Part shown: one piece after another, positions 1 to 64,000 of the stretch | Numbering within the stretch: position 1 is the stretch's first letter | Layout of the letters: every line of letters starts with the position of its first letter | Assembly (NCBI GenBank): GCA_023511995.1 | Contig: JAIMAL010000012.1 | Location: 1 to 64,000 of the forward strand | Direction: 5' to 3' | DNA length: 64,000 nucleotides | Source of the DNA: Burkholderiales bacterium | GTDB taxonomy: Bacteria > Pseudomonadota > Gammaproteobacteria > Burkholderiales > Thiobacteraceae | Notes under the pieces: model-generated | Seen by the model: only the letters and a program-made list of their open reading frames with translations | The model's database searches: none | Told to the model about the DNA's origin: nothing | Made by a program: the position numbers and the translations under genes

Positions 1-152
1 ACGCCTGAACTGGAAAACACCTCATCAGGTATTTATGCAATCATACAGCCGCGTTGCACTTCGAGATTGAATCCACCAAAAGCGATGCGCTACCCGATCC
101 CTCCCGTTCTCGCCCGCGGCCTGCCAGGGAAGGGACGCCAGGAGGCGAAACA

Positions 153-1619
153 GTGAGCTTGGGCGATACCATCCGCCACGGCGCGAAGTGGGTGTTCGTG
201 GGCAACACCGGTTCCCAGATCGTCAACTTCGCGCTGGGCCTGATCCTCGCACGGCTACTGGTGCCAGCCGATTTCGGCATGGTCGCCACGATCCAGATCT
301 TCACGGGGCTCGCGGGGTTCATCGCTGCCGGTGGCATGGGCCAGGCCTTGGTGCGCGCCAAGGAAGCCAGCAAGCGGGACTATGACCTGCTTTTCACCCT
401 GCAGCTTCTCATCGGCTGGCTGATCTTCGCAGGATTCTTTCTCGTGGCCCCGTGGTTCGCCCAATGGTATCAACAGCCCCTTTATGCAGACCTGCTGAGG
501 GTTGCCGCCATCTCCTTCCTGATCCGGCCTTTTTTCAATGTGCCGGCGAATATGCTCTTTCGGGAGATGCGCTTCAAGGCAAAGACCTTGGTGCAGCTTG
601 CGAACATGCTGGCCTACAATGCCGTCAGCCTGAGCATGGCATTTCTGGGCTACGGCCCCTGGAGCCTGATCATCGCGGGCCTCGTCAGTTCTGTGATCGG
701 GGCCGCACTGTTTGCCCGTGCCGCCCGTTGGCTGCCGGGCTTCTGCCTGGACTTCTCCCGCGCCCGTGAGCTCGTTCGCTACGGTTCCCTCGTTTCCACC
801 AACAACCTGATCCTCTATCTGCGGCAGCATGCGCCCGCTTTCTTTCTGTCGCGCAGCCTGGGCCCGGCCTCGGTCGGTCTCTTCGACAAAGCCCAGAGCC
901 TGGCCTCACGGCCCCACGATTTCATCACGGGCTCCGTGTACGAGGTGCTGTTTCGCGCCCTGGCCAAGGAGCAGGACAACCTGGACCGATCACGCTATCT
1001 GTTTTTCCGAAGCCTCAGCCTGGTGGCGGTCTATTCCCTCCCTTTCTACGTGGGCATGGTGTGGCTCGCTCGGCCGCTCGTCGTCACGGTCTATGGCGAG
1101 AACTGGGCGCCGGCTGGAGGAGCGCTGGGAATTCTGGCCTTCGGGAGCGCATTCGCGATCATTGAGAGTTTGTCGGGCGCGGTGCTGGCTGCACGCAACT
1201 GGCTCGACCGTGAACTCTTTCCCCAGGTCACCATGGTGGGCGCAGTCAGCGCGGCCATTCTCCTTGGCCTGCCGTATGGCCTGCCCGGCGTGGCGGCAGG
1301 TCTGGTGCTGGCTCGTCTCTACATGTCCATCCACATGTTCTGGCTGGCCAAAACGGCCCTCAAAGCCCGCTGGAGCGACCTTGCCCGGGCGTTCCACCCT
1401 GCCTTCGTGTTGAACTTCGCCTTAGTTGCGGCCCTGATCGCCACGGAAACGGCGCTTCCAGACACGGTGCGCTCGACCGACTGGCTCTACGTTCTCATCA
1501 TGACGATGGTGGGCGGCACCGTCTATGGTGTGTGCTTTCTTTATCTGCCCCTTCCCGCGCTGGCAACCGAAGCTCAGCGCTGGAAGGTCCGTCTGCGGCT
1601 CGCGCCAGGAGCAAAATGA
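153..1619 (+). CDS. Wzx-like polysaccharide flippase (oligosaccharide exporter)
   Basis: Predicted inner-membrane flippase that turns lipid-linked EPS repeat units to the periplasmic face. The 488-residue product is built of repeated hydrophobic segments (roughly 10-12 helices) separated by short basic loops, as in the MATE/Wzx polysaccharide-biosynthesis family, and its length is normal for the family. The GTG at 153 is preferred because AGGAGG at 140-145 lies 7 nt upstream; an in-frame TTG at 54 would add 33 polar residues without a ribosome site. The gene is first in a plus-strand block and overlaps the next gene by ATGA at 1616-1619. The family assignment rests on overall character rather than a catalytic motif; the transported glycan is unknown. 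Confidence 0.85.
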   Translation: MSLGDTIRHGAKWVFVGNTGSQIVNFALGLILARLLVPADFGMVATIQIFTGLAGFIAAGGMGQALVRAKEASKRDYDLLFTLQLLIGWLIFAGFFLVAPWFAQWYQQPLYADLLRVAAISFLIRPFFNVPANMLFREMRFKAKTLVQLANMLAYNAVSLSMAFLGYGPWSLIIAGLVSSVIGAALFARAARWLPGFCLDFSRARELVRYGSLVSTNNLILYLRQHAPAFFLSRSLGPASVGLFDKAQSLASRPHDFITGSVYEVLFRALAKEQDNLDRSRYLFFRSLSLVAVYSLPFYVGMVWLARPLVVTVYGENWAPAGGALGILAFGSAFAIIESLSGAVLAARNWLDRELFPQVTMVGAVSAAILLGLPYGLPGVAAGLVLARLYMSIHMFWLAKTALKARWSDLARAFHPAFVLNFALVAALIATETALPDTVRSTDWLYVLIMTMVGGTVYGVCFLYLPLPALATEAQRWKVRLRLAPGAK

Positions 1620-2410
1620 AGCCCGATCCCCTTACCCTTCTTCTCCATCGCCGCTCAGCAGGGCACGGCCCGATCATCCTGATGTATCACTCCATCCAAC
1701 CGGGGGACCGGGTGCCTGCCTGGCGGTGGGCGGTCTCGCTCAAGCGCTTCCGGGCGCAGCTCGACTGGCTGGCGGAGGCGGGCTATGCCACGCCGACGGT
1801 CACCGAGCTGTTGCGGGAACCTGCCCGCTTCGGCGCCCGCACCGCCGTCATCACTTTCGATGACGGTTATGGGGACAACCTCGCCGCGTGGGAGGAGCTG
1901 GTCCGGCGGGGGATGAAGGCCACCTGGTATGTCACCACGGGCTATCTGGGCAGCACGCATCCGTGGGGGGATGACCATCCGCAGGGCAGAATGCTCGCGG
2001 CGGAGGAACTGCGGGCCATGGCGGCCTCGGGCATGGAAATCGGCTCCCACACCGTGACCCACCCGCGCCTGCCGGAACTTCCCGATGACATGATCCGCCG
2101 CGAGCTCATTCAGGCAAAGGCCACCCTGGAGGAGGTGCTCAGCCGGCCCGTCGAAAGTTTCGCCTATCCTTTCGGCGCCTGGGACGAACGCTGCGAGGCC
2201 ATGGTCAAGGCGGCCGGCTACACCTCCGCCTGCCACACCCGCGCCGGCTGGGCCCTGCGGGACAACGATCCCTTCCGCCTGCGGCGCCTCGCCGTTTTCA
2301 ACACCGACACCCTGGGCCGCTTCGTGCGCAAGCTGGCTTGGGCGAGCCACGACGTCTCCTGGCGTGACGTGGCGCGCTATGCGCTGTCACGCATTGCGGC
2401 GAGAATGTGA
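1616..2410 (+). CDS. Polysaccharide deacetylase (NodB homology domain)
   Basis: Predicted metal-dependent carbohydrate esterase-4 enzyme that removes acetyl groups from sugar residues of the EPS. The 264-residue product has ILMYHS near residues 21-26, motif 1 FDDGY at 81-85 (catalytic and metal Asp pair), motif 2 HTVTH at 144-148 (metal His pair) and FAYPFG further on. The ATG at 1616 overlaps the flippase stop (ATGA) and follows an AGGA at 1607-1610, so the two genes are probably translationally coupled. No clear signal peptide is visible, so the enzyme may act in the cytoplasm. Acyl group and sugar are not defined. Confidence 0.86.
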   Translation: MKPDPLTLLLHRRSAGHGPIILMYHSIQPGDRVPAWRWAVSLKRFRAQLDWLAEAGYATPTVTELLREPARFGARTAVITFDDGYGDNLAAWEELVRRGMKATWYVTTGYLGSTHPWGDDHPQGRMLAAEELRAMAASGMEIGSHTVTHPRLPELPDDMIRRELIQAKATLEEVLSRPVESFAYPFGAWDERCEAMVKAAGYTSACHTRAGWALRDNDPFRLRRLAVFNTDTLGRFVRKLAWASHDVSWRDVARYALSRIAARM

Positions 2411-2413
2411 ACC

Positions 2414-3343
2414 ATGCCCACCGTCTCCGTGATCATGCCCTGCTACAACGCCGCACGCTTCCTGCCCACCAGCGTGGGCAGCGTGCTGGCGCAGACGTTC
2501 ACGGATTGGGAGCTCATCATCGTCGACGACGGATCCACCGACGGCACCCGCCAATGGTTGTCCACGCAGCAGGACCCACGCATAAGCGTGATCCGCCAAC
2601 CCAACCGTGGCGTATCCGCCGCCAGAAATGCTGGCCTCCAAGTGGCACAGGGTAGGTACGTGGCCTTTCTTGATGCCGACGATACCTGGTCACCGAGGTT
2701 TATGGACAGAATGCTGGCGGCGCTGCGCGCTCGTCCCGAGGCTGTTCTGGCATACTGCGGCTGGCAGAATGTCGGTCTTCCTGGGCCACGGGGCAAGCCA
2801 TTTGTCCCGCCGGATTATGAAAACGAGGCGAAGGGCGAGACGCTGTTCAGAGGCTGCCGGTGGCCCATCCACGCTGCCCTGACGCAGCTTCGGGCCGTGC
2901 AGGCTGCCGGCGGTTTTGACCCTGGGCTCAACAGCGCGGAGGACTACGCCCTCTGGCTGCGTGTCGCCCTCGCCTCGCCCATCATCAGAGTGCCGGAAGT
3001 GCTGGCCTATTATCACTTCCATGGCGGGGGCCAGGCGTCCTCGGACAGAGCACGAGCCGCATTGCAGCACCTGCGGGCGCAACAACAGTTCCTGCGGCAG
3101 AACCGTGCATTCCACACCAAGCTTGGCAAAAAGCGTGCACGCACTTTGATGATGGGCGAACTTCTCCAAAAAGGGTTCGAGTGTTACTGGCAGCGAAACC
3201 TGCCGGCGGCGCGGACCATCTTCCGCACGGTGATGAGGCACGGCTACGGCACGCTGCGGGACTGGCAATACATGCTGCCCGCGCTGCTGCCGGAGGCAGT
3301 GCACCGGTGGCTGCTGCGTCTTGCCGAAGAAAAGAGGTGCTGA
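2414..3343 (+). CDS. Family 2 glycosyltransferase
   Basis: Predicted GT-A fold, inverting, nucleotide-sugar-dependent glycosyltransferase of EPS assembly. The 309-residue protein opens with VSVIMPCYN (residues 4-12), has VDDGSTDGT at 37-45 and the DXD-type metal-binding segment FLDADD at 85-90; the acceptor half is not diagnostic. It starts 3 bases after the deacetylase stop and ends directly before the next GT2. Donor and acceptor sugars cannot be deduced. Confidence 0.88.
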   Translation: MPTVSVIMPCYNAARFLPTSVGSVLAQTFTDWELIIVDDGSTDGTRQWLSTQQDPRISVIRQPNRGVSAARNAGLQVAQGRYVAFLDADDTWSPRFMDRMLAALRARPEAVLAYCGWQNVGLPGPRGKPFVPPDYENEAKGETLFRGCRWPIHAALTQLRAVQAAGGFDPGLNSAEDYALWLRVALASPIIRVPEVLAYYHFHGGGQASSDRARAALQHLRAQQQFLRQNRAFHTKLGKKRARTLMMGELLQKGFECYWQRNLPAARTIFRTVMRHGYGTLRDWQYMLPALLPEAVHRWLLRLAEEKRC

Positions 3344-3344
3344 C

Positions 3345-4268
3345 ATGAAGGTCTCGTTCGCATTCTGTACCTACAACCGCGCGGCCCGGCTGAAAAGACT
3401 CGTGGCCGCCATGCGTGCGCAAAGCTGCCCGGTTCCCTTCGAGATTCTGGTGGTGAACAACAACAGTTCGGACGCCACGCCCGAGATTCTCGCCGAGCTC
3501 AGCAAACAGCCGGGGCCGCCCCTGCGCTGGGTCACCGAGCCGGTGCAGGGCATCGTCGCTGCGCGCAATCGGGCGATCGAGGAGGCGCTGGCAAGTGACA
3601 TCCTGGTCTTCATCGATGACGACGAGATTCCCCTGCCGGGGCTGCTCGAGGCGGCTTGCGACGCGATTTTCAATGAAGGCGCGGAATGCGCCGGTGGGCG
3701 CATCGAACTGGATTTCAGTGAAACACCGCGACCCCCGTGGCTGGATGAGGAACTGGCAGGCTTTTTGGGACGCCTGGACTACGGCGAAAAGCCGTTCTGG
3801 ATAAGCACCGAAGCCACCCCGGTCTGGAGCGGCATCGTCGCCTACGCCACGAGGCTCTTCCGTGACGATCCCAGCTTGCGCTTCGACAAACGGTTTGACC
3901 GGGTCGGGCATGGCATCGGCGGCGGTGAGGATGCGATGATGTTCCATGCCCTCCTGGAACGTGGCGCAAGAATCCGTTACCGCCCCGACATGGCTGTTCT
4001 CCATGCCGTCGAGCCGTGGCGGCTGAAGCGATCCTATTTCCTCAGGCTCCATTACCGGGCGGGGCTTAGACAGGGCCAGCACATCCTGCCCGATTTTCCG
4101 CGGACTGTCTGGGGAATGCCGCCGTTCCTGATTGCCCAGTTTCTCAGGCAGGCGGTCAAAACGGTGGGCAGGGCCCTCGGCGGCCGGCCAGGCCTTTTGC
4201 GGCAGGCCATGACTGCCGCCCATACGCTGGGCAGCCTGCGCGGCTACAGAAAGCGCGCGAGGGGATGA
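3345..4268 (+). CDS. Family 2 glycosyltransferase
   Basis: Second GT2 of the plus-strand block, 307 residues. It begins VSFAFCTYNRA, carries the nucleotide-sugar motif DDDE at about 91-94 and a GGGED motif near residue 195 typical of the general-base region. The ATG at 3345 is chosen over an in-frame start 24 bases upstream because AAAGAGG (3331-3337) lies 7 nt before it and the upstream start would overlap the preceding gene. Its N-terminal region resembles that of the GT2 half of the fusion gene downstream (both begin with a CTxNRAA motif), so the two may be paralogues. Substrate unknown. Confidence 0.87.
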   Translation: MKVSFAFCTYNRAARLKRLVAAMRAQSCPVPFEILVVNNNSSDATPEILAELSKQPGPPLRWVTEPVQGIVAARNRAIEEALASDILVFIDDDEIPLPGLLEAACDAIFNEGAECAGGRIELDFSETPRPPWLDEELAGFLGRLDYGEKPFWISTEATPVWSGIVAYATRLFRDDPSLRFDKRFDRVGHGIGGGEDAMMFHALLERGARIRYRPDMAVLHAVEPWRLKRSYFLRLHYRAGLRQGQHILPDFPRTVWGMPPFLIAQFLRQAVKTVGRALGGRPGLLRQAMTAAHTLGSLRGYRKRARG

Positions 4269-4271
4269 GCC

Positions 4272-4568
4272 ATGATCGACATCGCCATCCGTTTCCATGA
4301 CACCTCCGCCATCAGCGATCCCACGCTGGAGCGCAGATTGCTGGCGCGAGTCGGCCGGCATGGCATGCGGGCCAGCTTCGCCGTGGTCCCCCATGCGGGA
4401 GGGGGTGCGCTGCGCGCGGACGATGGCCGCCCGGAGGCGGCGCGCGCCGGCACGGTGGAAATCGCCGAGCCATGGATACCGCCACGAATCCAGTCCCTTT
4501 TCCCGACCCACTGCCTGATGTTGCAACCGCTGTTTCTCTCCCCCCGACGAAAGGAAGCACAAACGTGA
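4272..4568 (+). pseudogene. Frameshifted remnant of a polysaccharide deacetylase-like gene
   Basis: An intact reading frame from ATG 4272 encodes about 98 residues whose first 70 look like the start of a deacetylase-like protein: a beta strand DIAIRF, a conserved-looking SDPTLERRL helix, then ASFAVVP. The next expected element, VEIA followed by a His-containing HGYxH motif, is broken: VEIA is in frame 1, while SHGYRHES continues in the +1-shifted frame from about 4467. A single indel near 4465 therefore best explains the sequence. Nothing recognisable follows before the sulfotransferase gene begins at 4565, so the gene is also truncated. The sequence shows the split motif; the family assignment is inference. 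Confidence 0.6.
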
Positions 4569-5521
4569 CGCAGCCCTCCACCACCCCCTCGCCCCCCAAG
4601 GGCCCGGTCTTCATCGTCGGCGCCCCTCGTTCCGGGACGACGCTGCTGCAATACCGGCTGCGCAATCATCCGCGCATTTCGCTGCCCACCGGCGAGTCAC
4701 ACTTTTTCATCCCGCTTCTGGCGCGTGAGGCGGAATTCGGGGATCTGCGGGACGCGCAGAACATCGCCCGGGTCCTGCAGGCGATGCACCGGCAGAGCCA
4801 GGAATTCCTGGAAACAGACCTGCACGGCATGAAGTTCGACATCGGGCGGTTGGCGATGGAGCTGGCCGCAGAGGGCAGGCACAGCGTGGCGGCGATCATA
4901 TCCGGCATTTTCGAAAAAAACGCCCTGGGCGAGGGAAAGATGCGCTGGGGTGACAAGACCCCCTACTACGTCCTCCATCTCCCCACTTTGCTGCGGTGGT
5001 GGCCCGACGCCCAGTTCATCCACATCATCCGCGATGGGCGGGATGTCGCACTTTCCCTGCTTGGGCGTCGTCACGATTTCCGAGTCTACAACTTCTTCAC
5101 CGCAGGCGAGTATTGGAAACGCTATGTGGAAAAAGGTCATGCCCACGGGAGCCCACTACGGCCGGACCAATATCTCGAGGTCCGCTATGAAGCATTGCTG
5201 GCCGACCCGGAAGGCACGCTGCGCCGGATATGTGAGTTCCTCGGCGAGGAATACCTGGACAAACTGCTTGACGTGGAAACCGTGGATGCGCCCGGGAAGA
5301 CGCCACTGGTCCACCAGCCCATCAAGCCGGACAACGCAGGCAAGTGGAGGCAGAAAATGACAAGCTTGCAGGTCCGCGCCTTCGAGGCGGCTGCCGGTGA
5401 CACGCTTTCCCGCTTCGGCTACGAGCTCGCCACCCATGAAGGGCCATTGTTTCCTGGGCTTGCCACCGCTTACCGCCTGCACAACCGGATCGCCACGGCT
5501 TACTGGCGCCAGCACCGGTGA
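4565..5521 (+). CDS. Sulfotransferase family protein
   Basis: Predicted PAPS-dependent sulfotransferase of the large prokaryotic Sulfotransfer family, 318 residues. The 5'-phosphosulfate-binding loop GAPRSGTT is at residues 19-26 and the 3'-phosphate-binding segment IIRDGRDV is near residue 155. The GTG at 4565 is chosen because AAGGAAG (4551-4557) precedes it and the protein then begins shortly before the first beta strand; an in-frame ATG at 4472 lies inside the deacetylase remnant. The gene overlaps the fusion gene downstream by GTGA (5518-5521). In an EPS locus it most simply sulfates a polymer sugar or a lipid-linked intermediate, but some family members act on other acceptors. Confidence 0.82.
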   Translation: MTQPSTTPSPPKGPVFIVGAPRSGTTLLQYRLRNHPRISLPTGESHFFIPLLAREAEFGDLRDAQNIARVLQAMHRQSQEFLETDLHGMKFDIGRLAMELAAEGRHSVAAIISGIFEKNALGEGKMRWGDKTPYYVLHLPTLLRWWPDAQFIHIIRDGRDVALSLLGRRHDFRVYNFFTAGEYWKRYVEKGHAHGSPLRPDQYLEVRYEALLADPEGTLRRICEFLGEEYLDKLLDVETVDAPGKTPLVHQPIKPDNAGKWRQKMTSLQVRAFEAAAGDTLSRFGYELATHEGPLFPGLATAYRLHNRIATAYWRQHR

Positions 5522-8500
5522 CACTCACCATCCTCATCTGCACCCACAACCGCGCGGCGCTGCTTGAGCAGACGCTGGCCTCCCTCAACGCAGCGCTACG
5601 GCCAGCCATGGGGGTGCAGATTCTGGTGGTCGCCAATGCCTGCACCGACGACACCATCGGCTGCCTGCGCGCCTACCAGGCACGGCAGGAGGCCATGGGT
5701 TGGCTGCCGCTGAGGTTCCTCGAAGTGCCGATCCCCGGCAAGTCCCATGCGCTCAATGCTGCGATCCTGGAAATCGACACGGAACTGACGGCCTTCGTCG
5801 ATGACGACCACCGGGTCGATCCTGGCTATCTGAGGGCCATCGAGGAAGCGGCACGCGCCTGGCCCACCGCGGGGCTTTACTGCGGCCGCATCCTGCCCGA
5901 CTGGGACGGTCGCGAGCCCGCCTGGGTGCACGACGAGGGGCCCTACCGCATCTATCCCCTGCCGGTACCCCGCTACGACCAGGGGGAGCAACCCAAAACC
6001 ATGACCGCGGAGGAGGGGCCCATTCCCGGCGGCGGCAACCTTGTGGTCCGGCGTGAGGTGTTCGCCATTGCCGGGCGTTTTTCCACCGAACTGGGACCGC
6101 GCGGTCACGATCTCGGCGGAGGCGAGGACAGCGAGTTCGTTCTCCGGGCCATGGCGCGCGGGGTGCGCTGCCAGTATGTGCCGGCCATGGTGCAATACCA
6201 CCACGTGGACGTGGCACGCTTCCGGCTCGGTTATCTCATGCGCAAGGCGTATCAGCGCAGCCGCTCCACCGCGCGCATACGGGGAAATGGGCGGGTTCCG
6301 CTCTACATGTGGCGCAAGGTGGGGGAATACGCTTACCACAGTGTGTTCTCGCTGTCCTGGGCAAGGCGCCGGTTTTTTCTCGTACGCACGGCGGCGGCCC
6401 TGGGCGAGGTGCACGGCCGGCGCGAATCCGGTCATTTTGGAAACGGCCTGAGGCTGCCTGTCGATCACGGGCTGCGTGGAGCCTGGCTGCTTGCGGCCAC
6501 CGTGGTCGTCTCGGCGGCGGCTGCCCTCATCAGCGGCGGCACCAGCATCCTGCCAATGTTACTTGCGCCTGCAGCCTGGGTCGCCATAGCGGCAACCCTG
6601 CTGCTGCTAGCGAAATCCGTTTTGGACTTCTCCCAGACCGGCCCGCGTCTGCGGCAGGAGATCCTCCGACGCTACCGCTTCTACACCCTTTACGCGCTGG
6701 CGCGGCTCAGCCTCTGGGTGTTTGCGCTGATGCTTTTCACCGGCTGCATCGGGGCATTCGCCTACCTCCTCGTCATTACGGCGGTAGGAGCGAAGGGGTC
6801 GATGCCTGGGGCCACCCTCGCCGCCGCGCTGGGGATCCTTGGCGCCTTGGCGTTCCAGTTCGTCCGCAAGCTGCGTTTCAACCCGGGGCTCTTGGTGGCT
6901 TCCATGCACTACCGCATGAGCCGGCTTTACCCGTTGTGGGAATGGATGACGCCAGGCCGGATCATGACCCTCAAAGTCGGCGGGCTTGGTCTTTTCGCCG
7001 TGCTGTTGGTCGCGGCCTCGTGGCGGCTTGTGCAAGGGGGCCGCATGCCGGATTTAGCGGCACTGTGGGCAATCGCCGCGTTCCTGGCCAGCACGGTGGC
7101 CTGGGCCTCGTGGGAACCCGATGCCCGCCCCCCGCGCCGCATCCCGCGCCGACGGACTGCTCGACCCAACCTGCTCCTGATTGGCTCCGACACCCTGCGC
7201 GCGGACCGTCTTGGCGCCCTGGGTTACCCCCGCTTGCTCACCCCCCATCTCGACCGACTCGCCGAAACCGGCACGCTGTTTGCCAACTGCTACGTCCCCT
7301 GCGCCCGCACGGCGCCCAGTCTCGTGTCCCTCCTCACCGGCACGTGGCCCCACACCCATGGCATCCGCGACAACTTCGTCGCGGACGATGAAACGAAACT
7401 CGCGGTGGATGCCCTGCCGCAACTCTTGCGCGCGCAGGGCTACCGCACGGTGGCGATTTCAGACTGGTGCGGCGCGGACATGGGCAAGCTGAGCTTCGGC
7501 TTCCAGCACACGGAGTTGCCAAAGGACCAATGGAACCTGAAATATCTGATCCGGCAGGGGCCCAAGGATCTGCGCCTTTTCCTTTCCCTGTTCCTCCACA
7601 ACCGTTTGGGTCGCCTGCTTTTGCCCGAGATTTACTACCTGGGCGGCGTGCCCCTGACCCAGCCGCTGGGCAGGCGGGCGAGGCGGCTTTTGAGCCGGCT
7701 GGCGGCCACGGGCGAGCCTTTTTTCCTCAACGTGTTCTATTCCACGACCCATCCGCCCTTCGCCTCAGAATGGCCCTGGTACACACGCTTTGCCGATCCG
7801 GCATACCGGGGTCCCTCGAAATTCGCCATGGCGAGGCTCGCCGATCCTTTTGACATCATCCGGCGCCAGGGAGCACCGAAAGAGGAATTCGATCTCGATC
7901 AGATCATCGACCTCTATGATGCCTGTGTGGCGGAATTCGACGATGAGGTGGGCAGGATGCTGCAACACCTCGAGGCCTGCGGTCTGGCGGAGAACACCAT
8001 CGTGGTCGTCTATTCGGACCACGGCATGGAATTCTTCGAACACGACACCTGGGGCCAGGGCAATTCGGCAGTGGGCGAGGCAAGCCCACGGGTGCCGCTG
8101 GTGATTCGCGACCCCCGCACGCCCGGACGGGGACGGGTCGAGGAAGTGGTACGCTCCATCGACCTTGCGCCGACACTGCTGGAGATGGTGGATCTGGCCC
8201 TGACACCCACGATGGAGGGTGTCTCCCTTGCCCCTTTCCTCCGGGGTGACGAAGCCATCCCCACGCTCGATGCTTTCAACGAAACCGGAATCTGGATCAC
8301 CGAGATTCCTGGCCTGCCGGCTGGGCACCTGCGCTATCCGGACCTTTTCGAGCTTCTGGACGTGCCCGATCCCAGCAGCGGTACCCTCGCCATCAAGAGA
8401 CAGTACCGGGACACAATCATCCGGGCCAAGGATCGTATGATCCGCCACGGGCAGTGGAAGCTTGTCTACCAGCCACTCAGCGAAGGCTTTCTGCTGCGCC

Positions 8501-8670
8501 TCTACGATCTTTCCAGCGACCCCGCCTGCCAATGGGATGTGGCGGCACAGCACCCCGATATCACCGAGGCCCTGTGGACCCGGCTGGCGGCGTGGATGAG
8601 GCCGGAGGGGGTGGGGCATCCTCATCCGGACAGAAGCGACACCAGGGATTGGTCTTCTTCGCCTGCGTAG
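5518..8670 (+). CDS. GT2 glycosyltransferase fused through membrane helices to a sulfatase/alkaline-phosphatase-fold domain
   Basis: A 1050-residue, apparently membrane-bound bifunctional protein. Residues 1 to about 290 are a GT2 domain starting LTILICTHNRAAL, with FVDDDHRVD as metal motif and GGGEDSEF in the acceptor region. About six hydrophobic segments lie between roughly 318 and 532. From residue 551 the frame reads PNLLLIGSDTLRAD, a sulfatase-type N-terminal strand, and later YSDHGMEFF supplies the Asp-His metal ligands. Where sulfatases carry the formylglycine motif CxPxR this protein has TAPSL, with Thr598 at the nucleophile position, as in phospho-transferring members of the superfamily. 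It starts at GTG 5518 overlapping the sulfotransferase stop. The C-terminal 36 codons overlap the opposite-strand TPR gene. Inference: the sequence fits transfer or hydrolysis of a phosphate-type substituent on the glycan better than classical sulfatase activity. Confidence 0.82.
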   Translation: MTLTILICTHNRAALLEQTLASLNAALRPAMGVQILVVANACTDDTIGCLRAYQARQEAMGWLPLRFLEVPIPGKSHALNAAILEIDTELTAFVDDDHRVDPGYLRAIEEAARAWPTAGLYCGRILPDWDGREPAWVHDEGPYRIYPLPVPRYDQGEQPKTMTAEEGPIPGGGNLVVRREVFAIAGRFSTELGPRGHDLGGGEDSEFVLRAMARGVRCQYVPAMVQYHHVDVARFRLGYLMRKAYQRSRSTARIRGNGRVPLYMWRKVGEYAYHSVFSLSWARRRFFLVRTAAALGEVHGRRESGHFGNGLRLPVDHGLRGAWLLAATVVVSAAAALISGGTSILPMLLAPAAWVAIAATLLLLAKSVLDFSQTGPRLRQEILRRYRFYTLYALARLSLWVFALMLFTGCIGAFAYLLVITAVGAKGSMPGATLAAALGILGALAFQFVRKLRFNPGLLVASMHYRMSRLYPLWEWMTPGRIMTLKVGGLGLFAVLLVAASWRLVQGGRMPDLAALWAIAAFLASTVAWASWEPDARPPRRIPRRRTARPNLLLIGSDTLRADRLGALGYPRLLTPHLDRLAETGTLFANCYVPCARTAPSLVSLLTGTWPHTHGIRDNFVADDETKLAVDALPQLLRAQGYRTVAISDWCGADMGKLSFGFQHTELPKDQWNLKYLIRQGPKDLRLFLSLFLHNRLGRLLLPEIYYLGGVPLTQPLGRRARRLLSRLAATGEPFFLNVFYSTTHPPFASEWPWYTRFADPAYRGPSKFAMARLADPFDIIRRQGAPKEEFDLDQIIDLYDACVAEFDDEVGRMLQHLEACGLAENTIVVVYSDHGMEFFEHDTWGQGNSAVGEASPRVPLVIRDPRTPGRGRVEEVVRSIDLAPTLLEMVDLALTPTMEGVSLAPFLRGDEAIPTLDAFNETGIWITEIPGLPAGHLRYPDLFELLDVPDPSSGTLAIKRQYRDTIIRAKDRMIRHGQWKLVYQPLSEGFLLRLYDLSSDPACQWDVAAQHPDITEALWTRLAAWMRPEGVGHPHPDRSDTRDWSSSPA

Positions 8671-9454
8671 TGGGCGCTCCAGCGGAAACGGCCCTGTCCG
8701 CCACCCCATCACCTGCTTCCTTGGCCGCAGGCGGCTGCCCTTCCGCCGCGGCCTGGTCGCCCATGTTCTTGGGCGATGCGGGGCGTTCGGGGGCGGTTGC
8801 GGGAGCCGTGGCTTCCACCGGCGTGGGATAGGGTTTCTTCCCCCCCAGTTCGTCATAGCGGCGCTGAAGCCCACGGTCGTTGGGAACATGCTGCAAGCCG
8901 ACGGTGACCGTCTCCAGTGCCTTCTGTTTCTGGTTCAGCTTTGCCTGAAGATCGGCCAGGGCGCGGTACGCCTCGGCAAACCTGGGATTGAGGCGGATGG
9001 CCGTTTCCAGATCGGCGGCAGCCTCACCGTCCCTGCCCAACATCGACAACGCAACGGCGCGGTTGGTCAGGATTTCCGCCCTCAGACTGAACTCCGGCCT
9101 GGCGTGGGTCAGGACGTAATCCATCTCCCTGACCGCGGCGGAGAGGGTATCTTTTCTCTCTTGGCTAGAGGCCTGCCTTCTTGCCCGCGACAGGAAATTG
9201 AGGCCGGCGCAATAGTGGTGAACATGAATGAAATCCTCGCCCAGGATGCCTCTCCACCTGGCAAACTCCGGCGATTTCTCATTGAAGCGCGCCGCACAGT
9301 AGGGTGGGAGCATGGCCATCTCCTGCGCCGTGGGCACCCATTGCGCCCGTGCGGTGCCGCTTCCGGTCGAGGTCAAGCCAAGCAGAAAAGCGACATAGAT
9401 GAGCCTGCGCCGTGCTTTCGGGCGGCGGGCGGAGTGGCCAACGGCAGGTTGCAT
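8561..9454 (-). CDS. Secreted tetratricopeptide-repeat protein
   Basis: A 297-residue protein with a basic start, a hydrophobic stretch (LIYVAFLLGLT) and an ARAQ cleavage-like site, so it is probably periplasmic. The middle holds TPR-type helical pairs (for example AVALSMLGRDGEAAADLETA followed by ALADLQAKLNQKQKALETV), and the last 90 residues are Pro/Ala-rich and probably disordered, ending in a WCRFCPDED segment with a Cys-x-x-Cys. The ATG at 9454 is preferred over one 15 codons upstream because GGAGGA lies just before it. It is last in the minus-strand block, so a scaffold role in EPS assembly is inferred from position only. Its 3' end overlaps the convergent fusion gene by 110 bases. Confidence 0.72.
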   Translation of the reverse strand: MQPAVGHSARRPKARRRLIYVAFLLGLTSTGSGTARAQWVPTAQEMAMLPPYCAARFNEKSPEFARWRGILGEDFIHVHHYCAGLNFLSRARRQASSQERKDTLSAAVREMDYVLTHARPEFSLRAEILTNRAVALSMLGRDGEAAADLETAIRLNPRFAEAYRALADLQAKLNQKQKALETVTVGLQHVPNDRGLQRRYDELGGKKPYPTPVEATAPATAPERPASPKNMGDQAAAEGQPPAAKEAGDGVADRAVSAGAPTTQAKKTNPWCRFCPDEDAPPPPASSTPPAGSTGPR

Positions 9455-9528
9455 GATTCGTCCTCCGGTGAACATCTGACAAGGAACCCGCCGCCTCATC
9501 GAAGCGCGCCGTGTCCCGGCGGGGCCGC

Positions 9529-10416
9529 TTAATCGGTCTCGTCGGCCCGCACCCGCTCGATTTCTCGGAGGGCGAGCCAGTCAAACAACGTATCCAGCCC
9601 CCGCCAACGCAGCCGGAGCACCTCGGGGTGGCGCCGGTACAGCGTTTTCACATGGTGGGGCAGAGCCTCGAAACCCTCCGGCTGGATGATTCTCCCCAAC
9701 ATCCTGTTTTGGAAGCCGCGGATGCTGTAGCGGACCCGACGGCGGAGATATTTTTTCCACGCCCACGGGTGCCGGTAGGACATCGGCTCGAACTCGAAGC
9801 CGGCCTGCGCTACCACTTTTACCCGTTCATTGTCCCACCGCGTATCCCCACGCAGGTCCCATTTCACCATGGCGCCGACCAAAGCATCCTCGCCGATGAT
9901 ACCGACGGGCATACGCACACCCCGGTCACGGATGCGCTCAACGAAGCTTCCCCGCAGCGCATACAGATTGCCGGCAACCCCCTTCTCGGTGAGCATGTCC
10001 TGGCGGAATCGCTTCACGTTCCGCCCGCTTCTCGGAAGCGCAGAAGCCGCGTTGGCATGGGGCGTCTGCTCCAGACCCGCGACGAGCAAATCGATGGCCG
10101 CTGGGCTCGCCCGAACGTCACCATCGATGAAGAAATAAAACGGCGCGTGCGCAGGTGCAAGCTCGTGGACGAAGACGTTCCACGCGTTCGCTTTGTCTCC
10201 CAATTGTATGGAGACCAGATGGACATTGGGATGGCTGCGGGCATGTTCTGCCACGAGGGCCTCGGTGCGGTCAGTACAGGCGTTGGCCAGTACGTAACAG
10301 GCAAGGGGATGCGACGATGCCTCTTTTAGGCTTTCCAGGCAGGCAAGGATGTTGCGTTCTTCGTTGTGGGCGAAGACCGCGACGGGCCAGGGACGCTCGG
10401 TTTCCATGATCGTCAT
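9529..10416 (-). CDS. Family 2 glycosyltransferase
   Basis: Predicted GT2 of 295 residues. After a short polar start it reads WPVAVFAHNEERNI, the nucleotide-binding strand, then VLANACTDRTE and FFIDGDVRA, a DXD-like metal site; GEDALVG fits the acceptor-side acidic motif. The ATG at 10416 overlaps the upstream GT4 stop as ATGA (10416-10413), which fixes the start against a longer frame. Positively charged repeats in the C-terminal third (KKYLRRRVRYSIRG) may face the membrane. Donor sugar is unknown. Confidence 0.82.
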   Translation of the reverse strand: MTIMETERPWPVAVFAHNEERNILACLESLKEASSHPLACYVLANACTDRTEALVAEHARSHPNVHLVSIQLGDKANAWNVFVHELAPAHAPFYFFIDGDVRASPAAIDLLVAGLEQTPHANAASALPRSGRNVKRFRQDMLTEKGVAGNLYALRGSFVERIRDRGVRMPVGIIGEDALVGAMVKWDLRGDTRWDNERVKVVAQAGFEFEPMSYRHPWAWKKYLRRRVRYSIRGFQNRMLGRIIQPEGFEALPHHVKTLYRRHPEVLRLRWRGLDTLFDWLALREIERVRADETD

Positions 10417-11564
10417 GGCTGTCTTCCGGGATTGCGGATGACGGCACGGGTCGCATCCGCCACCGAAGGCCAAGAAAACCGCGCGCCCACCCTTTCGTAT
10501 CCCGCCTCTCCCAGGCGCCGGGCAAGCGCATCATCGGCGAGGACCCGCCCCAACACCGCCGCCACCGCCTCCACGCGACTGCCGTCCACCCTGAACCCCG
10601 TCACCCCGTCCACCACCGCGGCGCCGGTGCCGCCGGCCTTCCCGGCAATGGCGGGCATGCCGCAGGCCGCGGCTTCAACAAAGACCATGCCGAAACCTTC
10701 CGTATCGCCCTCGATCTCGCGGTTGGGCATGACGAATACATCACAGGCATTGTACCAACGGGGCAGCTCCTCCGCCGGGACGTGGCCGAGGAAATGCACC
10801 CGCTGAGCCACCCCGCATTCCTGCGCCAGGGCATGGAGATAGTCCCAGTCCTCGCCGATGCCGATGACGGCATAGCGCACATCCAACCCCTGGCGCAGCA
10901 GTTCGGGTAGCGCGCGGATCACCATGTCGAAGCCCTTGCGGCGGCTCAAGCGGCCCACGGACAGAATCAGCCTCTGCTGCGGCGCAAGCCCGATGCGCGC
11001 CTTGAGATCGTCGCAGGGCAGGCCGGGACGGAAGCGCTCCGTATCCACGCCGGGATGGATGAGACGGATTTTCTCCGGCGCCACGCCGCGGGCGATGAGC
11101 TGGTCGCGGGTGAATTCGCTGTTGGCGATCACGGCGTCGGCGTGGCGCAGGGCGAAGACCATGGCCGTGTGCTTGCGCCCCCTCCAGGTAGTGAGTTCCT
11201 CGCCGTGGGCGTAGATGACCACGGGATGCCCAGTGAGCCGCGCCACCAACCAGGCCACCAGGCCCTCCGGCAGGGCGCGAAAAGCGTGGATGGCCTCGAA
11301 GCGGTGGGTGAGCGCCAGGCGCAGGCTGCGGCCGAAGAGTCGCCCGTACATGAGCAGCGACTCGGGCTTGAGCCACGGCACCCGCTCGAGTTTCAGACGG
11401 TGCACGGTGTTGGGATGGGTGGCGTCGAATCCCGGCGCACCGGGCACGTCGGCGGTGACGATGTGGATTTCCCGGCCACCCAGGCGCTTGTACACCTCCG
11501 CCGCCCAGACGGCGGTGCCGCCCTTGGTGGGCAGGAAGAGTTCCGTGATCACCAGCAGCCGCAC
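10413..11564 (-). CDS. Family 4 glycosyltransferase
   Basis: Predicted GT-B fold, retaining glycosyltransferase of 383 residues. The N-terminal half has the acceptor-side loop FLPTKGGTAVW; the C-terminal half has the GT4 donor-binding set: VGRLSRRKGFD, then VMPNREIEGDTEGFGMVFVE, in which the E(x7)E pair contacts the nucleotide sugar. The start is GTG 11564, with GGAGGG about 7 nt upstream. It follows a 40-codon frame and precedes a coupled GT2. Its substrate is not evident. Confidence 0.88.
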   Translation of the reverse strand: MRLLVITELFLPTKGGTAVWAAEVYKRLGGREIHIVTADVPGAPGFDATHPNTVHRLKLERVPWLKPESLLMYGRLFGRSLRLALTHRFEAIHAFRALPEGLVAWLVARLTGHPVVIYAHGEELTTWRGRKHTAMVFALRHADAVIANSEFTRDQLIARGVAPEKIRLIHPGVDTERFRPGLPCDDLKARIGLAPQQRLILSVGRLSRRKGFDMVIRALPELLRQGLDVRYAVIGIGEDWDYLHALAQECGVAQRVHFLGHVPAEELPRWYNACDVFVMPNREIEGDTEGFGMVFVEAAACGMPAIAGKAGGTGAAVVDGVTGFRVDGSRVEAVAAVLGRVLADDALARRLGEAGYERVGARFSWPSVADATRAVIRNPGRQP

Positions 11565-11583
11565 GGCACCTCCCTCCGCGGGG

Positions 11584-11706
11584 TCAGGCTGGGGACATCG
11601 CCCGCACCTCCTCCATGAGGGCGGGAAGGGAAATGGCCTCTACTCCCGAAGGCCGGGATTGCGCTCGCTGCCCGGATAAGGCCACGATGGAAGTCTTTCT
11701 GTTCAT
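11584..11706 (-). CDS. Small 40-residue frame, possible coupled micro-ORF or gene remnant
   Basis: A 40-codon frame whose ATG (11706) overlaps the upstream GT2 stop as ATGA, the same coupling seen at real junctions throughout this locus. The peptide begins MNRKTSIVAL and has no recognisable domain, signal or membrane segment. It fills most of the 138 bases between two glycosyltransferase genes. It could be a genuine small protein, the stump of a lost gene, or chance; there is no family evidence. Confidence 0.28.
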   Translation of the reverse strand: MNRKTSIVALSGQRAQSRPSGVEAISLPALMEEVRAMSPA

Positions 11707-12626
11707 CCGCGCACCATCGAAATCACGTCGCGCAGCGCCGCGGGCGTGTGGGCAAGGTTGGGCAGCACGGCCCGCACGGCCGCCCAACGGCGGCCGGCCC
11801 GGGCCAGGGCGTAGCCCAGGTCGAGCCGGCCCTGGCGCAGGCGCGCGGCCACGCCCCGCCGCACCCCTTCCGGAAAAGCCACCGCCTCGCGGGCGAGGGC
11901 CTCCAGGGTGCGCACGTTGTCCTGTTGCGCCCGCAGGGGGTCGCGGCGGGTGGCACTCGCCCCATGGATCACATAGGCGGCAAGGGGCACGCAGACCACG
12001 CCCACCCGCCGGCTGGCGGCCACCAGCCGGGTGAGAAAAAAAACGTCCTCGCACACGCGATAGCCCACCGGATAGCCCCCCAGGCGCAGGAAGGTCTGCC
12101 GCGGCACGGAAAGGGTATGGGTGTCGCCGAAGTGGGCGGCGACGAAGGGCTCGAATTCGCTCGCCTCCATGACCACCCGCGGTGCACCCTGTGCCTTGGC
12201 CAGCATGGCGCGGCCGGAAGGCTGCCGTTCCATGGAGCGGCCCAGGGGGGCGCCCTGGGCGTTGACGTAATCGTAGTCGCCGGTGAGGAAGTCGAGGCCG
12301 GGCTCGGCGGCGATCCACTCCCCATGCAGGCGCAGCCGGTCGGGGTAGTACCAGTCGTCCGCGTCGAGGAAGACAAGCCAGTCCCCGCGGGCAAGCGCCG
12401 CCCCCCGGTTGCGGGCGGCGGAGACCCCCGCATTCTCCTGGCGCACGTAGCGCACGCGCGGGCCGAAGCTCTGGGCGATGTCGGCGCTGGCATCCACGGA
12501 GCCATCATCGACGACGATGATCTCCTCCGCCGGCCAGGTCTGCGCCAGCACGGATTCGATGGCGCGGGCAAGATATGCCGCACCGTTGAAGACGGGGATG
12601 ATGACGGAAAAACGCGGCGCCTTCAT
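11703..12626 (-). CDS. Family 2 glycosyltransferase
   Basis: Predicted GT2 of 307 residues. It starts APRFSVIIPVFNGAAYL, followed by VVDDGSVDAS and VFLDADDWYYP, the canonical GT2 nucleotide-sugar and metal motifs; CEDVFFLTRL supplies the acidic acceptor motif. The ATG at 12626 overlaps the upstream gene stop (ATGA, 12626-12623), which excludes the 47-codon upstream extension. The C-terminal 80 residues are Ala/Arg-rich. It belongs to the minus-strand side block of the EPS locus; substrate unknown. Confidence 0.86.
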   Translation of the reverse strand: MKAPRFSVIIPVFNGAAYLARAIESVLAQTWPAEEIIVVDDGSVDASADIAQSFGPRVRYVRQENAGVSAARNRGAALARGDWLVFLDADDWYYPDRLRLHGEWIAAEPGLDFLTGDYDYVNAQGAPLGRSMERQPSGRAMLAKAQGAPRVVMEASEFEPFVAAHFGDTHTLSVPRQTFLRLGGYPVGYRVCEDVFFLTRLVAASRRVGVVCVPLAAYVIHGASATRRDPLRAQQDNVRTLEALAREAVAFPEGVRRGVAARLRQGRLDLGYALARAGRRWAAVRAVLPNLAHTPAALRDVISMVRG

Positions 12627-13672
12627 GCCACAAGCCGCGCCCAACCCTGGGCAAGGGAGGGGGTGCGCACCCAGGCGGGGTCGCGCCGCAGCAGCGCTTC
12701 CCCCAGTTCGGCGCTGGAAGCAAAGCGAAGGTCCGGGTGACGTTCCAACGCCGCCTCTAAAGCGCACCGCAAGGCCTGGCGCGCTGCCGCCGCGCCCTCC
12801 CCGAGATAGTTGAAACGGTGGGTTTCCACCAGACAGGCGCGACCGGCGCGGGCGCGGGCGGCTAGCCCCGCCAGCAGGCGCTCCGGTTCGTGGCCCCGCG
12901 CCGGTTCGAAATAGACATCCCGCACCAGGTAATGCACGCCAGTAGGGGCGGCCTCGCCGGCGCGGATACCCTGCCGGTCGGCCACCAGCCGGCCCGCGTC
13001 ATCGCGCCCGATGTAGCGGGCGCCGGGGGTGACGACGAAGCGCACACCCGCCTCGAACCAGGCCCGTTCCACCTCGTCGTTCCAGACGAAAGTGTTGGGC
13101 ACCGCCACCGCCGGCACCAATCCGAAAAGTTTTTTGAGGAGCGCCGCCTCTTCCTGCACCGCGCGGCGGATGGCGGCCGCCGGCAGGGGCCGCGTCGGCA
13201 GCGCCGCGGCATCCACCCAGCGGCTTTGCAGGCTCACCGGCAGGCTTTCGGTGGGCGCCTCCCCGGCAAGCCAGGCAGCGATTTCCGGGTCACTGCGGCG
13301 GGTAAGGAGCGCCTGCGGCCAGTAATGTTCCAGCCCATGCCACTGGATGGCGAACACACCCTCGGTCACGCCGAGACGCAAAGCCGCGAGCACCGGCGCC
13401 TGGGAAGGATGGTCGAGGGTCAACCTTCCGCCAGCCCCCCCTTCGCCCAGGCGCTGGCGATCGAGGATGCCGGAGACCAGCCCGATGGTCATCACCGCTT
13501 TTCTCCCCGCGCCGTCGCGCAGGCTGCCGAGCAAGCCAGCAAGCTGCACCAGGGCTTCCGCCTGCGCGTTCACCCGGGCCGGCGCATCCGCCCCCCAGTC
13601 GTCGCTTTCCAGGATGAGCACGGGATGGCGCAAAGCAGGTTCCCGCAAGGCTAGGAGATCAGGCCATCTCAC
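12623..13672 (-). CDS. Divergent polysaccharide-deacetylase-like protein
   Basis: A 349-residue protein with no confident family name. It has the layout of a NodB-type deacetylase: an Asp pair in LILESDDWG at residues 19-27, an H-x3-H in QWHGLEHYW (motif-2-like metal ligands), and a late His in LVETHRFNYLG that could serve as the general acid. The long insert between these elements and the ESDDWG form of motif 1 differ from ordinary chitin or peptidoglycan deacetylases. The start GTG 13672 overlaps the sulfotransferase stop as GTGA. Inferred role: de-acylation of an EPS sugar; other metal-dependent hydrolysis is possible. Confidence 0.6.
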   Translation of the reverse strand: MRWPDLLALREPALRHPVLILESDDWGADAPARVNAQAEALVQLAGLLGSLRDGAGRKAVMTIGLVSGILDRQRLGEGGAGGRLTLDHPSQAPVLAALRLGVTEGVFAIQWHGLEHYWPQALLTRRSDPEIAAWLAGEAPTESLPVSLQSRWVDAAALPTRPLPAAAIRRAVQEEAALLKKLFGLVPAVAVPNTFVWNDEVERAWFEAGVRFVVTPGARYIGRDDAGRLVADRQGIRAGEAAPTGVHYLVRDVYFEPARGHEPERLLAGLAARARAGRACLVETHRFNYLGEGAAAARQALRCALEAALERHPDLRFASSAELGEALLRRDPAWVRTPSLAQGWARLVA

Positions 13673-14592
13673 AGGGCATACCCCATGCGGCGCGCCACCG
13701 GCTCCACCCTGTCCATGACCCGTTCGATGCGTTGCCGGTTGCGGCCATCCTTCCACTTGTCGAGGCGGATTTCGGAAAAGGCATTGTAGGGGGTGGCGAG
13801 CACGTTCGCGCAGTGGTCTTCCAGCGCGGGGGTGAAGCTAAGGTCCGCCTCGGTGAAGAGCCGCCGGAATTCCCCCACCGGATCGCGCACCAGATCCTCG
13901 TAGAAGACCTCCGACCACTGCGCGCCGGGCACGGCGGCTTTGGCCTCGAGGATAGCGCTGTTGATGGCAACGTACTGGAAGGCGCACACCTCTTCGATGG
14001 TGGCGCGGGTGTAGGCCCGCCAGCCCTCGGCGAGGAAGAAACACCAGCGGGTGTAGCGGCCGCCGTCGATGGCCACGGCCTCGGGCAGAGCGGCCGACCA
14101 GGTGGCGAATTCCTCCGGTTTGCCCCAGCCCTCGATGAGGCTATGCAGATTGTCCCCCGGGCTCCTTTTGACGAAGAGGAAATGGGCATCGGGAAACAGG
14201 GCCGCGAGATAGGGCACGCAGAGGCCGTTCTGGTTGTTCTTGTCCACCCAGCGGCTGCGTCCGGTCCAGGCATAGAAATAGCGGGTGACGAAGTCCCGGT
14301 CGGAGGCCGAGGCATGCCGCGCATCAAGGGCATGGGTGTCCCAGCCCCGTTCCCGCGGATGGTGCAGCTCCATCCAGAAGTCGTGGGTCTCCCGCTGCAG
14401 CGTGCCCAGTTCGCGGGACTCGGAAAAGGTCTTGTACACCAGGGTGGTGCCGGCGCGACTGCAGCCGATGACGATCACCGGCCGGATTGCCGGCGGCCGC
14501 ACCAGGTCCCACCATACCCCGCGCAGGGCGCGCACCGCCGCGCGCCCGTGATGGCGCAGGGTTTTATCGACTTTCAACCAGAATTCACTCAA
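13669..14592 (-). CDS. Sulfotransferase family protein
   Basis: Second predicted PAPS-dependent sulfotransferase of the locus, 307 residues. The phosphosulfate loop is GCSRAGTT (residues 43-50), and KRSPGDNLHS near residue 150 is the 3'-phosphate region. The start is TTG at 14592, supported by GAGAGG about 8 nt upstream; no in-frame ATG or GTG lies nearby. It is first in a divergent minus-strand block, 42 bases from the asparagine-synthetase-like gene, so a bidirectional promoter probably lies between them. It is only distantly similar to the sulfotransferase at 4565, so a different acceptor is likely. The exact substrate is unknown. Confidence 0.76.
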   Translation of the reverse strand: MSEFWLKVDKTLRHHGRAAVRALRGVWWDLVRPPAIRPVIVIGCSRAGTTLVYKTFSESRELGTLQRETHDFWMELHHPRERGWDTHALDARHASASDRDFVTRYFYAWTGRSRWVDKNNQNGLCVPYLAALFPDAHFLFVKRSPGDNLHSLIEGWGKPEEFATWSAALPEAVAIDGGRYTRWCFFLAEGWRAYTRATIEEVCAFQYVAINSAILEAKAAVPGAQWSEVFYEDLVRDPVGEFRRLFTEADLSFTPALEDHCANVLATPYNAFSEIRLDKWKDGRNRQRIERVMDRVEPVARRMGYAL

Positions 14593-14634
14593 AATCCAGT
14601 CCTCTCATCCACACCCCAGGCGGTCCATCGACCC

Positions 14635-16467
14635 ATGACCCACCTCCGGGAAGATTCCCTCCTTTGCGGCTGGCTGGGCACCGGGGCGCCCGATGCGGCG
14701 GCATTGCTGGCGCAGATGGGTGCCACCACGCCGCTGGTGTGCGAACCCCAGGCGGCCATCGCCGCCCAGTCGCCTTTCGCTCGCCTCTTCACCCATTGCG
14801 AGGGAAACCTCGCCGTGGCACTGCTGGGCCGGCCCCGCATTGCCGAAGGCACGCCGGCAGCCGGCCCCCGCCCGCAGGATGTGGCGGCCACCGTGGCCGC
14901 GCTCTACCGCCAGCGCGGCACCGCCATGCTGCAAGGCCTGCGCGGGCCCTTTGCCCTCGCCCTCATGGATACGGCGGAGAAGACACTGCTCCTTGCCGTC
15001 GATCGCATGGGCATCGAACCCATGGGCTTTGCTTTGGTGGAAGACGGCATCGTCTTCGGGCGCAGCCTGCAGGCGGTGACCGCCCACCCCAAGGTGGGGC
15101 GCCGGCTCGCGCCCCAGGGTCTGTTCGACTATCTCTACGCCCACATGGTGCCTTCCCCCGACAGCATCTACCAGGGCGTGCAGAAACTTCTGCCGGCGCA
15201 GTATCTGCTTTGGCGGGCGGGACGGGTAGAGCAGGGGTTTTACTGGCAGCCCCGCTTCGGCGATGACGAAAAAACCGAAGCGTTCACCGCCCTGGCGCAG
15301 ACGCTGCAGGCGCTGCTCGAGGAGAGCGTGAAGACGGCGCTGGGGGAGGATCGCGCCGGGGCCTTCCTTTCCGGTGGCCTCGACAGCTCCACCGTCTCCG
15401 GCATGCTGGCCCGACTCACCGGTCGGGCGGAGACCTTTTCCATCGGCTTTGCCGCCGAGGGCTACGACGAGATGGAATATGCGCGCCTGGCGGTGCGGCA
15501 TTTCGGCCTGAGCGCCCACGAATATTACGTCACGCCGGCCGATGTGGTGGCCGCCATCCCCCTCATCGCCCGCGCCTATGACGAGCCTTTCGGCAACGCT
15601 TCCGCCGTGCCCACCTATTACTGCGCCCTGCGCGCGCGGGAGGCGGGGCTGCCGGTACTGCTTGCCGGTGATGGCGGCGATGAAATCTTCGGCGGCAACG
15701 CGCGCTATGCCAAGCAGATGGTATTCGAACTCTACCAGGACCTGCCCCGCCCTCTGCGCGCGGGTGTCATCGAACCCCTGGCGCAGCGCCTGCCGGAGGG
15801 CATCCCGCTCCTGCGCAAACTCAAAAGCTATGTGGCCCAGGCGCGGGTGCCCCTGCCGGATCGGCTGGAGACCTACAATTTTCTGCACCGGGACCCCATC
15901 GCGGAAATCTTCGATCCCGACTTCCTGCGCCGGGTGGATGCGGAACGGCCGCTTGCCATCCAGCGCGAGGTCTATTTCCGCACGCCTGCGCGCCACCCCA
16001 TCGACCGCATGCTGTATCTGGACTGGAAGCAGACCCTTGCCGACAACGATCTGCGCAAGGTGGGCCGGATGACGGAACTGGCCGGCGTGGAGGTGCGCTA
16101 TCCCATGCTGGACGAACGCCTGGTGGAGTTTGCCGCGAGCCTGCCCCCTGCCTACAAGGTGCGCGGCCAGACCCTGCGCTGGTTTTTCAAGGAGGCGCTG
16201 CGGGATTTCCTGCCCGCGGGGATCATCACCAAGCCCAAACACGGCTTTGGCCTGCCCTTCGGCGTGTGGATGAGGGAAGACCCGGAACTCCACGCGCTCG
16301 CGCTCGCCAGCCTGCACGCCTTCCGTGCGCGGGGCATTCTGCGCGAAGCTTATCTCGACAGACTGATTGCAGCGCATGAAAGCGAACACGCGGGCTATTA
16401 CGGTGTGATGATCTGGGTGGTCATGATGCTGGAACAGTGGCTGCAGGCGCACCCTGTCTCCCTCTAG
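14635..16467 (+). CDS. Asparagine-synthetase-like protein lacking the N-terminal glutaminase cysteine
   Basis: A 610-residue protein of the AsnB fold. The C-terminal synthetase domain is intact: the ATP pyrophosphatase loop LSGGLDSS is near residue 247 and LLAGDGGDEIFGG and KVGRMTELAGVEVRYPMLDE follow. The N-terminal half retains only the general scaffold (LRGPFALALMD). The catalytic MCG start is absent: the frame begins MTHLREDSLLCGW with Cys at position 11, no start codon precedes that Cys, and NGEIYN-type glutamine-binding motifs are missing. It may therefore use free ammonia or join another amine through acyl-adenylate chemistry, as beta-lactam synthetase does. No ribosome site is obvious before ATG 14635. 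It converges with the O-glycosylation ligase gene, overlapping by 47 bases. Confidence 0.78.
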   Translation: MTHLREDSLLCGWLGTGAPDAAALLAQMGATTPLVCEPQAAIAAQSPFARLFTHCEGNLAVALLGRPRIAEGTPAAGPRPQDVAATVAALYRQRGTAMLQGLRGPFALALMDTAEKTLLLAVDRMGIEPMGFALVEDGIVFGRSLQAVTAHPKVGRRLAPQGLFDYLYAHMVPSPDSIYQGVQKLLPAQYLLWRAGRVEQGFYWQPRFGDDEKTEAFTALAQTLQALLEESVKTALGEDRAGAFLSGGLDSSTVSGMLARLTGRAETFSIGFAAEGYDEMEYARLAVRHFGLSAHEYYVTPADVVAAIPLIARAYDEPFGNASAVPTYYCALRAREAGLPVLLAGDGGDEIFGGNARYAKQMVFELYQDLPRPLRAGVIEPLAQRLPEGIPLLRKLKSYVAQARVPLPDRLETYNFLHRDPIAEIFDPDFLRRVDAERPLAIQREVYFRTPARHPIDRMLYLDWKQTLADNDLRKVGRMTELAGVEVRYPMLDERLVEFAASLPPAYKVRGQTLRWFFKEALRDFLPAGIITKPKHGFGLPFGVWMREDPELHALALASLHAFRARGILREAYLDRLIAAHESEHAGYYGVMIWVVMMLEQWLQAHPVSL

Positions 16468-17725
16468 GAGCCACGGGGGCCGGCGCCGTGGCATGCTCCT
16501 CCTTGAGTAGGATCACCTTGCTCAGGATGATGAGCATCAGCACGTGGTAGTAGAGGTCGAAGTAACTCAAGCCCAGGAAGGCGCCCGCCGCATAGTAGGC
16601 CATGAGGGTCACCTGGCCCATGGCGGCAAGATCGGCAGCCCATTTCCTTTGCGGATCTTTTTTTGCGCGCCGGATCACCCATGACCCCGTCCGCCAGGTA
16701 AGAAACCCGAGCAGCAGCCACAACGCCAAGCCGGGGAAGCCATGCTCGCCCAGTTGCTCGAAATAGATGCTGTGCACGTCGTGCACGTTGTCCGGCTCCG
16801 GCGCGTAAAGGGCGAAGGTGGGGCGCTGAAACATCTCGAAACCGCCGCCGGTCAGCCGGGCCTTGGCCACGTTGTAGGCAGTCCACCAGGCATTGATGCG
16901 CCCCTGGGCGGAGGCATCCTCCTCATAGGTTTGGATGGTCTGCATGCGCTCGTACCACTGGGGCGGCATGATGAGATAGACAAGGCCGGCGGCCAGCACC
17001 ACGAGGAAGGCCGTGGTGAACTTGTTGCGGCTCTTCCACCAGAAAATGGTGCCCATCACCGCCGCCCCCACCAACGCCCCGCGGGACTGGCTGCCGATCG
17101 CCGCCAGTGCGGTGAGAGCCATGCCCGTCGCAAGACCCAGGCGGAGGATGCGGCGCGGCTCGGTGAGCTGCAGGTAACGCATCAGGGGGATGGTCATGAG
17201 GAGGGCCAGGGCCAGCTCGTTGTTGCCACCGATGAAGGACCCCTCCGGTCCCTGCACCCGGTACACGCCGCCATGGAGGATGGTGAAAATGCCGCCCTTG
17301 ATGCCGTAGAAACCCAAGGAGAGCACGATCACCCAGACGAGCAGGCGCAGCTTGTGCCGGTCGTTGATCACGAGCGGCGTGATGAAGACCATCAGCATGA
17401 TTTTCATCACCTTCTCCCACTGCGTCCAGGCGAGCTGGGGATAGAAGGCGAAAAAGGTGGTGAAGGTCATCCATAAGACAAGCAGCAGCAGGACGGTCAT
17501 CTCCCGCGTCCAGGGCATGCGCTTGGGCTCCTTCGAGAACAGCACCCCGGTGAGGGTGGCCAGGGCGGCGAGATAGGCCCAGGGGAAGGAAAAGGCAAAG
17601 CCATAGGCCAGCCGGTGGGGGTTCATGTAGCTGATCCAGGAATAGAGGTACAGGCCCCAGTGGGGCCGCGACAGGGCAAAAGGCAGCACGCCAAAGAACA
17701 CCCCCGCCAGCAACAAATCCCTCAT
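16421..17725 (-). CDS. Putative O-glycosylation ligase, exosortase A-associated (Wzy/WaaL-like)
   Basis: Polytopic membrane protein of 434 residues, with about ten or more hydrophobic segments and a large periplasmic region after ERMQTIQTYEEDASAQGRIN. The N-terminal HWGLYLYSWISYMNPHRL and the later GSQSRGALVG and DVHSIYFEQLGEHGFPGL are as expected for the exosortase A-associated O-antigen-ligase-like family. The role is polymerisation or transfer of the glycan to an acceptor. It is the last gene of the core operon, coupled by ATGA (17725-17722) to the PaaK-like ligase. Polymerase and ligase functions cannot be separated from sequence. Confidence 0.85.
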   Translation of the reverse strand: MRDLLLAGVFFGVLPFALSRPHWGLYLYSWISYMNPHRLAYGFAFSFPWAYLAALATLTGVLFSKEPKRMPWTREMTVLLLLVLWMTFTTFFAFYPQLAWTQWEKVMKIMLMVFITPLVINDRHKLRLLVWVIVLSLGFYGIKGGIFTILHGGVYRVQGPEGSFIGGNNELALALLMTIPLMRYLQLTEPRRILRLGLATGMALTALAAIGSQSRGALVGAAVMGTIFWWKSRNKFTTAFLVVLAAGLVYLIMPPQWYERMQTIQTYEEDASAQGRINAWWTAYNVAKARLTGGGFEMFQRPTFALYAPEPDNVHDVHSIYFEQLGEHGFPGLALWLLLGFLTWRTGSWVIRRAKKDPQRKWAADLAAMGQVTLMAYYAAGAFLGLSYFDLYYHVLMLIILSKVILLKEEHATAPAPVAPRGRQGAPAATVPAS

Positions 17726-19074
17726 GGCGCCACCTTGCTCACGATGTAACGGTATTTGCCCGAGGCTTCCCGGGGAATCTCCTGCACCCGCTCGATTTCG
17801 ATGGTCACCCCTTCGCCCAGCCGCCGCACGAGGCCCGCGCGGATCGTGTCCAGCGCGCCTTCGGCGAAGTTGGGACCGGTGACGAGAAACACCCGGGTAA
17901 GCTCACGGCTTTCCTGGACGATCTTGAACTGCTCCACCCCCGGCACGTCCCGCACCACATAGATGAGGGCAAGGCCGTGCATCACCGTGCCATCCCGTGC
18001 CACGACGAAGTCGGTGGTGCGGCCCTGAATTTCCCGGAGGAGGGGCAGGCCCCGCCCACAGGGGCAAGGCCGGTCGTCCAGCACCCCGACGTCGCCGGTG
18101 CGGTAGCGGATGAAGGGGAAATCGCCGGTGGCCAGATGCGTGACCACGATCTCCCCCGCCTCTCCCGCCGGCAGCACGCGCCCGTCGGGGGATACGATCT
18201 CCACGATGATGTCCTCCACCATGATGTGCATGCCGCCCTGCGGGCATTCGTGGGCAATGAACCCCGCATCGCGCCCGCCATAGCCATTGGCCACGGGACA
18301 GCCGAAGACGCGGGAGATGATCGCCCGCTGCTCGTCATAGAGACGTTCCGAAGTAACGAAGGCCACCCGGATGCCCAGGTCATCCATCGCCACTTTCCGC
18401 TTCTCCGCATGGCGGGCGATGAGGGCAAGCGAAGAAGGATAGCCAAAGAGCATGCGCGGCCTCACCCTGCGGATGGTGACAAGGAATTCGTCGAGCCGCG
18501 TTTCCGACATTTCGAAGGCCGGCAGAAGATGGGTGCGCAGCAGGCGGTCGCGCAGGGCGCGCAGCCGGTCCTGCCGGGTGAGCTCGATGGGCGACCCCCA
18601 GACGACGATCTCCGGATCACCGATGTCCACCCCCCACCAGCGGGTGGCACGCCATTTCGCCGCCACATCGTGGGAAATCCTTTCCCTGCCCACGTAGAAG
18701 ATCAACGGCTCACCGCTGGAGCCGCCGGTGTTGAAGCGGGAAAGTCGCTGCGCATCGCTGGCCTTCAGCGCCTCGGAATGGGCGCGGATGTCCGCCTTGG
18801 TGAGGAGCGGCAGCCGTGCCAGATCCGTGAGGCTCTTTACAGCGCCGGGATCGAAGCCCTCTCTTCGGAACAGGTCGCGGTAGTACGGCACGCTGCGGGC
18901 GGCTCGATCAAGCAGCCGGTGCAGACGAGCAAGCCGCAGCGATTCCAGCTGCTCGCGGGACCACCACTGGGTCTTTTCCAGTTCACGCCGCACGGCGACG
19001 GTGTTATGTCCCTTGAGCCGCTCGTGGAGGGGGAAGAGGACGCGGGAGGCGAAGGCGGTGTAGAGGTCGGTCAT
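17722..19074 (-). CDS. PaaK-like adenylate-forming ligase (phenylacetate-CoA ligase / F390 synthetase family)
   Basis: Predicted ATP-dependent acyl- or aryl-adenylate-forming enzyme of 450 residues. The phosphate-binding loop reads NTGGSSGEPLIFYVG, followed by WGSPIEL; a PCPCGRGLPLL segment with three Cys recalls the metal-binding insert in PaaK/CapK-type proteins, and YRTGDVG is the usual hinge-proximal motif. The ATG at 19074 overlaps the GT4 stop (ATGA), ruling out a 31-codon extension. Relatives in capsule and EPS loci activate carboxylic acids for polymer decoration; here the acid is unknown. With the FemAB-like and AsnB-like genes it suggests acyl or amide substituents on the glycan. 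Confidence 0.82.
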   Translation of the reverse strand: MTDLYTAFASRVLFPLHERLKGHNTVAVRRELEKTQWWSREQLESLRLARLHRLLDRAARSVPYYRDLFRREGFDPGAVKSLTDLARLPLLTKADIRAHSEALKASDAQRLSRFNTGGSSGEPLIFYVGRERISHDVAAKWRATRWWGVDIGDPEIVVWGSPIELTRQDRLRALRDRLLRTHLLPAFEMSETRLDEFLVTIRRVRPRMLFGYPSSLALIARHAEKRKVAMDDLGIRVAFVTSERLYDEQRAIISRVFGCPVANGYGGRDAGFIAHECPQGGMHIMVEDIIVEIVSPDGRVLPAGEAGEIVVTHLATGDFPFIRYRTGDVGVLDDRPCPCGRGLPLLREIQGRTTDFVVARDGTVMHGLALIYVVRDVPGVEQFKIVQESRELTRVFLVTGPNFAEGALDTIRAGLVRRLGEGVTIEIERVQEIPREASGKYRYIVSKVAP

Positions 19075-20270
19075 GCGGTCAGCTCGCGGTAAACCTCCAC
19101 CAGGCGATCGATGCGGCCCTGCCACCCATTCTGCACCGCGTATTGGCGGATCCGGTCGCGGTCCCATGGGCGCGTGAGCCCGCGCCGTAGCGCCGCCTCC
19201 AAGGCCGCCCCATCGCCGAAGGGAACGATCTCGCCTAGGTGATCCTGCGCCACCACCTCGCGGTTGCCGCCCACGTCGGTGGTGATCACGGGCAGACCGC
19301 AGGCCATGGCCTCGAGAAAGACATTCGCCCAGCCCTCGTTGCGGGTGGCGAGCACGAACACGTCGGCCGCGGAAAGGGGCCAGCGCAGCTCCGCCGGCGC
19401 TACGACACCGAGAAAGCGGACATGGCCACCCAGTCCCAGCCGCTCCACCTGGTGCTCCAGCGCCTCACGCATGTCACCCTCCGGTGAGGGTCCGCCGACG
19501 ATGAGATAGACAAGTTCGGAAAACTCCCGGCAAAGCCGGGGCAGCACGTCGATCACGCGATGGAACCCCTTGCGCTCCACCAGGCCGCCCACGGAAATGA
19601 GGACCTTGGCCCCAGCGGGGATGCCCAGCCGCGCGCGGGCCTGCTGTTTGTCCTCGGGCCGGAAGATTTCCGTATCCACGCCATTGCCCACCACTTCGAT
19701 TTTGCCGGCCTCGGCACCGAGGCTTACGAGGTGACGTTTGAGGGCTTCGGCCACACTGAACACCCGTGCCGCAGAGGCGAGCGCCCGCAGCATACGGCGT
19801 CGCTTGCCGGGATGCCGCGCGTGGGGCACTTCGGTGCCGCGCAGGGTGATGGTGACCGGCACCTTGAACCAACGGCCGAGAAGGCTTGCGGCATAACCAT
19901 CGGGATAGGCGAAATGGGCATCGATCACCTCAAAACCGAATTCGCGCTTGAGCCGCCGAAGAAGCAGCACCGAGCCTGCCGCCATGGCGAAACCGTCCAA
20001 TGTGCGCAGCACACCGGGCACGGCAAGAAAACGGGGATGCCAGACGACGATGCCATCCTGCACTTCCCGTCGTGGCGGCATGGGCCGATAGCCCGGCCGA
20101 AACAGGCGGATCAGACTCTGCAGGGGAAACCAGGGTACGGGCGCGACCACGGTGAGGGGCAGATGCCGGGCGACGCGGAACATGCGCTCCCGGATGAAGA
20201 GCCCCGCCGCCGGCTGCACCGCGCTGGGAAACAGCGAGGAAAACACGAGAAGACGCGGCCCTTCAGCCAT
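19071..20270 (-). CDS. Family 4 glycosyltransferase
   Basis: GT-B fold glycosyltransferase of 399 residues. The N-terminal half starts LLVFSSLFPSAVQPAAGLFI and includes EVIDAHFAYPDGYAA, typical of GT4 enzymes of EPS loci; the donor half has VGGLVERKGFHRVIDVLPRL and ATRNEGWANVFLEAMACGLP, containing the E(x7)E motif. It overlaps the upstream GT4 by 8 bases and the PaaK-like gene by 4. The sugar transferred is unknown. Confidence 0.88.
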   Translation of the reverse strand: MAEGPRLLVFSSLFPSAVQPAAGLFIRERMFRVARHLPLTVVAPVPWFPLQSLIRLFRPGYRPMPPRREVQDGIVVWHPRFLAVPGVLRTLDGFAMAAGSVLLLRRLKREFGFEVIDAHFAYPDGYAASLLGRWFKVPVTITLRGTEVPHARHPGKRRRMLRALASAARVFSVAEALKRHLVSLGAEAGKIEVVGNGVDTEIFRPEDKQQARARLGIPAGAKVLISVGGLVERKGFHRVIDVLPRLCREFSELVYLIVGGPSPEGDMREALEHQVERLGLGGHVRFLGVVAPAELRWPLSAADVFVLATRNEGWANVFLEAMACGLPVITTDVGGNREVVAQDHLGEIVPFGDGAALEAALRRGLTRPWDRDRIRQYAVQNGWQGRIDRLVEVYRELTA

Positions 20271-21477
20271 GGCCCCGCCCGACTAGCCGTTCGTACACCG
20301 CCGCATAGCGGGCCACGCTGGTTTTCCAGTTGCGTTCCTCCTCGACGAAGCGGCGACCCCGCGCGCGCATCTCGTGCCAACGGTGGCGGTGGGCAAGGGC
20401 GTGAAGCACGGTGCGGGCGAGGGCGTCTGCGTCGTCGGCGGGAAACAGCCAGCCGGTCTCCCCATGGCGGATCAATTCCCGGTGTCCGCCCACGTCGGAG
20501 GCGACGAAAAGATGCCCCTGGGCCATGGCCTCCAAAGGTTTGAGGGGGGTGACCAGTTCGGTCAGCCGCATGCGGTGACGCGCATAGACGAGGAGATCGA
20601 TGAGATCGTAATAGCGGTTGACCTCATCGTGGGGCACGCGGCCGGCGAAGACGACGCGCTCCGAAAGCCCGAGGCTTTTTGCCTGGGCACGCAGTCTGGC
20701 CTCCTGGGGCCCACCCCCCACCAGGAGCACCTTGACCTCCGGCGCCTCCGCGAGGATGCGGGGCAGCGCGGCAAGCAACAGGTCCAAGCCCTCGTAGGCG
20801 TAGAAGGAGCCGATGAAACCCAGCACCTGGCTGCCGGCAAGCCCCAGCCGCGCTTTCAGCGTCTCGTCGGGCGGCCCGCCCAGGGGGAAGCGGTGGATAT
20901 CCACGGCGTTGGGGATGACGGTGACTTTTTCCGCGGGAATGCCACGGCGGAGGATGTCGCCCCGCAAACCTTCGCAAATGCAGGTGATGGCATCCGCATG
21001 GCGGAAGGCATAGGTATCCAGGGCGCGGGAAAGGCGATAACGCAGGCTCCCCTCACGGGTGGTACCGTGGTCCACTGCCGCGTCTTCCCAGAAGGCGCGG
21101 ACTTCATACACCACCGGGAGTCCCCGCCGATGGGCCACCCGCAGCGCGGGAAGAACATTGAGCTGGGGCGAGTGGGCGTGCACCACATCCGGCCGCACTG
21201 CCTCCACCACCTCCTCCAGCCGGCGCGCCAAGGCCTGCATGTCGGCGAGCTGGCAGAAGACGGGCAGGCGACCCAGCACTCCGCGCGGCGGCACGGTACG
21301 GAAGAAATGCAGCCCCTCCACCTCCTCCTCGCTCAACGTGCAGCCGGTCTGCCGCGGCCCGGTGAGGTGGAAGGTTTCCCACCCCAGCGCCCGCTGTTCC
21401 CGCAGAATGGCGGCACTGCGGAAGGTGTAGCCGCTGTGCAGGGGAAGGGAATGGTCGAAGACGTGGAGGATGCGCAT
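20263..21477 (-). CDS. PEP-CTERM/exosortase A-associated glycosyltransferase, Daro_2409 family
   Basis: GT4 family protein of 404 residues. The opening RILHVFDHSLPLHSGYTFRS, then GWETFHLTGPRQ, match the N-terminal signature I associate with the exosortase A-linked Daro_2409 group. IGSFYAYEGLDLLLAALPRI and LKPLEAMAQGHLFVASDVGG form the donor site. It lies between the amidotransferase and another GT4, as usual for XrtA loci. The ATG at 21477 follows the amidotransferase stop by 9 bases. Substrate unknown; subfamily recognition is from memory, not a search. Confidence 0.87.
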   Translation of the reverse strand: MRILHVFDHSLPLHSGYTFRSAAILREQRALGWETFHLTGPRQTGCTLSEEEVEGLHFFRTVPPRGVLGRLPVFCQLADMQALARRLEEVVEAVRPDVVHAHSPQLNVLPALRVAHRRGLPVVYEVRAFWEDAAVDHGTTREGSLRYRLSRALDTYAFRHADAITCICEGLRGDILRRGIPAEKVTVIPNAVDIHRFPLGGPPDETLKARLGLAGSQVLGFIGSFYAYEGLDLLLAALPRILAEAPEVKVLLVGGGPQEARLRAQAKSLGLSERVVFAGRVPHDEVNRYYDLIDLLVYARHRMRLTELVTPLKPLEAMAQGHLFVASDVGGHRELIRHGETGWLFPADDADALARTVLHALAHRHRWHEMRARGRRFVEEERNWKTSVARYAAVYERLVGRGHG

Positions 21478-21486
21478 GCGCTTTCC

Positions 21487-23415
21487 CTATTCCTTGAGCG
21501 GCAAGGGCGCAGTAGCCACGCCGGCTGAATCATTGCAGCGCAGGAAAGCCTCGAACATGAGCAGCGACCACAGGGGCGCGCTGTAGTCGCGCCGCCCGCT
21601 TTCGTGGGCCTTTACCATCTCGCGCAGGAAGCCCTGATCGAACCAGCCGGTGTCCGCCAGCCGTTCGCCCAGCACCGCCTGCCGCACCCGCTCCCGCAGC
21701 GGCCCGCGGAACCAGCTCGCCAGGGGCACGGAAAACCCCATCTTCGGCCGGTAGAGCACCTCCGCCGGAAGATAGGGTTCCATCGCCTTCTTCAGCAGGT
21801 ATTTGCCCTCGCGCCCGTGCAGCTTGAATTCCCGCGGCAGTCCGGAGACCCATTCCATGAGCACGTGATCCATGAGGGGCTCGCGCACTTCCAGCGCATG
21901 GGCCATGCTGGCACGGTCCACCTTGGTGTTGATGTCGCCCACCAGATAGGTCTTCATGTCCAGGTACTGCACGCGGGAGACGGGATCTTCCTTCGGTGCG
22001 CTGGCATCGTGCCGGCGCAGCACTTCGACGGCCTCGTAGCCCTGCAACTCGCGCTTGAAAGTGTCGCTATACAATCTGCAGCGCAACGGATCACCGAGGA
22101 CGGAAACGCCATGGAAATAACCCGCCACCGCATCCCGCCCCAACGCCTCAAAGGTGGACTTGGCGCGCAACACCCGGGGCGCCCAGTCCAGCTTGGGATA
22201 GACACGCCCAAGCCAGCCGAAGAGGGGGCGGCGCAGCGCATCCGGCAACAGGGCGCGCAGGCGTTCTTCGTAAAGATGCCAGCGGTAACGGCGGTAGCCG
22301 GCGAAGTTCTCATCGCCTCCGTCGCCGGAGAGGGCCACGGTGACATGTTTGCGCGCCAGCTCGCACAACCGGTAGGTGGGCAGGGCGGAGGAGTCGGCGA
22401 AGGGCTCGTCATAGACAGCGGCGAGACGGTCGATGAGATCGTAATCGTCGGTGACCACCGTCTCCACGTGATGGCGGGTGCGGTAACGTTGGGCCACCTG
22501 ATGGGCGAACGCGGCCTCGTTGTAGGCGGGGTCGTCGAAGGCGATGGAACAGGTGTTGACCGGATCATTCTGCAGCTCCGCCATCATGGCCACCACGGCG
22601 CTCGAGTCAACGCCACCAGACAGGAAAGCGCCCAGGGGCACTTCGGCAACGAGGCGGATGCGCACCGCTTCGCGCAGGCGCGCGACGAGTTCCTCCTGCG
22701 CTTCGGCCAGGGTGATGGGCCCCACCGGTGTGAAGGGCATGTCCCAATACTGGCGTGGCGCGGGCAGCGGGCTTCCCCGCTTCAAAGTGAGCGTGTGGCC
22801 GGGCGGCAGTTTCCGCGCGCTTTTGTAGATGGTACGCGGCTCGGGGATGTAGCCGTAGGCGAAATACTCCTCGACGGCGAAAGGGTCCATCTGCCGCCCA
22901 AGCCCGGGGTGGGCGGTGAGCACCTTGAGCTCGGAGCCGAAGAGAAACCAACCATCGGCAAGCAAGGCGTAGAAGAGCGGCTTCACCCCGAACCGGTCGC
23001 GGGCGAGGAACAGGGTCTGTCGATTGCGATCCCAGAGGGCGAAGGCGAACATGCCGCGGAAACGCTCCACGCACTGCTCGCCCCACTCCTCCCAGGCGTG
23101 AACGATGACTTCGGTGTCGCAATGGGTGCGGAACACATGTCCCGCTGCGGTAAGCGCCCGCGCAAGTTCGTTGAAGTTGTAAATCTCGCCGTTAAACACC
23201 ACCACCACGCTGCCGTCCTCGTTGAACAGGGGCTGCTGCCCCCCGGCGAGATCGATGATGGCAAGCCGCTTGTGGGCAAGGCCCAGACCCGGCTCCAGGT
23301 GAAGCCCCGTCTCATCGGGCCCACGATGGTGCTGGCGCTCGTTCATGCGCTCAAGCAGCGCGCGGTCGATGGGACGGCTGCCCTGGAGATCGAAAATGCC
23401 TGCAATGCCACACAT
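21487..23415 (-). CDS. Exosortase A system-associated amidotransferase 1 (AsnB family)
   Basis: Glutamine-dependent amidotransferase of 642 residues with complete domains. The N-terminal MCGIAGIF supplies the Cys2 nucleophile, LAIIDLAGGQQP and VVFNGEIYNF bind glutamine, and FLSGGVDSSAVVA is the ATP pyrophosphatase loop of the synthetase domain. It is longer than AsnB because of its C-terminal extension, as in the XrtA-associated group. It probably amidates a carboxyl sugar or another carboxylate in EPS precursor synthesis. It is a functional contrast to the AsnB-like gene at 14635, which lacks the glutaminase residues. Confidence 0.9.
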   Translation of the reverse strand: MCGIAGIFDLQGSRPIDRALLERMNERQHHRGPDETGLHLEPGLGLAHKRLAIIDLAGGQQPLFNEDGSVVVVFNGEIYNFNELARALTAAGHVFRTHCDTEVIVHAWEEWGEQCVERFRGMFAFALWDRNRQTLFLARDRFGVKPLFYALLADGWFLFGSELKVLTAHPGLGRQMDPFAVEEYFAYGYIPEPRTIYKSARKLPPGHTLTLKRGSPLPAPRQYWDMPFTPVGPITLAEAQEELVARLREAVRIRLVAEVPLGAFLSGGVDSSAVVAMMAELQNDPVNTCSIAFDDPAYNEAAFAHQVAQRYRTRHHVETVVTDDYDLIDRLAAVYDEPFADSSALPTYRLCELARKHVTVALSGDGGDENFAGYRRYRWHLYEERLRALLPDALRRPLFGWLGRVYPKLDWAPRVLRAKSTFEALGRDAVAGYFHGVSVLGDPLRCRLYSDTFKRELQGYEAVEVLRRHDASAPKEDPVSRVQYLDMKTYLVGDINTKVDRASMAHALEVREPLMDHVLMEWVSGLPREFKLHGREGKYLLKKAMEPYLPAEVLYRPKMGFSVPLASWFRGPLRERVRQAVLGERLADTGWFDQGFLREMVKAHESGRRDYSAPLWSLLMFEAFLRCNDSAGVATAPLPLKE

Positions 23416-23429
23416 GAATGGAAACGGGA

Positions 23430-24605
23430 TCAGCCGCGACCCGCCTCCCGGGCGGCGGGCAGGAAGGCACGCCGTGCCAGCACCTCGTCATAGACGCCAA
23501 GATATCCGCGCACCATCGCCTCCAGGCTGAAGTGCGCCTGCACCCGCGCCCGTGCCTGGGCGCCCTCCCGCGCCCGGCGTGCCGGATCGTCGAGGTATTC
23601 AAGCAATGCCCGTGCCAATTCCTCCGGCCGGCCGGGGGCCACCAGGCGGCCCGTTAAACCTTCCTCCACCAGCTCCGGATTGCCGCCGACGCGGGTGGCG
23701 ATCACCGGCAGCGCGCTGGCCATGGCTTCGAGGATGGTGTTGGAAATGCCCTCGCCCAGGGAGGGCAGGACGAAGACATCCATGGCCTTGAGCAGGGTGG
23801 GGGTGTCGGTCCGGTTGCCGGGCAGCCAGACCCGGTCGGCCACACCCAGCTCCGCCGCCAGCCGCGCGCAGGTCTGCCGGGTGGGACCTTCACCGATGAG
23901 GAAAAGCCAAAGACGCCCCCGCAGTGGGGGACGGAGCGCGAGCACCTGGGCGAACGCCTTGATGAGGCTTGGAAAATCCTTCACCTCCGCCATGCGGCCG
24001 AGACTGCCCACCACGAGATCCTCCGGCGCAATGGCCGCCGGGCCGATGACGGGCCGCGCCCCCAGGCGGGGCTGGAAACGTTCCACATCCACGCCGTTGT
24101 AGATTTGCCGGATGCGCGCCGGCGCCACGCCAATGGTGTCGACAAGCCAGCGGGCGAGGTCCCGGGAGACGGTGATGTAGCGGTCAACGAAGGGCCGCGC
24201 CAGGCGGCGCAGCAAATTGTACTTGCGGTTGCGCCCGGCGAGGTCGAAAACATCCCGGCCATGCTCGCCATGCACCCGGGCACGGACGCCACAGGCGGCG
24301 GCGATGAACTGGCCCTCCAGTGCGGAGAGGTTGCGAGTGTGCACGAGGTCGGGTTGAAGACGGCGCAAAAGACGCGCCAGGCGCAGGTAGAGGCCAAAAT
24401 CCTGGCCGGGGCGCTTGCCCAGGGCGAAAAATTCCACCGCCGGATTGGTGATGCGCAACCGGTAGTCGCTGAAGCCGTCGAGACAGATCACGGCATGCCG
24501 GTAGCGTTCCGGCGGGATGCGGTTCAAGAGGTTGACCATGCCGTTTTCCAGCCCGCCGGTGTCGAAGTGGTGCACCACGTGGGCGATGAGGGGAGGGGCG
24601 CTCAC
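23430..24605 (-). CDS. PEP-CTERM/EpsH1 system-associated sugar transferase (GT4, stp2 type)
   Basis: GT4 enzyme of 391 residues starting at GTG 24605, which overlaps the exosortase stop (GTGA); a 72-codon upstream extension is excluded by that overlap. The N-terminal IAHVVHHFDTGGLENGMVNL is the recognisable signature of the XrtA-associated stp2 sugar transferases, and HTRNLSALEGQF and HGEHGRDVFDL follow. The donor site has VGSLGRMAEVKDFPSLIKAF and PSLGEGISNTILEAMASALP. It adds one sugar to the lipid-linked EPS unit; which one is unknown. Confidence 0.9.
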   Translation of the reverse strand: MSAPPLIAHVVHHFDTGGLENGMVNLLNRIPPERYRHAVICLDGFSDYRLRITNPAVEFFALGKRPGQDFGLYLRLARLLRRLQPDLVHTRNLSALEGQFIAAACGVRARVHGEHGRDVFDLAGRNRKYNLLRRLARPFVDRYITVSRDLARWLVDTIGVAPARIRQIYNGVDVERFQPRLGARPVIGPAAIAPEDLVVGSLGRMAEVKDFPSLIKAFAQVLALRPPLRGRLWLFLIGEGPTRQTCARLAAELGVADRVWLPGNRTDTPTLLKAMDVFVLPSLGEGISNTILEAMASALPVIATRVGGNPELVEEGLTGRLVAPGRPEELARALLEYLDDPARRAREGAQARARVQAHFSLEAMVRGYLGVYDEVLARRAFLPAAREAGRG

Positions 24606-26113
24606 GTTTCCGCCGCCTGTTCCAGGGTGGCCGTGAGGGCGGGCAGCATGTCCCGCAGGAAGGCCTCGAGGATGGAAGCGGCTTCCTCCGGCCGTTCGTC
24701 GTAGGGGGTATAGACGATGACCGCCGCCGCGTCGTCCCAGTGCCCCAACAGGCGGCCGCGGGCCTCGTAGAACTTGGCCCAGTAGGGATTGATGGTGAAG
24801 GGACCGTTGAGCCAGTTCCAATGCCAGACGAGAAGCCGCTGGGGCGTGGAGCTCAGGCGCGTTTCCTGCACCGTCACCCTTTGCCCGGCAAGGGCCACTT
24901 CCCGTAATGCCTCACCCACGTTGCGCCACACCGGGTGTTTCTGCCGCACCATCACGTTCTGGCTGTTGATGAGCTCCGCATCCTGCCGCTGGTAACGGTA
25001 ATAGGCGATGAACACGCCCACGCTGCGGCCCTCCTTGCGATAGGCTGCGGAAAGCTTTGCATCCATGCCCTTGTATTCCGGCTGCCAGTCGGTGAAGGCG
25101 ACATCCTGCTGCCAGCCGTTGCGTCCCGCCGGCGGCACCAGATTCACCGCAAAGCCGTTGGGGGCGAGGGTTTCCAGATAAGCCGCATAAGCCGGCCAGA
25201 TTGCCGCCACCGCGAGCCCCGCCAGCAGAAACGCCGCGGCACCGGGCACTGAAGCCACCGCAGTCTGCCCGCTGGGCAGGTTTGCCGGAACGCCTTCCCC
25301 GTCCTCCCGGAAGAAGGCGCCGATCCAGAAGAGGAGCAGCATCACGAGGCCAAAGAACACCCAGCCGTAGATGTAGTGATCCACGCCCAGAGCAAGCTTC
25401 ATGTCGGAAAGATGGGCGATCATGACGATCATGTAGGCGCGCAGGCCGTTGGCGATGATGGGCACGACGATGGAGGCAGCGGCGAATAGCAGGCGCTTTT
25501 TCAGGCTGCGGTAGGTGAGGTACCCGTAGAGGGTACCCAGGGTGAAGGAGGCGATGAGGTAACGCAGCCCGCTGCAGCCCTCCACCACCGACCAGTTGCC
25601 GCTGGGGATGGAAAAGAAGGTACCTTCCCGGTAGACGGGAATGCCGGTCAGGCGCAGGGCGGCGACGGTGAAGTCGGCGGTGAAGTTCATGAGGGGCGGG
25701 ATGAGGAATTCCCCCATGGGCACGGCCAGGAGCAGAAAGGCCAGGGGGAAGGCCATGGCCCGCACCACCTGCCCGCCCAGCACGGTGAACACCAAAGCGG
25801 GGATCATGGCCACCAAGGCGAGCTGCTTGACCACCAACACCCGCGCGAGCTCCGCCGCAAGCCAGATAAGCCCCAACAGGACAAGCACCACCAAGCCCCG
25901 CCAGTCGGGCACCGGTGGCAGGGTGGCGAGGTTCTTGCGCCGCGTCCAGATCAGCCAGGCGGAAATGGGAAAGATGAGAAAGCCATGGGCGAAGGTCTCG
26001 GAGCGGCTCCAGATGGCGACGGTGGAGGACACCGTGGGCCAGTAGAGGGCAAGGAGCGCCACCACGCCGGCGATGGTGAGCCAGGCGGCGCGGGGCCAGG
26101 ACAGGCGATTCAT
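24602..26113 (-). CDS. xrtA: Exosortase A fused to an EpsI domain
   Basis: Membrane transpeptidase that cleaves PEP-CTERM sorting signals and is thought to anchor the target proteins. Residues 1 to about 270 contain eight hydrophobic segments; the catalytic triad is visible as Cys180 in VVEGCSGLRYL, Arg225 in NGLRAYMIV and His246 in GVDHYIYGW. Residues from about 280 to 503 form the EpsI-type periplasmic domain (YYRYQRQDAELINSQNVMV). Such a fusion is common in proteobacterial XrtA proteins. The gene is coupled by ATGA to the stp1 gene before it and by GTGA to the stp2 gene after it. No PEP-CTERM substrate gene is visible in this window. Confidence 0.95.
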   Translation of the reverse strand: MNRLSWPRAAWLTIAGVVALLALYWPTVSSTVAIWSRSETFAHGFLIFPISAWLIWTRRKNLATLPPVPDWRGLVVLVLLGLIWLAAELARVLVVKQLALVAMIPALVFTVLGGQVVRAMAFPLAFLLLAVPMGEFLIPPLMNFTADFTVAALRLTGIPVYREGTFFSIPSGNWSVVEGCSGLRYLIASFTLGTLYGYLTYRSLKKRLLFAAASIVVPIIANGLRAYMIVMIAHLSDMKLALGVDHYIYGWVFFGLVMLLLFWIGAFFREDGEGVPANLPSGQTAVASVPGAAAFLLAGLAVAAIWPAYAAYLETLAPNGFAVNLVPPAGRNGWQQDVAFTDWQPEYKGMDAKLSAAYRKEGRSVGVFIAYYRYQRQDAELINSQNVMVRQKHPVWRNVGEALREVALAGQRVTVQETRLSSTPQRLLVWHWNWLNGPFTINPYWAKFYEARGRLLGHWDDAAAVIVYTPYDERPEEAASILEAFLRDMLPALTATLEQAAET

Positions 26114-27387
26114 GGCTCCACCCCCGGGGAGGGCGCCGGTTCGAGGAGACCATCGAGCCGGGCGAGGTGAGCATCCCAGCCGTAATCGGCCAGCACCCGG
26201 GCCCGGGCGCGCCGGCCCAGGACTTCCGCCCGCGCGGGGTCAGCAAGCAGCGCGGCGCAGCGGCTTAAGAATTCCCCCGCGCCATCGGCCACCGCCACCT
26301 CCTCCCCGGGGCGGGCGGCAATGCCTTCCAACGCCTGGGGCGAGACCACCGTGGCGCGCGCCATGGCCATGGCCTCCAGCACCTTGTTCTGGATGCCCCG
26401 GGCGATGCGCAAGGGGGCAACCGCCAGGCGGGCATGGGCGAGATAGGGGCGCACGTCGGCGACGGCGCCGGTGACCACCACGCGGGGAAGCCCAGCCAGG
26501 GCCCGCACCCGCGCCTCGGGACGGGCACCGACGATGTAGAACACCGCTGCCGGATGGGCCGCCGAGAGGGCCGGCCACACCGCCTCGGCAAACCAGCACA
26601 CGGCATCCACATTGGCCCAGTAATCCATGGCGCCGGTGAAGACCACGGCCTGCTCCCCCGGCGGGTAGGGACTGGGAAGGCTGGCCTGCGGCGAGAAATA
26701 TTCCGTATCCACGCCGTTGCTGATGGCGAAGATCCGCGCCGCACTCTCCGGGGCCTGACGGCGGAAGAGCTCGGCTTCCGCCGGGGAGACGAAAAGGGAA
26801 GCGGCAAAGGCCCGCGCCACACTGCGCTCGAAGGCGAAGAGGCGCGCTGCCTCCCGCCGGTAGAGGAGGGAGAGGGGAAAAGGGTGGCTGCCCGCATACT
26901 GGCGCCACTTGTCCGAATCCATGTCCACGAAGTCGATGATGCGGTGCACCTCCTGGTAGGGAAGCAGGTATTGCGCCATCGACGAGGAATAGACGAGGGC
27001 CCGCCGCACCCCCTGGGAAAGGCGCGCCTTCACCCAGCGCTCCATGCGCCGGTCGCGGTAATAGGGTAGGGTGAGGGGGCGGCCGGTCACCAGGCCGGTG
27101 AGACTGCGCAAAAGCGCACGGCGGCGGGAGAGCGGCAGCAGACAAATCTCCCCCTCCACCCAGCGGCGCAGGGTTTCCCCATGGGCCCAATCCGCGGGAT
27201 CGTCGACGAAGGCGCCGAGGTGGATGCGGTAGCGTTGGGCCAGATGGCGCAACAGATGGAAGGAGCGGATTTTGTCGCCCTTGTTGGGGGGGTAGGGAAT
27301 GCGGTGCACGAGGTAGAGCAGCTCCGGCCGCGTGGCGCGGGACCCCAAGGGGGAGGGGGAAAGCAACGGCGCGTCCGGGTTCCTCAT
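26110..27387 (-). CDS. PEP-CTERM/EpsH1 system-associated sugar transferase (GT4, stp1 type)
   Basis: GT-B fold transferase of 425 residues. LLYLVHRIPYPPNKGDKIRS near residue 24 is the stp1 signature, followed by YSSSMAQYLLP and IIDFVDMDSDKW; the donor domain has FTGAMDYWANVDAVCWFAE and LEAMAMARATVVSPQ. The ATG at 27387 overlaps the FemAB-like stop (ATGA), removing a 21-codon upstream extension. It lies immediately upstream of xrtA in the operon, the usual position. Substrate unknown. Confidence 0.9.
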   Translation of the reverse strand: MRNPDAPLLSPSPLGSRATRPELLYLVHRIPYPPNKGDKIRSFHLLRHLAQRYRIHLGAFVDDPADWAHGETLRRWVEGEICLLPLSRRRALLRSLTGLVTGRPLTLPYYRDRRMERWVKARLSQGVRRALVYSSSMAQYLLPYQEVHRIIDFVDMDSDKWRQYAGSHPFPLSLLYRREAARLFAFERSVARAFAASLFVSPAEAELFRRQAPESAARIFAISNGVDTEYFSPQASLPSPYPPGEQAVVFTGAMDYWANVDAVCWFAEAVWPALSAAHPAAVFYIVGARPEARVRALAGLPRVVVTGAVADVRPYLAHARLAVAPLRIARGIQNKVLEAMAMARATVVSPQALEGIAARPGEEVAVADGAGEFLSRCAALLADPARAEVLGRRARARVLADYGWDAHLARLDGLLEPAPSPGVEP

Positions 27388-28409
27388 CCGAGAGACTTCA
27401 CCAGATGCGGCCCCAGGGTGTTCACCACCGCCCGCGGCAGGCGTTTCCACAGGGCGATGAAAAGCCGGTATTTGGGATTGGCGGGATTGTGCTGGGGGAT
27501 GTGGGACAAGCGCACCAGGTCGTATTCGTAATAGAGGGGCTGCGGCGTGAAGCCCCAGTTTTTCTTGAAATCGAACTGCCCGGTGCCACGCTTGCTACGC
27601 CCGTAGTCGAAGACGCGGCAGCCCCGCTCGCAGGCATGGCGCATGAGCTCCCAGTACTTGAAATCGTTTGCCGCAAGCTCCCGTGCCGCCGGCACATCTC
27701 CCGCGTAATAGGGGAGCACCTCGTCGCGGAACCAGAAGGTGAGCACACTGCTCACCGCTCGCCCCTGGTGGGTGACGGTGAGCACATCACAATCGGCACC
27801 GAACACCTCCTTGAGCAGGACGAAATAATGGCGGGGCAACACCGGCGTGCCATGGCGGTGCACGTTATCGGCAAAAAGGGCATAGAAGCGGTCCACATCG
27901 GCGTCGAATTCCGCCTTCAGACCGTTTTTCATCCCCTTGCGCACCATGGCGCGCTGCTTGCGGGGAATGGCTTTGAGGTTCGCCTCCACGTCGAGCTCCA
28001 GCGGCTTGCGGAAGGTGCAGTAGAGGTCCTGGGTTGGCCAGTCGGGATGCCGGGGCCGCAGGTTTCGGTATTCGAGGTACCCCACTTGGAGCGCACGGGC
28101 GAGCTTGCGCGCCTCGCTGTCGAGGGCGGCGCGGGCGGCCTCGTCGGTGGTGGCGATGCCGCCATAGACACAGAAAGCGTTGCTGATCAGGGCATGACCG
28201 AAAAGACGGCTGCGGATTTCGGTAAGGGGCAGCACGCCAACGATTTCGCCGCCCCGCTCCGCCAGCAGATAATGGGTGCGGTGGCCGAAGGCGCGTTCCA
28301 GCACCTCCCGCCAGCCGGCGCGGTGGAAGAAGGTGGCCTCGGGACAGGCGGCGACGAAGGCATCCCAGCGTGCCCGGTCGTCGGACGCCATGGGGCGCAC
28401 GCGGATCAC
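27384..28409 (-). CDS. PEP-CTERM system-associated FemAB-like aminoacyl/acyltransferase
   Basis: GNAT-fold protein of 341 residues of the FemAB-related group found in XrtA loci. TFFHRAGWREVLERAFGH and YLLAERGGEIVGVLPL are typical of the first domain, and FDYGRSKRGTGQFDFKKNWG closes the second. FemAB enzymes transfer amino acids from aminoacyl-tRNA; in EPS loci the acceptor could be an amino sugar, though this is inference. The GTG at 28409 overlaps the deacetylase stop (GTGA), deciding the start. It is flanked by deacetylase and sugar-transferase genes, which fits modification of a freed amino group. Confidence 0.88.
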   Translation of the reverse strand: MIRVRPMASDDRARWDAFVAACPEATFFHRAGWREVLERAFGHRTHYLLAERGGEIVGVLPLTEIRSRLFGHALISNAFCVYGGIATTDEAARAALDSEARKLARALQVGYLEYRNLRPRHPDWPTQDLYCTFRKPLELDVEANLKAIPRKQRAMVRKGMKNGLKAEFDADVDRFYALFADNVHRHGTPVLPRHYFVLLKEVFGADCDVLTVTHQGRAVSSVLTFWFRDEVLPYYAGDVPAARELAANDFKYWELMRHACERGCRVFDYGRSKRGTGQFDFKKNWGFTPQPLYYEYDLVRLSHIPQHNPANPKYRLFIALWKRLPRAVVNTLGPHLVKSLG

Positions 28410-29239
28410 CGGGTTTCGTTCAAGAAGATGCGGTCCATCCGGTCCCATTGGAAATCCTCGAGCAGGCGGATCAGTCGTCCTTCCATGCGCGACAGGTTGA
28501 GGTAATGCCGGAAACGGGCCTTCGCCCCCACCCCCTTCTGTCGCGGCTGCTGCGGGTCGATTTCCCAGGGGTGGAAATAGAAAATGCCGGGCTGGCCGTC
28601 ATGGCGGTTGACCCGGGCCAGCATCCAGCGGGACACGGCATAGGGCAGCAGACGGAAATAACCGCCCCCCGCCGCGGGAAGATTGCGCCCGAACAATTGC
28701 ACCGTCGTGGCCGGAAGCTCCAACACGCCCCCCTGGCGGGGACGATGGGCAAAGCGGGGCGCCTCCGGCATGCCGTAGTGATCGTGGCGCACGGGATAGA
28801 TGCTGGAGCTGTAGCGATAGCCGGCTTCCGCCAGCGCCTCCAGCGCCCACAGATTGTCACCGTTGATGGAAAAGCTGGGGGCGCGATAGCCCTTCACCGC
28901 CACGCCGGCAATGTCCTCCAGGATGGCCTTGGCGCGCGTCACATCGGCGCGGAATTCGGCGGGGGACTGCTCGGCGACGCGCCGGTGGCCGTAGCCATGG
29001 CTGGCGAGCTCATGACCGTTCTCCACGATGGCGCGCACGATGCGGGGATAACGCTCCGCCACCCAGCCCAGGGTGAAGAAGGTCGCCCGCGCCCCGTAGC
29101 GGGCAAGCAGCTCGAGGATACGCTCCACGTTGCGCTCCACGCGGCAGGGCAGATGATCCCAATGCTCCCGCGGGATGTGGTGGGCAAAGGCGGAGACGTG
29201 GAAATAATCCTCCACGTCGATGGTCATGGCGTTTTTCAT
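28406..29239 (-). CDS. XrtA-associated polysaccharide deacetylase
   Basis: NodB-family deacetylase of 277 residues, the PEP-CTERM locus type (DUF3473-like C-terminus). TIDVEDYFHVSAF at residues 6-18 carries the metal Asp, ATFFTLGWVAERYP is the next strand, and ASHGYGHRRV supplies the His ligands; YRAPSFSI and FYFHPWEIDPQQPR complete the active site. The ATG at 29239 overlaps the epimerase stop (ATGA); a second ATG four codons in is an alternative. It removes N-acetyl groups from EPS sugars, presumably GlcNAc- or ManNAc-derived given the adjacent epimerase. Confidence 0.92.
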   Translation of the reverse strand: MKNAMTIDVEDYFHVSAFAHHIPREHWDHLPCRVERNVERILELLARYGARATFFTLGWVAERYPRIVRAIVENGHELASHGYGHRRVAEQSPAEFRADVTRAKAILEDIAGVAVKGYRAPSFSINGDNLWALEALAEAGYRYSSSIYPVRHDHYGMPEAPRFAHRPRQGGVLELPATTVQLFGRNLPAAGGGYFRLLPYAVSRWMLARVNRHDGQPGIFYFHPWEIDPQQPRQKGVGAKARFRHYLNLSRMEGRLIRLLEDFQWDRMDRIFLNETR

Positions 29240-30384
29240 GCCGCCACCGTCCTTGTTACGCCCACACCGAGCCAGCCGGCCAGGTGGCGGGCGATGCGCC
29301 GCGCGGCCTGGCCATCCCAGTATTCGGGGATGCGTCCCGCCTTGCCGCCGGTGGCGAGGATGTCGTCCACCGCGGCGAGAATCGCTTCCCGCGACCGGCC
29401 CACCAGGGTATTGGTGCCTTCCTCGATGGTGATGGGCCGCTCGGTGTTTTCGCGCAAGGTGAGACAGGGCACACCCAGGGCGGTGGTCTCCTCCTGGATG
29501 CCGCCGGAATCGGTGAGCACCAGGCGCGCCTCGCGCAAAAGCCCCAGCATCTCCAGATAACCCAAGGGCGGCAAGAGGTAAAGCCCCGGCAAGCCCAGCC
29601 GCGATTTGAGACCGAAGGCCTCGATGCGACCCAGCGTGCGCGGGTGGAGGGGAAACACCACCGGCAGACGCTGCGCCACCTCGCCCACGGTGGCGAGCAG
29701 CCCATCCAGCACCGCCGGCTCGTCCACATTGGAAGGCCGGTGCAGAGTCAGCACGGCAAACCCTTCCCGCGCGGCCTCGGCGACAAGGCCGGCGCGAACG
29801 AGGGTGTGCGCCGCGGGCACGGCACGGGGCAGATTGTGGCGCAGGGTGTCGATCATCACGTTGCCGACGAAGTGAATGCGCCCGGAATCGATGCCTTCGC
29901 GTCGCAGATTGGCTTCCGCCTGCCGCTCGGTGGTGTAGAGGAGATCGGAAATCTGGTCGGTGAGCACCCGGTTGATCTCCTCCGGCATGCTGCGATCGAA
30001 ACTGCGCAGACCCGCCTCCACGTGGATCACCCCCACGCCTTTTTTTGCCGCCACCAGGGCGCAGGCGATGGTGGAATTCACATCCCCCACCACCAGCACC
30101 GCCGCCGGCGTGAGGGCATCCAGCACGGGCTCGAAGCGGCGCATGATTTCCGCCGTCTGCACTGCGTGGCTGGCGGAGCCCACCTCCAGGTTGATGTCGG
30201 GCTCGGGAATGCCCAGCTCGGCGAAGAAACGGCGGTTCATCGCCTCGTCGTAGTGCTGCCCGGTATGGAGCAGCCGGGCGGGGATCGCGGCTTCCGCCAG
30301 CGCCGCCATGATGGGAGCGATTTTCATGAAATTGGGACGCGCCCCCACTACACAGAGCACGCCACCGGTGAGCGCTTCAGCCAT
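29236..30384 (-). CDS. wecB: UDP-N-acetylglucosamine 2-epimerase (non-hydrolysing)
   Basis: Cytoplasmic enzyme interconverting UDP-GlcNAc and UDP-ManNAc, supplying a donor for the EPS. The 382-residue protein has VVGARPNFMKIAPI at its start, LHTGQHYDEAMNR, VVGDVNSTIA, HVEAGLRSFDRSMPEEINR and TDSGGIQEETTALGVP, the full conserved set with active-site Asp, Glu and His. The ATG at 30384 is chosen so that the protein starts ten residues before the first strand; it overlaps the ATPase gene by 8 bases. No dehydrogenase (wecC-like) gene is adjacent, so ManNAc itself or a product made elsewhere is used. Confidence 0.93.
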   Translation of the reverse strand: MAEALTGGVLCVVGARPNFMKIAPIMAALAEAAIPARLLHTGQHYDEAMNRRFFAELGIPEPDINLEVGSASHAVQTAEIMRRFEPVLDALTPAAVLVVGDVNSTIACALVAAKKGVGVIHVEAGLRSFDRSMPEEINRVLTDQISDLLYTTERQAEANLRREGIDSGRIHFVGNVMIDTLRHNLPRAVPAAHTLVRAGLVAEAAREGFAVLTLHRPSNVDEPAVLDGLLATVGEVAQRLPVVFPLHPRTLGRIEAFGLKSRLGLPGLYLLPPLGYLEMLGLLREARLVLTDSGGIQEETTALGVPCLTLRENTERPITIEEGTNTLVGRSREAILAAVDDILATGGKAGRIPEYWDGQAARRIARHLAGWLGVGVTRTVAA

Positions 30385-31366
30385 GGGAGACCTTCTCCTC
30401 GCCCCGCTCGCCACCCTGGACGTAGAGGAGTTTGCGCATCATGGCAAGCAGCCGGTTGAGGGAACGCTCGATGCCCTCCAGGCGTTCCACCAGCAGCGCC
30501 GCATCGGGGGCGGGGGCGGCCGCTGTCTTCGTCTTCGTCGGCGCCCCGCTGTAGGCCACCTCCTGGGAGAGATCGGCAATGACCTCCTCCACATCGGCGC
30601 GTTCGAAGTGGTGTTTCTCGGCGAGAAAGCCAAGGAGCATGAGGCGGTCGCAGAGGGTGTTGATGCGCCGCGGGATGCCGCCCGTGAATTCATGGATCAG
30701 GGCAAAGGCGCCATCGCTGATGGAGGGGTCGTTCTGCCAGCCCACCAACTCCAGCCGGTGCTGGATGTAGGCGCGGGTCTCCGCCGCGTCCATGGCGGAG
30801 AGATGATAGGAGGCAATCACCCGCTGCTTGAGCTGTTGCAGCTCCTCGCTTTGCAGGGTGATGCGGAATTCCGGCTGCCCCAGCAGAAAGCTTTGCAAAA
30901 GGGGTTCATTGCCATGCTGGAAGTTGGACAGCATACGCAATTCCTCCACCGCCCGCGGCGAAAGATTCTGCGCCTCGTCCACCACCAACAGCGCCCGCTT
31001 GCCCTGGCGGTGCACGGAAAGGAGATAGCTTTCCAGTTTCTTGAGGAGGGAGGCCTTGCTCAAGCCCTCCTGTTCCAGGCCGAAGGCCGCCGCCACCGCG
31101 CGCAGCATGTCGTCGGCGTCGAGCTGGGTGGAGACGATCTGCGCCGCGACCACGTCCTCGTGTTCCAGTTTTTTGAAGAGATTGCGCACCAGCATGGTCT
31201 TGCCGGCACCGATCTCGCCGGTGATGACGATGAAGCCCTCCTTGAGGCTCAAGCCATATTCCAGGTAGGCCATGGCCCGCTTGTGCACCTTGCTGGCGAA
31301 GAAGAAGCGGGGATCGGGATTGAGGGAGAAAGGTTTGGCACGCAGGTGGTAAAACGCTTCGTACAC
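30377..31366 (-). CDS. XrtA/PEP-CTERM locus AAA ATPase (ExeA-like)
   Basis: Cytoplasmic ATPase of 329 residues, the general-secretion ExeA-like type found in EPS/PEP-CTERM loci. YHLRAKPFSLNPDPRFFF opens the protein, the Walker A is GEIGAGKT near residue 50, and LLVVDEAQNLS is the Walker B. Its C-terminal 70 residues are charged and likely helical. It starts at GTG 31366 with GAGGA about 6 nt upstream. Its job in EPS assembly is not established for the family; control of export or chain length is usually suggested. Confidence 0.92.
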   Translation of the reverse strand: MYEAFYHLRAKPFSLNPDPRFFFASKVHKRAMAYLEYGLSLKEGFIVITGEIGAGKTMLVRNLFKKLEHEDVVAAQIVSTQLDADDMLRAVAAAFGLEQEGLSKASLLKKLESYLLSVHRQGKRALLVVDEAQNLSPRAVEELRMLSNFQHGNEPLLQSFLLGQPEFRITLQSEELQQLKQRVIASYHLSAMDAAETRAYIQHRLELVGWQNDPSISDGAFALIHEFTGGIPRRINTLCDRLMLLGFLAEKHHFERADVEEVIADLSQEVAYSGAPTKTKTAAAPAPDAALLVERLEGIERSLNRLLAMMRKLLYVQGGERGEEKVSHG

Positions 31367-31377
31367 AGCAGTCCTCG

Positions 31378-32907
31378 TCAGAACTGATAGTTGACGGTGC
31401 CGATGAGGGCGTTTTCGCGGAAACCCGCGGCAGAGACGTCGCTGTCACGCTGCTGATGGCGCAGATTCAGGCTGCCGGTGAGCTGGGGGCTGAAGGCCCG
31501 GGTGATGCCGAGGTTGATGAGCTTGAGCTCGTCCGTGCGGTCGAGCGCCACGAAGCGGATGCGTGTCCAGCCGAGATTGCCGGTGGCGGTGAGCCGTGGC
31601 GAAAGCCGCCAGGCGATGCCCAGATTGAGGCCCCGCTGCTTGACCACGTTGGTACTGGCGAAAGGCCCGGCGTTGATGAGCGCCCCCGCCGCCGTGCCCG
31701 ATTCCAGGGCTTCCCGCGACAGATCATAGAAGGCCAGCACGCTGGTGGTCTTGGCGGTGCTGAAGGCCACCGAGGCATCGAAACGTTTTTCCAAGTAGAC
31801 GAGCTGGGAGAGGACGTGCAAGGGATCGGTCACCGTCGCCGGCAGATTGAGGAGTGTCATCAAGGCCTGCACGAACTGGGCGCGGGTGGCGGCATCGGGG
31901 ATGCTGTCCCTGTACAGCGCATCGAGGAAGGCCGCCGTCGACAACGTGGCTGGCACGGTAAACTGGGAGACGAAGGTGGTCACGTTGCGGCCGTATCCCA
32001 GGTGCCAGTTGGTACGGCGCATGCGGTGGTCCAGTTTCAGGCCGTAGGTTTTGCCGAAATAGCGCTCGCCGGTGAAGGCATCGAGCTGGGTGCGCACGGT
32101 GGGGGTCCAGGTGGCCCCGAACTGCCAGAAGCTGCCGCTGTTTTTCCGGCCGGTGAGGGCCACGTAGTTGTTGTCATCGAAACCCGCCGTGCCATAGAGC
32201 CGCAGCCGGGGCAGGATGCGGTAACCCACTGTCCCCGACACCGTGGATAGGCGCACATCGGGGCGCGTCTGGTAATCGATGGCGCTGCTCGTGTAGGAAA
32301 GCCCCCAGTTCAAGTCGCGGAAGGCGCTGCCGCTGGTGAGGCTCAACTGCACGCCATCGGTGCTGCTGTCGGCAACGCCACTGCCGGAGCGTACCTCGCT
32401 GTGGGTGTAACGCAAAAGTCCGTTGGCGGTGGAACCGAAGCGGTGCTGCCAGTAGGGGCTGATGGTGATCTGGCTCACGTTGGTGAGATTGCCGGCGGTG
32501 GTGGCCGTATCGGCGCCGACAGGCCCAAGCAGGGAAGTGATCTGCTGGCTGATGGCGGCCGTGGCATCGACAAACACCTCATCCTCGATGAGCTCTGCCT
32601 TGCTGCGCGCGGCAAGGTGGTGATAGGTGCGGCTGCGGCTGGAGTCGTCCGCATAGAAGAGGTTTTGCATCCGGTAGGTGAAATCCACCTCCAGCCGCGC
32701 GCCTTTCTTCTGCGCGGAGAAGTAGGGCGTCAGTTCAGTGATGAGGTCGCTTTTGCGGTCGGTCGCCGAAAGGCGGGCGTTGTCGGTGTAGGTTTCCTTG
32801 GCGGTGAGTCCTGCGGAAAGTTTCCAGTCCGCGGCCTGCGCCGCGGGCATGGCGATACCCAGCACGCTCAGCACCGCGAAGGCGGCCTTGTGGAATCTTC
32901 CCCCCAT
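31378..32907 (-). CDS. PEP-CTERM system-associated outer-membrane beta-barrel protein
   Basis: A 509-residue protein of the uncharacterised PEP-CTERM-associated type. It begins with a signal peptide ending AAQAADWK, then alternates amphipathic strands with tyrosine and glycine turns (for example KETYTDNARL, NLFYADDSSRSRTYHH) and ends in NYQF, the terminal aromatic typical of outer-membrane barrels. The ATG at 32907 follows GGGGAGGA about 12 nt upstream; a GTG at 32934 is an alternative that adds nine residues. It probably forms or assists the outer-membrane exit for the polymer together with the export lipoprotein. The function is inferred from its operon. Confidence 0.86.
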   Translation of the reverse strand: MGGRFHKAAFAVLSVLGIAMPAAQAADWKLSAGLTAKETYTDNARLSATDRKSDLITELTPYFSAQKKGARLEVDFTYRMQNLFYADDSSRSRTYHHLAARSKAELIEDEVFVDATAAISQQITSLLGPVGADTATTAGNLTNVSQITISPYWQHRFGSTANGLLRYTHSEVRSGSGVADSSTDGVQLSLTSGSAFRDLNWGLSYTSSAIDYQTRPDVRLSTVSGTVGYRILPRLRLYGTAGFDDNNYVALTGRKNSGSFWQFGATWTPTVRTQLDAFTGERYFGKTYGLKLDHRMRRTNWHLGYGRNVTTFVSQFTVPATLSTAAFLDALYRDSIPDAATRAQFVQALMTLLNLPATVTDPLHVLSQLVYLEKRFDASVAFSTAKTTSVLAFYDLSREALESGTAAGALINAGPFASTNVVKQRGLNLGIAWRLSPRLTATGNLGWTRIRFVALDRTDELKLINLGITRAFSPQLTGSLNLRHQQRDSDVSAAGFRENALIGTVNYQF

Positions 32908-32937
32908 GGTTGCTTGCTTCCTCCCCTTGGCCACCCC

Positions 32938-33858
32938 TCAGGTTCCATAGCGGCCATAGCCATAGCCGTAGCCGTAATAGCCCCCCGCGCTCTGGGGACT
33001 GGTGGTTTTGTTGAGCACCATGCTGATGGCCGCACCGCAATCCTCGATGAGGGCGAGCGCCTCCCGCACCGCGCTTTGCGGCGTATGGTCCGCCTCCACC
33101 ACCATCACGATCTGCCCCATGTGGGCGGCGAGCACGCTGGCCTCGGAGGTGGACAACAGCGGCGGCGAATCGAAGATGACGATCCGGTCGGCATAGCGAC
33201 TTGCCATGTCATCGACGAGACGGTTCATCACCTCACTGGCGAGCAGTTCCGTGGCCCGTTTGTAGGGCGTCCCCGCCGGCAACAGGGTGAGCTTTTCCAC
33301 GTTGGTCTTGAGCAGGACGTCGGCCAGCGACAGCCGCGGGTCCCGCAGCACGTCGAGCAGCCCATGCTCCGCTTTGACGCCCAGGTATTCGAGAAGCTTG
33401 GGCTTGGCCACGTCTGCATCCACCAGCAATACGGTACGGTCGAGCTCCATGGCGATGGAGATGGCCAGGTTGACGGCGCAGAAGGTCTTGCCCTCGCCGG
33501 GCAGGGCGCTTGTCACCATGATCATGTTGCCCCGGGGCACCGCCTCGCCCCCCTGCCCCGTGGCATTGATGAGAAGCGGCCGCTTGATGAGGCGGAACTC
33601 TTCGGCGATCTCGGTGCGGTCCGCATCCGGGGTGACGAAACCGGTGGCCTTGAGGCGGGCCAGGTTGATGGTGACGCTGTGGGTGGTGACCGCCGGGGCT
33701 TCCGCCGTGGCCGGCGCGGCGGGCGGCTCCGCCTTTTTCTCCATCGCCTTTGCGATCAGGCCGGCGCCGCTGTCCGCCGCGGCCCCCGGCTCGGCGGAGG
33801 GCGGGCTGGCCGTGTCACTGCGGCTCAGCTTGTCCACGGCTTTTTCGATGAGACTCAT
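32938..33858 (-). CDS. XrtA-associated tyrosine autokinase (BY-kinase)
   Basis: Cytoplasmic BY-kinase of 306 residues that partners the chain-length protein. The Walker A is SALPGEGKT at about 117-125, the Walker A' is LLVDADVAKPK, and Walker B lies in VIFDSPPLL. The C-terminus carries a tyrosine cluster, residues 294, 295, 297, 299, 301 and 304, the usual autophosphorylation tail. The N-terminal 60 residues are Ala/Pro-rich and variable. It is transcribed just after the chain-length gene, as in other XrtA loci. Cycles of phosphorylation are expected to control polymer length. Confidence 0.93.
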   Translation of the reverse strand: MSLIEKAVDKLSRSDTASPPSAEPGAAADSGAGLIAKAMEKKAEPPAAPATAEAPAVTTHSVTINLARLKATGFVTPDADRTEIAEEFRLIKRPLLINATGQGGEAVPRGNMIMVTSALPGEGKTFCAVNLAISIAMELDRTVLLVDADVAKPKLLEYLGVKAEHGLLDVLRDPRLSLADVLLKTNVEKLTLLPAGTPYKRATELLASEVMNRLVDDMASRYADRIVIFDSPPLLSTSEASVLAAHMGQIVMVVEADHTPQSAVREALALIEDCGAAISMVLNKTTSPQSAGGYYGYGYGYGRYGT

Positions 33859-33876
33859 GGGTGACTCCCTTCAGGG

Positions 33877-35418
33877 TCAGGCGCTGCGGCCAAGCAGGGC
33901 CAGTGCGGAAATGAGTACGCCATAGGCGCCAACGAGGCCGGCCACGGAAGCGGCGAAGGCCGCCAGGCCGCGCCGCCGCTGTCTTTTCTGGGCGGGGTTC
34001 CAGACCATGGAGACCGAGCCGAGAATCGGATAGGGCGCCACTTCCCGCAGCGCAGTGCGGTCGGGAATGACGGGGATGATCTGGCTGATGAGGAAGGCCA
34101 CCGCCACGCCCGCCCCCAGCGCCACCAGCAGCACCAGGGAAACGAGGAGGGGTCGGTTGGGGAAGACGGGCTTGGAAGGCACCCGTGGCGGATCCACCAC
34201 CCGGAAGTCGATGACCTCCGTCTTCGCTTCCATCTGCTCGGAGATTTCCGCAGATTCGCGCCGCTTGAGGAGCGCCTCGTAGTTGGCCTTGTTCACTTCG
34301 TAATCGCGGGTGAGCTGGGTGAGCTGGGCTTCCACCTCCGGCACCATGTTCACCGCATGCTTGAGCTGGGCATGACGGGCGGCAAGCTCATTCACCCGCG
34401 CCCGTAGGGAAGCCACGTTGGCTTCCGCCTCGGAAAGGGAAATGGCAAGCTGCTGGTAGTAGGGGTTCACCACGCTGCCGGCGGAGGCAGCGGTGGGTTT
34501 GCGGTTTTTCGCCTCGGCGAGCTTCTGCTGTTCCAGTTTCTCGATGAGCCGCTTGGTCGCCACCACGTCAGGGTGCTGTTCGGTATAGACGAGGCGCAGC
34601 TGATCCAGGCGGCGCTGCTGTTCCTGGATGCGGGCATCCAGCTCGGGATTGCTCAGCGCTGCTGCGGGCGCCTCCTTGTCCAGTTCCGGCCGCTCGTCGG
34701 CGAGCTGCCGCTTGAGCTGGTCGCGCCGGGATTCCGCCTCGCGCAGGGCAAGCTGGGCCTCGGCCAGAGCCTGCTGGGCCGCCGCGAGTTTGGTGAAGTA
34801 ATCCCCGCCTTCGCCCGGCATCAGCCCCACGTGTTTCTGTTTGAATTCCTTGAGCGCCTGCTCCGCGGCCAGGAGTTTCTCCTCGTAGCTTTTGAGTTGA
34901 TCCTCGATGAAGCGCTTGGCGGTGTCGGTGTCCTTGCGCTTGGTGCCCAGACTGCTTTCCACCAGGATGGTGAGCAGGGACTGCACGACCCGTTTGGCGG
35001 TCTCCGGATCCCGGTGCTGGTAGCGGATGACGTAGAGATTGTCGCCCCGCGCCGCCTCGAGCTTGATGTCGCTGGCCAGCCCGTCGAGGAGGACCTCCAG
35101 TTCCTTGGGCGTCTTGGCGGTGACGTCGAGGTCGGTCATGCGCGCCACCTTTTCCATGTTGGGCCGGGAAATGAGGGTGCGCGTCATCATGGTGACGATC
35201 TGGTCCATGTTGGGCGCGACGGTGAGCCCGGACATGAGGGGCTTGAGGATGGACTGGGTGTCGATATATACCCGCGCCGTCGCCTCGTAGCGGTTAGGGG
35301 TCAGATAGACCCAGGTCCAGCCGGCGATGGCCACCAGCCAGGCGACGATGACGGCGTACCAGCGGCGCAGCCACATGGCACGCAGATAAGACATCAGTTT
35401 GGCGAGGACCTCATGCAT
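33877..35418 (-). CDS. XrtA-associated polysaccharide chain-length determinant (Wzz/PCP type)
   Basis: Inner-membrane polysaccharide co-polymerase of 513 residues. One membrane helix follows LRRWYAVIVAWLVAIAG (residues about 19-35), the periplasmic part runs to about 420 and is rich in heptad-like Glu/Lys/Leu segments (long coiled coils), and a second helix is LLVSLVLLVALGAGVAVAFL. A third hydrophobic stretch lies at the C-terminus. The Pro-rich VPSKPVFPNRP before the second helix is the classic Wzz motif. It lies between the export lipoprotein and kinase genes and forms the periplasmic bridge of the secretion machine. Confidence 0.93.
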   Translation of the reverse strand: MHEVLAKLMSYLRAMWLRRWYAVIVAWLVAIAGWTWVYLTPNRYEATARVYIDTQSILKPLMSGLTVAPNMDQIVTMMTRTLISRPNMEKVARMTDLDVTAKTPKELEVLLDGLASDIKLEAARGDNLYVIRYQHRDPETAKRVVQSLLTILVESSLGTKRKDTDTAKRFIEDQLKSYEEKLLAAEQALKEFKQKHVGLMPGEGGDYFTKLAAAQQALAEAQLALREAESRRDQLKRQLADERPELDKEAPAAALSNPELDARIQEQQRRLDQLRLVYTEQHPDVVATKRLIEKLEQQKLAEAKNRKPTAASAGSVVNPYYQQLAISLSEAEANVASLRARVNELAARHAQLKHAVNMVPEVEAQLTQLTRDYEVNKANYEALLKRRESAEISEQMEAKTEVIDFRVVDPPRVPSKPVFPNRPLLVSLVLLVALGAGVAVAFLISQIIPVIPDRTALREVAPYPILGSVSMVWNPAQKRQRRRGLAAFAASVAGLVGAYGVLISALALLGRSA

Positions 35419-35460
35419 GGCGCACCCTCTTTCCGTCCCGGCGGCTGCCGGAAGCCGTCA

Positions 35461-36096
35461 TCAGAAGAAGCTTTCGGGAATGATCAGCACATCGCCGGGC
35501 ATCATTTCCACATTGGCGGAGATATCGCCGCCGCGCATGAGGTCCTCCAGACGCACGCTGAACTGCTGCTGTTTGCCGCCCCAGGTGCGCACGATGGTGG
35601 CCTTGTTGCCGGCGGCGAAATCGGTGATGCCCCCCACCGCGATCATCACGTCCATCAGGGTCATCTTCTCGCGATACTGGAGGGCCTGGGGTTTGGCCGC
35701 CTGGCCGATGACGCGCACCTGCTGGCTGTAGGGGCCGTTGAAGCCGGTGACGATGACGGTGACGATGGGATCCTGGATGAATTTGGCCAGATGTTTTTCC
35801 AGGTCCCGCTCAAGCTGGGTGGGGGTCTTGTTGGCGGCCACCATGTCATCCACGAGCGGCGTGTTGATCTTGCCGTCGGGCCGCACGGTCACGCTGGTGG
35901 AAACCTCGGGATTGCGCCAGACCTGGATGTTGAGCCCATCCCCCGGGCCGATCAGATAATCCGGCGCACCGCTGATGTCAGCCCTGGCGGGCGCCGGCGG
36001 AAAATCGCCGTGGCTTGCGCAACCGGCAAAAAGCACCAGCGCGCCCGCGACAACGCCCCGGAAGGCAGCCGGAACAAGGGTGATGGATCGCTTCAT
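35461..36096 (-). CDS. XrtA/PEP-CTERM polysaccharide export lipoprotein (Wza-like)
   Basis: Outer-membrane export protein of 211 residues. The N-terminal signal ends at a lipobox-like LFAGC with Cys26, although Phe at -3 is not typical. YLIGPGDGLNIQVWRNPEVS begins the poly-export domain, and a SLBB-like domain follows (VRVIGQAAKPQALQY). It is much shorter than E. coli Wza, which is normal for the PEP-CTERM type. The ATG at 36096 has AGGAGGGG 4 nt upstream, and an 83-codon upstream extension is rejected. It is the first gene of the core operon, about 195 nt after the predicted sigma-54 start site. Confidence 0.94.
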   Translation of the reverse strand: MKRSITLVPAAFRGVVAGALVLFAGCASHGDFPPAPARADISGAPDYLIGPGDGLNIQVWRNPEVSTSVTVRPDGKINTPLVDDMVAANKTPTQLERDLEKHLAKFIQDPIVTVIVTGFNGPYSQQVRVIGQAAKPQALQYREKMTLMDVMIAVGGITDFAAGNKATIVRTWGGKQQQFSVRLEDLMRGGDISANVEMMPGDVLIIPESFF

Positions 36097-36143
36097 TTTC
36101 CCCTCCTGAATGGTCTTGGTCGTGATATCCGCCTGTGAAATCC

Positions 36144-36191
36144 GGGCCCGCCAGGGGCGTATCTCTCCCTTTTGCCGCGACGGGCGGGCCC
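36144..36191 (-). repeat. Inverted repeat in the EPS operon leader
   Basis: GGGCCCGCC at 36144-36152 and GGCGGGCCC at 36183-36191 form a perfect 9-base inverted repeat with a 30-base loop. On the minus-strand transcript it lies about 50 nt before the start codon of the export lipoprotein gene. No U-run follows, so it is not a standard intrinsic terminator; it may affect translation initiation or mRNA stability. Confidence 0.5.
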
Positions 36192-36258
36192 TGCCGACGT
36201 CGTTTTTGGCTTCAACTATGGCACGCAACCCCGTTTTTTGAAAGGGTTTTCGGCTGGC

Positions 36259-36278
36259 GGGGCGCATTTTGGCGCCCC
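36259..36278 (-). repeat. Hairpin at the start of the EPS leader
   Basis: GGGGCGC at 36259-36265 and GCGCCCC at 36272-36278 form a perfect 7-base stem with a 6-base loop. From the predicted start near 36290 this hairpin would lie at about +12 to +31 of the leader RNA. A weaker pair, AACCC (36227-36231) and GGGTT (36244-36248), follows downstream. There is no U-run. A 5'-protective or regulatory structure is possible. Confidence 0.5.
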
Positions 36279-36300
36279 TGCGCAAACGCTTATGGAAACA

Positions 36301-36316
36301 TGCAAGTTTCGGGCCA
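36301..36316 (-). promoter_or_regulatory. Sigma-54 (RpoN) promoter of the XrtA EPS operon
   Basis: On the minus strand the sequence reads TGGCCCGAAACTTGCA. It matches the -24/-12 consensus TGGCACG-N4-TTGCA at all but one fixed position (C for A), with GG and GC exactly 10 bases apart. The predicted start is near 36290, upstream of the export lipoprotein gene at 36096. XrtA loci are known to be linked to the PrsK/PrsR two-component pair, whose regulator is of the sigma-54-activating type, so the site makes biological sense. That regulator is not in this window. Confidence 0.78.
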
Positions 36317-36460
36317 TACAATCGGCCAAAGGTTATAGGCCGCAAATGACCGTCCGATGGCAGCGGCCGCCTCCGCCGGGGGGGGAAGGAAGCCCTGGCC
36401 GCCGACGCTTATGACGAGCTTCTGACAAAATGGAGCCTTCCCCTTCTACAGGAGATGCCC

Positions 36461-36817
36461 GTGAGCGAGACCGTAAGCCTTGACATCCTGCGCGAGCGCG
36501 TGCGCGCCTTCGCCCGGGAACGTGACTGGGAACAGTTCCACAGCCCGAAGAACCTGGCCATGGCCCTGATCGTCGAGGCCGCGGAACTGGTGGAGCCCTT
36601 CCAGTGGTTGAGCGAAGCGGAAAGCCGGGCGCTTACTGAAGCCAGCCGCCAGGCGGTGGCGGAGGAAATCGGTGATGTGCTGATCTACCTCACCCGCCTG
36701 GCCGACGTGCTGGGCATCGACCCCCTGCAGGCCGCCGCCGCCAAACTGGAAATCAATGCGCGCAAATACCCGGTGGACAAAGCGCGGGGCACAAGCCGCA
36801 AATACGACCGCTTGTAG
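36461..36817 (+). CDS. MazG-type nucleotide pyrophosphohydrolase
   Basis: All-alpha NTP pyrophosphohydrolase of 118 residues, the short single-domain type (RS21-C6/dCTPase-like) that hydrolyses non-canonical or excess nucleoside triphosphates. FHSPKNLAMALIVEAAELVE provides the first EAAE metal cluster and EEIGDVLIYLTRLADVLGID the second E-x-x-D. GTG 36461 is preferred because GGAG (36451-36454) lies 6 nt upstream, whereas the ATG at 36455 abuts that site. It stands alone, divergent from the EPS operon, and has no evident link to it. Confidence 0.88.
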   Translation: MSETVSLDILRERVRAFARERDWEQFHSPKNLAMALIVEAAELVEPFQWLSEAESRALTEASRQAVAEEIGDVLIYLTRLADVLGIDPLQAAAAKLEINARKYPVDKARGTSRKYDRL

Positions 36818-36852
36818 CGCGCGGCCACTGCGGCGGGAAACTGCGCGCACGG

Positions 36853-36858
36853 TATAAT
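36853..36858 (+). promoter_or_regulatory. Consensus -10 hexamer directly before the ferredoxin gene
   Basis: A perfect TATAAT lies 6 bases before the ATG at 36865, so transcription would begin at or next to that A. The -35 region is weak, and no ribosome site is present before the ATG. This arrangement predicts a leaderless mRNA. The motif continues TATAATCACC, similar to the TATAATCACG before argS. Confidence 0.45.
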
Positions 36859-36864
36859 CACCCC

Positions 36865-37176
36865 ATGGCGCAATACTATCGCTACCACGTCTTTTTCTGC
36901 ACCAATCAACGCGAGGACGGCGGCGCCTGCTGCGGCGACCACGACGCCCAGGCCCTGCGCGATTACGCCAAAGGCCGCATCAAGGCGCTGGGACTCAACG
37001 GGCCGGGCAAGTGCCGCATCAACAGCGCCGGGTGCATGGACCGCTGCGCCGAAGGGCCGGTGGTGGTGGTCTATCCCGAAGGGGTCTGGTACACCTATGT
37101 GGACCAGGCGGACATCGACGAGATCATCGACGAACATCTGATGCACGGCCGCGTGGTGGAGCGGCTGCGGATATAA
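36865..37176 (+). CDS. Thioredoxin-like [2Fe-2S] ferredoxin
   Basis: Small redox protein of 103 residues with the thioredoxin-like ferredoxin fold. YRYHVFFCTNQRE is the first strand and first ligand (Cys12); the remaining cluster ligands are expected among Cys22, Cys23, Cys50, Cys57 and Cys61, with CMDRC at 57-61 as the last C-x3-C. The family serves as an electron carrier, and its partner here is unknown. The ATG at 36865 matches the usual family N-terminus; there is no Shine-Dalgarno sequence. The hydrolase gene follows after 4 bases. Confidence 0.88.
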   Translation: MAQYYRYHVFFCTNQREDGGACCGDHDAQALRDYAKGRIKALGLNGPGKCRINSAGCMDRCAEGPVVVVYPEGVWYTYVDQADIDEIIDEHLMHGRVVERLRI

Positions 37177-37180
37177 CGGC

Positions 37181-37783
37181 GTGCCCCGGTTCAAGCTTCG
37201 CATAGCGGGTCCGGCGGGCCGCATCGAGACCGTCATCGACGATCCGGGTACCCCGCGCAAGGGCCTTGCCTTTATTGCCCATCCCCATCCGCTGCATGGC
37301 GGGAGTTTCGAGAACAAGGTAGTCAAGACCATCGCCACTGCGCTTTTCGATCTGGGCTATGTGGCGGTGCGGCCCAATTTCCGTGGCGTGGGGGCGAGCA
37401 GCGGCGAGTACGACGGCGGCCGCGGCGAGGTGGAGGATATGCTGGCGGTGCACGATTTCGTGCGGCCCCGCTATCCCGAGTGCCCCGTGATTCTGGCCGG
37501 TTTTTCCTTCGGTGCCTATGTGCAGAGCGTGGTGGCCGAGCGGGTTTCCCCCGCGCATGTTCTGCTGGTCGGCCCGGCGGTGAACCTCTTCCGCATGGGC
37601 CGCGCGGTGCCCGGAACCATCGTCATTCACGGCGAACGGGATGAGCTGGTGCCGGCGGAGGCGGCGCGCCAGTGGGCGCAAAGCCACGGCGCCACTTTCG
37701 CCCTGGTGGCCGGGGCGGATCATTTCTTCCACAGGAAGCTTTCCGCGCTGCGGGAACACATCGAAGCGCTATGTCCGTGCTGA
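37181..37783 (+). CDS. Alpha/beta hydrolase
   Basis: Cytoplasmic hydrolase of 200 residues. The nucleophile elbow GFSFGA places Ser109; HGERDELVP provides the Asp, and [10 protein letters not shown] the His of the triad. The N-terminal [16 protein letters not shown] is typical of the small alpha/beta hydrolases near this ferredoxin in proteobacteria. It starts at GTG 37181 and its end overlaps the ABC ATPase start by 13 bases, so the genes from 36865 to 39464 probably form one operon. The substrate is unknown; esterase activity is likely. Confidence 0.87.
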
Positions 37784-38682
37784 AGGCAAGCGGGCTTATC
37801 AAGCGCTATGGGGGCGTGGAGGTGGTGGCGGGCGTCAGCCTGGCGGTGGCCCGCGGCGAGTGCTTCGGCCTGCTGGGCCCCAATGGCGCGGGCAAGACCA
37901 CCACCCTGCGTCTGCTGCTGGGGCTCGTCGAGCCGGATGACGGCCAAATCGAGCTTCTCGGCGAGCCGGTGCCGCGTCGCGCCCGCCATGCCCGGCAGCG
38001 GGTGGGGGTGGTGCCCCAGGTGGACAATCTCGATCCCGATTTCACCGTGGAGGAAAACCTCCTCGTCTATGGCCGTTATTTCGGCCTGCGCGATGGCGAG
38101 ATCCGGGCGCGTATCCCTGGGCTGCTCGCCTTCGCCGGGCTTGCCCATCGCGCCGAAGCGCGCATCCCCACCCTCTCTGGCGGCATGAAAAGGCGGTTGA
38201 CCCTAGCGCGGGCGTTGGTCAACGATCCCGAACTCATTTTCCTCGACGAGCCCACCACGGGGCTGGATCCCCAGGCGCGACATCTGCTGTGGCAGGGGCT
38301 GCGCCGCCTCACCAGCCAGGGCAAGACTTTGATCCTCACCACCCACTTCATGGAGGAGGCGGAACGGCTGTGTGATCGTCTGGCCATCATGGACCAGGGT
38401 CGCATCATCGCCGAGGGCAATCCCCGCGCCCTCATCGCGGAGCACATCGAACCCTTCGTGGTGGAAATCTATGGCGAGGAGGCGGGCCGCTGGGCGGACG
38501 CCTTCGGCGCCTTGCTCTGCCGGCGTGTGGAAAAGGCCGGCGAGAGCGTCTTTTGCTACACGGACGATGGCGAGGCGCTCCTCAACAACCTGCGGGCACA
38601 GCCTGCGCTCAAGGTCACCCACCGGCCCGCCAACCTGGAAGACGTGTTCCTCAAACTCACCGGCCGGGAGCTGCGCGACTGA
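37771..38682 (+). CDS. ABC-2 transporter ATP-binding protein, NodI/DrrA-like
   Basis: ATPase subunit of an exporter, 303 residues. [17 protein letters not shown] is the Walker [20 protein letters not shown] the ABC signature, [14 protein letters not shown] the Walker B and [14 protein letters not shown] the H-loop. The C-terminal region is of the NodI/DrrA type. ATG 37771 is in the tail of the hydrolase gene and the stop overlaps the permease ATG (TGATG). NodIJ-like pairs are common in non-symbiotic betaproteobacteria; the exported compound is not known. Confidence 0.92.
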
Positions 38683-39464
38683 TGCGGTATTTCACGCCTC
38701 CCCGTCTGAGCCTGCGCTTCGTGCCGGTCTGGCGGCGCAATTTCCTGGTGTGGCGGAAACTGGCCATTCCCTCGATGCTGGGGAATCTCGCCGATCCCAT
38801 GCTCTACATGCTGGGCCTGGGCTTTGGGCTCGGGGCCCTGCTGCCCGACGTCGCGGGGGTGCCCTATCTCACCTTTCTTGCCGCCGGCACGGTGGCCTAT
38901 TCCACCATGAACAGCGCCACCTTCGAGACCCTCTACTCAGGCTTTTCCCGCATGCATGTGCAGAAGACCTGGGATGCCATCCTCAACACCCCCCTCACCC
39001 TGGACGATGTGCTCCTGGGCGAATGGGTTTGGGCGGCCTCCAAGGCCCTGCTGTCGGGGCTGGCGATTCTTGCCATCATCTGGGTGCTGGACCTGGAGGC
39101 TTCCTTCTGGCTTTCCCTCTGGATCATCCCGGTGGTGATCCTCACCGGCCTGTGTTTTGCCGGCATGGGGCTGGTGATGAACGCGGTCTCCCCCAACTAT
39201 GATTTCTTTCTCTACTACTTCACCCTGGTCATCACCCCCATGGTGCTGTTGTGCGGGGTGTTCTATCCCGTCTCCCAACTGCCCGCGGCGCTGCAGAGGG
39301 TTTCCCGCTTCCTGCCCCTTTCCCACGCCATCGACCTGGTGCGGCCGCTGGTGCTGGGCCGGCTCCCGGAGGACATCCTCCTGCACGTGCTGGTGCTGAT
39401 CGCCTATGGGAGCGTGGGATTCTGGCTGGGGCTTGGCCTCACCCGCCGACGGCTGCTGCGCTGA
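38682..39464 (+). CDS. ABC-2 transporter permease, NodJ-like
   Basis: Membrane subunit of the exporter, 260 residues, with about six hydrophobic segments. The N-terminal RRNFLVWRKLAIPSMLGNLA and the central MRVHV-like coupling region (YSGFSRMHVQKTWDAILNTP) match the NodJ type of ABC-2 permeases. The ATG overlaps the ATPase stop at 38682, which implies coupled synthesis. No periplasmic or outer-membrane partner lies nearby. Lipid-linked or glycolipid export is possible, but the substrate is unknown. Confidence 0.9.
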   Translation: MRYFTPPRLSLRFVPVWRRNFLVWRKLAIPSMLGNLADPMLYMLGLGFGLGALLPDVAGVPYLTFLAAGTVAYSTMNSATFETLYSGFSRMHVQKTWDAILNTPLTLDDVLLGEWVWAASKALLSGLAILAIIWVLDLEASFWLSLWIIPVVILTGLCFAGMGLVMNAVSPNYDFFLYYFTLVITPMVLLCGVFYPVSQLPAALQRVSRFLPLSHAIDLVRPLVLGRLPEDILLHVLVLIAYGSVGFWLGLGLTRRRLLR

Positions 39465-39524
39465 AGGTCAGTCGAAAGCCACCACGGCGCCGCGCCGGCA
39501 AACCGCAGCGCTTTTCGCTTTGAT

Positions 39525-40469
39525 TCAGCCCGTAAGCCCCGCCGCCTGGCTGTCGGCGTGGTAGGAGCTGCGCACCATGGGCCCGCAGGCGGCATTGCTG
39601 AAGCCCATCTGCTGCGCCACCTCGGCGAAGGCCTCGAAGGCTTCGGGGGTGACGAAGCGCTGCACGGGCAGGTGATGCGGCGAGGGTTGCAGATACTGGC
39701 CGAGGGTGAGCATGTCCACGTCGTGGGCGCGCAGATCCCGCATGACTTCGAGGATTTCCTCATCGGTCTCGCCCAGACCCAGCATCAGGCCGGACTTGGT
39801 GGGCACACCGGGATGGCGAACCTTGAAGGCTTGCAGCAACCTAAGCGAATGGGCGTAGTCGGCCCCCGGGCGCGCCGCGCGGTATAGCCGCGGCACGGTC
39901 TCCAGGTTGTGGTTGAACACATCCGGCGGTGCCGCATCGAGAATGTCCAAGGCGGTTTCCAGCCGGCCGCGGAAATCCGGCACCAGGATTTCGATGCGGG
40001 TCTGCGGCGAGATCTGCCGCACGGCGCGGATACAATCGACGAAATGCTGCGCGCCGCCATCCCGCAGATCATCCCGGTCCACGCTGGTGATGACCACGTA
40101 ACGCAGGCCGAGGGCGGCGACGGTTTGCGCAAGGTGCTGGGGCTCCTCGGGGTCGGGGGGCTGCGGCCGGCCATGGGCCACGTCGCAGAAGGGACAGCGC
40201 CGGGTGCACACCTCACCCAGAATCATGAAAGTGGCCGTGCCATGGGAGAAACACTCGCCGATGTTGGGACAGGAGGCTTCCTCGCACACCGTGTGCAGAC
40301 GCTGCCGGCGCAGGATCGCCTTCATCTCGAAGAAGCGGGGGCTGTTGGGGGATTTGGCGCGGATCCAGGCCGGTTTGCGCGCCACCGGCGCGGGCACGAT
40401 CCTGACCGGGATGCGGGCGGTCTTGGCGGCACCCCGCTGGGGGGCGGCAGGGTTGGTTTTGTCGGTCAT
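39525..40469 (-). CDS. lipA: Lipoyl synthase
   Basis: Radical SAM enzyme that inserts two sulfurs into octanoyl groups on lipoyl-dependent proteins. The auxiliary cluster ligands are in [12 protein letters not shown], the radical SAM motif is CTRRCPFC, and the C-terminal SSY motif is VRSSYHA. The 314-residue length is normal. The ATG at 40469 follows GAGG. lipB is not adjacent. The gene ends 60 bases from the convergent ABC permease gene; no strong terminator was recognised there. Confidence 0.97.
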
Positions 40470-40613
40470 GGGGGAACCTCAAACTTGTGCCGGACAAACC
40501 GCAAAGGCCGGCGCCGGTGTCCCTTCCCCACCCCTTGCGGGAAAGCGTTGTTGCGGTGGGGTGGTTTCCTACAGCCTTTGCGTCGAAAGGGTCTTGGCAC
40601 TGCCTGCGCCGCA

Positions 40614-40643
40614 TTGCCCGGGGGCGCGTTTCCCGGTTAGAAT
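40614..40643 (+). promoter_or_regulatory. Predicted sigma-70 promoter of gltBD
   Basis: TTGCCC at 40614-40619 and TAGAAT at 40638-40643 are separated by 18 bases, upstream of gltB at 40679. The predicted start near 40650 gives a leader of about 30 bases. Both hexamers match the consensus at four or more positions. The intergenic space of 209 bases between lipA and gltB also has a 7-base inverted repeat (CCCCACC at 40526, GGTGGGG at 40555). Confidence 0.4.
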
Positions 40644-40678
40644 CGTGAACTTTTCACTGAATTTTGCAGGGTTTGGCA

Positions 40679-46566
<5,888 letters not shown>

Positions 46567-46619
46567 CACGCCGAAGAACCCCGTCACCCCTCGCCTAAGC
46601 CGGTGGCAACGGTGCCCGG

Positions 46620-47678
46620 ATGAAACCCAAAAACGACACTTTCCTGCGCGCCCTTTTCAAGGAGCCGGTGCCCTACACCCCCATCTGGATCATGCGCCAA
46701 GCGGGGCGCTACTTGCCGGAATACAACGAAACCCGGGCGCGCGCCGGCTCCTTCCTCGACCTGTGCAAAAACCCGGACTACTGCACCGAGGTCACCCTGC
46801 AACCCATCGCCCGCTTCGGACTGGATGCCGCCATCCTCTTCTCCGACATCCTCACCATCCCCGATGCCATGGGGCTGGGGTTGTACTTCGCCGACGGGGA
46901 AGGCCCGAAATTCGAGCGTCCCCTGCGCGAGGAATGGGAAATCCGGGATCTCACCCCCCCCGATCCGGAACTCCACCTGGGCTATGTGCTGGATGCCGTG
47001 CGCCAGATTCGCAAGGCCCTGGACAATGAAGTGCCCCTCATCGGTTTTTCCGGCAGCCCCTTCACCCTGGCCTGCTATATGGTGGAGGGGGGCGGTTCGG
47101 ACGATTTCCGCACCACGAAGACGATGCTCTACCGCCGGCCCGACCTCCTACACCGCATTCTGGAGGTGAACACCCGGGCGGTCACCGACTATCTCAACGC
47201 CCAGATCCGCGCCGGCGCCCAGGCGGTGCAGATTTTCGACACCTGGGGCGGCATGCTCTCCGCCCGCGCCTACGAGGAATTCTCCCTGGCCTATCTCCGC
47301 CAGGTGGTCGCCGGGCTCATCAAGGAACACGAGGGCATGCGGGTGCCCTCCATTGTCTTCACCAAGGGCGGCGGGGTGTGGCTGGAGAAAATCGCCGGCA
47401 TCGGCTGCGAAGCGGTGGGCCTGGACTGGACCTGCGACATCGGCGAGGCACGCCGGCGGGTGGGGGACCGGGTCGCCCTGCAGGGCAACATGGACCCCAT
47501 GGTGCTCTTTGCCGGCCCGGAGGTCGTGCGGGAGGAGGCGAAGCGTATCCTGCAAGCCTACGGCCAGGGCTCCGGCCACGTTTTCAACCTGGGCCATGGC
47601 GTGTCCCAGTTCACGCCCCCGGAGAGCGTGGCCGCCCTGGTGGAGGCCGTGCACGAGCTCTCCCGCGCCTTTCACTAA
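46620..47678 (+). CDS. hemE: Uroporphyrinogen decarboxylase
   Basis: Heme-biosynthesis enzyme that decarboxylates uroporphyrinogen III to coproporphyrinogen III. The 352-residue protein has [15 protein letters not shown] at about 13-27, with the substrate-binding arginines, [12 protein letters not shown] with the catalytic Asp, [18 protein letters not shown], and the C-terminal [14 protein letters not shown]. It starts 53 bases after gltD and may be cotranscribed. Its TAA stop overlaps the opposite-strand TAG stop of the diguanylate cyclase gene at 47675-47678. Confidence 0.97.
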
Positions 47679-49264
47679 GGCGCGACACACACCCGGTTGC
47701 GCCCGGTGCGCTTGGCCTCGTAGAGGGCCGCATCGGCCGCCTCGATCAGGGCCTGGCTGGTGCCATGGTGGGGAAAGAGGGCAATGCCGGCGCTGGCGGT
47801 GGCGTAAAACCCGCCTTCGCCAGTGGGATGGCACACACCGCTGAAATCGTCGCGGATGCGGTCGATGATGGCGAGCGCCTGCTCGCCGTCCACGTGGGGC
47901 AGGGCGATGAGAAACTCCTCGCCCCCGTAACGGCAAAGGAGATCACCGCGGCGTAGCCGCTGTTTCAGAAGCCAGGAGAGGCTGCGGATCACCTGATCCC
48001 CCACCGGATGGCCGTAGGTGTCGTTCACCTGTTTGAAGCGGTCGATGTCCATCATCACCACTGCCGCCTGGCCCCCTTCCGCCCGCAGACTTTCCAGGAG
48101 GAGGTCGAGGGTGTTCTTGCCGCTGGTGTGGTTGAGCAGCCCGGTGAGGCTGTCGTGGTACATGGTGCGGCGAAGTGCCCGGTAGCGCTCGATCTTGGTG
48201 CGCACCACGGCGTTGAGATAGACCGGGTTGAAGGGCTTGGTGAGGAAATGGTCCCCGCCGAGGCGCATGGCGTCCACCTGCAGGGCCACATCGGTCTCCG
48301 CCGAGAGATAGACGATGGGCACGCTGATGAACTCGGGGTGCTGGCGGAGAAGGCGGGTGAGCTCCACGCCCGTGCAGCCGGGCATGTACATGTCCATCAA
48401 CACCAGGTCCGGGTGGAACTGCTTCACCGCGGCGAGGGCCTGGCGCGGGTCGTTGACAATCTCGCAGGCGATCTGGTTCTCCTCCAGGGTGCGCCGGATG
48501 AGGTGGCTTGCGGTCTTGGAATCCTCCACGATGAGCACCCGGCCGGGCTCGGGCTCCTGGCTCTGGGTGAGCTCCAGGATGCGCTCCACCAGGGCGTGCA
48601 CCGGCGTCCCTTCCAGCAGACAGTGATCGGCGCCCCCCGCCAGGGGTTCGTAGAGCTCGTCGAAATCCGAGCGCAGGCCCAAACAGAAAATCTGGGCCAG
48701 GCCATGGCGGGCGCGCAGCCCCTGCACCCGGGCGCGCCACTCACCCCAGGGGAGGCTGCGTAAATCCAGAAGCAAAAGCGGCGCGGCCACCGTCTCCGGC
48801 ACCGCCTCGTCCCAGGTCAAAAAGCGCACGGGCGCGCCGAAATGGGCAAGCTGGTCAGTAAGCGCCCGCCAACGCTCCGCCTCATGGCCGATGAGAAAGC
48901 CGCGGGGCGCGGTGGCAGCCGCCGGAAGCCGAGCCACCCCCTGGCGGCGGTCGAAGCGGGCCGCCGCCAGGGCGGTCTGGGCCTTGACCATGGCGCAGAG
49001 GGTTTGGATGCGCCCATCGAGGGCGTTTACGGTCGCCTCCGGCAGGGGATGGGCGAGCTCGGGCTGGAAGAGGGCGAGGATCGCCTGTTCCAGGTCGTGA
49101 CTCGCATGGGCAAGGCCCACGTTCTTCGTCTCCCGCAGGAATTCGGTGAAGCTGTTGACGGAGACGGCCAGCTCCACGAAGGATTCCATGCTGGGCGCGG
49201 CCCGGTAGCGCGCCCAGGCTTCAACGACGGCTTGGCAACGCCGGGCGATGGGGTCGGGGGACAT
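47675..49264 (-). CDS. Response-regulator diguanylate cyclase with N-terminal extra domains
   Basis: Predicted cyclic-di-GMP synthase of 529 residues. Residues 1 to about 110 are helical and Hpt-like (a HASHDLEQ segment), 125-235 resemble a degenerate receiver with no phosphorylatable Asp in the right place, 243-365 are a complete receiver ([19 protein letters not shown]), and the rest is a GGDEF domain. The active-site motif is GGEEF, and RRGD five residues upstream is a product-binding I-site. The domain order and the input kinase are not clear from sequence. It is a single gene convergent with hemE. It could influence EPS output through c-di-GMP, but no direct link is visible. Confidence 0.9.
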
Positions 49265-49371
49265 GGGCGGAAAATGACAAAGTCAATGCGCCCTTATAGC
49301 CCCTTTTCCCCGGCCCGTAAAGCCCGCAACAAGGCTCCTTCGCGGCTATTTCAGGACTGACTTATACACAG

Positions 49372-49380
49372 CCGGGACGG
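49372..49380 (+). promoter_or_regulatory. DnaA box upstream of priA
   Basis: TTATACACA matches the TTATNCACA DnaA-binding consensus exactly. It is one of three matches or near matches in the 326-base divergent region; chance occurrence is low but not excluded for a single site. Confidence 0.5.
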
Positions 49381-49524
49381 AGAAGCGGGCCAGCGGCCCA
49401 GGCTGGAAGCGGCTTCAAGATTGGCTTGCAAGGCACTGATTTGGCCAAAGTTTTACCGGACCGCCGGCGGTCGCGTGCCACTCTCCGTTGACAATGGGGT
49501 GAATGCGCGCTCCACGGCCGGTGA

Positions 49525-49545
49525 CTATGCACAGAGTTATCCACA
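49525..49545 (+). promoter_or_regulatory. Paired DnaA boxes overlapping the priA promoter
   Basis: CTATGCACA (49525-49533, one mismatch) and TTATCCACA (49537-49545, perfect consensus) lie in tandem with starts 12 bases apart. The second overlaps the -35 position relative to TAAAAT at 49560-49565, so DnaA bound here could repress priA. Direct role in replication initiation is less likely because no AT-rich element follows. Confidence 0.55.
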
Positions 49546-49590
49546 GGCCGTCCCGCCGCTAAAATAGGCCCTTGCCGCCCGTGAGAAGCC

Positions 49591-51777
49591 ATGCCCATTG
49601 CGCACATCGCCCTCGACGTTCCCCTGGACACCCTCTTTGAGTACACGGCCGTGGGGGCGCAGGCAGAAGACGTGGGGCGGCTTGCCCTGGTGCCCTTCGG
49701 CCGCGGCAGGCGGGTGGGGGTGATCGTGGGCTTCGCCGAGACGCCCACGGTGGAAGCGGGCCGGCTCAAGCCCGTGACCCGCGTTCTGCGGGAGCTGCCG
49801 GCGCTGCCGGCGGACATCCTGGAACTCGCCCGCTTCTGCGCCACCTACTACCACCATCCCCTGGGCCAGGTGCTCGCCACCCTGCTGCCCCAACGCCTGC
49901 GCCGCATGCCCCCCGCCCGCGCCGAAGAGCCGGTGTGGCGACTCTCTTCCGCGGGACGCGCAGTCGAACCAGGCAGCCTGCCGCAGCGGGCGGTCCGGCG
50001 TCGGCGGCTGCTGGCCACCCTCAAGGAGCGGGGCGAATTGAGCGCAGAGGAGTTGCGCGCTGTCTTTCCCGGCGCCGGCCGGGTGATGCAGGAATTCCTG
50101 GCCCTGGGTTGGGTGGAACGGGGCACGGCTACCCCACGGGTGGAAGCCCCCGCCACGCCCTATCCCCTGGAAACGCCGCCGGTTCTCAATCCCGACCAGG
50201 AGGCGGCGGTGGCGGCGGTATGCGCAGCCGGGGAGGGTTTCAGCGCCTGGCTCCTTCTGGGGGTGACGGGCAGCGGCAAGACCGAGGTCTATTCCCGCCT
50301 GATCGCCCACACCCTGGCAAAGGGCCGCCAGAGCCTGGTGCTGGTGCCGGAAATCAACCTCACGCCGCAGACCGAGGCCCGCTTCCGCCGCCGCTTCCCC
50401 CAGGCGACCATCATCAGCCTGCACAGCCATCTGGCCGAGGGGGAGCGCTTGAAGCGCTGGCGCCTGGCGCAGGAGGCAAAGGCGGACATCGTCCTCGGCA
50501 CGCGGCTTGCGGTATTCACCCCGCTGCCCCGCCTAGGGCTCATCGTCGTCGACGAGGAACACGACATCTCCTTCAAGCAGCAGGAGGGGCTGCGCTACTC
50601 CGCCCGCGACCTCGCCGTCTATCGCGCCCGGCAGCGGGGCGTGCCCATCGTCCTGGGCTCCGCCACCCCTTCCCTGGAAAGCTGGCACAACGCCTGCCTT
50701 AACCGCTACCATCTGCTGCGGCTGCCCCGTCGCGCAGTGGAGGGGGCCCGACCGCCGCGCCTCGGCCTCATCGACATCCGGCGCGAAGCCCTCACCGAGG
50801 GACTCAGCGCCCGCCTCATCCTTGCCCTCAAGGAGCGGCTGCGCCGCGGCGAGCAGAGCCTGCTCTTCCTCAACCGCCGGGGCTTTGCCCCCGTGCTCCA
50901 CTGCAGCGCCTGCGGTTGGCTTGCCGGCTGCCCCCGCTGCGCGGTGAAACTGGTGGTGCACCTTGCCGACCGGCGCCTGCGCTGCCACCACTGCGGCCAT
51001 GAGGAAGCCATCCCCCGCCACTGCCCCGACTGCGGTGCCCTGGAACTCAACCCCCTCGGCCAGGGCACGCAGCGGGTGGAACAGGCCCTGCGCCGGCTGC
51101 TGCCAGAGGCGCGCCTGCTGCGCATCGACCGCGACAGCACCCGCCGCCGCGCTGCCCTGCCGGACATGCTGGAGAAAGTGGCCGCCGGCGAGGTGGACAT
51201 CCTGCTGGGCACCCAGATGCTGACCAAGGGGCACGACTTTCCGCGACTCACCCTGGTGGGCATCCTCAATGCAGATGGCGGCCTCTACAGTGCCGATTTC
51301 CGCGCCTCGGAGCGGCTCTTTGCCCAGCTCCTGCAGGTGGCCGGCCGCGCCGGGCGCGCGAGCGCCGACGGCGAGGTGCTGATCCAGACCAGCCTGCCGG
51401 GCCACCCCCTCTTCGCCGCTCTGGCGCAGGGGGATTACGAGGCGTTCGCCACCACCTTGGCTGCGGAGCGGGAAGCGCTTCATCTTCCGCCCTTCTCCTT
51501 CCAGGCGTGGCTGCGCGCCGAGGCCCACAGCATGGAAGCGGTGATGGCGTTCCTCCGCGCCGCCCGCGCCTGCGCCAGGCCCGAGGGGGTCACCCTTTAT
51601 GATCCCGTGCCCGCGCCCCTTGCCCGCAAGGCCGGCAAGGCGCGCGCGCAGCTTCTCGTGGAAGCCGACTCGCGCAGCGCCCTGCAGGCTTTCCTCGGGC
51701 CGTGGCTGGTAAGCCTCAACGCCCTGCGGGCGCGGCAGGTGCGCTGGGCGCTGGATGTGGATCCTGTGGAACCCTGA
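49591..51777 (+). CDS. priA: Primosomal replication restart helicase
   Basis: 3'-5' helicase that reloads the replisome at stalled forks. The 728-residue protein has the N-terminal DNA-binding domain, Walker A GVTGSGKTEVY near residue 226, the DEEH box in VVDEEHDISFKQQ, and eight zinc-binding cysteines between about 440 and 490 (CSACGWLAGCPRC, CHHCG, HCPDCG). Helicase motifs continue with GTQMLTKGHDFPRLTLVG. The ATG at 49591 follows GTGAGAAGCC, a weak ribosome site. argS follows after 58 bases. Confidence 0.97.
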   Translation: MPIAHIALDVPLDTLFEYTAVGAQAEDVGRLALVPFGRGRRVGVIVGFAETPTVEAGRLKPVTRVLRELPALPADILELARFCATYYHHPLGQVLATLLPQRLRRMPPARAEEPVWRLSSAGRAVEPGSLPQRAVRRRRLLATLKERGELSAEELRAVFPGAGRVMQEFLALGWVERGTATPRVEAPATPYPLETPPVLNPDQEAAVAAVCAAGEGFSAWLLLGVTGSGKTEVYSRLIAHTLAKGRQSLVLVPEINLTPQTEARFRRRFPQATIISLHSHLAEGERLKRWRLAQEAKADIVLGTRLAVFTPLPRLGLIVVDEEHDISFKQQEGLRYSARDLAVYRARQRGVPIVLGSATPSLESWHNACLNRYHLLRLPRRAVEGARPPRLGLIDIRREALTEGLSARLILALKERLRRGEQSLLFLNRRGFAPVLHCSACGWLAGCPRCAVKLVVHLADRRLRCHHCGHEEAIPRHCPDCGALELNPLGQGTQRVEQALRRLLPEARLLRIDRDSTRRRAALPDMLEKVAAGEVDILLGTQMLTKGHDFPRLTLVGILNADGGLYSADFRASERLFAQLLQVAGRAGRASADGEVLIQTSLPGHPLFAALAQGDYEAFATTLAAEREALHLPPFSFQAWLRAEAHSMEAVMAFLRAARACARPEGVTLYDPVPAPLARKAGKARAQLLVEADSRSALQAFLGPWLVSLNALRARQVRWALDVDPVEP

Positions 51778-51808
51778 CAATGACACGGGCAAATTGCCGC
51801 TGTGCCGC

Positions 51809-51814
51809 TATAAT
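51809..51814 (+). promoter_or_regulatory. -10 element before argS
   Basis: A perfect TATAAT in the 58-base gap between priA and argS gives a predicted start near 51821, 15 bases before the argS ATG. The -35 position is not conserved. It suggests that argS has its own promoter in addition to read-through from priA. Confidence 0.4.
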
Positions 51815-51835
51815 CACGTTTTCTTCTCGCTCACC

Positions 51836-53560
51836 ATGTCCTTCCTGAAATCCCATTTGACCGAACTTTTGTCCGACGCCGTCGCCGTGGTGGCGCCCGA
51901 GGCGCAGGTCACCCTTGAACTGCTGCCCACCCGCCAGAGTGCCCATGGCGATATCGCCTGCAACGTGGCCCTCCAGCTTGCCCGCGCCCTCAAGCGCCCG
52001 CCGCGGGAGGTGGCGCGGGACATCGTCGATGCGCTGCCCCTCTCCCCCTGGCTGGAAAAAGTGGAAATCGCCGGTGCCGGTTTCATCAATTTCTTTTTCA
52101 ACCACGCCGCCAAACAGCGCATCGTGCCCTTGATCCTCAGCGAGGGCGAGGCCTTCGGCCGTGGCCGGCCCACGGGGCTCAAGGTGCAGGTGGAATTCGT
52201 CTCCGCCAATCCCACCGGGCCGTTGCACGTGGGCCATGGGCGCGGTGCGGCCTACGGGGCGTCGCTCGCCAACGTGCTGGCGGCGGCGGGACACGAGGTC
52301 ACCCGCGAGTTCTACGTCAACGATGCAGGGCGGCAGATGGACATCCTTGCCCTGTCCACGTGGCTGCGCTATCTGGAGCTCAACGGCATCAACGTGCCCT
52401 TCCCCCCCAACGCCTATCAGGGCGAATACGTGCGCGACATGGCGCGCATCATCTACACGCAGCACGGGGACCGCTATGTCCACGAGCCGTGGCGGGTGCT
52501 CGATGGCGCACCCTCCGTGGAGGAGGACCCGGAGGGCCATCTCGACCAGCTCATCCTCAACGCCAAGCGGCTTCTGGGCGAAGACTACGCCTATGTGCAT
52601 GACCTCGCCCTCACCGAGCAGCTCGGGGACTGCCGCAATGATCTCACCGAGTTCGGTGTGGTGTTCGACAACTGGTTTTCCGAGCGCTCCCTGTACGAAA
52701 ACGGTCTGGTGGAACGGGCTGTAGGCCTCCTCGATGAGCGCGGCCACCTCTACCGCCAGGACGGCGCGCTGTGGTTCCGCTCCACCGCCTTCGGTGACGA
52801 AAAGGACCGCGTGGTGCAGCGGGAAAACGGCCAGTACACCTATTTCGCCTCCGACATCGCCTACCACCTGAACAAATTCGAACGGGGCTTCGACCGCGTC
52901 ATCGATGTCTGGGGGGCCGACCATCACGGCTACATCGCCCGCGTCAAGGGCGCCTTGAGCGCCCTGGGGCTCGATGCGGAGCGGCTCACCGTGGCGCTGG
53001 TACAGTTCGCCGTCCTCTACCGCGGCAAGGAGAAGGTGCCCATGTCCACCCGCGCCGGCGAATTCGTCACCCTGCGGGAGCTGCGCAACGAGGTGGGCAA
53101 TGATGCGGCGCGGTTTTTCTACGTGCTGCGCAAGTCGGACCAGCATCTGGAATTCGACCTGGAACTCGCCAAGGCGCAGAGCAACGAAAACCCGGTCTAT
53201 TACATCCAGTACGCCCACGCGCGCTGTGCCAGCGTGCTGGCGAAATGGGGCGGGGATGCGGCCATGCTGCGCGAGGTGGATGTCTCGCCGCTGGTGAAGG
53301 AGCCGGAGCTGGCACTCCTCAAGACGCTCGCGGCCTACCCCGAGATGGTGGAAACCGCCGCGCGGGAACTCGCGCCCCACCACATTGCCCATTATCTGCG
53401 CGATCTCGCCGGCGACTTCCACACCTACTACAATGCGGAACAGTTCCTGGTGGAGGAGGAATCGGTGCGCCTGGCACGCCTGGCGCTGGTGGCCGCCACC
53501 GGCCAGGTGATCCGCAATGGCCTCGCTTTGCTGGGCGTTTCCGCGCCGGAGAAAATGTGA
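51836..53560 (+). CDS. argS: Arginyl-tRNA synthetase
   Basis: Class I aminoacyl-tRNA synthetase of 574 residues. The N-terminal additional domain is followed by VEFVSANPTGPLHVGHGRG with the HIGH-like HVGH near residue 130; the KMSKS region is of the MSTRAG type found in ArgRS. The C-terminal helical anticodon-binding domain with YAHARCASVLAKWG is complete. The ATG at 51836 is chosen over a frame running 27 codons upstream into priA. The SPOR-domain gene follows after 25 bases. Confidence 0.97.
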   Translation: MSFLKSHLTELLSDAVAVVAPEAQVTLELLPTRQSAHGDIACNVALQLARALKRPPREVARDIVDALPLSPWLEKVEIAGAGFINFFFNHAAKQRIVPLILSEGEAFGRGRPTGLKVQVEFVSANPTGPLHVGHGRGAAYGASLANVLAAAGHEVTREFYVNDAGRQMDILALSTWLRYLELNGINVPFPPNAYQGEYVRDMARIIYTQHGDRYVHEPWRVLDGAPSVEEDPEGHLDQLILNAKRLLGEDYAYVHDLALTEQLGDCRNDLTEFGVVFDNWFSERSLYENGLVERAVGLLDERGHLYRQDGALWFRSTAFGDEKDRVVQRENGQYTYFASDIAYHLNKFERGFDRVIDVWGADHHGYIARVKGALSALGLDAERLTVALVQFAVLYRGKEKVPMSTRAGEFVTLRELRNEVGNDAARFFYVLRKSDQHLEFDLELAKAQSNENPVYYIQYAHARCASVLAKWGGDAAMLREVDVSPLVKEPELALLKTLAAYPEMVETAARELAPHHIAHYLRDLAGDFHTYYNAEQFLVEEESVRLARLALVAATGQVIRNGLALLGVSAPEKM

Positions 53561-53585
53561 CCCCGCCTTTGACCCGAATCAGCCC

Positions 53586-54137
53586 ATGAGCAAGGACTAC
53601 AAACCCCGCACCGCCCCCCGTTCGCCGGCTGGCAATCCCATGCTCACCGGCATCCTCATCGGCATCATCATCGGCCTTGCCGCCGCCATCGCCGTGGCCT
53701 GGTATGTGCCTTCGCTCACCCGGGGTCTGCGCCAGCCGGAACCGCCGCCCGCGCCCAAGGAGGCCGCAGAAAAGCCGCCCAGCCCGCCTGCCGCCGGCGC
53801 GGAAGCGAAGAAGCCCCGCTTCGATTTCTACAACATCCTGCCCGGCACGGAGGAGGCGGTACCGGATCGCGCCATCAAGGAACCCGCCGCCGGCAGCAAA
53901 GAGCAGTTCTTCCTCCAGGCAGGAGCCTTCCAGAACCAGGCCGATGCCGACAACCTGAAAGCCCAGCTCGCCCTGATGGGCGTGGAAGCCACCGTGCAGA
54001 GCGCAAGCCTGGGGGACAAGGGGGTGTGGCACCGGGTGCGCATCGGGCCTTTCGCCAGTGTGGACGAAATGTCCCGGGTGCGGGCAACCCTGGCGCAGAA
54101 CGGCATCCAGGCAACGCTGATCAAAGTCAAGGAATAG
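53586..54137 (+). CDS. SPOR-domain membrane protein (FtsN-like)
   Basis: Bitopic cell-envelope protein of 183 residues. A short cytoplasmic tail is followed by the membrane helix LTGILIGIIIGLAAAIAVAW (about 20-39), a Pro/Ala-rich linker, and a C-terminal SPOR domain beginning FFLQAGAFQNQADADNL that binds denuded septal peptidoglycan. It is shorter than FtsN but of the usual form in betaproteobacteria downstream of argS. It is followed by dsbA after 9 bases. Confidence 0.9.
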   Translation: MSKDYKPRTAPRSPAGNPMLTGILIGIIIGLAAAIAVAWYVPSLTRGLRQPEPPPAPKEAAEKPPSPPAAGAEAKKPRFDFYNILPGTEEAVPDRAIKEPAAGSKEQFFLQAGAFQNQADADNLKAQLALMGVEATVQSASLGDKGVWHRVRIGPFASVDEMSRVRATLAQNGIQATLIKVKE

Positions 54138-54146
54138 GGATCTTCC

Positions 54147-54800
54147 ATGCCGACACGCCGCCGCTTCCTGGGCCTTGCCGCCGCCACCCTGGCGCTTTCA
54201 CCCTTCGCCTTGTCCCGCGCCGCCCTGGTCGCGGGCCGCGACTATGCGCTGGTGGAATTTCCCCAGCCCACCCTCGATCCGAAGCGGGTGGAGGTGCTGG
54301 AGCTCTTCTTTTACGGCTGCCCCCATTGTTTCGAGTTGGAGCCGCTGCTCACCAAATGGCTGAAGACCCTGCCGCGGCATGCCTATTTCCGCCGCATGCC
54401 GGCGGTCTTTCACGACGGCTGGGTGCCCCTGGCCAAGGCCTACTATGCGCTGGAAGCGCTGGGGCTTGTGGACAAACTCCATGCTGCGATCTTCGATGCC
54501 ATCCACCTCCAGGGGGCAAACCTCAACAAGCGGGAGAATCTGCTGCGCTTCATCGCCGCGCAGGGTGTGGATGCGGCCCGCTTCGGCGCCGCCTACGACT
54601 CCTTTGCCGTGCAGACCAAGGTCCAGCAGGCGAGGGAGCTCACCAGCGCCTATGGCATCCAGGGTGTACCCTCGATGATCGTCGATGGCCGTTACCGCAC
54701 CTCGAGCAGCCAGACCGGAGGCCACGAAAGACTCTTCCCCGTGCTGGACGAGCTCATCGCCCTGGCCTGGCGGGAGCGGTCGGGCAAACGCGCTTCCTGA
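54147..54800 (+). CDS. dsbA: Thiol:disulfide interchange protein DsbA
   Basis: Periplasmic oxidase of 217 residues that introduces disulfides. The active site is CPHC at residues 58-61 in FFYGCPHCFEL, and the cis-Pro loop is GIQGVPSMIV. The signal begins PTRRRFLGLAAAT, with a twin-arginine-like TRRRFLG, so export by Tat should be considered, although a Sec signal with basic start is also possible. Context after argS and the SPOR gene is common in betaproteobacteria. dsbB is not near. Confidence 0.94.
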   Translation: MPTRRRFLGLAAATLALSPFALSRAALVAGRDYALVEFPQPTLDPKRVEVLELFFYGCPHCFELEPLLTKWLKTLPRHAYFRRMPAVFHDGWVPLAKAYYALEALGLVDKLHAAIFDAIHLQGANLNKRENLLRFIAAQGVDAARFGAAYDSFAVQTKVQQARELTSAYGIQGVPSMIVDGRYRTSSSQTGGHERLFPVLDELIALAWRERSGKRAS

Positions 54801-54810
54801 GGCCAAGCCC

Positions 54811-55461
54811 ATGACCATCCGCGTCATTCTCGTGGACGATCACCCCCTCTTCCGTAAGGGCCTGGAGCATCTCGTCGCCAACGAGCCGGGTCTTGCCCTG
54901 GTCGGCCAGTTTGCCAGCGTCGAGGAAACGCGGGCGTGGCTGAAGGCGGGGGGAACCGCCGACGTCGCCCTCCTCGACCGGCGACTGCCGGGGGAGGAGG
55001 GCCTGTCCCTGGTGCCGGACCTCAAACAGGCCAACATCCGGGTGGTCATGCTCACCATCGCCGATGCGGAGTATGAAATCCGCGATGCCATCGAGCGCGG
55101 GGTGGACGGCTACATCCTCAAGTCCAGCGAGCCGGAGCAGATCCTGCAGGCCATCCGCTCCGTCCATGCGGGCAACAGCATGCTGCCCGCCGAGATCATG
55201 CAGAAAATGGCACGGGGGGAGCTCGCCGGCAGCCCCTTTGACAAGCTCTCCCCACGGGAGCTGGAAATCGTCGCCCACGTCGCCCGGGGCATGAGCAACC
55301 GCGCCATCGGCCAGGCCCTGAATCTTTCCGAGAACACCGTGCGCAACCACCTGCGCAACATCCTCGATAAGCTCAAGCTGGCCAACCGGGTGCAGGTGGC
55401 CACCCTGGCCCTGGAATTGGGTCTCGTCCGGCGGGCGGAAGGCGACGCGAAGAAGTCCTGA
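54811..55461 (+). CDS. LuxR/NarL-family response regulator
   Basis: Two-domain transcription factor of 216 residues. The receiver has Asp9/Asp10, phospho-acceptor Asp56 in ALLDRRLPG, Thr in MLTIAD and Lys in YILKSS. The C-terminal HTH is LSPRELEIVAHVARGMSNRA followed by LNLSENTVRNHLRNILDKL. The ATG at 54811 is 10 bases after dsbA. No histidine kinase lies near, so it is an orphan and its targets are unknown. Confidence 0.93.
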   Translation: MTIRVILVDDHPLFRKGLEHLVANEPGLALVGQFASVEETRAWLKAGGTADVALLDRRLPGEEGLSLVPDLKQANIRVVMLTIADAEYEIRDAIERGVDGYILKSSEPEQILQAIRSVHAGNSMLPAEIMQKMARGELAGSPFDKLSPRELEIVAHVARGMSNRAIGQALNLSENTVRNHLRNILDKLKLANRVQVATLALELGLVRRAEGDAKKS

Positions 55462-55483
55462 GCACGGGTTGGTCGAAAAGGAC

Positions 55484-55511
55484 TAGACATTCCTGGTCTG
55501 TGTGTTATAGT
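55484..55511 (+). promoter_or_regulatory. Predicted promoter of the leader upstream of the acetolactate synthase-like gene
   Basis: TAGACA at 55484-55489 and TATAGT at 55506-55511 differ from the consensus by one base each and are 16 bases apart. Transcription would begin near 55518, ahead of the leader ORF and hairpin. Confidence 0.55.
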
Positions 55512-55517
55512 GAAAGG

Positions 55518-55585
55518 GCAAGTGTGATGCTTGTTTCTGTTCAACTAGTGCTGTTCGGCCCCGAGACCCCTCGGGGCTTTTTTTT
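55518..55585 (+). ncRNA. Short terminated leader transcript (attenuator RNA or small RNA)
   Basis: The predicted start near 55518 and the intrinsic terminator ending at 55585 bound an RNA of about 68 nt. It contains a small stem (GCAAG...CUUGU at 55518-55534) and the coding start of a Leu/Val-rich leader peptide. It could be the attenuated form of the acetolactate synthase mRNA or an independent small RNA. No known RNA family was recognised. Confidence 0.42.
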
Positions 55586-55610
55586 GCCCGCCGGGGAGGC
55601 GCTGTCATGA
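55527..55610 (+). CDS. Leu/Val-rich leader ORF coupled to the acetolactate synthase-like gene
   Basis: A 27-codon frame starting ATG 55527, beginning MLVSVQLVLF, with six Leu or Val among residues 2-9. Such runs of branched-chain codons are the hallmark of leader peptides of ilv/leu attenuators, and the gene downstream encodes an acetolactate synthase-type enzyme. The frame runs through the terminator hairpin and its TGA overlaps the downstream ATG as ATGA (55607-55610). AAAGGG at 55513-55518 could be its ribosome site if transcription starts a little earlier. No alternative antiterminator pairing was found, so the classical mechanism is not demonstrated. Confidence 0.42.
   Translation: MLVSVQLVLFGPETPRGFFLPAGEALS
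55558..55585 (+). terminator. Intrinsic terminator before the acetolactate synthase-like gene
   Basis: GCCCCGAG (55558-55565), loop ACCC, CTCGGGGC (55570-55577), then eight T (55578-55585): a perfect 8-base GC-rich stem. It lies 21 bases before the downstream start codon and 97 bases after the response-regulator stop. Confidence 0.85.
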
Positions 55611-57241
55611 AGGCCGCCGAGCTTTTCGTCCGGTGTCTTGAAGCCGAAGGCGTGCGCTTCATCTACGGCGTGCCGGGGGAGGAAAACCTGGACATCATGG
55701 ATGCCCTGCTCGATTCCTCCATCCGTTTCATCACCACCCGCCACGAACAGGGCGCAGCCTTCATGGCCGATGTGGAGGGACGCCTCACCGGGCGCGCCGG
55801 GGTGTGTCTCGCCACCCTCGGCCCTGGCGCCACCAATCTGGTCACCGGCGTGGCCGACGCCAACCTGGATCACGCCCCGCTGGTGGCCATCGCCGGCCAG
55901 GCCGCCACCAACCGCCTGCACAAGGAATCCCACCAGGTGCTGGACCTCACCAACCTCTTCCAGCCCATCACCAAATACGCCACGCAGATTCTCAATCCGG
56001 AGATCATCCCGGAAGTGGTGCGCAAGGCCTTCAAGACCGCCCAAAGCCCAAAACAGGGGGCCTGTTTCATCGAGTTTCCGGAGAACATCGCGCGCATGGC
56101 GGACGTGCAGGCACGGCCCCTCAAGCCCGTGCCGGTGACCATCCCCCACCCCTCGCCGGAGCGGGTCGCGGCGGTGGCAGAGATCATCAGCGAGGCGGAA
56201 TTCCCCCTGATCCTGGCCGGCAACGGCCTGGTGCGCGCGGGCTGCTGCGATGCGCTGGTGGCCTTCGCCGAGAAGCTCAACATCCCCGTGGCCACCACCT
56301 TCATGGCCAAGGGGGCCATTCCCGACACCCACCCCCTTTCCCTGGGCACCGTGGGGCTGCAGGCCCACGACTATGTGTCCTGCGGCTTCGATCGGGCGGA
56401 CGTGATCATCTGCGTGGGTTACGACCTGGTGGAATACCCGCCGCGGCTTTGGCACCGCTCGGGGGATCGCAAAATCATCCACATCGACACCCACCCCGCC
56501 GAGGTGGATGCCTTCTACCCGGTAACCGACGGCGCCCTGGGGGATTTCCGCGTCACCCTGGCCGAGGTCGCGGGACGCGCCCGCCCCCACCACGGCCATC
56601 TGCACGAGCGGCTGCACGAGGCCATCCTGCGCGAGCTGCACGCGGAGGACGACGACCTCGCCTTCCCCCTCAAGCCCCAGCGCATCGTCGCCGACCTGCG
56701 CCGCGCCCTGGCTCGTGATGACATCGTCATTTGCGATGTGGGGGCACACAAAATGTGGATGGCGCGCATGTATCCCTGCGAGCGGCCCAACACCTGCATC
56801 ATTTCCAATGGCTTTGCCAGCATGGGCATCGCCGTGCCGGGGGCGGTGGCGGCGAAACTCAATTTCCCCCGGCAAAAGGTGGTGGCGGTCACCGGTGATG
56901 GCGGCTTCCTCATGAATTGCCAGGAAATCGAAACCGCCGTGCGTCTCGCGCTGCCCCTGGTGATCCTCGTCTGGAATGACGCCTCCTACGGGCTCATCGA
57001 ATGGAAGCAGCAGATCCAGTTCGGGCGCACCGCTCACGTGAAATTCACCAATCCGGATTTCGTGCGCCTTGCCGACGCCTTCGGCGCCAGGGGCTATCGC
57101 ATCCGCCACACCGAGGAACTGCTGCCCACCCTGCGGGAGGCGCTTGCCCTCGATACCGTGGCCATCATCGACTGTCCGGTGGATTACCGAGAGAACCTGC
57201 GCCTTACCCAGAAACTGGGGGAGATGGTCTGCCCCATCTGA
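55607..57241 (+). CDS. Acetolactate synthase-like thiamine-diphosphate enzyme (AlsS type)
   Basis: ThDP-dependent enzyme of 544 residues that most likely condenses two pyruvates to acetolactate. The catalytic Glu47 is in TTRHEQGAAFMAD, and the ThDP motif is GDGGFLMNCQEIETA ending WNDAS. The overall form matches the large-subunit-only AlsS proteins, as no ilvN-like regulatory subunit gene follows. A related 2-oxo-acid decarboxylase or carboligase is possible. It lies downstream of a leader ORF and terminator. Confidence 0.85.
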   Translation: MKAAELFVRCLEAEGVRFIYGVPGEENLDIMDALLDSSIRFITTRHEQGAAFMADVEGRLTGRAGVCLATLGPGATNLVTGVADANLDHAPLVAIAGQAATNRLHKESHQVLDLTNLFQPITKYATQILNPEIIPEVVRKAFKTAQSPKQGACFIEFPENIARMADVQARPLKPVPVTIPHPSPERVAAVAEIISEAEFPLILAGNGLVRAGCCDALVAFAEKLNIPVATTFMAKGAIPDTHPLSLGTVGLQAHDYVSCGFDRADVIICVGYDLVEYPPRLWHRSGDRKIIHIDTHPAEVDAFYPVTDGALGDFRVTLAEVAGRARPHHGHLHERLHEAILRELHAEDDDLAFPLKPQRIVADLRRALARDDIVICDVGAHKMWMARMYPCERPNTCIISNGFASMGIAVPGAVAAKLNFPRQKVVAVTGDGGFLMNCQEIETAVRLALPLVILVWNDASYGLIEWKQQIQFGRTAHVKFTNPDFVRLADAFGARGYRIRHTEELLPTLREALALDTVAIIDCPVDYRENLRLTQKLGEMVCPI

Positions 57242-57253
57242 GGCTGCCGTCCC

Positions 57254-58018
57254 TCAGGTGAAGAACCCCTTGTCCAAGAGCTCCAGCGCAAGGCGCATGT
57301 AGTCCCGCGCCCCGGGGCTTGCCGGGGCGAAGGCCAGCACGTCCTTGCCCACCGTGGGGCTGGCGGCAAGGGCCACGTTCTCCGCGATGCGGGTATCACA
57401 CAGTTCCTCGCCGAAGCGCTCTTGCAGCTTGTCGTAAATCTCGAAGGCAAGCTTGCGGCGGGCATCGAAGCGGGTAAGTACGATGCGTTTGGCGATGCGG
57501 CGGTTGAGGGGCCCCTCCAGCGCGCGCAAGGCGAGATCCAGTCGGTGCACGCCCTGCAGGGAGAGGAAATCGGCGGAAACCGGCACCAGCACGCGGTCGG
57601 CGGCGAGGATGGCGTTGAGGGAGAGCACCCCCAGCATGGGACAGCAGTCGATGAGGATGGGGGCACCCTCCCCCGCCAGGGTTTCGCCAAGACCCTGTTG
57701 CAGGCGGCGGGCCGCCGCCGCGCTGCGCCCATGCAGGGCCTCGATCTTGGCGAGCTCCATGTGCGCGGGAATGAGGCGCACGCCGTTGGGCATTTCCCGC
57801 ACCAGGGCGGCAAGGGGTTTTTCCTCGCGGAAAAAAGCCGCCACCGAATCATGCGCCGCCACCCCATTGAGGCCCAGGGCAAGGGTGAGATGGGCTTGGG
57901 GATCGAGATCGATGGCGATGGGGTCCTTGCCCATGCGGGCAAGCGCCGCGGCCACGTTCAGGGTGGTGGTGGTCTTGCCCACCCCCCCTTTCTGATTGAA
58001 CACGGCGATGACCGCCAA
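57254..58018 (-). CDS. ParA/Soj-family ATPase, orphan
   Basis: Deviant Walker ATPase of 254 residues. The Walker A is FNQKGGVGKTTTTLN with the signature Lys, followed by IAIDLDPQAHLT; LIDCCPMLGVLSLNA corresponds to Walker B with Cys-Cys in place of the usual PP-like segment. There is no N-terminal HTH. No parB or parS-like repeat lies adjacent, so chromosome segregation is not assured; positioning of another complex is possible. It converges with the acetolactate synthase gene, ending 12 bases from it. Confidence 0.88.
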   Translation of the reverse strand: MAVIAVFNQKGGVGKTTTTLNVAAALARMGKDPIAIDLDPQAHLTLALGLNGVAAHDSVAAFFREEKPLAALVREMPNGVRLIPAHMELAKIEALHGRSAAAARRLQQGLGETLAGEGAPILIDCCPMLGVLSLNAILAADRVLVPVSADFLSLQGVHRLDLALRALEGPLNRRIAKRIVLTRFDARRKLAFEIYDKLQERFGEELCDTRIAENVALAASPTVGKDVLAFAPASPGARDYMRLALELLDKGFFT

Positions 58019-58065
58019 ACCCCACTCCTAAACCAGGAGAAACGCCAAAGCCGCGGCGCCGCCTT

Positions 58066-58098
58066 CCCCTTTTGCCGGACGGCTCACCAGAAAAGGGG
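58066..58098. repeat. Inverted repeat between the hns-like and parA-like genes
   Basis: CCCCTTTT at 58066-58073 and AAAAGGGG at 58091-58098 form a perfect 8-base inverted repeat with a 17-base loop that itself contains GCCG-GA-CGGC. It lies just after the H-NS stop and could end that transcript, although no clean U-run follows on the minus strand. Confidence 0.4.
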
Positions 58099-58106
58099 CC
58101 GGAAAT

Positions 58107-58442
58107 TCAGGCCTTGAGGGCGTCCAGGGAATTGCCCGCGGCAAGCCAATCCTGCACCCATTTCGGCTTGCGGCCGCGGCCGCTCCAGGTGCGTTTCGGA
58201 TCCTGGGGATCGCGGTATTTGACCACCGTCTTGCCCCGCGCCGGGCGGCGGCGCACCACCCGCGCTTTGCGCCTGCCGCCTGCGCCCAGCAATTCCTCGA
58301 GCTGGAAACCCCGCGCCTGGGCAATGGCCTGCAATTCCTTGAGCGCTTTTTTCTTTTCCGTCACCGCCCGCCGGGCAATTTCCTTTTCCACCCGGGTTTT
58401 TAGGGATTTCAATTCCTTCAGGGAAAGTGTTTTCAAATCCAT
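58107..58442 (-). CDS. H-NS family nucleoid-associated protein
   Basis: DNA-binding silencer of 111 residues. The N-terminal 45 residues are a Lys/Glu-rich oligomerisation helix, a basic linker (RRKARVVRRRPARGK) follows, and the C-terminal domain has TWSGRGRKPKWVQDWLAAG, the AT-hook-like motif of betaproteobacterial H-NS proteins. The ATG at 58442 has AAGGAG 6 nt upstream; a 30-codon extension is rejected. It could silence transferred DNA, for example in the EPS variable blocks, but no targets are visible. Confidence 0.93.
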   Translation of the reverse strand: MDLKTLSLKELKSLKTRVEKEIARRAVTEKKKALKELQAIAQARGFQLEELLGAGGRRKARVVRRRPARGKTVVKYRDPQDPKRTWSGRGRKPKWVQDWLAAGNSLDALKA

Positions 58443-58528
58443 TTTTTGCTCCTTTCGGCAAAAACGTGGCGGGCTTTTGCTTGCTTGCAAGGCGCCATTG
58501 TACCGCGCCCAACCAAGGGCTGCAGCCC

Positions 58529-60352
<1,824 letters not shown>

Positions 60353-60421
60353 GGTCAGTTTCCCCCCTGGCAAGCGGAAAAAGGGGCGGGGCCGCCTTGT
60401 GTTCTTTTCCGGGGGAGGCCT

Positions 60422-61804
60422 TCAGGCATCGGGGTTGGCTTTCTTCCGGGGCCGCTGCCAGCCGGGGATGGTGGTCTGCCTCACCCGTGACAGGGTGAGC
60501 TGGCCCGGCGGCGCATCCCGGGTGAGGGTAGTGCCGGCGCCCAGCGTGGCCCCCGCCCCCACGGTCACCGGCGCCACCAGCTGGCTGTCGGAGCCGATGA
60601 AGGCATCGTCCTCAATCACCGTGCGGTGTTTATTGGCACCATCGTAATTGCAGGTGATGGTCCCCGCGCCGATGTTCACCCGCCGGCCCACGGTGGCATC
60701 GCCCACGTAGCTCAAGTGATTCACCTTGCTGCCTTCGCCGATCTCGCTGGCCTTCACTTCGACGAAGTTGCCCACGTGGACTTCCTGAGCGAGAACCGTG
60801 CCAGGGCGGATGCGGGCGAAGGGCCCCACCCGGCAGCCGGGGCCGATGCGGGCTCCCTCGATGTGGCTAAAGGCATGAATGCGCGTGCCTTTTCCCACGG
60901 TGACCTCCTTCAGCACGCAGTGCGGCCCCACCTCGACGCCATCCTCCAGGTGGACGCGGCCTTCGAAGACGCAATTGACATCGATGACGACATCCCGACC
61001 GCAGGTGAGCTCGCCGCGCACATCGATGCGATCGAGGTCCATGATCTGGGTGCCGGTGCCGGCCAGCGCGCGGGCGTGGTTGCGTTGGTAAATGCGTTCC
61101 AGGGTGGCGAGTTCCAGCTTGCTGTTCACCCCCTGCACCTCCCATTCGTGGTGGGGATGCACGGTCACCACCGGCAGGCCCTCCGCCACCGCCATGGCGA
61201 TGACATCGGTCAGGTAGTATTCGCCCTGTGCATTGGCATTGGATAGACGCCCAAGCCAGGCCTGCAGGCGCGGGGTGGGCGCCACCAGGATGCCGGTGTT
61301 GACCTCGGTGATGGCCTTCTCCCGGCTGCTCGCATCTTTCTCTTCCACGATGCGCACGACCCGTCCGGCCTCATCCCGCAGGATGCGGCCGTAGCCGGTG
61401 GGGTTCGGCAAATGGACGGTGACGAGGGCGAGGCGATCGGCACCGGCGTGCTGCAAAAGCCGCGTGAGCGTAGCCGGCGGGGTGAGGGGCACATCCCCAT
61501 AGAGCACCAGGGTGAGCCCTTCAGAGGGGAGCGCCGGCAGCGCCTGGGCGACGGCGTGGCCGGTGCCAAGTTGCTGCGCCTGCAACACCCACTGGATGTC
61601 GTCACCGGGGATGGCGGCCGGCACCGCCTCGCCGCCATGGCCATAGACCACGACAAGGCGCGCCGGCGCCAGCTGCCGCGCGGTGGCCACCACGTGCTCG
61701 AGCAAAGGTTTGCCCGCCAGACGGTGGAGGACCTTGGGCCGCTCGGAGAGCATGCGGGTGCCCTTGCCCGCGGCGAGGATGACGATGTTCAAAGGCAAAG
61801 CCAT
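60422..61804 (-). CDS. glmU: Bifunctional GlcNAc-1-P uridyltransferase / glucosamine-1-P acetyltransferase
   Basis: Makes UDP-GlcNAc from glucosamine-1-phosphate. The 460-residue protein has [18 protein letters not shown] near residue 11 in the pyrophosphorylase domain and YGDVPLT as its metal site. From about 250 the left-handed beta-helix carries the acetyltransferase ([27 protein letters not shown]). It follows atpC after 149 bases, in which no strong intrinsic terminator was recognised, and precedes glmS by 69 bases. Confidence 0.97.
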
Positions 61805-61953
61805 GCCCCGGGATTATAAACCCCCAGCGATCCCGCGTCTTTGCGCTCTCTTAAGGCAGGAGGCACCTGGCAGGGGAGCCAAGGGGCTTTGCGACGATGA
61901 GGGGTAGACGCCAAAGGCCGCCCCGCAGGCGTGGGGACGGAAAGGGGGCCGGC

Positions 61954-62370
61954 CTACTTGCGCCGGCGCAACTTCTGGATGGCCGCCAGCTGCGCCACCG
62001 CCTCGGCGAGTTCCGCCTGGGCCTTGGCGATTTCCATGGCGCCGGTGCGATTCTTCATCGCCTCTTCCGCGGCGCGCTTGGCCTCCAGGGCCTTGGCCTC
62101 GTCCAGATCCTTGCCCCGCACCGCGGTGTCGGAGAGCACGGTGACGACGTCGGGTTGCACTTCGAGCAGCCCGCCGTTGACCCAGATCAGCTCTTCCTCT
62201 TCCTGATCCGGCACCTTCACCCGCACGGAACCCGGTTTCAGCCGGGTGAGCAGCGGCGCATGGCGGGGATAGACGCCCAGCTCCCCCGCCTCGCCCGGCA
62301 GGATGACATACTCCGCTGGGCCGGAATAAAGGAGCTGCTCGGCGCTCACCACATCCACATGAATCGTCAT
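61954..62370 (-). CDS. atpC: ATP synthase epsilon subunit
   Basis: Central-stalk regulatory subunit of F1, 138 residues. The N-terminal beta-sandwich begins [17 protein letters not shown] and contains [19 protein letters not shown]; the C-terminal helical hairpin is Ala/Glu-rich. ATG 62370 is preferred over one two codons upstream because AAGG lies 7 nt before it. It ends the atp operon and lies 81 bases after atpD. Confidence 0.96.
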
Positions 62371-62451
62371 CGCCATACCTTGATCCCAATCTGGGGTTGC
62401 AATCCGGGTTTCCGCTGGGGGTGCGACTTCGTCACCCCCAAAGGCCGGCGC

Positions 62452-63921
<1,470 letters not shown>

Positions 63922-63931
63922 TCAATCGCTC

Positions 63932-64000
63932 CTACACCGCCGATGCGCCGCCCACGATTTCCGACAGCTCCTTGGTGATGGCCGCCTGCCGGGTTTTGTT
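63932..64000 (-). CDS. atpG: ATP synthase gamma subunit, C-terminal end only
   Basis: The last 22 codons and TAG stop of a gene that continues beyond the window edge. The frame reads NKTRQAAITKELSEIVGGAS, the conserved C-terminal helix of the gamma subunit that turns inside the beta ring. Its position just upstream of atpD is the standard atpAGDC order. Confidence 0.95.
   Translation of the reverse strand, partial: NKTRQAAITKELSEIVGGASAV

Follow-up and report, generated by a model that had tools for sequence, protein, structure and literature searches.

A glycosyltransferase fused to a threonine-type sulfatase-fold domain: a possible cytoplasm-facing decorating enzyme of XrtA-type exopolysaccharide synthesis

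The stretch of DNA analyzed here (the window; 64,000 nucleotides of Burkholderiales contig JAIMAL010000012.1) contains a gene that joins a GT2 glycosyltransferase to a sulfatase-fold domain with threonine at the nucleophile position. It raises the question of what such a domain does beside a glycosyltransferase, and on which side of the membrane. The explanation that we favor, with a confidence just short of even, is a bifunctional enzyme in an XrtA-type exopolysaccharide pathway: facing the cytoplasm, it would both add a sugar and put an anionic group, most likely sulfate, on the lipid-linked unit. The N-terminal GT2 would add the sugar to a polyprenyl-linked repeat unit at the cytoplasmic face of the inner membrane, and the C-terminal domain, predicted to be cytoplasmic as well, would attach the anionic group by means of Thr598 and a single metal site (D558, D834, and H835) before a flippase exports the lipid-linked unit. 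With sulfate as the group, the enzyme would be a bacterial counterpart in kind of haloarchaeal Agl30 and Agl31. We infer the transferase activity, the lipid-linked glycan as acceptor, and sulfate as the group.

Domain layout and active-site positions

The gene (5518 to 8670, plus strand, as are all its features) starts with GTG and encodes 1,050 amino acids. Open reading frame analysis, Pfam, alignment, hydropathy, and AlphaFold2 models agree that one frame joins a GT2 domain, six membrane helices, and a Thr-type domain of the alkaline phosphatase superfamily, as the sequence-only reading had it, with correct coordinates and residue numbers. The GT2 domain comprises residues 1 to 306 (5518 to 6435), with Pfam PF00535 at residues 4 to 182. 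It matched GT2 structures in a structure search, for example, TarS (5tzk; Z 23.6, rmsd 4.6, 239 residues aligned), and its DDD95-97 (D95 to D97) and E203-D204 are invariant in 67/67 full-length sequences; the GT-A fold and the acidic metal/nucleotide motif of the GT2 class are thus both present. The sulfatase-fold domain, including its C-terminal subdomain, spans residues 549 to 1032 (7162 to 8613), where Pfam matched Sulfatase PF00884 (residues 550 to 892; 158 bits) and also type I phosphodiesterase PF01663 (64 bits). Its helical segment 650 to 733 (7465 to 7716) had the highest conservation of eight compared regions (mean, 0.836). The whole-protein model reached a mean pLDDT of 88.3 and a pTM of 0.82, and that of residues 1 to 548 reached 88.6 and 0.62, respectively.

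The identical fusion is present in many independent genomes, and a sequencing, assembly, or annotation artifact was therefore rejected. Computation establishes the fusion, its conservation, and its invariant active-site positions, as well as the predicted cytoplasmic topology and the gene context presented below. Because D558, T598, D834, and H835 are invariant in all 67 full-length sequences, we regard the fusion as real. The 67-row alignment comprises only rows spanning residues 1–5 to at least 1010 and leaves out our own loci L001 and L003 and the duplicate L004. Alignment A1 (63 rows) omits near-copies, L087, and minus-strand L005 and adds stand-alone and separate GT2 rows, while alignments A2 (33 rows) and A3 (43 rows) are parts of the 67-row alignment. 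Term searches of the open-licence literature found no description of a GT2-sulfatase-fold fusion.

The formylglycine (FGly) motif [CS]-x-P-x-R is missing, and TAPSL stands in its place in 67/67 sequences, with Thr for the FGly Cys/Ser and Leu for the motif Arg, as first noticed in the single sequence. The surrounding PCARTAPSL (residues 594 to 602; 7297 to 7323) is likewise invariant, and its T598 (7309 to 7311), which opens helix 598–607 in the whole-protein model, aligns with the Cys of solved sulfatases. D558 (7189 to 7191) follows strand 551–557, and D834-H835 (8017 to 8022) come directly after strand 827–833, so that the modeled placing of T598, D558, and D834-H835 is that of the sulfatase nucleophile and metal ligands; the claim that the Asp and Asp-His ligands remain was borne out. 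H745 is also invariant (67/67). Judged by these residues, both domains are apparently active.

Fold relatives, membrane topology, and alternative activities

For the sulfatase-fold domain, arylsulfatase, choline-sulfatase, and PehA models scored far above the LtaS (23.7 bits) and CptA (20.3 bits) models, all of them below their cut-offs. Its best solved relatives were sulfatases and phosphonate monoester hydrolases (PMH): the predicted model matched 6hr5 over the whole domain including the C-terminal subdomain (Z 38.0, rmsd 2.6, 361 aligned) and PMH 4uph (Z 34.9, rmsd 3.4, 395 aligned). All 50 structural matches listed were sulfatases or PMH, and LtaS and EptA were not among the matches listed. 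The whole-domain fold is thus common to this domain, the FGly sulfatases (SulfAtlas S1), and PMH (S1_0), whereas the FGly sulfatases have a Cys/Ser nucleophile and the motif Arg in place of Thr and Leu. Among the rows scored, the strongest match beyond the family was a Leptospira plasmid protein (222 bits), which has Thr at the nucleophile position. To our knowledge, many Thr-bearing sulfatase-fold proteins have no known function. The SulfAtlas paper does not accept such proteins as functional sulfatases without experiment and states that 30/59 seed sequences of the 2016 Pfam Sulfatase model have Thr for the catalytic Cys/Ser (PMC5066984).

Between the two domains, six hydropathy peaks lie between residues 320 and 531 (alignment averaged), and both AlphaFold2 models have six long helices within 317–531, at 317–339, 341–370, 387–423, 429–454, 479–506, and 510–531 (6466 to 7110). 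A single-sequence scan gave an extra hit at residues 20 to 38 within the GT2 domain, where the models have no membrane helix. Net charge was positive on the GT2 side in 67/67 sequences, in loop 2 in 66/67, in loop 4 in 67/67, and in the stretch before the sulfatase domain in 58/67, compared with only 17/67, 8/67, and 14/67 for loops 1, 3, and 5. The even helix count and these charges place the sulfatase-fold domain, by prediction, in the cytoplasm. Stand-alone forms L112 and L098, which are without the first helix and retain the positive stretch before the domain, favor this placement; against it, loop 5 has 0.13 K+R per residue, close beneath the inner loops, and stand-alone L109 and L110 are net negative before the domain (L010 is ambiguous). 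A structure search with the GT2-plus-membrane model returned matches taken up entirely by GT2 structures.

The predicted side bears directly on the most serious alternative, a phosphate-type transferase on the cytoplasmic face in which Thr598 takes its group (phosphoethanolamine, phosphoglycerol, or phosphate) from a lipid of the inner leaflet or a nucleotide donor and hands it to the lipid-linked glycan; we consider it possible, at roughly a third of the total likelihood. EptA, LtaS, and MdoB are membrane-anchored members of the superfamily that use a Thr nucleophile to decorate glycans or lipids (BcsG does so with Ser), and the chemistry of Thr-phosphate is well established. LtaS-like proteins in these genomes likewise have Thr as nucleophile, in the motif E-T-DH; among them is the other PF00884 protein of the genome of origin. 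The conserved loops near the membrane would suit a lipid donor. However, EptA/LtaS-type transferases stand as separate proteins whose catalytic domain is extracytoplasmic, and the fusion domain is predicted on the opposite side. In addition, its first metal ligand is Asp, in contrast to the Glu of the LtaS-like proteins compared, its scores with the LtaS and CptA models are weak, and the structural matches listed and the cluster context speak for sulfatase relatives and sulfation. Of the earlier proposal that Thr marks a phosphoethanolamine- or phosphoglycerol-type transferase, the shared Thr nucleophile stands, while the predicted cytoplasmic side, the better-scoring sulfatase/PehA models, and the solved relatives argue against the remainder. 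Two known systems nevertheless support a phosphate group: in the E. coli Bcs complex, the phosphoethanolamine transferase BcsG lies beside the GT2 synthase BcsA (9fmv), and the Cobetia marina capsule is described as having sulfate and phosphoglycerol together (PMC11766843), which makes a sulfation context compatible with a phosphate group.

A Thr-type phosphodiesterase or phosphatase that edits or recycles a lipid-linked or nucleotide intermediate beside the GT2 is improbable; the PF01663 match and the fold common to PMH are consistent with it, but fusion to a glycosyltransferase and the differing GT2 partners would better suit a decorating enzyme. Very unlikely is a degenerate FGly sulfatase that, having lost its cysteine, now serves as a scaffold or sensor, the role proposed for such a domain in YejM/PbgA: the missing FGly motif would fit, but the metal and nucleophile positions are invariant, and in a 51-row tree (a quick tree with long branches) a branch with SH-aLRT 99 sets the Cys enzymes apart, leaving the Thr enzymes, including the fusion family, outside, so that no recent Cys loss is visible and this idea was rejected as a leading one.

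Probable sulfation context and haloarchaeal parallels

The gene belongs to an XrtA exopolysaccharide locus. Its start overlaps by 4 bp (GTGA) the stop of a PF13469 sulfotransferase gene (4472 to 5521, plus strand), upstream of which are same-strand genes for a Wzx-type flippase, a polysaccharide deacetylase, and two GT2 (54 to 4268). A second PF13469 sulfotransferase (13669 to 14592, minus strand) is followed by an XrtA/PEP-CTERM exopolysaccharide cluster (16421 to 35418, minus strand) with O-ligase, amidotransferase, XrtA-EpsI (24602 to 26113), FemAB, deacetylase, chain-length, and tyrosine kinase genes. A sulfotransferase gene was found in 70/80 related genome-contig loci and in 49/52 with flanks of at least 6.5 kb, using a profile built from the same loci over three rounds with only single members checked by Pfam; of the 10 loci without one, 8 were tested genome-wide (all except L099 and L102). 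Given the overlapping and nearby sulfotransferase genes, the 70/80 loci, and APS kinase matches in the genome, the likely product of the cluster is a sulfated polysaccharide, and sulfate is more likely than a phosphate group as the decoration.

In a 300-genome sample, 14/14 family genomes were XrtA positive, compared with 59/286 others, and PF13469 was present in 12/14 family genomes versus 18/59 XrtA-positive genomes without the family, a comparison that assumes one identical 300-genome draw and ignores relatedness. The PF13469 link is confounded by kinship, because 5/7 domain-less XrtA-positive genomes of the same family groups also have PF13469; like this, a genome with the domain and no PF13469 (L092) weighs against sulfate. 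The canonical sulfotransferases already in the same clusters also count against sulfate, as does the need for a Thr-sulfate intermediate, for which we know of no precedent; Cys-to-Ser sulfatase mutants are trapped. Another Wzx/Wzy exopolysaccharide cluster with sulfotransferase genes, the synechan (xss) pathway, has no glycosyltransferase-sulfatase-fold fusion in the part of its description available (PMC8205485).

A closer parallel comes from Halobacterium salinarum, where Agl30 (VNG1056C) and Agl31 (VNG1057C) were reported in 2025 as glycan sulfotransferases of the alkaline phosphatase superfamily (PMC11980604). Deletion of Agl30 and Agl31 lowered the di-sulfated glycan 250-fold and over 50-fold, respectively, the double deletion reduced the two sulfated forms by more than 300-fold, and on expression in Haloferax volcanii a sulfate-sized group was gained, while a third protein of the cluster, VNG1063H, left sulfation unaffected (PMC11980604). 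One of the two is membrane-bound and the other cytosolic, by fraction rather than by membrane side; neither an active site nor PAPS came up in a term search of the paper. The solved structures nearest to them, 5G2U and 6HHM (PMC11980604), are also among the structural matches of the fusion domain. Like it, they belong to a glycan assembly cluster, with the glycan on a lipid carrier, and their cytosolic or membrane-bound location resembles its predicted cytoplasm-facing one. They serve archaeal N-glycosylation, have no described glycosyltransferase fusion, and are likened to the fusion by superfamily and context.

Among 18 haloarchaeal glycan-cluster proteins of the superfamily, the nucleophile was Thr in 15, Ser in 2, and unaligned in 1, a Thr share that is biased because the hand-picked set (six of 30 listed records, 41 matched, plus the plasmid of the query protein) began from a Thr protein. 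Twelve (11 Thr and 1 Ser) scored at least 50 bits with the family profile, and the other 6 scored below 40 bits or not at all. None of the 18 has a strongly hydrophobic segment, and the Thr proteins appear to be soluble; in the seven haloarchaeal stretches, no sulfotransferase was annotated. In the 51-row tree, which 13/18 of them entered, the haloarchaeal and bacterial Thr groups formed no single supported clade. Such Thr-type proteins, together with the need for Agl30 and Agl31 in sulfation (PMC11980604), further weaken the step from Thr to phospho-transferase.

Spread and architecture of the family

In an order-level sample, 14/300 genomes matched with 660 bits or more; the next matches were at ~80 bits, not counting a truncated second copy (242 bits) in one of the genomes (G037), and this gap marks the family as discrete in the sample. 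Phylum-wide draws of 398 and 299 genomes, at strict limits of 1e-40 and 1e-25, returned only the genome of origin. Several branches have a different GT2 partner or have it detached; five rows without a clear N-terminus (L066, L082, L095, L099, and L102) were left uncounted here. The architecture tree is a quick tree that joins long branches (L098 to L010, and two further pairs) and does not separate gain from loss.

It seems fair to suppose, as originally proposed, that sugar addition and decoration are coupled at the membrane. More tentatively, and with somewhat less than even confidence, the family may represent a cytoplasm-facing, sulfatase-fold glycan sulfotransferase with a Thr nucleophile that acts on the product of the glycosyltransferase to which it is fused. 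The same clusters would then combine PAPS-type sulfotransferases with a second chemistry of sulfation, and the GT2 partners would be exchangeable. Through this family, a Thr-type sulfatase-fold domain is linked with a single sugar-adding step, a single predicted compartment, and a single type of polysaccharide cluster, and the family could help to explain the chemistry of XrtA-type polysaccharides in flocs and biofilms. The question of sulfate or phosphate for Thr-type sulfatase-fold enzymes acting on glycans is thereby reduced to a single mutant in cultured genera, and the carriers include Thauera, Aromatoleum, and Thiobacillus.

Conservation and fold of the GT2/sulfatase-fold protein

The open reading frame at 5518-8670 (+) encodes a protein of 1050 aa, and its GTG start shares four bases, GTGA, with the stop of the sulfotransferase gene before it. 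Pfam places a GT2 domain at residues 4-182 and a Sulfatase domain at residues 550-892. A genome-contig scan retained 80 loci, mostly full-length, whose best segments were 44-72% identical to the query; they come from Thiobacillus, Nitrotoga, Thauera, Aromatoleum, Sulfuriferula, and records labeled Gammaproteobacteria or Proteobacteria. The domain order described in the sequence-only reading thus occurs in other genomes, as 66 distinct full-length homologues align end to end with the window protein. Across this alignment, 155 positions are invariant, including D95-D97 and E203-D204 in the GT2 half and D558, PCARTAPSL (with T598), H745, D834, and H835 in the sulfatase-fold half. By this alignment, catalytic constraint appears on both halves. 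Residues 650-733 of the sulfatase-fold domain, mostly helical in the AlphaFold model, are the most conserved of eight regions compared (mean, 0.84), and no GT2 region is higher.

In the whole-protein AlphaFold model (mean pLDDT, 88.3; pTM, 0.82), D558 ends one strand, T598 begins a helix, and D834-H835 end another strand, a predicted placement that is the same as in solved sulfatases. By fold, the modeled domain corresponds to an entire sulfatase/phosphonate monoester hydrolase domain, C-terminal subdomain included. With the predicted domain as the query, structural matches included 6hr5 (Z 38.0; rmsd, 2.6 A; 361 residues) and 4uph (Z 34.9; rmsd, 3.4 A; 395 residues), and the 50 matches listed were all sulfatases, sulfamidase, or PMH. 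The top NCBIfam models for the sulfatase-fold half were arylsulfatase (132 bits), choline-sulfatase (120 bits), and PehA (103 bits), while YejM, LtaS, and CptA gave 25.6, 23.7, and 20.3 bits, all under the cut-offs. A quick tree covering 51 proteins put 21 Cys enzymes and four Ser-type or divergent rows of S1, the formylglycine sulfatases of SulfAtlas, on one side of a branch with SH-aLRT 99 and put five LtaS-like proteins with Glu as the first metal ligand (E-T-DH) on one side of another. The D-T-DH proteins, namely, the target family, a Leptospira plasmid protein, and haloarchaeal proteins, lay outside both groups, with the joining of the Thr groups unsupported. Because the Cys enzymes are set apart in this tree, recent cysteine loss was set aside as the leading idea; the target domain does not look like a sulfatase of that kind. 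According to the SulfAtlas paper, formation of formylglycine from threonine has never been demonstrated, and 30 of 59 Pfam seed sequences carry Thr (PMC5066984).

Among the rows scored, the highest-scoring protein outside the family (222 bits) was an 817-aa membrane protein with a Thr-type sulfatase-fold domain, encoded at 5059-7512 of Leptospira borgpetersenii plasmid lbp1 (WP_004278338.1). Separately, in one genome (G037, contig C4:97224-97718), the intact gene is followed about 1.3 kb downstream by a truncated extra sulfatase-fold copy that contains stops.

Predicted topology and exchange of the GT2 partner

Alignment-averaged hydropathy showed six peaks between the GT2 and sulfatase-fold domains, and each of two AlphaFold models has six long helices. 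Mean K+R was 11.0 on the GT2 side, 4.9 in loop 2, 6.2 in loop 4, and 4.1 in the stretch before the sulfatase domain, versus 0.8, 0.4, and 1.3 in loops 1, 3, and 5, with less contrast per residue for the short loops (0.10 for loop 1 and 0.13 for loop 5 versus 0.16-0.20). Listed in the same order, these segments were net positive in 67, 66, 67, and 58 versus 17, 8, and 14 of 67 sequences. Since the GT2 domain requires cytoplasmic nucleotide sugars, six crossings would bring the chain back into the cytoplasm at the sulfatase-fold domain, which is therefore predicted to be cytoplasmic.

The GT2 partner varies. A different GT2 is fused to the module (the Thr-type sulfatase-fold part with its membrane helices) in five loci (L084, L089, L090, L091, and L094), according to their sequences and, for L084 and L094, Pfam. 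In five others, a separate GT2 gene encodes a protein 51-60% identical to the fused GT2; it adjoins the module gene in L098, and in L109 to L112 a sulfotransferase gene and a further GT2 gene lie between the two. L010 is a stand-alone module. On a quick tree of 83 modules, the alternative GT2 takes four changes, of which strongly supported branches force at least three, and the split form takes two; the tree has long branches and does not distinguish gain from loss. Judging by these sequences, it is the Thr module that stays constant and the sugar transferase that can be exchanged.

Stand-alone modules compared in five loci (L098, L109, L110, L112, and L010) begin shortly before helix 2 of the fused protein. 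By simple hydropathy, L098, L112, and L010 have five helices; L109 and L110 have four, a weak one being under the threshold. All five carry a net positive charge in the loop that follows their first helix. In the stretch leading up to the domain, the charge is net positive for L112, L098, and L010 and net negative for L109 and L110. L010 is ambiguous, because its N terminus is positive. The three alternative-GT2 versions examined have one or two hydrophobic segments of the partner's own, followed by the same six. Thus, the fused form has one more helix than the stand-alone form, which would keep both domains inside, and the natural variants mostly agree with a cytoplasmic sulfatase-fold domain.

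Haloarchaeal relatives

Haloarchaeal plasmid relatives adjoin glycosyltransferases and, in most loci inspected, epimerases or flippases too. Seven loci with 18 proteins were inspected, comprising six hand-picked records of 41 matching and the query's own. The nucleophile position is Thr in 15 proteins, Ser in two, and unaligned in one, and Asp and Asp-His occupy the metal positions in all 18; six proteins had profile scores below 40 bits or none, making their alignment less sure, and the 12 with at least 50 bits comprise 11 Thr and one Ser. None of the 18 has a strongly hydrophobic segment, so they look cytosolic. No sulfotransferase is annotated in the seven stretches, for which the plasmid tables are incomplete. 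Each cluster (L141 to L147) encodes one to four such soluble, mostly Thr-type proteins, which are candidates for enzymes of the type of Agl30 (UniProt Q9HQQ3) and Agl31 (UniProt Q9HQQ2), the Halobacterium salinarum proteins reported to be needed for glycan sulfation.

According to that report (PMC11980604), VNG1063H, a third protein of the same cluster, lacks the sulfation effect, and the paper points to NMR for the native glycan. The mass shift it gives for expression in a foreign host, Haloferax volcanii, is about 80 Da at two decimals, which by itself is also compatible with phosphate. A term search of the paper found no mention of PAPS or an active site. By analogy of fold, place, and context, we infer a link from Agl30/Agl31 to the target domain.

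Gene context and the proposed decorating group

Within the window lies an XrtA/PEP-CTERM exopolysaccharide cluster; its genes include those for a flippase, a deacetylase, several glycosyltransferases, and two PF13469 sulfotransferases, the second at 13669-14592 (-; 72 bits). Four APS kinase matches, of which two are strong, were found in the genome. A sulfotransferase profile made from these same loci detected such a gene in 70 of the 80 loci and in 49 of the 52 flanked by 6.5 kb or more on each side; in 35 of the 80, it lies on the same strand, no more than 1.3 kb upstream of the open reading frame. Eight genomes were checked for the 10 loci without one: PF13469 was present elsewhere in seven and absent from that of L092. 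Among 300 genomes sampled from the order, 14 carry the family; XrtA was found in all 14 versus 59 of the 286 others, and PF13469 was found in 12 of the 14 versus 18 of the 59 XrtA-positive genomes without the family. Within the family groups holding the domain, however, PF13469 also occurs in 5 of 7 XrtA-positive genomes without it; the contrast is thus confounded by kinship, which counts against sulfation.

We propose a bifunctional, cytoplasm-facing enzyme whose GT2 half would lengthen a lipid-linked repeat unit and whose Thr domain would decorate that unit ahead of export. We favor sulfate as the decorating group on the basis of the cluster, the compartment, and the archaeal precedent. The serious rival is a phosphate-type group: Thr-phosphate chemistry is well established; the title of 9fmv pairs a GT2 synthase with a pEtN transferase (BcsA/BcsG); and one bacterial capsule is described as carrying both sulfate and phosphoglycerol (PMC11766843). 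A hydrolase or a dead scaffold is less likely. We found no description of a stable GT2 fusion, a cytoplasmic orientation, or GT2 partner exchange in the open-licence papers that our searches listed. Already known, each on its own, are the fold, the Thr variant, and AP-superfamily glycan sulfotransferases.

Among other neighbors, the protein encoded at 12623-13756 (-) has no Pfam match and has relatives in 52 of 88 loci, and a TPR protein (8561-9499, -) has relatives in 63 of 88. A NodI/NodJ-type ABC transporter pair (37672-39464, +) adjoins the exopolysaccharide cluster.
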